Virus record (IMG/VR): IMGVR_UViG_3300032665_000158
Span: 1-27,145 of that record
Reading direction: 5' to 3' (one strand)
DNA length: 27,145 nt
Source: a virus
Below, piece by piece: positions 1-27,145 of the stretch; position 1 is the stretch's first letter, and every line of letters begins with the position of its first letter. The notes under the pieces are model-generated. The model saw only the letters and a list, made by a program, of their open reading frames with translations, ran no database searches and was not told the origin of the DNA. A program made the translations under genes and the position numbers.

Positions 1-27
1 ACAAGATCAGTAGGACGGCGTGGCCCA

Positions 28-276
28 TCAGGGTTTGCCGGACAAACGCTTGATAATGACCTGTTGCAGCTCGTCGATCTCCGCCTTTGCCGCCGCCAAT
101 TGATTGCGGCTGTCGGCCAGCGCCTTAATCAGCGCATCCTTCTCGTCCGTCAGCGCCCGTATAACCGTCAGGAGCCGCCCGATCGTCTCTTGCTGCCGAA
201 GGATAGACGGCAGCTCGTCAAGCCGTCTCAGGACGTCTGAAGCCCATTTAGGGACGGGTAACTGGGGCGCTGTCAT
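28..276 (-). CDS. Small coiled-coil protein, unknown
   Basis: An 82-aa protein with a short Pro-rich start (MTAPQLPVPKW) and then a nearly continuous helix from residue 12, with heptad-like Leu/Ile spacing: VLRRLDELPSILRQQETIGRL, then ALIKALADSRNQLAAAKAEIDELQQ. It has no membrane segment or signal peptide. The ATG lies inside the end of the i-spanin gene (29-base overlap) and 3 bases after the Rz1-like stop, so it appears to be the last coupled gene of the lysis block. No ribosome site is obvious. Confidence 0.65.
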   Translation of the reverse strand: MTAPQLPVPKWASDVLRRLDELPSILRQQETIGRLLTVIRALTDEKDALIKALADSRNQLAAAKAEIDELQQVIIKRLSGKP

Positions 277-730
277 GGGCTACTGTCGCGGCCCAGTCCA
301 CGGCATTTTGGAGTCGGGTAGCGTCGCGGGTACAGGCGGCGACAACGTCACCGAGGAGGGCTTCAACGTCAGGTCGAGCTGCTTCAGGAGCGGCAACGCT
401 TCCGACGGTTGCGACAGGCTGACCGGGGTCTTGCACGGGACGGGTACGTAGACGGTTTTCGTAGTCACGCACCCGGTGAGACAGACTATCGCCCAACAGG
501 GCAGCAGCATGGCTGCTCGACGTATACGCGGCATCGGCGTTTTCCTTCTCGGTGGTGGCGACCTTAATGGCCGCGGTGTGGGCCGCTTGAATGGCCTTGA
601 GGGTGTCCTCGAGCGCGACCACTTTCGCCCTGGCACTGTCCCGTTCGTGGTGCAAAACGCCGATCGTGCCGAGTAGGCCGAGCAACGGGACGGCCCACCA
701 GAAGCGACGCAGCAGGGCGAGCCAGATCAC
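248..730 (-). CDS. Rz: Inner-membrane spanin (Rz-like)
   Basis: The 160-aa protein begins with an N-terminal membrane anchor (IWLALLRRFWWAVPLLGLLGTIGVL) followed by a periplasmic coiled coil (HERDSARAKVVALEDTLKAIQ to about residue 100), the layout of Rz i-spanins. After the endolysin has cut the wall, it pairs with the outer-membrane lipoprotein to fuse both membranes. I chose the GTG at 730 since it overlaps the previous TGA as GTGA and puts the anchor at the N-terminus; a GTG at 811 would add 27 implausible residues. The Rz1-like gene lies entirely inside this one in another frame, which strongly supports the pair. Confidence 0.85.
   Translation of the reverse strand: MIWLALLRRFWWAVPLLGLLGTIGVLHHERDSARAKVVALEDTLKAIQAAHTAAIKVATTEKENADAAYTSSSHAAALLGDSLSHRVRDYENRLRTRPVQDPGQPVATVGSVAAPEAARPDVEALLGDVVAACTRDATRLQNAVDWAATVAHDSAPVTRP
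280..534 (-). CDS. Rz1: Outer-membrane spanin lipoprotein (Rz1-like), nested in Rz
   Basis: The 84-aa product has a lipoprotein signal peptide: basic start (MPRIRRAA), hydrophobic core (MLLPCWAIVCL) and lipobox LTGC, so it would be acylated and sorted to the outer membrane. The mature part begins VTTKTVYVPVPCKTP and is Pro-rich, as in Rz1. The gene lies wholly within the i-spanin gene in a different frame, the embedded arrangement known from lambda. Either ATG 534 or ATG 510 could be the start; both retain the signal. It ends 3 bases before the ATG of the next gene. Confidence 0.88.
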   Translation of the reverse strand: MPRIRRAAMLLPCWAIVCLTGCVTTKTVYVPVPCKTPVSLSQPSEALPLLKQLDLTLKPSSVTLSPPVPATLPDSKMPWTGPRQ

Positions 731-981
731 GGCGTCTTGTCCAAGAGGGTGTTCAGGTACCACTGCGCCTTGCGCAGCGACTCTCCCCCACCCTTCTTGC
801 GTTCGCGCCACACGTACTTGGCAATATTGCCTTTCAGGTAGCCGCGAAACTCCTCAGCCGTGAGCTGCGCCTCGATGGCCGTGATGCAGTCGATCATGCC
901 TTGGCGGTAGTGCTCGGGGTCGTTTATCGGGTCGGGGATTTCGATGGGTCGACTATCTTCCACAGGTCGTTTAAAGCGCAT
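727..981 (-). CDS. DUF3310 family protein
   Basis: The 84-aa protein matches the DUF3310 pattern: DPINDPEHYRQG (residues 17 to 28), IDCITAIEAQLTAEEFRGYLKGNIAKYVWR (30 to 59) and SLRKAQWYLNTLL at the end. The family is widespread in phages, and is usually linked to nucleotide metabolism or fused to such enzymes, but its biochemical role is not established. Usually it lies in early regions, so its place between lysis genes is slightly unusual. The TGA overlaps the GTG start of the inner-membrane spanin as GTGA. Confidence 0.85.
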   Translation of the reverse strand: MRFKRPVEDSRPIEIPDPINDPEHYRQGMIDCITAIEAQLTAEEFRGYLKGNIAKYVWRERKKGGGESLRKAQWYLNTLLDKTP

Positions 982-1151
982 TTGATCACCTCAACCATGC
1001 CGTACAGCTCATCGAGCTGCTTGTGAATGATGACGAGCTTGTCATCGACGGAATACTTACCGAACCGCGGCAACGGCCGCTGTCGGTAGGCGTACAGATT
1101 CGACAGCACCATGACGTGGTCGCCGTAGTCCGCTTTGGGGTCGTTGTCCAT
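924..1151 (-). CDS. Small protein, unknown
   Basis: The 75-aa product begins DNDPKADYGDHVMVLSNLYAYRQRP and has a helical second half, LVIIHKQLDELYGMVEVIKCALNDLW. Despite overlapping its upstream neighbour by 95 bases and the next gene by 58, it reads as a plausible protein and has AGGC 8 bases before the ATG. It seems more protein-like than the phosphoesterase frame over the shared bases. No family was recognised; the helical part could mediate oligomerisation. Confidence 0.6.
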   Translation of the reverse strand: MDNDPKADYGDHVMVLSNLYAYRQRPLPRFGKYSVDDKLVIIHKQLDELYGMVEVIKCALNDLWKIVDPSKSPTR

Positions 1152-1908
1152 ATTTGCGCCTGAGATAAGTCATCGAGAGCGGCATCAGGTCGTATGTGCC
1201 GTTCTCGACTTCGTTAAGGATGACGATGCCGTTCCACTCGGAATTCTGGACGTCGGCGGGTCGGTAATGTTCGTTGTCGAGGTAGAACCGTCCGCAGACC
1301 AGACCGTGCTTGACGTGATCCGGATACTGCTTGGAGGCGTACAGGAAGCCCTGCTGGTGGCCTTGGACGAAGCTCGAGCCGATGTTGTTGAGGCGCGAGA
1401 CGATCGTGCCGCCGATGGGGCGACCGCTGTAAGGGTTGGGGAAGTAGTGGCTGTACTTCACCCCGTCGATCTCAACGATCTTCAGGAACTCGTGGCGGGT
1501 AAACCACGGCGTCTTGAGGCTATCGAGGCTGATGATGCCTTCCCACTTGGGGTCGCGGAAGATCGCTCGGGTGAGCCGGTGTTCGTGGTTTCCGAACAGG
1601 AAATGACACTCGGGGCTCCACATCTTGCGCCGCCCTTTGGCGAGGCGCATCCGCTCGTCTTCCATCGGCCTCACGAGGCGGTCGAACGCTTCGTTGCCGG
1701 CCTCGATGTCGGGCATGACCCGCCGCCCTTCGGCTTCTTTAGAGCCGGGTGCGTCGTGCATGGACAGGCTGGGCAGATCCCACCAGTCGCCGATCACGAC
1801 GATGACGTCGGGTCGGTATTCGACAATGGCTTCGGCGGCCCAGTCTATGTGGGTGGTATCGGATCCCGGCCTGATTTGGGCATCGGGAATTATGAGGTGA
1901 CGTCGCAC
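1057..1908 (-). CDS. Calcineurin-like metallophosphoesterase
   Basis: The protein (283 aa from the GTG) has the metallophosphoesterase motifs in order: IIPDAQ (where Gln replaces the usual His of DxH), VIGDWWD, FLFGNHEHR, SHYFPNP and VQGHQQGF (GHxQ, not GHxH). These changes are normal for a phage subgroup recognised by the RPIGG and QGHQQG patterns. The substrate is unknown; proposals include nucleotides, nucleic acid ends and phosphoproteins. I place the start at GTG 1908, next to the upstream TGA; a GTG at 1956 would add 16 poor residues. The last 30 or so residues are Arg-rich and overlap the next gene by 95 bases, and probably are not structured. Confidence 0.83.
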   Translation of the reverse strand: MRRHLIIPDAQIRPGSDTTHIDWAAEAIVEYRPDVIVVIGDWWDLPSLSMHDAPGSKEAEGRRVMPDIEAGNEAFDRLVRPMEDERMRLAKGRRKMWSPECHFLFGNHEHRLTRAIFRDPKWEGIISLDSLKTPWFTRHEFLKIVEIDGVKYSHYFPNPYSGRPIGGTIVSRLNNIGSSFVQGHQQGFLYASKQYPDHVKHGLVCGRFYLDNEHYRPADVQNSEWNGIVILNEVENGTYDLMPLSMTYLRRKYGQRPQSGLRRPRHGAVESVRLPTAAVAAVR

Positions 1909-1909
1909 A

Positions 1910-2227
1910 TCATTTCTTGGATACCCGCTTTCGGGCGGGCTTCGGATAAACGGCACCGGTCAGCGCCTGGTGCAGTAACCCGGCCAAGGTGTCGACAAAC
2001 ACCTCGTTGCGGCCGAGCTTGTGGTTCATCATGTCCAAGATGGCGTGAACCATCTCGTGGAAGAAGGTATGGAGCTGGAGCGACTGGTCGATCTCGCCGC
2101 TGATGTGGATCTGGTGCAAAGTCGGCAACCAGATCCCGCAGCAGTCCTCCCCAAAGGCCCACTCGCCCGGCTTGGCCACGAACACTTGAATGGTGTGACC
2201 GAGCAGCGGGATCGTTTGGGGGATCAT
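1910..2227 (-). CDS. HExxH metalloprotein, putative peptidase
   Basis: The 105-aa product contains HEMVH at residues 57 to 61 in the context LHTFFHEMVHAILDMM, the helix of zinc metallopeptidases. An acidic segment follows (NEVFVDTLAGLL, 74 to 85) that could supply the third ligand. Before the motif are strands with IPLLGHTIQVFV, GIWLPTLHQIHIS. It has no signal peptide or membrane segment, so it acts in the cytoplasm. Similar short phage proteins are seen beside lysis or replication genes but have no settled substrate. AAGGAT lies 7 bases before the ATG. Enzymatic activity is an inference from the motif. Confidence 0.72.
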   Translation of the reverse strand: MIPQTIPLLGHTIQVFVAKPGEWAFGEDCCGIWLPTLHQIHISGEIDQSLQLHTFFHEMVHAILDMMNHKLGRNEVFVDTLAGLLHQALTGAVYPKPARKRVSKK

Positions 2228-2231
2228 GTCG

Positions 2232-2414
2232 CTATCCTTTGGCGATGACGGCAGCGGCGCCGGCGACCATGACGCCCACCAGGGCGAGATTGGCCGCTTG
2301 CTCCGAGGTGAGGCTGTGGTGAGCAAGCGAGAGCATGGCGGCGACGCCGGCCCAGCTTGAGGGCTCCTTGCCCCGGTCGATGGCGTAGAGCGCCAACGCT
2401 TTAAGCTTGTTCAT
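2232..2414 (-). CDS. Small holin-like membrane protein
   Basis: A 60-aa protein starting in an ATGA overlap with the endolysin stop. It has a basic, amphipathic N-terminus, then PSSWAGVAAMLSLAHHSL and a C-terminal membrane segment (ANLALVGVMVAGAAAVIAKG). Proteins with this PSxWAG pattern are common in phage lysis cassettes and often annotated as holins or holin-associated. Having candidates on both sides of the endolysin suggests a holin/antiholin pair; which is which cannot be told. Confidence 0.7.
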   Translation of the reverse strand: MNKLKALALYAIDRGKEPSSWAGVAAMLSLAHHSLTSEQAANLALVGVMVAGAAAVIAKG

Positions 2415-2830
2415 TGCGGATCGACTCCTGTTTCCATGATGGTCGCCAAGCGGACGGCCCGGCCTTTCACCTGCATGGCCCACTTGCTGTCGAGCATGGC
2501 TTCCTTGGCCGCGGTGTAGTCCTTGTCACGGATGGCCCGCATGAGGTCGTGGAAGCCGCTCAACCGGGTGGGGCCAAGGTTGAACATCATTTCGATGAGG
2601 ACGGAGCGCCGGGTGGGATCGAGGTCGAGGTAGCCGGCGATCGAGGCGCACTCGGCCTCGGCTTGCTCGAGCTGGATCTTGGCGACGGCGCTGGCGAAGG
2701 GTTCGGGCCAGTCTTGCAGGGCGCAGCCGTAGCCGATGGTCTGGACGCCGACGGTATCGAGGTAGACAGAGGGCCGGAAGCCCTCTGCCGACTTGACTCG
2801 CGGTAAGGCGATGTCCAACTCCGCGCTCAT
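2411..2830 (-). CDS. Endolysin, T4-type lysozyme (GH24)
   Basis: The 139-aa enzyme cleaves the glycan strand of peptidoglycan. The GH24 catalytic triad is visible with correct spacing: Glu16 in KSAEGFR, Asp25 in VYLDTVG and Thr31 in QTIGYG, the same 9- and 6-residue steps as Glu11, Asp20 and Thr26 of T4 lysozyme. The C-terminal lobe shows SVLIEMMFNLGPTRLSGF, the family helix, and DYTAAKEAMLDSKWA. There is no N-terminal signal or SAR segment, so export depends on a holin. It overlaps the holin candidate (ATGA) upstream and another membrane gene (ATGA) downstream. Confidence 0.95.
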   Translation of the reverse strand: MSAELDIALPRVKSAEGFRPSVYLDTVGVQTIGYGCALQDWPEPFASAVAKIQLEQAEAECASIAGYLDLDPTRRSVLIEMMFNLGPTRLSGFHDLMRAIRDKDYTAAKEAMLDSKWAMQVKGRAVRLATIMETGVDPQ

Positions 2831-3009
2831 TCCATGGCCTTCAGTCGTTTACGATGGAACAACAGGGCGTAGGTGCCGGAAACCAGAGCGATACACAGTA
2901 CGATGAACTGTAGCACTTCGTTTGCTGCGGTTAAGTGACTGAAGAACCAACCTATCCACGCGGTCAGGGCTGCGCCGTCGGCAACCTTTTCATTGACTGA
3001 CCCTTCCAT
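2827..3009 (-). CDS. Holin candidate
   Basis: This 60-aa protein has a hydrophilic start, a hydrophobic stretch at 15 to 28 (ALTAWIGWFFSHLT), a second at 32 to 50 (VLQFIVLCIALVSGTYALL), and a basic tail, FHRKRLKAME. The size, two membrane segments and positive C-terminus are normal for class II holins, which permeabilise the inner membrane at a set time and release endolysin. Its TGA overlaps the endolysin ATG, as expected of a holin-lysin pair. The assignment rests on topology and neighbours because holins share little sequence. Confidence 0.72.
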   Translation of the reverse strand: MEGSVNEKVADGAALTAWIGWFFSHLTAANEVLQFIVLCIALVSGTYALLFHRKRLKAME

Positions 3010-3010
3010 G

Positions 3011-3160
3011 TCACAGTTTCCCGATGTCGCTTTTTACGGCGTCCGCGGCGGCCTTGACGGCGTTTGCTTCGGCGGTGGCTTTGGCACCGAGCTTTTCCCA
3101 GAGAACAGCACCACCCGCAACGAGGACGAGGGCGATAAAGAGGTACAAGAGGGCTTCCAT
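3011..3160 (-). CDS. 49-aa membrane protein with helical tail
   Basis: An AGGAG site 7 bases upstream supports this start. Residues 3 to 21 are a membrane segment (ALLYLFIALVLVAGGAVLW); the rest is an Ala/Lys-rich amphipathic helix with AKATAEANAVKAAADAVK, which would face one side of the membrane. It directly precedes the holin candidate. It may be a holin partner or pinholin-like protein; no family was recognised. Confidence 0.65.
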   Translation of the reverse strand: MEALLYLFIALVLVAGGAVLWEKLGAKATAEANAVKAAADAVKSDIGKL

Positions 3161-3169
3161 TGAAATCTC

Positions 3170-3256
3170 CTAGTGGCGGGGGCGAAAATTATCGTCGTTG
3201 AGTAACCAGTCGCCGATCAGCAAGATCGCGACCGTGGCGAGGAGGACGAAGGTCAT
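3170..3256 (-). CDS. 28-aa single-pass membrane peptide
   Basis: The AAGGAAAC ribosome site lies 6 bases before the ATG, inside the previous gene, and ATG and TGA overlap. The peptide is a hydrophobic helix (FVLLATVAILLIGDWLL) followed by a short hydrophilic tail, NDDNFRPRH. Despite the length, start signals and context support it. It could be a lysis accessory or small holin-like peptide, but this is not shown. Confidence 0.6.
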   Translation of the reverse strand: MTFVLLATVAILLIGDWLLNDDNFRPRH

Positions 3257-3384
3257 AATGTTTCCTTCCGGTGATTCGGGTACGCCTTGTTGAGCGCGTC
3301 ACCGACCTTCTGGGCCAGCTCGAGCTGCGTCAGTTCTTCGGGGTCACCCGCCTCGAGGACGGTGTTGAAGTCGGCGTGGATCAT
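3253..3384 (-). CDS. 43-aa acidic protein, unknown
   Basis: A short gene starting in the repeated AAGGA-spacer-ATG context and ending in an ATGA overlap with the next gene. The product (MIHADFNTVLEAGDPEELTQLELAQ...) is soluble, acidic and probably two helices, with a basic tail that contains NHRKETL. No family was recognised. The good ribosome site and coupled ends make translation likely. Confidence 0.65.
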   Translation of the reverse strand: MIHADFNTVLEAGDPEELTQLELAQKVGDALNKAYPNHRKETL

Positions 3385-3396
3385 GGGGTGTCCTTA
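3381..3396 (-). repeat. 16-bp duplicated start region, copy 2
   Basis: Identical to the copy at 5199 to 5214. The two copies bracket the second spike gene, as expected if a spike cassette was inserted or duplicated here. Confidence 0.9.
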
Positions 3397-5202
3397 AACT
3401 GGCGTGTAAACGGTGCTGTTAACACCGTCTTTCCAGACGGCGGTTGTTGCTCGACCAGACGCGAAAACGACTCGATTGTTAGTGGTATCCCATACCTGCT
3501 TGCCGGGATACTTGTTGATCGAATTAACCGTCGCCGATGCAAGCGCCAGATTTGTCGCCGTTTCTCTCGTGACGCCGGGATTAAACAACCCGTTTTTGAC
3601 GATGGTTGCCATGTCGGCAAACGTCTTTTCGTTGTTGACGGGCCCCTGATACACCTGCATTTTGGCGATTTTCAGAACAGGCGCCGATGTGTCGTATGGC
3701 GTGATTTGCACTGAGCCTGACGATCCAGCGTTGTAAACAGCCGCGGATAGGACAACTCGCGTTGTTTGTCCGGCCACCAACGACAACCCGCCATCCGTGC
3801 CAATTCTGCGAGTGTTGGTTCCGTCATAAAAAATGACGCTTACGGGGCAGGTAACCGACGACTTAATCAAAAAGGTAATTAAGATGTTTTGGTTTGCCAA
3901 CAAACCCGGAATGTTAAATACGTTGACCGAACCACCCGCGACGGACGTGCAAGCGATGTTTGCGCAATTGCCGAGTTCTGGATCTTCTACATAAGTCAGC
4001 GTACCCGCCGATCCGCCATAGGCTCCGATGGTCGGCGATGCGTCTGCCAGTAGCGGAGTCACTGAGGAATCAATGGTCAGGATTGGCGTTCCGTACAACA
4101 CGCACTGCTGGGTGATTCCGCCCGATTGCGCCATTCTTATTTCGTCGGGCCACCGCAGAACATTTTGCGTCAGGCCGATACCTTGAAAGCGGCCGGTCAA
4201 CACAACGCCACTGGTCGAATCTGCTTTGACCAAATAGCTGCCGGTGGTTGACGAACCGCCAGAAACATTGCCCAACGTCAGCGTCGAACTGTTTTCTAAA
4301 ATTGCAAAAGTCGTTGCGCCGTATTCCTCAACAACAAAATCCTCGCATCGAGCGCTCGCGCTACTGAGGTACAGCGAGCACTGCTTGACGGTCTTGCCTT
4401 GGATCGTCGCGGACGTCGGGCCGCTTTGGCAGTTGCCTTCAGGCGATCCACCGTAGAACGTCGCAGACGCACTAAATATCGCGATGCCGCAAAGACTGTT
4501 GCCGTTCGTTTGCAGGTTGTAAAAATTGTTCGCAATGGAACCCCAGTTGCCCGGGCTGCCATCAATCATCAAACCGACTTGCTTTGACGTTGCAATCAGT
4601 CCATAGAAGTCATTGCTGTTTGCCCCGCCGCCGGCGACGATTGGAGACAAATAGAATCCGACTCCAGTCCCGCCATTGGCGATCAAGTTCGTGAATCGGC
4701 AGAACTGCACTTGCCCAAAATTGAATGACACCGTGTCGGCGTATTCAACTTTCACATTGGACATCGTGAGATTAGCGACCGGATTGACCGTGTCTACAGC
4801 AAAGCCGGTGATTCCCGTTTTGCTGTTGTTGCTGATGTTTAGGTCACGGATTTCTTGGTAGTAGGTATTACCTAATCCGGGGCCGCCCGTCGCATAAACG
4901 ATAGTGATTGAGTTCGCTGACGCATTGACCAGCGAGTCATTGCCTCGCAAAGTTCCATTGCTTGGCACGGAGATTTGGCTAGAGAAATAGGTGCCGTATG
5001 GAAACGACACGGGGCCAACGGGGGACGCGGTGAACGCATTGGATATTGCCGTCGCGCTATTTGTAGCCCCTGTCGGATCTGCACCAAAGTCCAGAACGCT
5101 GACCGACTCTTGCAGCTTCGACGCCGTAGTGCGGTCAACAGCGCCAGTGCCGCCCTGGTTGTAGTGACTGCCGAGCTGGGAGAGGTTGTATGAGGCTGTC
5201 AT
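3394..5202 (-). CDS. Second tailspike, beta-helix without head-binding domain
   Basis: The 602-aa protein starts with a short leader and then the module SKLQESVSVLDFGADPTG (29 to 45) that also opens the beta-helix of the upstream spike. It continues as a beta-helix (repeats such as EIRDLNISNNSKTG, FYNLQTNGNSLCG). The C-terminal part (about 370 to 520) reads as a carbohydrate-binding-like beta domain with CPVSVIFYDGTNTRRIGTDGG. It has no P22-type attachment domain, so it probably docks on another fibre. A TAAGGA ribosome site embeds the previous stop. The whole gene is AT-richer than the flanking genes, suggesting acquisition from another phage. Confidence 0.83.
   Translation of the reverse strand: MTASYNLSQLGSHYNQGGTGAVDRTTASKLQESVSVLDFGADPTGATNSATAISNAFTASPVGPVSFPYGTYFSSQISVPSNGTLRGNDSLVNASANSITIVYATGGPGLGNTYYQEIRDLNISNNSKTGITGFAVDTVNPVANLTMSNVKVEYADTVSFNFGQVQFCRFTNLIANGGTGVGFYLSPIVAGGGANSNDFYGLIATSKQVGLMIDGSPGNWGSIANNFYNLQTNGNSLCGIAIFSASATFYGGSPEGNCQSGPTSATIQGKTVKQCSLYLSSASARCEDFVVEEYGATTFAILENSSTLTLGNVSGGSSTTGSYLVKADSTSGVVLTGRFQGIGLTQNVLRWPDEIRMAQSGGITQQCVLYGTPILTIDSSVTPLLADASPTIGAYGGSAGTLTYVEDPELGNCANIACTSVAGGSVNVFNIPGLLANQNILITFLIKSSVTCPVSVIFYDGTNTRRIGTDGGLSLVAGQTTRVVLSAAVYNAGSSGSVQITPYDTSAPVLKIAKMQVYQGPVNNEKTFADMATIVKNGLFNPGVTRETATNLALASATVNSINKYPGKQVWDTTNNRVVFASGRATTAVWKDGVNSTVYTPV
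5068..5157 (-). repeat. Spike linker module, copy 2
   Basis: Thirty codons near the start of the second spike gene, with SKLQESVSVLDFGADPTG identical in protein to copy 1 at 6952 to 7041. The DNA is also clearly related, with several synonymous changes. Confidence 0.9.
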
Positions 5203-5214
5203 GGGGTGTCCTTA
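5199..5214 (-). repeat. 16-bp duplicated start region, copy 1
   Basis: TAAGGACACCCCATGA combines the stop of one gene, the ribosome site and the ATG of the next. It is identical to the copy at 3381 to 3396, the other end of the second spike gene. Confidence 0.9.
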
Positions 5215-7728
5215 GTTCGGAACATCCGACGGTGTGCGGCCTATTTCGTACCAATTAGTCCCGTTCCATCGGAAAGTAATGCTGCGCTGATTTCCGGCGG
5301 CCGGTGACGTCCACGCGGACATTTTGTAAGAACTTGACCAAGTTACCGTACCCAGAACGCCACCAGAAAGGTTTTTGATGATAATGGTCAGTGTCTGACC
5401 AAGGTACGGCACTGTTCCCAATACACCGTTTGTGGGGTTGGAAATGGTGAATGCCGTTGTGTTATTGGCCGAAATTTCAAACAGGCTTCCAATTGAAGCG
5501 TCAATCGTCACCGTTGGGCCGTACGTTGGGAAAGCTTGGCTAGTGATGACGTTGCTTGTGCCGTTGCCAAGAATTGATCCAGAAAGATTGACGACTCGGT
5601 TGCTGCCGTCGTACTGGATGTTTGTATAACTGGTGGCTGGAGACGCGCTCTGAGTGCAGACAACCGCACCCATCGTGGCGGCAGACAAAGACCTGTCTCG
5701 CAGGAACTGATTGTTCCGAATGTAAATGTCCGTAAACACCGCGCCGCTTGCCCATCCGGTTGAGTCTCCGAGCAGCGAAACCGCACCAGTCGAGTACGAC
5801 GTAAAGTCAGTCATCTGGACGGCAAGATTGTTTTCAATCACTACGTCCTTGTGAGACGCTGTGATTGATCCCTGCAACGCAACCGCGCAATTACAAGCGT
5901 AAAAAATGTTGTTAGCGATGCGAGCGCCGAGCAAACAAGTTAGATGCACGGCGTTCATCTGATACGGCGCGCTAATGGCGCTGCCAGATCGGAACAACGA
6001 CGAATCAAAATAGTTATTTTCAATGAGCAAGCCTTGCGTCAAAGTTGTCTGGCTGACACCGCTGACCTGCAAAATTGGGCAGAAAATGTGCGTAAAGTTG
6101 CCGGGCTTGGCCGAATCAAGGTTGGCCTCAAAGTAGTTGTTGACGATTCGCATACCGACCGTCTTGTAAATAATTTCTAGGCCGGTGCTGTTGTATCCAA
6201 AATAATTTCCGTCGATCACCGGCGAATAAATGACCTGAGTCACATAGTCGTCACCTATATACATGGCAGGCCAACAGTTTTTGACGAAATTGTTTCTGAA
6301 CGTAAAGTTTGTGCCGTGCATTTCTGCGCCGCCACAGTTATTTAGAGCGTTTGACGTGTTGTAAAACTTGCTGTTCTCAACAATGCAATTTGCAGCTTGC
6401 AAATAAATAAACGAAAAGTCTGCGTTTAAGGCCGAATTGCCCGTCATGTTGGGGCCGCAATCTTGGAACCAACACGAACGGATGACGATCGGTGCGCCGC
6501 TACCGCCGCTAGAGTCGCAAATCATGTTGGTGCAAGGAGCTTGCACCGAATAAATGCGCTCAAATGTCACGCCGCCCGACACCGTTCTGGCAACGTAGGC
6601 ATAGTCATTTGATGCCTGCTGAACAATGCCGCCCCACGCGACCGAAAAATCGCGCAGATACTGATTGGTTTGGCCGCTGCGGAATCCTATGACATGGGTT
6701 CTGTTCGCGCCGCTAGCGTACATACCGGATCGAGCGGCACTCCGAATATTGAGAATTGTTGCAAACTGATCCGCGCCAGCCAGTTCAGTATTTGACGGGA
6801 CGCAAAAACACGCTAAACAGTTTGTTGAATAGAACGACGACGTATCCCAAGTGTCAAACGAAAACGTCCCTGTTGGAATTGTAATTCTTGCGCCGCCTGC
6901 CGCAGACGCATATGCCATAGCAGACCTGAATGCCGGCCCACTATCATTCGTTCCCGTCGGATCCGCACCAAAGTCCAGAACGCTCACGCTCTCCTGCAAC
7001 TTGCTCGTCACCGTCCTCGATGTCGAGCCCGTGCCGCCTTGGGTGTAGGTGATGTGACTGGACGGCGCATTGACCGTCGCCACCCCCGTGGTCGGCACCA
7101 CCGTCACGTCGCCGCTCATGGTGAAGCCCTGCACCGAGCCACCGTTGTTATAAAGGATCTGGCCCGAGGTACCGCCCGCCACCATCGTCCCCATGGCTTG
7201 CGCGATCAGGTATTTGACCAACAGAATCTGACCGGCTTTAGCGCCCACCGTCAGGGTCAGCGTCGAGGGCGACGTCCACGTAAAGTCAACACCGTTGACC
7301 AGTGTCGCACCGTCTAACGAGACATCGAGCGCACTCTGCGAGCCGACGGTACCCGTGAGCGTAAAGACCGTCTGCCCCGCCGTTGCCGTAAACGTGTCGG
7401 CGTAGGCTGCCGAATATGCCTGGGACGGGATGGTGTAATTGTCGACCGTCCAGATCAGGTTGCCCGACGAGTCTTGCACGACGATCTTGTAGGCGATCGT
7501 GGTCGAGAACCACACCGAGCAGCTCGCGCCCGACGCATTCGCCGTCTCACCGCGGGCATTCAGGATGATCGGATTGGTGAGCGGGGTCGACCCCGTGGCG
7601 TCCGTGTACGTCGCTGCCGGGGTCGTGGTGCCGGCGTAGTACGTGTACACCTTGCCGCCGACCAACGGATTGTTGTTGTTGTCCGCGAACCGCCAGACGG
7701 GTACGTAGGACGAAGTGACTGTGGTCAT
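5212..7728 (-). CDS. Tailspike with beta-helix body, probable polysaccharide-binding or depolymerase
   Basis: The 838-aa protein has a head-binding module (residues 20 to 62: AGTTTPAATYTD), a beta shaft to about 225, the module SKLQESVSVLDFGADPTG near 240 to 260, and then a long right-handed beta-helix with many NNxF/Y repeats (such as VIENNLAVQ, IRNNQFL, IENNYFDSS). A C-terminal beta domain follows. This is the architecture of capsule- or LPS-degrading tailspikes; catalytic residues cannot be placed by eye. The ATG has a GAGG site 5 bases upstream; the longer open frame before it is not used. The body is AT-richer than the head-binding end. Confidence 0.85.
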   Translation of the reverse strand: MTTVTSSYVPVWRFADNNNNPLVGGKVYTYYAGTTTPAATYTDATGSTPLTNPIILNARGETANASGASCSVWFSTTIAYKIVVQDSSGNLIWTVDNYTIPSQAYSAAYADTFTATAGQTVFTLTGTVGSQSALDVSLDGATLVNGVDFTWTSPSTLTLTVGAKAGQILLVKYLIAQAMGTMVAGGTSGQILYNNGGSVQGFTMSGDVTVVPTTGVATVNAPSSHITYTQGGTGSTSRTVTSKLQESVSVLDFGADPTGTNDSGPAFRSAMAYASAAGGARITIPTGTFSFDTWDTSSFYSTNCLACFCVPSNTELAGADQFATILNIRSAARSGMYASGANRTHVIGFRSGQTNQYLRDFSVAWGGIVQQASNDYAYVARTVSGGVTFERIYSVQAPCTNMICDSSGGSGAPIVIRSCWFQDCGPNMTGNSALNADFSFIYLQAANCIVENSKFYNTSNALNNCGGAEMHGTNFTFRNNFVKNCWPAMYIGDDYVTQVIYSPVIDGNYFGYNSTGLEIIYKTVGMRIVNNYFEANLDSAKPGNFTHIFCPILQVSGVSQTTLTQGLLIENNYFDSSLFRSGSAISAPYQMNAVHLTCLLGARIANNIFYACNCAVALQGSITASHKDVVIENNLAVQMTDFTSYSTGAVSLLGDSTGWASGAVFTDIYIRNNQFLRDRSLSAATMGAVVCTQSASPATSYTNIQYDGSNRVVNLSGSILGNGTSNVITSQAFPTYGPTVTIDASIGSLFEISANNTTAFTISNPTNGVLGTVPYLGQTLTIIIKNLSGGVLGTVTWSSSYKMSAWTSPAAGNQRSITFRWNGTNWYEIGRTPSDVPN
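6952..7041 (-). repeat. Spike linker module, copy 1
   Basis: Thirty codons, from QGGTG to SKLQESVSVLDFGADPTG, nearly identical to the copy at 5068 to 5157. This is the entry to the beta-helix, and base composition drops just beyond it. Confidence 0.9.
7543..7671 (-). repeat. Head-binding module, copy 2
   Basis: Encodes residues 20 to 62 of the large spike and aligns without gaps to the copy at 9112 to 9240 in the first fibre gene. Confidence 0.85.
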
Positions 7729-7735
7729 CGAAACC

Positions 7736-8308
7736 TCAGACGAAGTTAAAAATGATGAGGCCGTCTTGGCCGGGGCTATTGGCAATGGTGAAAGTGCCGT
7801 TGCCGCCGGAGGTGCCGGTGCCGTAGACGCCGACCACGCCGTTGCCGCCGGCGCCGGTGCCGGAACCGTAGCCGCCGCCGGGCTGCCCGGCGTTACCGGC
7901 AAGATTGGCGGCCGTGCCGCCCGTCGCTGCCGCACCCGCCACGCCACCAATGCCGTCAGCAGCAAAAGTACCCAGACCACCGTTGCCTCCCACGGGGGCG
8001 CTCATGGCCACCGTTGTCGAGAACGTCGCATTGGTCACGGTCGAGGCCGACGAGGCCGCATACCCGACCACCGCCGTCAGCGTCTGGCCGTTATTGGCCG
8101 CGACCGAATAGACCGACCGGCAGTAACTGCCCGACGCACCGCCGCCGCCTTGGCTGCCCCCTCGAGGGACGCCGTGGCCACCGTAGCCGCTCGCCCCCCA
8201 GCACTCGACGGTCATGGTCGAGGCGCCCGAGGGGATGGTGACGGTGTAAGTGCCGTGCGTGCTGTAGACGGTCTGCGTGGGCGAGAACACCACGTTCGGG
8301 TCGGCCAT
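7736..8308 (-). CDS. Glycine-rich tail fibre protein
   Basis: The 190-aa product opens with PTQTVYSTHGTYTVTIPSGASTMTVECWGASGYGG, the signature of phage glycine-rich fibre domains, and continues through long Gly/Ala/Ser repeats to the end strand GQDGLIIFNFV. Such domains form polyglycine-helix tips that contact the receptor, as in S16-like adhesins. I chose the ATG at 8308 because it has a GAGG ribosome site and a normal 20-base gap; a GTG at 8359 would overlap the previous gene. It lies 7 bases before the next spike gene, so the three adhesin genes form one unit. Confidence 0.78.
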   Translation of the reverse strand: MADPNVVFSPTQTVYSTHGTYTVTIPSGASTMTVECWGASGYGGHGVPRGGSQGGGGASGSYCRSVYSVAANNGQTLTAVVGYAASSASTVTNATFSTTVAMSAPVGGNGGLGTFAADGIGGVAGAAATGGTAANLAGNAGQPGGGYGSGTGAGGNGVVGVYGTGTSGGNGTFTIANSPGQDGLIIFNFV

Positions 8309-8328
8309 CAGAATGGCCTCTATGCCGC

Positions 8329-9291
8329 TCACGTCAGCCCGGTTCCCGAGATCAGCCACCGGGCGCTGGCAACCTTCTGGGCCACCGCGCGACCGTATTG
8401 CGCCAAGGTGCGGGTGCCGGTGGCGCCCGACGGCGACCAGACCAGTACGTCGGTGTTGATCGCGATCGTGATCGAGACCGCCGCCGAGGCGTCGTTAACG
8501 AAGGTCAGCACCGTACCGATGGGGTACGCCACCGACGCATTGGCCGGGATGGTCAACGCCACCGACGAGGCACCGGTGTAGTAGATGTGCTTGTTCGCGT
8601 CACTCAGGACCAACGTGTAGGCGCCCGTCTGGCCGTTCTGCGGCACCCCGGCGTAACCCACCGGCCACGCGGTACCGCCCGAATCGGGCACCGTGGTGCC
8701 GGCATTGAGGGCCGTGAAGCCCGGCAGGATCTGCGGCACCGTGCCGGTGAGCAGCAGTCGCCACGCCGAATTGCGGTACATGAGCGCCGCGACTTGCCCG
8801 GCGACGATCTGGCCGGCAACCAGGGCAGACCCGTCGGGGTTGGTGATGGCGATCGCGCCGGTGGAGTTGACGTTAATCGTCGACGCGCCGGTGTTGGTGG
8901 CCGACGGCAGCCAGTACACCGTCACGCCGTCCGACAAGACCGACCAGCTTGTCGAATAGGTCAGCAGGTAGGCGTTAGCCGCCCCGGTCGAGGTGCCGGC
9001 GTACAAGCCCCCGGCGGTGGAATTGATGACGTTATCGACCGTGCGGATGGTGTTGCCGACCGAATCGGTGACCACGAACTTGTAGCCGATATTCGACGGC
9101 AGCCAGATCGCCGCCTCACCGCGAGCGTTGAGTACGACCGGGTTGGTGTTGGGGGTAACACCCGACGAATCCGTATACGTAGCCGCCGGGGTTGTCGTGC
9201 CGGCCAAATACGTGTAAGCCAGACCTCCGACGAGAGGGTTTCCATTTGCGTCCCAATCGCGGTAAAAAAGTGAGGGTACTAAAGTCGTCAT
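8329..9291 (-). CDS. Tail fibre protein with P22-type head-binding N-terminus
   Basis: The 320-aa protein begins with the tail-attachment module seen in many podovirus fibres: NGNPLVGGLAYTYLAGTTTPAATYTD (residues 16 to 41), then NTNPVVLNARGEA. The next stretch is an all-beta fibre shaft (90 to 200). The C-terminal half (about 225 to 320) has further strands ending in ARWLISGTGLT. The same N-terminal module appears in the larger spike downstream. It is the first of four adsorption genes and has an AGGA ribosome site 5 bases before its ATG. It is probably an adaptor fibre to which other receptor-binding proteins attach, since no enzyme domain is visible. Confidence 0.8.
   Translation of the reverse strand: MTTLVPSLFYRDWDANGNPLVGGLAYTYLAGTTTPAATYTDSSGVTPNTNPVVLNARGEAAIWLPSNIGYKFVVTDSVGNTIRTVDNVINSTAGGLYAGTSTGAANAYLLTYSTSWSVLSDGVTVYWLPSATNTGASTINVNSTGAIAITNPDGSALVAGQIVAGQVAALMYRNSAWRLLLTGTVPQILPGFTALNAGTTVPDSGGTAWPVGYAGVPQNGQTGAYTLVLSDANKHIYYTGASSVALTIPANASVAYPIGTVLTFVNDASAAVSITIAINTDVLVWSPSGATGTRTLAQYGRAVAQKVASARWLISGTGLT
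9112..9240 (-). repeat. Head-binding module, copy 1
   Basis: Encodes residues 18 to 60 of the first fibre. It aligns without gaps to the 43 residues encoded at 7543 to 7671 in the large spike, with AGTTTPAATYTD identical in both. DNA similarity is also visible by eye. Confidence 0.85.
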
Positions 9292-9314
9292 GTGTTCCTG
9301 CCAAGGAGTTGGCT

Positions 9315-9449
9315 ATGGTCTGGATGTTTGCGTCGGTCGTGCTGGTATTGGCCGTCTTTCACGAACCGTTCCGCAAGGTCGTTTTGATTACCGCCCTTGT
9401 CATACTGGCGTTCGTGCTGTTCTGGGTTTCTACCAACAATCACCAATGA
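9315..9449 (+). CDS. Small two-segment membrane protein on the opposite strand
   Basis: This 44-aa gene is the only one I support on the plus strand. AAGGAG lies 6 bases before the ATG. The product is almost entirely hydrophobic: residues 2 to 16 (VWMFASVVLVLAVFH), a short charged turn (EPFRK), then residues 22 to 39 (VVLITALVILAFVLFWVS). It would be a membrane hairpin. It lies in the 168-bp break between the ejection and fibre genes, with its start 24 bases from a divergent fibre start. A separately expressed accessory gene (moron) or a holin-like protein are the best guesses. Only a weak promoter candidate (TTTCCA, 18 bases, TAAAAA near 9242 to 9271) is visible. Confidence 0.7.
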   Translation: MVWMFASVVLVLAVFHEPFRKVVLITALVILAFVLFWVSTNNHQ

Positions 9450-9459
9450 GCTGACGCGC

Positions 9460-11502
9460 TTACTTCGGTTCCTCAAAGCCACCAGCCAACGGCTTGGTGG
9501 TCTGCTGCAATTCCTTGCCCTTGTTGATCATCTGCCAACCCTTGCGACCCAACGACGCAAGGCCGCCGGTCTTGGCGTCGACCATCGTGGTCGCCAGATT
9601 GCCCGCACCTTCGGCCAGCGCACCCGTGAGGGTGTTGCTGTTGTTGATGACGTGACCGACCGGCTGCGCTTTGACGTAGCGCGAGACATTCCCAAGCGTT
9701 TGCAGGGTCTGCGATTCTTCGCCGGGCAGCAGGTGTTGCATCTTGGGCGACAAGGCTTCTAACCGCTTGTTGAACCGCGCTTGGTTAAACGCGTTGTTGC
9801 CCTGCGAGTCGATCCCGGCAGCCGTGCGTAGATCGTCCAACGTCGCCACGCCCATCGTTTGCAGCGCCCGATCGTTGTTGCCAAGGTTCTGGCGCATCAG
9901 TGCCACCTGATCGCGGTTGCCGCCGGTGACGAATTTCGGGACGAACTTGTCCGGTGGCACCGTGTCTTCGACCGCTGCTCGGTAGGCCGGGTCGGCTTCC
10001 AGTGCCTCAAACCGGCTGCGAGCGGCTGAACGAGCCGCGTCGGCCAACGGCTTCAGCTCGGCGGCCTGACCTTTAAGCGGCAAGTCCTCGAGCTGCTGCC
10101 GAATGATCGACGCCGCGGCCCGAGCGTTGCCGCTGGGGTTGTCGCGGGCTTCGCTCGCGAGGTTCGTCCGCATGGCTTCGAACTGCTCGAACGACATCGG
10201 TTCGCCGCTTTCAAAGGCTTTCAGATCCGACTCAATGCCAGCCGGCACAAAGTTGCTCTTGAGGCTTTTCTTGAGCGCCGCCCGGGCGTTCTCGGCAAAC
10301 GTCTGCCCGTCGACCGGAAAATTGCCGCCAGCGGCATCGTTGAGCGCCTGATACTTGGCGTTGATGTCGGCGACGATCGGGGCGTCGTGATCCTTGTACG
10401 CCTGAATGAGCGTGTCGCCATGCTCGGTGGCGTTGGTCGTGAATACGTCGGGGCCGACCTGATCGCGCAGGTGCTGCAAGTTCGCCTTGAGCGCTTCGTC
10501 CTGGGCGTTGTGGAAATCGCCTAAGCCTGTCACGCCGCGGCGATTCATCTCGCGAGAAAGAATGGCGGGGCTTTGAGTCGCCTGACCTTCGGTAAGACGA
10601 ATCGGTACCGGGAGCGAATCGGCTTCGGCGTGGCGCGACAGCACTTCGGGCTTCGGAGTCTGCCCCTGCGCCACGGCGGCTCGATAGGCTTCCTGCAAAT
10701 CGGGGCTTGCAGCCACCACGTTGCCACCCGACGCCGACGCGGCACCCATCGAGGTCGGCTGTTGCGACCAATGGGCAGCACCTTGGGTCAGCGACGGAGC
10801 GATACCGCCTAGGCCACCTCGAGCCATCGAAGCATTGGCGCCCAAGGCTGCCCCTGCTCGATTAATCACAGGGCCACCCACGACGCCGCCGAGGACGTTT
10901 CCGGCGGTTTCCGTCGAACTGGCCGATGGGGCAAGTAGGCCAACACCGCCGCCGATCAGGGCGCCACCGAGAGCGGTGTTTGCGCCGGGGATCATAGCAG
11001 CGGGTGCATACGCAACCCCGCTGCCGACCAAGTTACCCAGCTTACCGGCTGGCGTGGCAAGCAACGGTTCGGCCAATTCGCGGGTGTTCTTGACGTCCTC
11101 GCGAGAGACCGTGCCTAGAACCTGACCGATGCCTTGCAACGCCGAATTCATTCCGTATCCCGCGGCGGCCAAAAAGCGATACGGCGTTTCGGGGATGTGA
11201 ATGCCGGTGTCGTAGCCGGCCACATTGAGGTTACCGCCACCCGCAGTGGGGTCGTTCGGATAGACCTTCGGCGGGGCTTTCGGGCCTACACCGAAGTCAA
11301 GCCACGGCAACTTCAAGTTGCCATGAGCAAACTGCTCTTTGCTTTCGCCCGTCAGCCGATCGCTCTTGGGCTTGTCTTGGGGGGCGTACGCCGCCGCAAG
11401 GGCATCGGCATCGGGATCGCCCGAAGGCTTGGATGATTTCGAGCTGCTCTTGGGCGTGCTGGCATACGCAAGCGTCAGCGCGGCATCATCTGCATCACTC
11501 AT
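9460..11502 (-). CDS. Large internal virion / ejection protein
   Basis: At 680 aa this is the largest ejection candidate. The first 85 residues are low-complexity Ser/Ala/Lys. Residues about 110 to 235 hold Gly/Ala-rich hydrophobic stretches (ALGGALIGGGVGLLAP, VLGGVVGGPVINRAGAALGA) that could associate with membranes. The remaining two thirds are helical, with many charged residues. No lytic transglycosylase motif was found. The gene is the third in the ejection set. Its stop lies 10 bases from the end of a plus-strand gene, so transcription converges here. A GC-rich imperfect stem in its last codons (about 9480 to 9501) lacks a T-run. Confidence 0.65.
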   Translation of the reverse strand: MSDADDAALTLAYASTPKSSSKSSKPSGDPDADALAAAYAPQDKPKSDRLTGESKEQFAHGNLKLPWLDFGVGPKAPPKVYPNDPTAGGGNLNVAGYDTGIHIPETPYRFLAAAGYGMNSALQGIGQVLGTVSREDVKNTRELAEPLLATPAGKLGNLVGSGVAYAPAAMIPGANTALGGALIGGGVGLLAPSASSTETAGNVLGGVVGGPVINRAGAALGANASMARGGLGGIAPSLTQGAAHWSQQPTSMGAASASGGNVVAASPDLQEAYRAAVAQGQTPKPEVLSRHAEADSLPVPIRLTEGQATQSPAILSREMNRRGVTGLGDFHNAQDEALKANLQHLRDQVGPDVFTTNATEHGDTLIQAYKDHDAPIVADINAKYQALNDAAGGNFPVDGQTFAENARAALKKSLKSNFVPAGIESDLKAFESGEPMSFEQFEAMRTNLASEARDNPSGNARAAASIIRQQLEDLPLKGQAAELKPLADAARSAARSRFEALEADPAYRAAVEDTVPPDKFVPKFVTGGNRDQVALMRQNLGNNDRALQTMGVATLDDLRTAAGIDSQGNNAFNQARFNKRLEALSPKMQHLLPGEESQTLQTLGNVSRYVKAQPVGHVINNSNTLTGALAEGAGNLATTMVDAKTGGLASLGRKGWQMINKGKELQQTTKPLAGGFEEPK

Positions 11503-12877
11503 TTAGGCCACCGACATGATCGTGTGCGCGTTTGCGATTGATGAAATCTTTCGCCTGCTCGGGCGAGTCGAAATGACGCTTGAGGAATTCGGCACGATCT
11601 TGAGGACTTTTCAGCGCGTTGTAGGTATGCATGAGCGGATCGGCATCCGACATCAGCTTATCGTCCGCTTGCTGCAATCCACCGGCGTCCGGATGCTTCT
11701 TGAGGTAGTCCTGAGCCGACCGAGAGCGCACAAGGTTCTGGCGCATCGTCCCCTCGATACGATCCAACGCACGGGTAACCGTCGGTACGTCGGGGTTTTC
11801 GAGGTCGGGGAAGCTCTGGTCGATCGTCGACCGTTGAGCGTCCGTCGTAGCCGCAGAGCCGACCGACGTTTTGAGGTTGGCCATGTCCTTCTTGAGCAAG
11901 TTCCGAGCGGTGATCTCAGGCGACGAATCGCCGGCGGCTTGCGACGCCTTGAGAATCTGCTGACTGAAGCTGCCCTGGCTGATCTGCCGGGTGAGCGACC
12001 GCATTTCAGCGATTGTCGAGATGGCATTGTTCGACGGCGCAACGGCGGCGCTGATCTGGTTTTTGCGATCAATGTCGCCGCTGGCGGTGCCAGTTCCAGA
12101 CGCGGACGCCTGTGCCACGCGGCCGGCATATTCGGGCGTTTGCCACGGGGCCGTCGTTTTCTTGATGGGTTCGCCCGTCTGAGTGAAGCCACCACCGGCC
12201 AAAGCCGGGGCTCGAGTGCCGTTGATAATTTGACCGTTGGCGTCGACCTGAGCCGGTTGCGGGGTAGCCAAACCTTGCGGCCCGGTAAGCGCACCCTGAT
12301 CGAGGGCGCTACGCGCAACCTGCTGCCCAAACATTTTTTGATGTTGTGGGTCTGGATAGGTAGCCAACATCTTTAGCAAATTGTTTTTGACGTCAACGAC
12401 GCCGGGGTAATGATCCTTGCGCTCGTTCGACCAATTTTCCAATTGAGACGCCAAGTCTGACAGCGGCGCATCAGGATGAGCGCTCCATGCGCCGATGATT
12501 TGCTTACCTTCGTTCTGCAAGCCGGTGTCGAGGGCAAGATACGACTTCTTTAGATCCAGACCCTTTTGCAGGGCATCAAGCAGATTGCCCGCCTTCGGCA
12601 AGCCAAAGTTCGGGGCTCGCTGTAACAGCTGCTGAGTAAATGCGTCGGGATCAATGACCTGATTGCCCTTGCCGTCATCCTTCATCGGCGGGTTCTTGCC
12701 GATGTCGGAGATGGCTTGCATCTCCTGCGCCTGAATCTGCTGCTGCTTGAGCTGCTGCTGCTGAATCTGAAGATTCTGCTGCTGATTCTGAATTCCGAGG
12801 ATGTTGGAATACGTATTCAAGCCCGCATTCGGATCAGGCGGCTTAAACATCGTTCCGACAGGCGTCATATCTGGCAT
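11495..12877 (-). CDS. Probable internal virion / ejection protein
   Basis: The 460-aa product has a striking Gln-rich coiled coil at residues 31 to 55, then largely helical sequence with no enzyme motifs and no transmembrane segment. The size, composition and position between two other ejection candidates match the P22 gp7/gp20/gp16 style cluster. Residues 290 to 410 (IAEMRSLTRQISQ, later RNLLKKDMANLKTSV, RALDRIEGTMRQN) form a helical domain. A 43-base gap separates it from the preceding gene and only a weak ribosome site (AAAGAG) is visible. It overlaps the next gene by 8 bases. Confidence 0.65.
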   Translation of the reverse strand: MPDMTPVGTMFKPPDPNAGLNTYSNILGIQNQQQNLQIQQQQLKQQQIQAQEMQAISDIGKNPPMKDDGKGNQVIDPDAFTQQLLQRAPNFGLPKAGNLLDALQKGLDLKKSYLALDTGLQNEGKQIIGAWSAHPDAPLSDLASQLENWSNERKDHYPGVVDVKNNLLKMLATYPDPQHQKMFGQQVARSALDQGALTGPQGLATPQPAQVDANGQIINGTRAPALAGGGFTQTGEPIKKTTAPWQTPEYAGRVAQASASGTGTASGDIDRKNQISAAVAPSNNAISTIAEMRSLTRQISQGSFSQQILKASQAAGDSSPEITARNLLKKDMANLKTSVGSAATTDAQRSTIDQSFPDLENPDVPTVTRALDRIEGTMRQNLVRSRSAQDYLKKHPDAGGLQQADDKLMSDADPLMHTYNALKSPQDRAEFLKRHFDSPEQAKDFINRKRAHDHVGGLNE

Positions 12878-12920
12878 GGTTTGCTCTTTGTTTTAGAGAC
12901 CCAATTCATTGCAAGTGAAA

Positions 12921-13811
12921 TCAAGTGCCGGGTTTGCCCAACAACCAGGGCAACGCGCTGCTGATCTGGCTGCCGATGGCGTTACCCGCCCCGGCGATGC
13001 CGGCACCGATGGCCGTACCGGTGTTGGTCATCGACTGACCGATGCCGTTGGCGAACGACGAAGCGCCCGTGGCTTGGTTGGACGCGGCCGACTGGCCGAG
13101 CTGGGCGACTTGGCCCAAGCGCTGATAAATGTTGCCTTGCTGCGTCTGGTACTGATTAAAGGCGTTGTTAAATGCCGTGTTCGCAGCGCCCTGATTGAAC
13201 GACATCAGATCCTTCTGAGCCGCACCCGACAACGCACCTTCGCCGGCAGCGTCACCGTTCAATACGCCTTGCTGTCCCTGCTGAAGCTGGAACTGGTACG
13301 CCGGGGACATCTGGTGGAACTGGTCGATCGTGAACGGGGTCAGCAACGAGCCAAAGCCACCCGGGCCAGACGAAGACGCCGGCGCCGCGGTCGAGGCGGT
13401 GCTTGATGGGGCGGCTTGCAATTGAGGGTTGCCGAGAAAGCCACCGGGGCCACCGGGGCCGTTCTGGCCGGTCGTTTGCATGTACCCGCCACCGCCATAT
13501 CCCCCGAGGCCGTGAGCGCCACCGCCGCCGCCGTAGTTGGGCGTGCTGGCAGTGGATTGTCCCGTCGGCGAGTTATAGCCGGGGATGCCTAGCAGGTAAT
13601 TGAGGTAGTTCTGCGCGCCGTAGCCAGACTGTACGTAGGGCGCCTGATTGGCGACCATCGTATTGAACATACCCTGTTGAGCATTCGTCGCCGCTTGTGA
13701 CGCGTCCGCTTGCTGACTCGATCCAATGATTGAGCCGATCGCGCTGACACCGCCGCCGATAAGGCCAGCACCCAAAATTGCGCCCGCTGTACCGCCGACG
13801 AGAGAACTCAT
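12921..13811 (-). CDS. Ejection (DNA transfer) protein
   Basis: The 296-aa protein starts with a Gly/Ala-rich hydrophobic segment (GGTAGAILGAGLIGGGVSAIGSIIG, residues 6 to 30) that could insert in membranes. A helical region and a Gly-rich linker (about 90 to 130) follow. The best signature is residues 158 to 240: LTPFTIDQFHQMSPAYQFQL, then a Gly/Ala/Ser stretch and FNNAFNQYQTQQGNIYQRLGQVAQLGQ, known from podovirus DNA-transfer proteins. These leave the virion with the DNA and help form the channel through the cell envelope. It is the first of three such genes in tandem and starts in an ATGA overlap with the cupin-SET stop. Confidence 0.75.
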   Translation of the reverse strand: MSSLVGGTAGAILGAGLIGGGVSAIGSIIGSSQQADASQAATNAQQGMFNTMVANQAPYVQSGYGAQNYLNYLLGIPGYNSPTGQSTASTPNYGGGGGAHGLGGYGGGGYMQTTGQNGPGGPGGFLGNPQLQAAPSSTASTAAPASSSGPGGFGSLLTPFTIDQFHQMSPAYQFQLQQGQQGVLNGDAAGEGALSGAAQKDLMSFNQGAANTAFNNAFNQYQTQQGNIYQRLGQVAQLGQSAASNQATGASSFANGIGQSMTNTGTAIGAGIAGAGNAIGSQISSALPWLLGKPGT

Positions 13812-14641
13812 TGCATACTCTCCAAATTAACTTTGAGCCCTTGTATGTAGTCCACGGTGATCTCCTCACCGTCGTGGCCTCCACAAGAACCCGTGATGTC
13901 TTTAATGGCAAAGACGCCGATGTCGTTGTTGGGCATTAGCACCATCTTCGCGTTCGGGTGCTTGCCGTGATTGATGTACCGACCGGCCGGCGTACGGTTC
14001 TGGCCGATCCGTCCCAGACAAATCATCTCGCCCTCGGCAATGCGAGCCGTGGCAAATAAGCCACGCCCTGCAATCGCCGAATTCGCGACCTTGCATTTGT
14101 AACTGCCGTACGGAAACGGGATGACGTCATCCGTTTGTGAGAAGTGCTGCACTTCTTCAGCCGTCAATCCGATTTCGCCCAGCACTCGCTCAAAGTCCTC
14201 GATGTCCTCAAGGCGCGGTGCTACCGGTTGCGCTTTAATCGCCTTCCAGTGGTCGGTCATGTCGAGGAACATCTCGTCGAGCTGCTCGACATCCCGACAG
14301 TCGGTCGAGTGGACGTTGACCCAGACGCATTCGTCGTGGGTGTACGCCATCTTTCGCCCAGGCTGACCAATCGACAGCCACGGGGCCGACAAGGTCGACC
14401 GGCTGCCGTCGGCGTTGAACATGGTCAACGTACCGCGCAACAGCAGGTTTAAATGATCGGTCTTGTGCGAATGCCCCATCATCAGACTCTGCGCCGGCAT
14501 GACGGCGTGGCGCATGTAGATGCCCGGGGCGAAGGTATGAATGATGTCGGCGTGAACTTGAGGGAGCGCGACCAGCTCCTTCTCGGCTTCGTTCATTAAA
14601 GCCGGGAAGGCGGCAATACGCTCGGCGATCTCACTCGACAA
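13808..14641 (-). CDS. Cupin-SET fusion, probable protein lysine methyltransferase
   Basis: This 277-aa protein joins two domains. Residues about 40 to 115 read as a cupin barrel, with the metal-site pattern GHSHKTDHLNLLLRG (56 to 70) and a second motif near YTHDECVWVNVH. Residues about 181 to 266 read as a SET domain: SAIAGRGLFATARIAEGE, then RYINHGKHPN (221 to 230, the NHS-type motif with Gly for Ser), and GEEITVDY (258 to 265), whose Tyr265 is the expected catalytic tyrosine. SET enzymes move a methyl group from S-adenosylmethionine to lysine. The target is unknown. The start is a TTG overlapping the previous gene by 11 bases; an ATG at 14596 would drop 15 residues. The stop forms ATGA with the next gene. 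Confidence 0.82.
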   Translation of the reverse strand: MSSEIAERIAAFPALMNEAEKELVALPQVHADIIHTFAPGIYMRHAVMPAQSLMMGHSHKTDHLNLLLRGTLTMFNADGSRSTLSAPWLSIGQPGRKMAYTHDECVWVNVHSTDCRDVEQLDEMFLDMTDHWKAIKAQPVAPRLEDIEDFERVLGEIGLTAEEVQHFSQTDDVIPFPYGSYKCKVANSAIAGRGLFATARIAEGEMICLGRIGQNRTPAGRYINHGKHPNAKMVLMPNNDIGVFAIKDITGSCGGHDGEEITVDYIQGLKVNLESMQ

Positions 14642-14963
14642 GCAGCGTCACCACCGCGCCGGCCGCGGCACTGGTCGAATCGGAGTCAGCGGCAGCGCCG
14701 GTGACTGCCACCCACAGCTCGCCGTTGCCCGTCACCGGCGGCAGCATTTGCAGCACGTTGGCGCTCGCCGCCACGCCGATGGTCATGGCCGGGACGGTCG
14801 TGCCGACGGTCACGCCGGTGTTCGTCCAATACAGCTTGATGTAGATCGCCGTGGCGACGTTAGCGACCGAGATGCCAGTCACGTTGGCCGTCTGTCCGGC
14901 GCGTACCGGCTGAAGGTTCGTGCTGGACGTCGTGGTGAATTTGTACGGTACTGCGGAAGCCAT
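14631..14963 (-). CDS. Small beta-rich protein, unknown
   Basis: A 110-aa Ala/Thr/Val-rich protein with a GAGG ribosome site 6 bases before its ATG. It looks like one beta-sandwich domain, with strands at VPYKFTTTSSTNLQPV, TAIYIKLYWTNTG and GELWVAVTGAA. Similar small domains occur in phage proteins made with the head and tail, but I cannot assign a family. The gene is 8 bases from the upstream stop and overlaps the next start (TTG) by 11 bases, so it belongs to the same translational series. Confidence 0.65.
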   Translation of the reverse strand: MASAVPYKFTTTSSTNLQPVRAGQTANVTGISVANVATAIYIKLYWTNTGVTVGTTVPAMTIGVAASANVLQMLPPVTGNGELWVAVTGAAADSDSTSAAAGAVVTLLVE

Positions 14964-14971
14964 TTAGCGCC

Positions 14972-15313
14972 TCATTGAGGTACGAAAGTAAGTTGGGGAG
15001 TCGACGAGTAGCGAATAATCAGCGAGTCACCGGCCGAGACCGGGAAACAGCCCGCCGTCATCCCGGTCGTGTAATTGGTCGACCCGTTCCGGCTGAATTG
15101 GATGAGCGAGATCGTCCCGCCGTTCACGATCAAAAAACCGCGCTGCGGAGCCACGAAGGTGTACGGCGACTGCACCGGGGTGACCGCGTATTCGTTCGCC
15201 GGCGGGTTGCCGTTCAGCAACGACTTAAAGAAGAAATACCAGACCTTGTTGGTCTGCTTGCCCTCGGTCAGCGAGACCTCGAACGTCGGCAGGTTATTGG
15301 TCGCAACGGTCAA
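14972..15313 (-). CDS. Small virion-associated protein, unknown (TTG start)
   Basis: The 113-aa product starts at TTG, which overlaps the previous stop as TTGA and has an AAGGAG ribosome site 7 bases upstream, so this start is convincing. The sequence has an N-terminal segment with KVWYFFFKSLLNGN and then beta strands: YTFVAPQRGFLIVNGGTISLIQFSRNG and AGDSLIIRYSSTPQLTF. The second half resembles the small trimeric beta modules found in tail or fibre components of podoviruses. There is no signal peptide. The function is unknown; position between gp10-like and cupin-SET genes suggests a tail or head-completion part. Confidence 0.65.
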   Translation of the reverse strand: MTVATNNLPTFEVSLTEGKQTNKVWYFFFKSLLNGNPPANEYAVTPVQSPYTFVAPQRGFLIVNGGTISLIQFSRNGSTNYTTGMTAGCFPVSAGDSLIIRYSSTPQLTFVPQ

Positions 15314-17058
15314 GCCGCTTCTCCTTCGTTGGCCTCACCCTGCGCCCACAGCGTGGCACCCACGATGTCGCGAGGGACGGGATCGGTAAAGTTGAGTTCG
15401 AACACCCGGTCGCGAGCGCGGCCCAGTCGGCGCCACGTCGCACGGTTGCGGGTCTGGCCGACGAGACCGATGCTCGTCCAATGCTCGTTGCCCCAACTGA
15501 AGCCGCCGTCGTTCGACCACCGCAGCATGGCTTGCGGGTTGGCGCCCTGCCCGGTCTGTAGACCGACGCCGGGGGTGAATTCGACCTGAATGGCAGCCAT
15601 GAACACGCGCTGGCGGTTTTCACGCGACCAGACGTGCGGGGTGCGCCGTTGGCAGCGGAGGATGTTCCCCGCGTCGGTGTAGACCTGACGCGACATCTGG
15701 TGGATCTGGCCGGTCTGGTAGTCACCGACCAGTCGCAGATCCTGCATGTTCATGTAGCAGTTCGAGCGGTGGCGGTGGTAGACGCCGGCGGTGGAATCCC
15801 ACGACGCCCGCTGGTGCCACATCTTGGTGGTCGCGTCGAACACCCACGTCACGTCAGCGGTCGGGAAGGTCAGGACATAGAACATATGCCCCTCCTCCTC
15901 GTACGCGTAACCGATCGCGTCGGACACGTACGGGTAGCCCGAGATGGCGTGCTCGATCGCGTGGGTGCTGATGCGCTCCCATGTGTACTGATTGGTCGCC
16001 ACCACCATGTTCTCGCCCTGCTCATTGCGGGCAAGCCACACCAACGCCGGGCCCATGCGGGTGATCGAGTGCTTGGCCGAGCAGCCGATCTGCGGGCCGA
16101 CGCCGGGTAGGCGGCTGAACGCAAAGTTGGCGCCGCCCTGGTTAAACCACACCTCGCTCGTCCGCTCACCGATCAGCCACAGCTCGCGGTTGTTCTCGTA
16201 CAGCGTGACGAGGTTGTCGGTCGAGCTGTCTTTGAGCGCGTAGAAGGCGCCCGCGAAGCTGACCGTGTACGGCACCGGCGCGGTGGTGAAGAACGTGCGC
16301 GTCTGGGTGTTGTTGAAGATCAGCCAGCCTTCGATGAAGGCGACGCGATCGGCGGGTAGCCACGCCGGGTCGGTGATCTGCTGGAAGGCCGGCAGCGTGG
16401 CCGTCAGGGTGTCTGAGGTGCTGATGGTGGCCGTCGCGTTGGCCGACAGGGTCAACGTCAGGGCGTTGTAACTGACGCCCGTAATGGTCGTTCCGGCCGG
16501 TATTGCACCGCCCGAATCGCTGACGGTGGCGCCACAGATGAATTGGTAGTTCGGCGAGCCGGTGAAGGTGACTACGTTGCTACCGGCGGTCGTGGTGACC
16601 GTCGTGGTCGCCGTGCCGGCGCCGCTCAGGCGATACAGGTAGCCGTAGGTGCCGTCAACGATGACGGCGTAGCCGCCCAGACCGCCGAAAATGGCGCCGT
16701 TGTCGCGGATGCAGACCGGCCCCGAATTGGTGTTCAGCGTCCCGACCATCGCGGTTGAGAACTGAGCAATGCTCGACTGCGTGGCCGGCACCGTCATCGT
16801 GATGAGGTAGACCGTCGCGCCGACCACGGCAAGGGCCGTAGAACCGCCGGGAAGCACCCACAAGCCGCGAACGGGGCCTGTCTGGGTGCTGAGTATGGGA
16901 TTCAGGCCGGGGCAGCCCAGAAGCGCTATCGGCTCCTTGGCGTCCTTCTCGGCATCGATCTCGGGATACCAATTGATGAGCCGCTGGGCATCCTGCAACA
17001 GCATCGGGGCTTCGTAAGCACCCCCGACTAGGCCGAAATCAGCGCCCTCGTAACTCAC
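15310..17058 (-). CDS. P22 gp10-like tail hub / DNA stabilisation protein
   Basis: The 582-aa protein begins SYEGADFGLVGGAYEAPMLLQDAQRLINWYPEI, typical of P22 gp10-type proteins, which bind below gp4 as a hexamer and close the packaged head. Later blocks are ADRVAFIEGWLIFNN, NRELWLIGERTSEVWFNQGG and YPYVSDAIGYAYEEEGHMFYVLTFP, which read as beta-propeller blades. Residues 149 to 222 hold a Thr-rich module related to one in the upstream adaptor. I chose the GTG at 17058 because it forms a GTGA overlap with the adaptor stop and matches the family start; a TTG at 17082 would add eight unlikely residues. Confidence 0.87.
   Translation of the reverse strand: MSYEGADFGLVGGAYEAPMLLQDAQRLINWYPEIDAEKDAKEPIALLGCPGLNPILSTQTGPVRGLWVLPGGSTALAVVGATVYLITMTVPATQSSIAQFSTAMVGTLNTNSGPVCIRDNGAIFGGLGGYAVIVDGTYGYLYRLSGAGTATTTVTTTAGSNVVTFTGSPNYQFICGATVSDSGGAIPAGTTITGVSYNALTLTLSANATATISTSDTLTATLPAFQQITDPAWLPADRVAFIEGWLIFNNTQTRTFFTTAPVPYTVSFAGAFYALKDSSTDNLVTLYENNRELWLIGERTSEVWFNQGGANFAFSRLPGVGPQIGCSAKHSITRMGPALVWLARNEQGENMVVATNQYTWERISTHAIEHAISGYPYVSDAIGYAYEEEGHMFYVLTFPTADVTWVFDATTKMWHQRASWDSTAGVYHRHRSNCYMNMQDLRLVGDYQTGQIHQMSRQVYTDAGNILRCQRRTPHVWSRENRQRVFMAAIQVEFTPGVGLQTGQGANPQAMLRWSNDGGFSWGNEHWTSIGLVGQTRNRATWRRLGRARDRVFELNFTDPVPRDIVGATLWAQGEANEGEAA
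16393..16614 (-). repeat. Beta-module insert, copy 2 (in gp10-like gene)
   Basis: This stretch encodes residues 149 to 222 of the gp10-like protein. The pattern AIPAGTTITGVSYNALTLTL then SANATATIST matches copy 1 in the gp4-like gene. It lies between YLYRLS and FQQITDPAWLPADRVAF, which are normally adjacent strands in the family. Confidence 0.7.
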
Positions 17059-18014
17059 GCGAAGCCGCCGTGCATGATCCAACCGGCGTCGGTGCGGCGA
17101 CTGCGGACGATGTCGCGGTCGAAGAAGGCTTCGACGTCCGGAATCTCGTTCAACGCTTTAATCGCTGCCTTCGATTCCATCGCTTGCTTCACCAGCAACG
17201 CCCCGGCGGTCTTGCCGTACTCGGGGGCGAGCTCGAGGGCGAGGTTTTTCTTGAGCGCTCGCGCAAAGCCTTGCGGGAGATTGATCGCCTGATTGACGTT
17301 CGCGAAGTCCGTCAGGATCGTGTCCGTCCACAGGTGCAACGAGCCCGCTTGCGACGGATTGGGGTAGAAATACAGGTTCCCGATCGGGTACGTCGGGTCG
17401 TAATAGCACAGGATCGGCCACGGGCCGGCCAGACCTTTGAGGCCAATGGCGGTGTACTTGTCGCGACCGACGATGTCGATGGGGTAATCGAGCCCGGTGT
17501 TACCGCTTGAGGTGATGCGGGTGAACGCGTTCGTGATCCGCAGCGGGCGGCCAATGGGGAAATTGCCCGGGGTCGTGTAGGTGATCGTCTCGGCCGCCGA
17601 CACCGTCGCCGTCGCATTCGCCGACATGGTCACCGTGTTGGTGCCGATCGACAGGATGGTGGTGCCGGAGGGGATCGCCGACTGCACGTCGGTGAGCGTG
17701 CCGCCCACGACGAGGTTGGACGGGATGGTCACGCCCGAGATAGTGGGTGAGCCGCTGACGAGGGTACCGGTGAACGTGCCGCCGACGGGGTTGCCGACGG
17801 TGTACTGGTATTGCCCTGGCGTAAAGGTGAGGATGTTCTCAACCGACGAGAAGATCATCAGCTTGTCGATCGACCACGCCTCGATGAGGTCGTTTAGGAC
17901 CATCAGGGCGTCAGCCGCGTCTGCGGCGCTCGGGGTTTCGCCGGCTTCCAATGCGTTGATGTTACGCAACGCGCCGGTGATGATGTCCATTGCGGTGGTG
18001 CTGTTTGCAGCCAT
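17055..18014 (-). CDS. P22 gp4-like head-to-tail adaptor with inserted beta module
   Basis: This 319-aa protein resembles P22 gp4-type tail accessory factors, which bind the portal after packaging and extend the channel. The helical N-terminus (MDIITGALRNINALEAGETPS, then ALMVLNDLIEAWSID) and the later segments RPLRITNAF, GNLYFYPNP, LPQGFARALKKNLALELAPEYG fit the family. Residues 77 to 148 look inserted: a Gly/Ser/Thr beta module ending IPSGTTILSIGTNTVTMSAN. The gene 3' of this one carries a related module. P22 gp4 itself is about half this length; longer homologues are common. The start is coupled to the previous stop and the stop overlaps the next start as GTGA. Confidence 0.85.
   Translation of the reverse strand: MAANSTTAMDIITGALRNINALEAGETPSAADAADALMVLNDLIEAWSIDKLMIFSSVENILTFTPGQYQYTVGNPVGGTFTGTLVSGSPTISGVTIPSNLVVGGTLTDVQSAIPSGTTILSIGTNTVTMSANATATVSAAETITYTTPGNFPIGRPLRITNAFTRITSSGNTGLDYPIDIVGRDKYTAIGLKGLAGPWPILCYYDPTYPIGNLYFYPNPSQAGSLHLWTDTILTDFANVNQAINLPQGFARALKKNLALELAPEYGKTAGALLVKQAMESKAAIKALNEIPDVEAFFDRDIVRSRRTDAGWIMHGGFA
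17571..17786 (-). repeat. Beta-module insert, copy 1 (in gp4-like gene)
   Basis: This stretch encodes residues 77 to 148 of the adaptor. It shares the pattern IPxGTTI-x(5 to 6)-NxxTxT-x-SANATAT-x-S with the second copy at 16393. It interrupts an otherwise continuous family sequence between a YTVG strand and GRPLRI. Confidence 0.7.
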
Positions 18015-18307
18015 TATCTAACCATGCCTCCAAGGCGCATCATCGAAAGGTTGAGCGTTGCTTCGTAAGGCGTCGAATTCGCAGCCGGCGTGCCGCCGTA
18101 GGCCGCGATGATGTCGGTGCCGTCCAAAGTGTTTGAGGTGCCGTTGGTCGCCATTGGACTGTTGCCAATGCTGATCAAACAGATCGCATCGCAATGCACG
18201 CGAATCATGGCCGTGTAACCCGAAAACTGGGCTAACGCGGTGCTGCTTCCCGTGATTGCGATGGTCTGTTCCGCTACCGGGGGCTCTTGCGGAGCCTGAC
18301 CGGCCAT
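18014..18307 (-). CDS. Small head-associated protein (N-terminus probably longer)
   Basis: From the first ATG the product is 97 aa: a Pro/Glu start, then AEQTIAITGSSTALAQF, TAMIRVHCDAICLISIGNSP, and a C-terminal GTDIIAAYGG region. The pattern suggests a compact beta-rich virion protein. However, the frame stays open for 23 codons upstream, to the TAA of the preceding gene, and that extension (ATLYVSEYRQIA) looks like protein. The ATG also has no ribosome site. The real product probably begins at a rare ATA codon, or is made by readthrough of the preceding TAA. The gene's own TAA overlaps the adaptor ATG in a TAATG junction. Confidence 0.65.
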   Translation of the reverse strand: MAGQAPQEPPVAEQTIAITGSSTALAQFSGYTAMIRVHCDAICLISIGNSPMATNGTSNTLDGTDIIAAYGGTPAANSTPYEATLNLSMMRLGGMVR

Positions 18308-18379
18308 CGGCGCGTAATTGGTCGCCGACGGTACGCTCGCAATCTGGCGGTATTCCGAGACGTATAGCGTTGCTATTTA
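18308..18379 (-). other. In-frame stop and ATG-less extension between two virion genes
   Basis: Reading on the minus strand, the TAA at 18379 to 18377 is followed in the same frame by ATA GCA ACG CTA TAC GTC TCG GAA and on to the ATG at 18307, with no stop. The extension translates as (I)ATLYVSEYRQIASVPSATN and so on, which looks like the true N-terminus of the next protein. No ATG, GTG or TTG lies in this 69-base stretch; only ATA (18376) or ATT (18343) could serve. No Shine-Dalgarno motif precedes the ATA. Confidence 0.7.
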
Positions 18380-18721
18380 GACGATGGCTGACGGGAAGGT
18401 TGACAGGCCCAAATTCGCGTTCTCATAACGAGAAACGAGAATCAGGATCTGATAGTTGCTTTGCGCGCCAATCGTGCTGCCCGTCGAATTGACGAACTGC
18501 ACGATGATCGAGCCCGCCGTAGAACACCACGAGGACCCGACCGACAGGCCGGCAACGTGGGACTGCGACTGAACGTCGACGATGTCGTAAGGCAACACGC
18601 CCGGCAGCGAGTAAGTGGCGGTATTGGACGTGTTGGCAGTCACCGAAGGCGTCGTAACCGCCAACGCGAGCAGGTCCTGCAACTTACAATTGCCGCCTTG
18701 GGGAGTAGTTCCACCTGGCAT
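18377..18721 (-). CDS. Small beta-rich virion protein
   Basis: The 114-aa product starts at an ATG with an excellent AGGAG site 6 bases upstream. A short Gly/Thr N-terminus leads into a beta-sandwich-like stretch: NTATYSLPGVLPYDIVDVQ, then AGSIIVQFVNSTG, and YQILILVSRY at the end. The strand order and the final LSTFPSAIV echo the protein encoded just upstream, suggesting duplication. The gene ends in TAA, and the next frame continues in phase without a conventional start codon for 23 codons. Readthrough into the next gene is therefore possible. The structural role is inferred from its place between coat and adaptor genes. Confidence 0.65.
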   Translation of the reverse strand: MPGGTTPQGGNCKLQDLLALAVTTPSVTANTSNTATYSLPGVLPYDIVDVQSQSHVAGLSVGSSWCSTAGSIIVQFVNSTGSTIGAQSNYQILILVSRYENANLGLSTFPSAIV

Positions 18722-18732
18722 TGATTTCTCCT

Positions 18733-18757
18733 AAAAAGGGCCGGTATTACCCGGCCC
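18733..18757 (-). terminator. Intrinsic terminator fused to a ribosome site
   Basis: On the minus strand, GGGCCGG/CCGGCCC is a 7-bp stem with a 6-base loop, followed by TTTTT and then at once by the AGGAG ribosome site of the next gene. It lies 6 bases after the preceding stop codon. It should lower transcription of everything beyond the coat and its small partner, unless antitermination overrides it. Confidence 0.85.
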
Positions 18758-18763
18758 CGTTGA

Positions 18764-19183
18764 TCAGTTGGTGGTAATCGCCGACGGCAGCGACGAGAAC
18801 GTGCCCGGGCTGGTCGACACGCTCGAGATGTACCGAGCGACCGTGATCAAGTACGTACCCGACGGGGGCGTGATCGTCGCAGCCGACGTCACCCAGTCGA
18901 TGTAGAACTTGTCAGCCGTCGACGTGTCGACGCGGAAGCCACCGATCGAGCAGCTCGCCGCGGTGCTGGGCGGGTTGATCGCAAGGATCACGTCGCCGGC
19001 CAAGATGCCGGTCGCCGCGGTCGCGTACGTCGCGCCGTTCAAGCCGTACGACTGCTCGACCGAGCTGGCCGTCGCAATCTGAGTCGGAGTGATGGACACC
19101 GCAATCGTCTGAATGGTCTGCAAAGTCGACCGCGGCGGCTGGGTGTTGGTCGTGCCAATAGTGGCCGGTCCAGGATTAGCCAT
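18764..19183 (-). CDS. Small beta-rich virion protein, decoration candidate
   Basis: A 139-aa Ser/Thr/Ala-rich protein directly follows the coat gene, with a GAGG ribosome site. From about residue 40 it reads as one beta-sandwich: GILAGDVILAINPP, then CSIGGFRVDTSTADKFYIDWV and GTYLITVARY. The downstream 114-aa protein has the same order of strands and a similar C-terminal end (PSAI), so the two look like paralogues. Small beta proteins encoded just after coat genes are often head decoration or head-completion proteins, but nothing here proves which. No signal peptide or membrane segment is present. Confidence 0.6.
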   Translation of the reverse strand: MANPGPATIGTTNTQPPRSTLQTIQTIAVSITPTQIATASSVEQSYGLNGATYATAATGILAGDVILAINPPSTAASCSIGGFRVDTSTADKFYIDWVTSAATITPPSGTYLITVARYISSVSTSPGTFSSLPSAITTN

Positions 19184-19212
19184 TGAAAAGTACCTCGGAA
19201 AAGAAGGGGATA

Positions 19213-19234
19213 GAGGGGGCTGTTACGCCCCCTC
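19213..19234 (-). terminator. Hairpin after the coat gene
   Basis: An 8-bp perfect stem, GAGGGGGC/GCCCCCTC, with a 6-base loop lies 6 bases beyond the coat stop. The downstream tract on the minus strand is pyrimidine-rich (TATCCCCTTCTTTT), not a pure T-run. This could be a leaky terminator or an mRNA 3'-end stabiliser that keeps coat expression above that of the genes below. Confidence 0.7.
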
Positions 19235-19240
19235 CGTCGA

Positions 19241-20548
19241 TTAGCCGGCGATCTTGACGCCCAGTTCCGGATAGAGCGAAGCCCATCCGTAGAGCACGTC
19301 AAAGCGGGTGGGCAGGGCATCGTTGTTGATCGTGTACTGACGAACAACGCGGAAGTTGATACCTGCTTCCTCGTCGACCGCACGCGCGGCCATATCGACG
19401 CCGCCCGGCAGATCGAGGTCGGCGAACGCCAACGCCAAGCAGTCGCGGTGCATCGCAATGTTCTGCGGCGACACCGTGCCGGCATAAGCGCCCGACGCCG
19501 AGCCCCAGACCTGAATCGCGGCGTTGCTCGCAGGCTGCGCCGTGACGTTCTGGAACTGGCCACCGTAGATGCCCGCGTTCTTGACGTAGAAGTCGAGAGC
19601 GCCGCCCGAGGACGAGCTGTAGACACCGGTCGTGCTGTTGTACGTACCGTTCGACAACGTCGACGGCGGCGCAATAACGACGAACTGGCGCAGACGGTTG
19701 GAGCCGTACGCACCGCGGTTCTGCGGGTTGGCCGAGTACACGCCGGCGACGGTGATCACGTCGCCAACGGTCAGGCGAGCCGCCGCCGAAGCCGTCCAGC
19801 CCGTGGACTGGATAAGACCCGACGACGCCCAACCCGACGAGAGCCACGCGCTCGAGGTGTTGTTCGACAAGGTCGGCGTACCGCCCTGGGCGCCCACCGT
19901 GTAGGACACCACGTTCTGATCCATGTACCAGTCGAAGCCGGCGAAGTTCTTGGCGACCAAGCCCTTCTCGATCTGCTCGGCAACGCCCGATTGCGGGTTG
20001 AACAGGCCCTTCACGGAGTCCTGCGCGTACGCCATGCTGAACGGGTCAAGGATGACCACGCGCTCGCCATCGCGAGGCGCGGCTTCACCGTCGAGGATCG
20101 CGCCCGCGAGCGTGAAGCTCAGGAACGACGCCGGCGGCGTACCCGGGGTACCGACCGCGTTCGGGATGTTCTGGTACGCATACGTCGCGCCGTCGCGGTC
20201 GATCTTGTTCGCGACCGCGGCCACGGCCGGGTTGATGATGCGTTCCTTGAACATGTCGACGCTGGTCGCGAGGTCGGCCGTCGTGAACTGCACGTCGACG
20301 TGGAACTGGGTCGTGAGCGTGACCGGAATGTAGGTCTCGTTCGTGTCTTCCACGTTCAACGCCGGGCCGGTCGTACCGATGTAACGGGGCGGCTTGCGGA
20401 CGTTGACGGTGTAACCGACCTTGGCGCCCGACAGGGCGAATTGCGAGGCGTACTGGCGATTAACGTGATCGGCAAAGCACAGATCGTTTTCGAGGACCAT
20501 CAGGCCCTCGTTCGTGATCTGACTGATAGTCAGAAGGTTGTTAGACAA
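19241..20548 (-). CDS. Major coat protein, P22 gp5-like (TTG start)
   Basis: The 435-aa protein opens with SNNLLTISQITNEGLMVLEN, then FADHVNRQY and the strand KVGYTVNVRKPPRY, the hallmark N-terminus of P22 gp5-type coat proteins with an HK97 fold. The length also fits. Gly- and Ser-rich strands in the middle (about 215 to 340) would cover the inserted domain and outer face. The start is TTG, not ATG: an AGGAG ribosome site lies 6 bases upstream and the family N-terminus begins right there, while the next ATG (residue 17) would cut into the conserved helix. It lies 18 bases after the scaffold stop. The gene is followed by a GC-rich hairpin. Confidence 0.93.
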   Translation of the reverse strand: MSNNLLTISQITNEGLMVLENDLCFADHVNRQYASQFALSGAKVGYTVNVRKPPRYIGTTGPALNVEDTNETYIPVTLTTQFHVDVQFTTADLATSVDMFKERIINPAVAAVANKIDRDGATYAYQNIPNAVGTPGTPPASFLSFTLAGAILDGEAAPRDGERVVILDPFSMAYAQDSVKGLFNPQSGVAEQIEKGLVAKNFAGFDWYMDQNVVSYTVGAQGGTPTLSNNTSSAWLSSGWASSGLIQSTGWTASAAARLTVGDVITVAGVYSANPQNRGAYGSNRLRQFVVIAPPSTLSNGTYNSTTGVYSSSSGGALDFYVKNAGIYGGQFQNVTAQPASNAAIQVWGSASGAYAGTVSPQNIAMHRDCLALAFADLDLPGGVDMAARAVDEEAGINFRVVRQYTINNDALPTRFDVLYGWASLYPELGVKIAG

Positions 20549-20566
20549 GACAGTCTCCTATGCGCT

Positions 20567-21532
20567 TTAGCGCCGGCGCTGCCTCAATTCGTTCATCCGG
20601 AGCCGTTTGTAGTCCTGAAAGCTCAACGCCTCTCTCGAGTTCGTGGCTACAGGGGCTTCAGATCCACGAATTGAAGCAACGGGCGCGGGTGCGCGAGTGG
20701 TTTCAATAGTGGTTTTGGGCTTGGCTTCCGCTTTCGCTTCCGCCGCAGCCGATTTCTCAAACGATGTTTCGATCTTGCCGAGCTCGAGCAGCGCCTTCGC
20801 CGCGGGCAACGCAAAGATCCGCTTCTGATCGTCTGGATTTTTCGCCAAGTGGTACGCGATATGCGGGCCGTATTCGGACTCCAATATCGCGGCCTGTACG
20901 TGCGCTGGAACGGCCACTTTCACCCGGTCGGCGGCTGAAATGACCTCGTCGAAGTCCTCAAATTCGGACTTCGCAAGTTCCACACGAGTCTTCATCAACT
21001 CGTTTTGGCGTTCCATCGCCAGACGCTGCCGCTCGTCATCACGGGCTTTAGCGATCTGTTGTTCGGTCAGCTTGCGGTTGAAGTCCGTCAAGGCCTTCGC
21101 GAACGAGGCGATGTCCTGATAATCAGCCGGATTGGGCTCTTTGAGTGCCTCAGTCTTGGGCTGTTCGATCGACTTTAACGATTCAAGCTGTGCTTCCAGC
21201 TCGCCTATCCTGCGCTCGGCGCGAAGCTTGGCGTTGTACTCGTCTTCAGCGAATTCTTCGGCCTCTTTACGAGCTCGAGTCAGTTCGTTGATGCGAGTCT
21301 GGACGTCCTTCTTCTCGCCTTTCTTGGGGGCATCGGGTTCGCCCTGGGGCTCGGGTGGCGCATCCGGCGACGTTTCGCTGCCGGTGGCGACAATCGGGCT
21401 TTTTTCGGCGTCTGTACCAGTCGATTTATCGACCGCTGCGACGAGCTGTTCGTTCGTCTGAATATTGACGCTTTTGGTGCGTTCCGCTGCGTAATCCGCA
21501 AGGTTTGCGTTGGTCACAGTCGTAATAGCCAT
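20567..21532 (-). CDS. Scaffolding protein
   Basis: The 321-aa product lies between portal and coat, the P22 gp8 position. It has a low-complexity acidic/proline N-terminus (roughly 40 to 75), long charged coiled-coil helices from about 78 to 205 (LTRARKEAEEFAEDEYNAK and later RQRLAMERQNELMK), an Ala/Lys-rich linker, and a strongly basic C-terminal end, LRMNELRQRRR. Internal scaffolds of P22-like phages bind coat through a basic C-terminal helix-turn-helix, which fits. It would direct procapsid assembly and leave before or during packaging. Sequence similarity to gp8 itself is not obvious, so the call rests on composition and position. Confidence 0.8.
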   Translation of the reverse strand: MAITTVTNANLADYAAERTKSVNIQTNEQLVAAVDKSTGTDAEKSPIVATGSETSPDAPPEPQGEPDAPKKGEKKDVQTRINELTRARKEAEEFAEDEYNAKLRAERRIGELEAQLESLKSIEQPKTEALKEPNPADYQDIASFAKALTDFNRKLTEQQIAKARDDERQRLAMERQNELMKTRVELAKSEFEDFDEVISAADRVKVAVPAHVQAAILESEYGPHIAYHLAKNPDDQKRIFALPAAKALLELGKIETSFEKSAAAEAKAEAKPKTTIETTRAPAPVASIRGSEAPVATNSREALSFQDYKRLRMNELRQRRR

Positions 21533-21625
21533 GGTCTACCCACGTATTGATCCCTTGGAAACCGCCAAGTGCGGGGCAAAGAGTCACCGCTCGCGGGGTC
21601 TGCCAGACCACGCAAGACGAATTAA
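21533..21625 (-). other. 93-bp portal-scaffold spacer with palindrome
   Basis: This is one of the few real gaps in the tightly packed operon. It holds a palindrome, GGTCTG-C-CAGACC, at 21597 to 21609 and a weaker 5-bp stem (CTTGG/CCAAG) at 21554 to 21569. No T-run follows either, so a terminator is unlikely. An operator, a processing site or an internal promoter ahead of scaffold and coat are all possible. I could not assign clear -35/-10 boxes. Confidence 0.35.
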
Positions 21626-23788
21626 CTATTCGGACCGTCGTTCCGCTTTTTCTGCGGACTTTTCGAGTTCTTTCGCCGCACGCCGGTTGTGTTCGGCCTC
21701 GGCGTGGGTGTTAAGCAGCTGCGTCGCGGCGTGGATCTCGGCCACGTCGTGCGCGGTGATGGACTTGACGTGCGTGTCGAACATTGAGGTGTGCGCCTTG
21801 GTCTGCACGTCCTCGCGCCGCACCCCGAGTTCCATCTGGGTGCGCTGCGTCTCGGCCTGTTCCTTCATCTGCAAACGCTGCGTCTCGCCCTGCTGGCGCA
21901 TCTGCTCGATGCCCGACTTGGTCTTGAGTTCCAGTTCGAGCGCCATGTGCGACTGCTGCATCTGTTGCAACTGCTGCTGTAGACCCTTAATCATCATCTG
22001 CGCCTTCGGCGGGATGTCAGAGTCCTTGTCGATCTGGGCGCCGGGGATCATCGCGGCCATGCGGTCAGCGATCGTGTCGGCGTCTGGGAAGTCCAGAGAG
22101 CGGACAACGACGTCACCCGCTACCTTGGCCGTCATCTCGCCGAGCGGCGTCGCCAAGAGCTCGAGCATGGCCTCCGCGGCCTCCTCGCGCTTGGTCTGGT
22201 AGCCCGGGCCGGTGTCGACCACGGTGTCGTACAAGCCGCCGGTGAGGTCGTTCTTGATCCGCACCACCGCTTGGGTCAGCGGGTCGCGGACTTTCTCGTT
22301 GATCGTGGTGGTGTCCGGCGTGCCATCGTCGCCGATGATGCGCTGGATACGCTGCGTGTCGTAGAAGTGCGGAATCAGGTCGCTGACGATCGCACCGATG
22401 TGCTTGAGCGAGCGGGTCAGGTTGTCGGCGAAGTCAAAGTGACTGATGTCCGACAGGCCCTGCCGGCGCTTGATCGCCAAGCCCGAGACCACTTCGCCCG
22501 GTGAGTCCTGACCCGGCTCGTGCGGCATACCCGCCACGGCCATAAAGTCGGACTGCGAGCCCTGTATCCACTGCATCAGCCCTTCGGCCGGCGCCATGGC
22601 CGACTGCCGTTGCGGCGGCGGCATCAGTTCGCCGTTCGGACCAGTGACCGGCTTGTACGGTAACGCGACGATCGGCTTGCGGTTGGCGTCGCGCCACGCC
22701 GCTTCGTGGCCTTCCATCTGCCCTTCGGCAATCAGCCAGGGCGCCTTCGGCTGGAGCGCGGCCACCTCGGTCATGGTGGTCTGACCGTAGTTGTACATGC
22801 GAGCCGGGTCGCGCAGGTCGCGGATCATGCCCTTGCGGACGATCCGGCCGTTGAGATCCACCTCGCGGCCGTACACCGGTACGATGGGGATGTACTTGCC
22901 CGGCCATTCGCGGCGGTCGAGGACGGCCGTCGCCGAGAGCAAATACCATTCGACGAATTTACGCATCACCCGGCGGGTGCGGACGATCTCAATGCCGGCC
23001 GCTTCGAGGGTGTCTTCTTCGGGCAGCTCGTCGGTGAACTTGGTGCTGCCGTCCGAGAGCATGTGCAGCGTGTCCATCTTGCGGTGGACGCGCCAGTATT
23101 CGGCGACCCGGATCTGCTCCTTGGTGGCCCAGTCGGCGACCGAGTCACCCGAGCCCATGTACTGCCAGCCGAGCGGATCGACGTCGCCGTAGCGGACGCG
23201 GTACTCGTCACGGCGCATCATGTCCGAGACGATTGCCCAGGACGCGTCCGAGCCGTCCGGCATCGAACTCGTCGGGTCGAAATAGACAGTGAACGGGTTG
23301 CGGATCGGATCGATCGTCAGATCCTGATCGAACGAGCGCTCGTCGACGTAGCGGCTGCCGACGCGGATGTAGCCCCAACCGCCCCGCACGGCGCTCTCGA
23401 CCGCGCAGTCGTAGGCGTAATCGGCGCTCGAGGCCGACTCAATGTGCCGCATGAGCCCGTTGCGGACCTTGGCCGCCTGTACGTCGGCGCCGTCGCCCAC
23501 GGGGTGAAACTTGATCCGGGGGCGGTTCTCGCGCAAAGCGTTGGTCACCCGGCGCACCATCGCGTCGGTGATGTTGATCGTCAGGCACGGACGGCCGTCG
23601 GTGTCGCGGTCGCGGCGTATGTCGACCGGCCATTGATCGCCGTTGGCGAAGTTGATGTCGGTCAACGCCTCGGTGCGATTGGCGCTTTCGCTGTCCATCG
23701 CAAGCTTGTACCGCTCTTGGCACTCAACGATCAGATCTTGGTCGTTGGTGGCGGCTGAGTCCGAGGCGTACGCCATTAAGTCATCCAA
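21626..23788 (-). CDS. Portal protein, P22 type
   Basis: The 720-aa protein matches P22 gp1-like portals in length and layout. It has an N-terminal helical segment with INFANGDQWPVDIRRDRD and then RPCLTINITDAMVRRVTNALRENRPRIKFHP, typical of this family. A long central stem/wing region follows, and a Gln-rich C-terminal coiled coil starts near residue 600 (QQQLQQMQQSHMALELELK and beyond) that would form the barrel reaching into the head. As a dodecamer it would be the DNA channel and the docking site for terminase and the gp4-like adaptor. Two starts are possible: ATG at 23788, or ATG at 23776, which forms a TAATG junction with the terminase stop. A modest AGG site favours the first. Confidence 0.93.
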   Translation of the reverse strand: MDDLMAYASDSAATNDQDLIVECQERYKLAMDSESANRTEALTDINFANGDQWPVDIRRDRDTDGRPCLTINITDAMVRRVTNALRENRPRIKFHPVGDGADVQAAKVRNGLMRHIESASSADYAYDCAVESAVRGGWGYIRVGSRYVDERSFDQDLTIDPIRNPFTVYFDPTSSMPDGSDASWAIVSDMMRRDEYRVRYGDVDPLGWQYMGSGDSVADWATKEQIRVAEYWRVHRKMDTLHMLSDGSTKFTDELPEEDTLEAAGIEIVRTRRVMRKFVEWYLLSATAVLDRREWPGKYIPIVPVYGREVDLNGRIVRKGMIRDLRDPARMYNYGQTTMTEVAALQPKAPWLIAEGQMEGHEAAWRDANRKPIVALPYKPVTGPNGELMPPPQRQSAMAPAEGLMQWIQGSQSDFMAVAGMPHEPGQDSPGEVVSGLAIKRRQGLSDISHFDFADNLTRSLKHIGAIVSDLIPHFYDTQRIQRIIGDDGTPDTTTINEKVRDPLTQAVVRIKNDLTGGLYDTVVDTGPGYQTKREEAAEAMLELLATPLGEMTAKVAGDVVVRSLDFPDADTIADRMAAMIPGAQIDKDSDIPPKAQMMIKGLQQQLQQMQQSHMALELELKTKSGIEQMRQQGETQRLQMKEQAETQRTQMELGVRREDVQTKAHTSMFDTHVKSITAHDVAEIHAATQLLNTHAEAEHNRRAAKELEKSAEKAERRSE

Positions 23789-25200
23789 CCTGTGGGTGAT
23801 GGCATTTGGTGATTAAATGCCTGTGGTTTCTTGAACGATTTCGTCGTTGCAAAGCGGCGCATCATCATCGCGTAGCGCGTGGCGCTCATCAGGTCATCGT
23901 TCTCTTTGACGATGAGCCCTTCTTTGCGGTGATAGACGTTGAATTCTTCGAACCAGTTGCTCAGGTGTGCAAACACCTTGAAGCGACCGGTCTGCATTCG
24001 ATCGAGCAGCTCGGACACGCCGGCTTCTAAGCCGTTGGTGCCGTCCTCGAAGGTGGCGCGGACGCCAAGCATCTTTAAGCCTTGCGCCCGGTACTGCGCC
24101 ATCAGCTGCTCGCCCGAGCCCTTGTCGTGCTGTAGACCGTCGTGCGGCCACGACCAGGGCAACCAATCGCCCCACGGCTTGACCGCGGCGGCGAACATGG
24201 CCGGCGTCTGCTCACGCGCTCGGTGCGTCGCAATGACGTATAAACAATCGGCATCCCGATCCCATGCCATGCGGACGGCCGCCGAAGGGTGATCCCAACC
24301 GAAGTCCAGACCGCAGATCTGCGGCCAGTGCTGCGGAATCGGGAACGATTCACACTGAATCGCGCCCTGGGCGATCGGGAACACGCGGCCCGAGCCCATA
24401 GCCGGGATGCCTCGCGTACGGGCATCGCGCTCGAACTCGGGGTAGGACGCAATGATCGCGGCCTTCTGCTCGTCCGAGTAATGGCTCGCATCGTCAATCG
24501 TCATGGTCGTGACGGACGTGCCGGGGACTTTCTCAATGATGAACCGACGCACGACGTTCGACATACCCAACAGCGGGGTAAACGTCATAAACACCATGCC
24601 GTTCGTGGCGTTGGTGCGGGTCAGCCCTTCGATGTAGATGTCGCTGTCCGGCTCTTCGTCAAACCACACATAGTCCAGCGTTTCGCCCTGCCATTTCTCG
24701 CGACCTTTCTCATACGATTTAAGTGCGATTGTGGAGATGTCGCCGGTGGCATGGCGAACGCTGATCGTGTCGACTAGGTCGGCGATACCGCGGGTGTTGC
24801 TGTAGTCAACAATCGCCGTTTTCGGTATCGAACCGGTACCGAATTGCCCCGGGCGTCCCAGCAAAATGCGCTGGACGTTGTCTCGGGTGCTTTCTCCGGT
24901 GATGCCGGCAACCCAGCCAGTTGTTGCTCGATCCCATCGGCGGCCTTGCCACCAATCGGGATATTGTCCTGTGGCGTGCATGGCCACTTCCATGCCGGCT
25001 GACCAGGTCTTGCCGACTTGGTTAGCAGCCATGAGTAACCGCTCTCGGTTACTGGCTCCGGCGGCATGGAAGTCACGTTGCTTTTGGTACGGGCCGTACG
25101 ACTTCAGCCTCGATTGGCGCTTGCGTAAATCCGCTTCCTTCATCAGCGCGGATAGCAAGCTGGCTTCGTAAGAACTCGATGCCGGCTGTGAGTTGGTCAT
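23776..25200 (-). CDS. Terminase large subunit
   Basis: This 474-aa protein is the packaging motor ATPase and headful nuclease that drives DNA into the procapsid through the portal. The ATPase shows a variant Walker A, ANQVGKT (59 to 65), a Walker B, YVWFDEEPD (178 to 185), and a coupling motif at MTFTPL (205 to 210). The nuclease half begins with GLDFGWDHP (297 to 305), where Asp299 is the expected first metal ligand, and an acidic cluster (ENDD) lies near the C-terminus. The length fits P22 gp2-like terminases. The 25200 start has a GGAAG ribosome site; a later ATG at 25143 has none. The stop overlaps the portal start region. Confidence 0.95.
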   Translation of the reverse strand: MTNSQPASSSYEASLLSALMKEADLRKRQSRLKSYGPYQKQRDFHAAGASNRERLLMAANQVGKTWSAGMEVAMHATGQYPDWWQGRRWDRATTGWVAGITGESTRDNVQRILLGRPGQFGTGSIPKTAIVDYSNTRGIADLVDTISVRHATGDISTIALKSYEKGREKWQGETLDYVWFDEEPDSDIYIEGLTRTNATNGMVFMTFTPLLGMSNVVRRFIIEKVPGTSVTTMTIDDASHYSDEQKAAIIASYPEFERDARTRGIPAMGSGRVFPIAQGAIQCESFPIPQHWPQICGLDFGWDHPSAAVRMAWDRDADCLYVIATHRAREQTPAMFAAAVKPWGDWLPWSWPHDGLQHDKGSGEQLMAQYRAQGLKMLGVRATFEDGTNGLEAGVSELLDRMQTGRFKVFAHLSNWFEEFNVYHRKEGLIVKENDDLMSATRYAMMMRRFATTKSFKKPQAFNHQMPSPTGWMT

Positions 25201-25459
25201 CGGTCAAGTCTTCCAAGGCTTTGGCCGGCTCGACCTGCTTGGGCAGCAAAGATGCAATCATCTTCACGTAACCCATGGGGTCTTCTTCGCGGGCCGCCTC
25301 GATCGCCCGCTTGCCGTGTTGCTCGAAATCGTCCGCGAGTCGGTTCAGGAATGACCCTGTAACCTTCAGTCGCGCGCCGACGGGCCTGCCGCCGGGGTTG
25401 CCCGATTGCCCGGGCTTGAATTGATAGCTAACCAGCTGCTGCGCGGTATTGCCTGGCAT
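25073..25459 (-). CDS. Probable small terminase subunit (DUF5681-like)
   Basis: The 128-aa product begins with YQFKPGQSGNPGGRPVGAR (residues 12 to 30), the signature of DUF5681 proteins. These lie just upstream of the large terminase in many phages and are taken as DNA-recognition (small) subunits. A helical region follows, with LNRLADDFEQHGKRAIEAAREEDPMGYVKMIASLLPK. The ATG at 25459 has an AGGA ribosome site and overlaps the end of the co-chaperonin gene by 32 bases. The 3' end overlaps the large terminase start by 128 bases, which is long for a phage junction. The role rests on the motif and position, not on a demonstrated DNA-binding domain. Confidence 0.75.
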   Translation of the reverse strand: MPGNTAQQLVSYQFKPGQSGNPGGRPVGARLKVTGSFLNRLADDFEQHGKRAIEAAREEDPMGYVKMIASLLPKQVEPAKALEDLTDDQLTAGIEFLRSQLAIRADEGSGFTQAPIEAEVVRPVPKAT

Positions 25460-25853
25460 GGATTCCTGCCACGTCCTTTTCGGACGCGATGATGTGTTCT
25501 TCGCCGCGGTACATGATCCGCGGGAACGCGTAACCACCGATGTCCAAGCCGCCGAGTTCCACGATATCGCCTACCTTGACTTCGGTGGGGCGAAAGACTT
25601 TTGACTTCCAGACCTTGGAGCGGTCGCTGTTGTATCGGTTGGGGAACTCGCCCGGGCCGATGGCGACAACCTCACCGCGTAGGGTGCGACCTCGCCAATG
25701 GGCCTCGATGGTGGTCGACAGCTCGACCTTGAGCGGTCGGACGATCATCCGATCGCCCAGCGGCTTGATGTTCTCGTCCACCCACTCGACACGCCCATCG
25801 CGCATGTCGAGACCTTCTTGTCGGATCTGCGGCTTCGGGGGCGAGAGGATCAT
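25428..25853 (-). CDS. GroES-like co-chaperonin (Cpn10 fold)
   Basis: Residues 29 to 131 of this 141-aa protein follow the Cpn10 pattern. The N-terminal strand reads IKPLGDRMIVRP. The mobile-loop region follows, then GEVVAIGPGEF, then VKVGDIVEL, and near the end YRGEEHIIASEKDVAGI, which matches the closing strands of GroES. A 28-residue N-terminal extension and a longer insert at residues 70 to 90 are unlike bacterial GroES. The loop expected to contact GroEL, about residues 43 to 58, lacks the usual GGIVL sequence. GroES caps GroEL during protein folding; T4 gp31 is the classic phage substitute and the P22 coat protein is a known GroEL/ES substrate. Its place in the head operon suggests help with coat folding, which is an inference. 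Confidence 0.85.
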   Translation of the reverse strand: MILSPPKPQIRQEGLDMRDGRVEWVDENIKPLGDRMIVRPLKVELSTTIEAHWRGRTLRGEVVAIGPGEFPNRYNSDRSKVWKSKVFRPTEVKVGDIVELGGLDIGGYAFPRIMYRGEEHIIASEKDVAGIHARQYRAAAG

Positions 25854-26026
25854 GGATGCTTGAGAGCTGAGGTTTTCACTTCGCGCCGGATGAGCGCCTT
25901 GTCTTCGGCCTCATCCTCGTGGCGGCGCTTCTTGCGGCGCTTGTACTTGCCAACGGTCGACTCCTCGCCGTCCATGAAGCGGCCCATGAACTTAGCCAGG
26001 TTGTCGCCCTTATGCGGCGAGGACAT
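25850..26026 (-). CDS. Small basic protein, unknown
   Basis: A 58-aa open frame exactly fills the space between two late genes. It starts in a TAATG overlap with the His-rich gene and its TGA overlaps the ATG of the co-chaperonin gene. The N-terminal third is mixed (KFMGRFMDGEE). A very basic patch, GKYKRRKKRR, follows and then an acidic stretch, EDEAEDK. Head-to-tail junctions on both sides are the main evidence that it is translated. The basic patch suggests nucleic-acid contact, but no family was recognised. Confidence 0.7.
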   Translation of the reverse strand: MSSPHKGDNLAKFMGRFMDGEESTVGKYKRRKKRRHEDEAEDKALIRREVKTSALKHP

Positions 26027-26340
26027 TAGCCCGGCTCGTCGTCGTGCTTTTCGTCGCCCGGACGGTGCGCCTTGCCGACGTGGTGGTGGCGCGGCTCTTC
26101 CGCTTCCTCGCGGCCGGCGTGCGGCGCCTTGCCCTTGTGGTGGTCGTGGAAGTGGTGGGCCATTTCCGACTTGTGCGGCGTCGAGCTGACGCGCAGTTCG
26201 TGCTTAAAGCCGTACGGCACGCCGTGCTGGCCCGAGCCCTCGTGGATCTCGGCCTTGAGCTTCGGCGGTGCGCCCGGGCCAGAAGCCGGCATTTCGCGGG
26301 GCGGCGACGGGCGCCGGGAAGGATGCTTATCGACAGCCAT
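26026..26340 (-). CDS. Histidine-rich protein of unknown function
   Basis: I do not recognise this 104-aa product. It is strongly hydrophilic, with many Pro, Lys and Glu residues and 16 histidines. The histidines concentrate in the second half, in runs such as HHFHDHH and RHHH, so metal binding is possible. No membrane segment or known domain is visible and most of it is probably disordered. The ATG follows an AGGAG ribosome site that sits right after the leader terminator, which makes this the first gene of the late operon. Its TAA overlaps the next start in a TAATG junction. Confidence 0.75.
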   Translation of the reverse strand: MAVDKHPSRRPSPPREMPASGPGAPPKLKAEIHEGSGQHGVPYGFKHELRVSSTPHKSEMAHHFHDHHKGKAPHAGREEAEEPRHHHVGKAHRPGDEKHDDEPG

Positions 26341-26356
26341 TGCGGGCTCCTGAGAT

Positions 26357-26385
26357 AAAAAAAAGCCCCACTCAATGGCGGGGCT
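26357..26385 (-). terminator. Intrinsic terminator ahead of the late operon
   Basis: On the minus strand, AGCCCC and GGGGCT form a 6-bp GC-rich stem around a 10-base loop, followed by eight T residues. It ends 16 bases before the ATG of the first late gene, whose AGGAG ribosome site follows the T-run. A terminator placed between a Q-like gene and the late genes is what antitermination control needs. Confidence 0.85.
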
Positions 26386-26390
26386 CAAGA

Positions 26391-26409
26391 CGCGTTACAT
26401 AACAACGCG
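26391..26409 (-). promoter_or_regulatory. Inverted repeat in late-operon leader (inner)
   Basis: Perfect 6-bp arms, CGCGTT and AACGCG, flank a 7-base spacer and lie 5 bases upstream of the terminator stem on the minus strand. An alternative small palindrome, GTTA-CA-TAAC, is nested inside. In RNA it would fold directly before the terminator hairpin. Confidence 0.45.
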
Positions 26410-26422
26410 GGAGGGGGTATGA

Positions 26423-26443
26423 GTGCGATACATTCATTCGCAC
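26423..26443 (-). promoter_or_regulatory. Inverted repeat in late-operon leader (outer)
   Basis: Perfect 6-bp arms, GTGCGA and TCGCAC, flank a 9-base spacer between the antiterminator candidate and the late-operon terminator. It could be an RNA hairpin or a protein-binding site. I could not place a convincing sigma-70 promoter beside it. Confidence 0.45.
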
Positions 26444-26474
26444 GATGCCACCATCTAACAAAGTGATTCCGTAA

Positions 26475-26831
26475 TCAAATTGCACTCGAAATGTATCCAC
26501 ACACTCGCCAGCGAGCGCGGTTCAGAACGGCATCGAAGCGACGCAAGGAAAGCTTGAGCCGGCGTGCGAGCAGCTCACGCGGCGCCCACTTGAGGTAGTA
26601 CTCCCGGATGACGGCGCGATCCTCACCGCTCAGGTGGGCGACCGCGCGGTCGGTGATGGCCACGGGCTCCGGCATGTCCGACACTTGACCCGTGCCGTGA
26701 CTGGCGCCCGGCCCCTCCTCGATCAGCCGGCCAAGGATGGTGCGCTCCGGCCAACCGCCCGGCGCCTTATCTCGCGCCCAGCGTGACCACGCCTCGAGGC
26801 GCAGGTGCACCAGTTGGATCTCGGGCGCCAT
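26475..26831 (-). CDS. Possible Q-like late antiterminator
   Basis: The 118-aa product is basic and helical. It opens with LRLEAWSRWARDKAPGGWP and ends with a helix-turn-helix-like stretch, roughly residues 65 to 110 (HLSGEDRAVIREYYLKW followed by LARRLKLSLRRFDAVLNRAR), resembling sigma region 4. Proteins of this shape are often annotated as antitermination Q-like in phages of Gram-negative bacteria. The context agrees: the gene lies directly upstream of a leader with an intrinsic terminator and then the whole late operon. The start is uncertain. I chose the ATG 19 bases after the nuclease stop; an in-frame GTG at 26861 that overlaps that stop would add ten residues. No strong ribosome site is visible for either. 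The regulatory role is inferred from shape and position. Confidence 0.55.
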   Translation of the reverse strand: MAPEIQLVHLRLEAWSRWARDKAPGGWPERTILGRLIEEGPGASHGTGQVSDMPEPVAITDRAVAHLSGEDRAVIREYYLKWAPRELLARRLKLSLRRFDAVLNRARWRVCGYISSAI

Positions 26832-26850
26832 GTGACTGCGCGCCCGCCGA

Positions 26851-27144
26851 TCAGGGTTCACAGTTGTCGATCCAGACGTTGCAGACACGTTGGGCTTCCT
26901 CCAAGTTGTGAACAACAAAACGCACCGCGCCCTCTGAGAGCGCAAAAAACTTGACCTGATCCGGTGTCAGCCCTTTGCCCGGCATCTTGACCTCGAGCAA
27001 GGCAAAGTGCGGGCGGCCCGTGCGGCCGACCAGTAGGTCGACGGGCGTGTCCAGGCGAATGACCCAGTACCCGAGGGCCTCCAAACCGTGCACGATGGGC
27101 AGTTCGTTGGCGTCTCTTTTGGCGGCATAGCGATTGAGGCTCAT
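26851..27144 (-). CDS. VRR-NUC-type small nuclease
   Basis: This 97-aa protein has the layout of stand-alone VRR-NUC nucleases of the PD-(D/E)XK superfamily. A leading helix contains Glu14. It is followed by a strand with Asp36 in the segment VDLLVG, and then by LLEVK, which supplies Glu51 and Lys53. These are the expected metal-binding and catalytic residues. Family members cut DNA junctions or flaps, and phages often carry them near the end of the replication region, just before late control genes. The ATG lies one base from the window edge. The length is normal for the family, so the gene is probably complete, but its upstream context is not visible. The fold call is strong; the exact DNA substrate cannot be read from sequence. 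Confidence 0.85.
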   Translation of the reverse strand: MSLNRYAAKRDANELPIVHGLEALGYWVIRLDTPVDLLVGRTGRPHFALLEVKMPGKGLTPDQVKFFALSEGAVRFVVHNLEEAQRVCNVWIDNCEP

Positions 27145-27145
27145 A

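What the first reader, a model, noticed from the sequence alone, without database searches (positions are those of the whole stretch)
13808..14641. Cupin-SET fusion among virion genes
SET lysine methyltransferases are mainly eukaryotic and sporadic in bacteria. Here the GRGLFA, RYINHG and GEEITVDY motifs are all present, fused to an N-terminal cupin barrel with a metal-site motif. The gene is coupled to tail and ejection genes, so its target could be a virion protein or an early host target if the enzyme is ejected. The cupin may bind the substrate or add an oxygenase-type chemistry.
Basis: partly seen in the sequence, partly recalled or inferred. Interest (0 to 1): 0.75.

Follow-up and report, generated by a model that had tools for sequence, protein, structure and literature searches.

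The report
Phage cupin-SET enzyme beside ejection gene
A phage gene for a histone-methyltransferase-like enzyme fused to a small barrel domain sits directly before the gene for a protein the virus injects into bacteria, and across 253 phage loci the presence of the enzyme predicts the first residues of that injected protein, which suggests that the enzyme marks or recognises its tip.

Summary
In detail: window 13808-14641, on the minus strand, encodes a 277-aa cupin-linker-SET protein (Pfam SET E=5e-9; PHROG_34170 E=5e-68; AlphaFold pLDDT 93; both folds found in the PDB). The SET cofactor and catalytic residues are invariant or nearly so in 74 relatives and under purifying selection. The cupin's metal histidines are poorly conserved.

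The family is not rare (at least 334 IMG/VR relatives). Its cupin is a common phage protein that occupies the slot just before the gp7/gp14-type ejection protein, with or without SET. The new result concerns that next gene. With SET, its product begins MS[G/A/S] (residue 3 small in 100/103). Without SET it begins M[S/T/A][W/F/V] (148/150). The switch recurs in several lineages. It appears between loci with 60-89%-identical ejection proteins (residue 3 shared in 0/73 SET-discordant pairs, about 0.9 of concordant ones) and in unrelated downstream proteins. One ejection protein lacks lysine entirely.

Best explanation (inferred): an assembly-time methyltransferase whose substrate is the N-terminus of the adjacent ejection protein, probably the alpha-amine rather than lysine. 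GNATs in the same slot precede proteins starting M-G. No biochemistry exists. The N-terminal link is strong correlation; the chemistry is a hypothesis.

The parts
13808..14641 (-). Cupin-linker-SET protein, 277 aa, TTG start (start codon not proven; ATG at residue 16 is the alternative)
   Evidence: AlphaFold2 model pLDDT 92.8
14258..14554 (-). Cupin (double-stranded beta-helix) domain, residues about 30-128; homologous to the stand-alone phage cupins annotated 'short tail fiber protein / tail fiber adhesin'
   Evidence: PHROG_12032/24280, Foldseek PDB cupins, BFVD phage cupins
14453..14473 (-). Cupin motif-1-like GHSHKTDH histidines (H57, H59, H63); metal site only partly conserved
14111..14257 (-). 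Helical linker, residues about 129-177; travels with SET in stand-alone SET relatives
   Evidence: secondary structure; L336/L337 matches start at query residue 148
13832..14110 (-). SET domain, residues about 178-270, lacking the SET-I insert
   Evidence: PF00856; SET-only model pLDDT 91.6 matching MLL1 and vSET; 8 residues where MLL1 has 43
14060..14068 (-). SET motif GxG (G192, G194; 74/74)
13967..13981 (-). SET motif RYxNH (R221, N224, H225 74/74; AdoMet site)
13847..13870 (-). SET motif GEEITVDY (E260 74/74; catalytic-position Y265 in all 73 complete rows)
13808..13811 (-). ATGA overlap: stop of cupin-SET and start of ejection-protein gene (translational coupling likely)
   Evidence: offset -4
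12921..13811 (-). DNA-ejection protein (gp7/gp14-like), 296 aa, starts MSS + Gly-rich hydrophobic segment; lysines only at 200 and 293
   Evidence: PHROG_598 E=1.8e-17
13722..13811 (-). Hydrophobic N-terminal segment (residues 1-30) of the ejection protein: proposed recognition/modification site
11495..12877 (-). Probable second ejection protein (gp20/gp15 position)
   Evidence: position only; no PHROG/Pfam hit
9460..11502 (-). Probable third ejection protein (gp16 position)
   Evidence: position only; no PHROG/Pfam hit
15310..17082 (-). Head-closure Hc3 / P22 gp10-like protein
   Evidence: PHROG_578 E=5e-97
19241..20548 (-). P22-like coat protein
   Evidence: PF11651 E=9e-29
21626..23788 (-). 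P22-like portal
   Evidence: PF16510 E=8e-166
23776..25200 (-). Terminase large subunit
   Evidence: PF03237/PF17289

Best explanation
The gene encodes an assembly-time protein methyltransferase dedicated to the ejection protein made from the next gene. Shown by comparison: the cupin is the usual occupant of the slot before the gp7/gp14-type ejection protein, SET was added to it (and probably lost from it) several times, and SET presence goes with a change of the partner's N-terminus from M[S/T/A][W/F/V] to MS[G/A/S]. Inferred: the cupin holds the partner's hydrophobic N-terminal segment, and the SET domain, whose substrate wall (SET-I) is missing and may be supplied by the cupin/linker, transfers methyl from AdoMet to it, most likely to the alpha-amine exposed after removal of Met1 (Ser-Gly/Ala-...). 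The mark would tune how the N-terminal segment is kept soluble, packed in the head or inserted in the envelope at infection. Sub-confidences: SET catalytically active 0.75; partner is the N-terminus of the adjacent ejection protein 0.7; alpha-amine rather than Lys 0.55 given those.
For: SET residues invariant or nearly so, median dN/dS 0.086, fold confirmed. Next-gene residue 3: SET 100/103 small, cupin-only 148/150 W/F/V; MS[GA] background 1.5% of 1510 other genes. The pattern was seen in the first loci and held in later sets: PH1-like SET clade 17 of 17 readable and genome-derived fusions 8/8. SET and N-term class each change 8 times on the cupin tree; Pagel-type test LR 43.6, p about 8e-9. 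Pairs with ejection-protein bodies 60-89% identical: residue 3 shared 0/73 if SET differs, about 0.9 if not; L195/L226 (92% cupin, 81% ejection protein) show uniform pS but doubled pN in residues 2-30, against a recombination tract. Same N-terminus on unrelated partners (PHROG_598 ejection; PHROG_31 J). No Lys in residues 1-15 in 66/66; L083 partner has no Lys. Other slot enzymes fit: GNAT then M-G in 14/14 readable loci. In P22 gp7 loses its 20 N-terminal residues before assembly (PMC4992974).
Against: No biochemistry. Few truly independent events: starred-branch paired test n=3, p 0.25-1. Exceptions: L153 (SET, MSW), L042 and L095 (SET, MSV), L224 and L230 (no SET, small residue). N-alpha-methylation by a SET enzyme would be unusual. 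A correlation with the neighbour's N-terminus does not prove catalysis on it. Expression and virion content of this phage are unknown.
Confidence: 0.45

Rival explanations
1. Lysine methyltransferase acting on a side chain of the ejection protein (for example Lys about 25-28 just after the hydrophobic segment) or of another virion protein.
For: Canonical SET motifs and closest folds are Lys methyltransferases. Many partners have ASK/AAK at residues 21-28.
Against: 21/66 SET partners have no Lys in the first 30 residues, L083's has none at all, the window's has only K200 and K293; Lys near residues 20-30 is about as common in cupin-only partners; does not explain the residue-3 switch.
Confidence: 0.2
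2. Non-catalytic assembly chaperone: cupin and SET folds clamp the ejection protein's N-terminus, AdoMet being a structural ligand or absent.
For: The cupin-only form is common and sits in the same slot without any SET; N-terminal covariation fits binding as well as catalysis.
Against: AdoMet-site and catalytic-position residues are invariant or nearly so over 74 diverse relatives and also occur in independent SET lineages.
Confidence: 0.15
3. Physical linkage: SET and the start of the next gene are adjacent and are swapped together by recombination, with no functional link.
For: SET end and next start lie within a few bases in most loci; few independent events.
Against: L195/L226 show even synonymous divergence over N-term and body (pS 0.50/0.49/0.58) but excess pN at the N-term (0.25 vs 0.12); the N-terminus is conserved across cupin-SET proteins about 40% identical and across unrelated partner proteins.
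Confidence: 0.1
4. Ejected enzyme that methylates a host protein early in infection.
For: Gene lies in the ejection operon.
Against: No sign of virion incorporation found; N-terminal covariation with the neighbour is unexplained; the cupin-only version would lack the activity.
Confidence: 0.05

Closest known systems
vSET (PBCV-1 A612L, PDB 3kma/1n3j) and the MLL1 SET domain
   Same: SET fold, GxG, NH and ExxxDY motifs; vSET is likewise a small viral SET
   Different: Phage SET is fused to a cupin, lacks SET-I (8 vs 43 residues against MLL1), main clade has an extra GC-GG loop before GEEIT; no histone substrate expected in these hosts
PHROG_34170 (unknown function)
   Same: Full-length match E=4.6e-68: same family
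   Different: No function or domain assignment there
Phage cupins PHROG_12032/24280 'short tail fiber protein / tail fiber adhesin' (e.g. Vibrio phage VvAW1, Krylovirinae SnaP-R1)
   Same: Homologous cupin in the same slot before the ejection protein
   Different: No SET; next protein starts M[STA][WFV] instead of MS[GAS]. The tail-fibre name is not supported by its position
P22 gp14 (DUF2824, PHROG_651 head morphogenesis) and small phage GNATs in the same slot
   Same: Small protein encoded directly before the gp7-type ejection protein
   Different: No detectable homology; GNAT-type slots precede M-G proteins; P22 gp7 N-terminus is removed by a host protease (PMC4992974)
N-alpha-methylated Rubisco small subunit and type IV pilin N-methylation (analogies)
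   Same: Methylation of a protein alpha-amine; pilins also have a hydrophobic N-terminal helix (from memory)
   Different: PMC3991674 reports the Rubisco small-subunit mark on the alpha-amine but the enzyme as not established; a SET-type SSMT is recalled from memory only. PilD is not a SET enzyme

Membership tests
SET-domain methyltransferases (PF00856) | GxG, (R/x)(F/Y)xNH and ExxxDY motifs | tested here: met
   74/74 for G192, G194, N224, H225, E260; Y265 in all 73 complete rows; D264 68, N 5
SET-domain methyltransferases (PF00856) | SET fold | tested here: met
   AlphaFold2 pLDDT 91.6; the 50 listed PDB matches are all SET enzymes, TM 0.58-0.65
SET-domain methyltransferases (PF00856) | SET-I insert and Cys-rich post-SET of histone methyltransferases | tested here: not met
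   8 residues vs 43 in MLL1 between the two matched blocks; no Cys-rich post-SET in the sequences. These define histone-KMT subfamilies, not the SET family
SET-domain methyltransferases (PF00856) | AdoMet-dependent methyl transfer to an amine | not testable with these tools
   needs biochemistry
Cupin superfamily | Double-stranded beta-helix fold | tested here: met
   Foldseek PDB cupins E 2e-5 (TM1459, ectoine synthase) and phage cupins E 4e-11
Cupin superfamily (metal enzymes) | Conserved 3-His/1-Glu metal site | tested here: not met
   motif-1 Glu absent; H59 30/74, H102 46/74; H57 replaced by K/R in cupin-only relatives
PHROG_34170 | Full-length profile match | tested here: met
   E=4.6e-68, residues 14-271
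Tail fibre / adhesin (PHROG annotation) | Receptor-binding tail protein | not tested
   Only the gene position and an enzyme-like fold argue against the name; no direct test was run
Histone-type lysine methyltransferase | Lysine substrate | tested here: inconclusive
   If the neighbour is the substrate, Lys is absent from the N-terminus in 66/66 and from the whole protein in L083
N-alpha-methyltransferase | Methylates a protein N-terminus | not testable with these tools
   Suggested by N-terminal covariation only

The most novel reading that the evidence does not exclude
Phages use a set of interchangeable 'N-terminus enzymes' encoded just before each membrane-inserting ejection or tail-tip protein: cupin with M[STA][WFV], cupin-SET with MS[GA] (N-alpha-methylation), GNAT with M-G (N-terminal acylation). 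The slot enzyme and the first residues of its client co-evolve as a code needed for DNA ejection.
Probability: 0.3. Interest if true: 0.9.

Novelty: new variant of a known kind. Interest (0 to 1): 0.72.

Why it matters
Ejection (pilot) proteins build the conduit that carries phage DNA across the envelope, yet how their hydrophobic parts are handled before infection is largely open. A neighbouring enzyme whose presence predicts the client's first residues gives a concrete, testable lead. If methylation of the N-terminus is confirmed it would be a new role for SET enzymes outside chromatin, would correct the 'tail fibre' annotation of a widespread cupin family, and would explain hundreds of unannotated phage genes.

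Tried and rejected
Cupin oxygenase or metal enzyme: metal ligands not conserved. Eukaryote-like rarity: rejected, at least 334 viral relatives. Single-protein scan of genome contigs found nothing; the alignment scan found 24. phmmer of the single protein against the PDB gave nothing; profiles did. tblastn of the window's own ejection protein against phages gave no match. A first, seven-sequence cupin alignment was too divergent to scan. A general GNAT slot was followed only in two GNAT families, so independence there is low. Fisher p=3e-64 ignores relatedness and is not used as the argument; the starred-branch independent-pairs test was underpowered. Literature searches found no paper on a phage cupin-SET or on this slot; the library lacks most subscription papers.

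Full report
CHECK OF THE OBSERVATION. The ORF is on the minus strand, 14641 to 13808, 277 aa, TTG start. Pfam SET scores E=4.7e-9, PHROG_34170 matches the whole protein at E=4.6e-68, and the N-terminal half matches phage cupin families PHROG_12032/24280. An AlphaFold2 model from 39 relatives has mean pLDDT 92.8, pTM 0.88. Foldseek finds cupins for the whole model. For the SET part alone (pLDDT 91.6) the listed best matches are all SET enzymes, among them MLL1 and vSET, TM 0.58-0.65. So the cupin-SET fusion is real. The window is a 27,145-base virus record with P22-type coat, portal and terminase; the gene lies between a gp10/Hc3 homologue and a DNA-ejection protein, and its stop overlaps the ejection gene's start in an ATGA.

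ANATOMY. In 74 distinct relatives G192, G194, R221, N224, H225 and E260 are invariant and Y265 is present in all 73 complete rows. Median dN/dS is 0.086 for SET and 0.074 for the cupin. The domain is minimal: where MLL1 has 43 residues between the GxG block and the NHS block, this family has 8, so SET-I, which in histone enzymes forms part of the substrate groove (general knowledge), is missing. The cupin's metal ligands are not a conserved set. In the phage and viral loci every SET ORF found was fused to the cupin (129/129). Bacterial genomes add stand-alone linker-SET genes (L336, L337) and an adjacent, unfused cupin|SET pair (L338), so the linker and SET form a mobile module.

DISTRIBUTION. 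Eight phage records carry the full fusion (Rhodoferax P26218, Pseudoalteromonas PH1, zth2-2, Manatee Spring podoviruses; some are duplicate records), and about 38 carry only the cupin. IMG/VR holds at least 334 relatives. In P26218, VvAW1, PH1, Vibrio 234P9 and 1.067.O, Shewanella ZP9 and Krylovirinae the cupin gene sits just before the ejection or internal-virion gene. The names 'short tail fiber' and 'adhesin' therefore do not fit its position, although no direct test of that was run.

THE NEW RESULT. I read the N-terminus of the next gene's product. In the first set, cupin-SET loci gave MS[GA] in 61/71 and cupin-only loci in 1/72; that one (L124) carries a SET. The pattern was then checked in loci fetched afterwards: a separate PH1-like SET clade (17 of 17 readable) and fusions from bacterial genomes (8/8). 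In total residue 3 is G/A/S in 100/103 SET loci and W/F/V in 148/150 cupin-only loci. MS[GA] starts occur in 23/1510 other genes of these loci. Exceptions are L153, L042 and L095 (SET, large residue) and L224 and L230 (no SET, small residue); three mis-started rows (L118, L156, L253) were set aside, and six rows whose start was mis-read were assigned by hand.

IS IT PHYLOGENY OR LINKAGE? On a cupin tree SET changes 8 times and the N-terminal class 8 times. A Pagel-type dependent model beats the independent one by LR 43.6 (p about 8e-9), but the stricter paired test on well-supported branches has only 3 pairs and cannot reach significance. The most telling control compares ejection proteins with similar bodies (60-89% identical beyond residue 30): residue 3 agrees in 0/73 pairs that differ in SET and in about 0.9 of pairs that do not. 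In the closest pair (L195 with SET, L226 without) cupins are 92% and ejection proteins 81% identical. Synonymous divergence is even along the gene (0.50, 0.49, 0.58) while non-synonymous divergence in residues 2-30 is twice that of the body (0.25 vs 0.12), which argues against an imported recombination tract. A second pair (L193/L218) has no such excess, being more diverged throughout. The same N-terminus also heads unrelated partners: PHROG_598 ejection proteins and, in siphovirus-like loci, PHROG_31 J-type tip proteins whose J match begins at residue 134.

MECHANISM. Shown: intact SET machinery, position, N-terminal covariation. Inferred: the client is the N-terminal hydrophobic segment of the neighbouring ejection protein, the cupin/linker presents it, and SET methylates it. 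The alpha-amine is favoured over lysine because 66/66 non-redundant partners lack Lys in residues 1-15, 21/66 lack it in the first 30, one full-length partner (L083) has none, and the window's partner has only K200 and K293. Partners almost always have Ser/Thr/Ala at position 2, so Met1 should be removed (general knowledge). N-terminal handling of this protein class is known: a host protease removes 20 residues from P22 gp7 before assembly (PMC4992974), and the unresolved termini of the gp14-like protein of phage Peru-2 are predicted to enter the membrane (PMC13320782). Other slot occupants fit the idea: GNAT genes precede proteins starting M-G in 14/14 readable loci, though from only two families, and in zth2-2 a cupin-SET precedes an MSA protein and a GNAT precedes an MGG protein. 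P22-like ST64T has gp14/DUF2824 in the slot.

VERDICT. Real, and not rare. The fold was already implicit in databases (one GenBank entry is even named after vSET), but I found no published account in the held library. New here are the slot, the SET-dependent N-terminal switch and the resulting N-terminus hypothesis. The chemistry remains untested.

Noticed in passing
L007:7141-7927, L356-L359, L361, L363-L371: Small GNAT acetyltransferase genes sit directly before small hydrophobic-N-terminus proteins starting M-G (14/14 readable loci plus zth2-2), suggesting an N-terminal acylation counterpart of the cupin-SET slot.
   Followed up: partly
L336, L337, L338: Stand-alone linker-SET genes in Comamonadaceae and Rhodocyclales contigs (L336 beside a probable truncated cupin and an ejection-like protein starting MSL) and an unfused overlapping cupin|SET pair in Paraburkholderia ferrariae.
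   Followed up: partly
L034:2398-2847: A GNAT gene (PF00583 E=1e-11) lies directly upstream of a cupin-SET gene.
   Followed up: partly
L015:1468-1767: Cyanophage P-RSM6 encodes a tiny SET protein (about 100 aa) next to a gp25-like baseplate gene; weak match to this SET (E=6e-3).
   Followed up: no
L080:3747-6500, L067:3051-5813, L094:5143-7893, L091:4051-7926: Cupin-SET also precedes lambda J-like tip proteins in siphovirus-like contigs; their N-termini are Gly-rich hydrophobic extensions outside the J match.
   Followed up: partly
L328: A phage-like cupin-SET locus is binned in a 'Candidatus Bathyarchaeota' MAG; more likely a mis-binned phage contig than an archaeal gene.
   Followed up: no
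window 3394-5202 and 5212-7980 (-): Two tailspike-like proteins with pectate-lyase-type repeats (weak PF12708 hits below the curated cutoff).
   Followed up: no
window 727-981 (-): DUF3310 protein (PF11753 E=4e-18).
   Followed up: no
window 2411-2830 (-): Phage lysozyme (PF00959 E=1e-10).
   Followed up: no

What the first reader, a model, noticed from the sequence alone, without database searches (positions are those of the whole stretch)
25428..25853. Phage-encoded GroES-like co-chaperonin in the head operon
The Cpn10 pattern is clear, but the region expected to be the GroEL-contacting mobile loop (residues 43 to 58) differs from the usual sequence, and there is an N-terminal extension. T4 gp31 replaces GroES for T4 coat folding, and the P22 coat is a GroEL/ES substrate. 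Here the gene is expressed with the terminases, portal and a P22-type coat, so a dedicated folding helper for this coat is a good hypothesis.
Basis: partly seen in the sequence, partly recalled or inferred. Interest (0 to 1): 0.72.

Follow-up and report, generated by a model that had tools for sequence, protein, structure and literature searches.

The report
Phage GroES-like head-protein folding helper
This phage carries its own version of the bacterial protein-folding cap GroES, and nearly every phage with the same kind of shell protein carries one too, which suggests that it helps the host's folding machine make phage head proteins.

Summary
The minus-strand ORF 25853..25428 (141 aa) is a Cpn10/GroES-family protein by Pfam, PHROGs and predicted fold. 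It has a 27-residue N-terminal extension, a mobile loop 4 residues shorter than that of GroES and without Gly-Gly-Ile-Val-Leu, and an enlarged roof segment. The loop is not decayed: 36 aligned family members mostly keep Ser-x-x-[Ile/Leu]-x-[Val/Ala/Ile], and four close relatives show no amino-acid change there despite heavy synonymous change. No GroEL gene was found in 18 of 18 records searched, so it must use host GroEL if it is a co-chaperonin. New result: Cpn10 tracks a clade of P22-type head modules. Of viral contigs with a coat at least 51% identical and at least 7 kb upstream, 32 of 32 have it (31 within 10 kb, one about 13 kb away). Two sister coat groups have 6 of 24 and 0 of 35; six TerL relatives with other heads have none. 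This supports a head-folding helper but does not single out the coat: Cpn10 divergence follows the portal better, and in one sister group the gene overlaps the portal start. GroEL binding and the client are inferred. Phage GroES genes are known.

The parts
25428..25853 (-). Cpn10/GroES-like gene, 141 aa
25773..25853 (-). conserved N-terminal extension (residues 1-27)
   Evidence: conserved EGxDM/L in relatives; pLDDT mostly under 50
25677..25727 (-). mobile-loop region (residues 43-59), short form S-x-x-I-x-A
   Evidence: low model confidence, as expected of a free loop
25578..25649 (-). enlarged roof segment (residues 69-92), strongly conserved in the closest subgroup
   Evidence: pLDDT 92-95 over residues 61-100
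25850..26026 (-). 58-aa basic ORF whose TGA overlaps the Cpn10 ATG (ATGA)
25073..25459 (-). DUF5681 protein, likely small terminase; its ATG lies inside the end of the Cpn10 gene
   Evidence: the small-terminase role is inferred from position
23776..25200 (-). large terminase
21626..23788 (-). P22-type portal
   Evidence: E=8e-166
20567..21532 (-). head scaffolding protein
19241..20548 (-). P22-type coat protein, 435 aa, 46 kDa; candidate client
26363..26386 (-). terminator-like hairpin just upstream of the operon
   Evidence: 3 found in the region, 1.5 expected

Best explanation
A phage-encoded Cpn10 co-chaperonin, translated with the head genes, which caps the host's GroEL during infection and helps fold phage head proteins, most probably the 46-kDa P22-type coat. 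Shown: family, fold, place in the operon, purifying selection on the loop, absence of a GroEL gene in the related records searched, and near-universal presence with one clade of head modules. Inferred: ring formation, binding to host GroEL through the short I-x-A loop, and the identity of the client.
For: Pfam and PHROG matches; the 32 PDB matches with E<=0.001 are all Cpn10/GroES chains or chloroplast Cpn20/Cpn23; VIA-align Z 10.9 to Mtb Cpn10 and 10.5 to GroES 1aon. Loop: S46 in 30 of 36, I/L at 49 in 34 of 36, V/A/I/L/M at 51 in 34 of 36 family members; no amino-acid change in 43-59 among window, L025, L026 and L027 with pS 0.37-0.71. No GroEL gene in 18 of 18 records. Distribution: coat clade A (51.5-100% identity) 31 of 32 contigs with at least 7 kb upstream, the 32nd (L115) has it farther upstream in its record; 8 of 8 bacterial-genome loci with at least 7 kb upstream; sister B 6 of 24, sister C 0 of 35; TerL relatives with other heads 0 of 6. 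Both window-like TerL (15 of 37 loci) and other TerL occur with Cpn10. In L070-L072 the gene lies just after the coat instead of before the terminase, so it was kept through rearrangement. Size: the coat is 46 kDa, below the 56-kDa gp23 said to be slightly too large for the GroEL-GroES cage (PMC6318259, passages). P22 coat ts mutants interact with GroEL/S in vivo (PMC2267774, passage).
Against: No experiment. The loop lacks GGIVL and has Glu in the middle of the hydrophobic triplet. Cpn10 distances correlate with the portal (0.65) and scaffold (0.60) more than with the coat (0.51), and the coat signal vanishes given the portal (-0.16). In sister B the gene overlaps the portal start in 7 of 7 Cpn10-bearing loci. 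The loci share ancestry, so the counts are not independent. Wild-type P22 has a P22-type coat and no Cpn10, so such coats do not need one in general.
Confidence: 0.62

Rival explanations
1. Same co-chaperonin mechanism, but the main client is the portal or another head protein (terminase, head as a whole), not the coat.
For: Cpn10 distances follow the portal best; in sister B and in DSL-LC05 the gene lies directly before the portal, overlapping it; in the window it is next to the terminase genes.
Against: The portal (720 aa, about 80 kDa by residue count) is too large for the cage; portals of the same type occur without Cpn10 in 18 of 24 sister-B and 35 of 35 sister-C loci (portals seen in the sampled phages); TerL relatives lack Cpn10 (0 of 6).
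Confidence: 0.2
2. A Cpn10 fold reused for a GroEL-independent job (for example a ring-shaped assembly or virion part), with the loop no longer a GroEL ligand.
For: Loss of GGIVL, long N-terminal extension, enlarged conserved roof.
Against: The loop is strongly constrained and keeps spaced hydrophobic residues in 34 of 36 members, and several members with the same head module keep canonical-like loops (GILV, IVV, IVL).
Confidence: 0.1
3. A general host-fitness or stress gene carried by chance, or a modifier that pulls host GroEL away from host proteins, with no specific head client.
For: Phage GroES genes are common in predicted viral proteomes and occur in other phage types, e.g. siphovirus B8b (PMC4294664, passages). 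Phage Cpn10s are reported to replace GroES for all E. coli GroE substrates (gp31: PMC6318259, passages).
Against: Tight link to one head-module clade, retained through gene relocation and TerL exchange.
Confidence: 0.08

Closest known systems
Bacterial GroES / Cpn10 (Pfam PF00166)
   Same: Family profile above cut-off, beta-barrel fold, core motif PLxDRxxV and GEVVAVGPG, position of the loop
   Different: 27-residue N-terminal extension, loop 4 residues shorter without GGIVL, roof segment about 11 residues longer, far below NCBIfam GroES cut-offs
T4 gp31 co-chaperonin
   Same: Phage-encoded Cpn10 fold linked to a head; Z 7.2 to gp31 in 2cgt, rmsd 2.5, 70 aligned
   Different: gp31 has a longer loop (22 against 16 in GroES) and no roof (PMC6318259, passages); this protein has a shorter loop and a larger roof
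Annotated co-chaperonin GroES of Xanthomonas phage PBR31, MW202674, MW202520 and phage DSL-LC05
   Same: Cpn10 gene beside head genes of P22 type
   Different: No N-terminal extension; shorter roof; PBR31 keeps a GILV loop

Membership tests
Cpn10/GroES (PF00166) | curated Pfam profile score | tested here: met
   23.6 bits, cut-off 21.1
Cpn10/GroES (PF00166) | Cpn10 beta-barrel fold | tested here: met
   AF2 model, core pLDDT over 90; Foldseek and VIA-align top hits all Cpn10
Cpn10/GroES (PF00166) | mobile loop with GroEL-binding hydrophobic residues | tested here: inconclusive
   GGIVL absent; I/L-x-V/A/I/L/M kept in 34 of 36 at each position
Cpn10/GroES (PF00166) | heptameric ring | not testable with these tools
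   only single chains can be predicted here
Cpn10/GroES (PF00166) | ATP-dependent binding to GroEL and folding activity | not testable with these tools
   needs the bench
NCBIfam GroES equivalogs | score over the equivalog cut-off | tested here: not met
   best 33.3 of 136 bits: not an ordinary bacterial GroES
PHROG 3188 co-chaperonin GroES | profile match over most of the profile | tested here: met
   E=4e-5, profile positions 2-94 of 96
T4 gp31-type | long mobile loop and no roof | tested here: not met
   loop 4 residues shorter than GroES, roof longer (gp31 features)

The most novel reading that the evidence does not exclude
A branch of P22-type heads depends on a dedicated co-chaperonin that re-tools host GroEL in the direction opposite to T4 gp31: a shorter loop, a large ordered roof and an N-terminal tail that co-occurs with that roof make a closed or substrate-contacting cap specialised for its head protein rather than a roomier cage.
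Probability: 0.3. Interest if true: 0.62.

Novelty: new variant of a known kind. Interest (0 to 1): 0.42.

Why it matters
T4 gp31 is the standard case of a phage replacing GroES for its capsid protein. P22 coat is a classic GroEL/ES client, yet P22 itself carries no Cpn10. Here a related branch of P22-type heads carries one almost without exception while sister branches mostly do not, which gives a natural comparison for asking why some capsids need their own folding cap. The variants differ in loop and roof, so each part's effect on cage and client can be tested with existing E. coli tools.

Tried and rejected
Rejected: a plus-strand gene (stops in frame). Rejected: a decaying GroES copy (loop pN 0 with pS 0.37-0.71 among four close relatives; 141-aa frame intact in all full-length relatives). 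Rejected: hitch-hiking with the terminase alone (Cpn10 occurs with window-like and other TerL; TerL relatives lack it). A first search of the phage collection with P0001 found only host-type GroES and Enterococcus records at 31-33% identity, and L012's protein found nothing; relatives came from IMG/VR. A mirror-tree test meant to favour the coat went against it. N-terminal extension: no match and low confidence; function unknown. VIA-align also lists the MDR dehydrogenase family at Z 5-7, which the tool's notes describe as common background; not pursued. Literature: searches found no paper that links Cpn10 to a P22-type coat clade; the most relevant paper, Marine et al. 2017 ISME J on virioplankton chaperonins, is cited in papers I saw but is not held, so the link may be in print there; Keppel et al. 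2002 is not held either. Dropped rows: in A3 I chose start codons myself for rows without annotation, and rows with identical proteins were merged; L068 was left out of the set; one search kept 26 loci with distinct Cpn10 and full coat, portal and scaffold.

Full report
What is there. The ORF lies on the minus strand, 25853 to 25428, 141 aa. It matches Pfam Cpn10 above the curated cut-off, PHROG 3188 co-chaperonin GroES and GroES chains in the PDB, but stays far below the NCBIfam GroES cut-offs. An AlphaFold2 model from 38 window and viral-contig sequences has mean pLDDT 74.6, over 90 in the barrel, about 65 in the loop and under 50 in most of the extension. All 32 PDB matches with E<=0.001 are Cpn10/GroES or chloroplast Cpn20/Cpn23 chains; VIA-align gives Z 10.9 (rmsd 4.0, 94 aligned) to Mtb Cpn10, 10.5 (2.6, 93) to GroES in 1aon and 7.2 (2.5, 70) to gp31 in 2cgt.

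Operon. A 58-aa basic ORF ends in a TGA that overlaps the Cpn10 ATG, and the ATG of the DUF5681 protein (likely small terminase) lies within the end of the Cpn10 gene. TerL, P22-type portal, scaffold and P22-type coat follow on the same strand. A terminator-like hairpin lies upstream. Co-translation with the head genes is therefore likely (inference).

Anatomy. Compared with GroES the loop segment has 19 instead of 23 residues and lacks GGIVL. Across 36 aligned family members Ser is kept at position 46 in 30, Ile/Leu at 49 in 34 and a small hydrophobic residue at 51 in 34. Between the window and L025, L026 and L027 the loop has pN 0 with pS 0.37-0.71 in all six pairs. The roof segment (69-90) has 22-28 residues in the first 16 rows of A3, against 2-12 in all but one (L129, 22) of the other 20 rows; 14 of these 16 rows carry an N-terminal extension of 19 or more residues as I set the starts (L111 was cut short by my coordinates, L032 has none as set), against 0 of 20. 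Extension and large roof thus go together. T4 gp31 went the other way, with a longer loop and no roof (PMC6318259, passages).

Distribution. Coat relatives in IMG/VR (best 80 of 200 kept) were scanned with a profile built from the family. Of 32 with at least 7 kb upstream, 31 have Cpn10 on the same strand (same as without the two phage records); the last, L115, has a Cpn10 about 13 kb upstream in its record. Two phage records with at least 7 kb upstream, PBR31 and MW202674, have it as well, and so does MW202520, across the end of its record. Of 11 loci from bacterial genomes, 9 have it; the two misses have 0.2 and 3.5 kb left before the portal. Those genomes, Burkholderia and Paraburkholderia among them, also have an ordinary GroES (9 of 9 genomes searched). 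Sister group B (coat 37-40% identical; best 80 of at least 600) has 6 of 24, and sister C (31-35%; best 80 of 115) 0 of 35. Whole-record searches agree: A 18 of 20 (the two misses, L141 and L121, have 6.1 and 2.2 kb before the coat in the fetched piece), B 3 of 16, C 0 of 19. Among 16 phage records 4 match: PBR31, MW202674, MW202520 and DSL-LC05; the six TerL relatives with other heads, P22 among them, do not (Baldr had one match below the cut-off only). In the reverse direction, of 41 loci found by the Cpn10 query (L032-L072), 26 show the clade's portal, scaffold or coat and the other 15 show none of them; those end within a few kilobases after Cpn10.

How it works. Best reading: a co-chaperonin for host GroEL (no GroEL gene in 18 of 18 records) serving head proteins. 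For the coat speak its 46 kDa, the known GroEL/S interaction of P22 coat mutants (PMC2267774, passage), the gp31-gp23 precedent and the clade link. Against the coat as sole client: distance correlations over 26 loci are 0.65 for the portal, 0.60 for the scaffold and 0.51 for the coat, and the coat term is -0.16 once the portal is held fixed; and in 7 of 7 Cpn10-bearing sister-B loci the gene overlaps the portal start, as in DSL-LC05. The portal is too large for the cage, which weakens but does not remove that rival. The counts share ancestry and are not independent trials.

Clade A coats are longer (median open frame 434 against 405 and 407, stop to stop), with extra residues in the insertion-domain region of the alignment. 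Whether that explains a folding need is a guess.

Novelty. Phage GroES genes are known. The short-loop, large-roof, N-extended form and the link to one P22-type head clade were not found in the papers searched, with the limit that Marine et al. 2017 could not be read.

Noticed in passing
window 13808-14641 (-): A phage ORF with a SET domain (Pfam E=4.7e-9) between structural genes; a lysine-methyltransferase-type fold is unusual there.
   Followed up: no
window 15310-17082 and 17055-18014 (-): Two neighbouring tail/connector-like proteins seem to share a stretch of about 60 residues ending in SANATATxS, perhaps a repeated beta module.
   Followed up: no
window 26363-26386 and 26475-26945 (-): Terminator-like hairpin before the late operon with a weak antiterminator-Q-like match upstream (phrog_79 E=0.041): possible antitermination control.
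   Followed up: no
L099:3753-4025 and 4451-4831: One contig carries two Cpn10 genes side by side, one canonical-like (GGILIPL loop) and one short-loop with extension.
   Followed up: partly
L070, L071, L072: Cpn10 lies directly after the coat gene instead of before the terminase.
   Followed up: partly
L216, L229, L234, L238, L243, L265, L267: In these sister-group contigs Cpn10 overlaps the start of the portal frame.
   Followed up: partly
L164, L166, L171: Burkholderia/Paraburkholderia contigs carry this head module with Cpn10, probably as prophages, beside the host's own GroES.
   Followed up: partly
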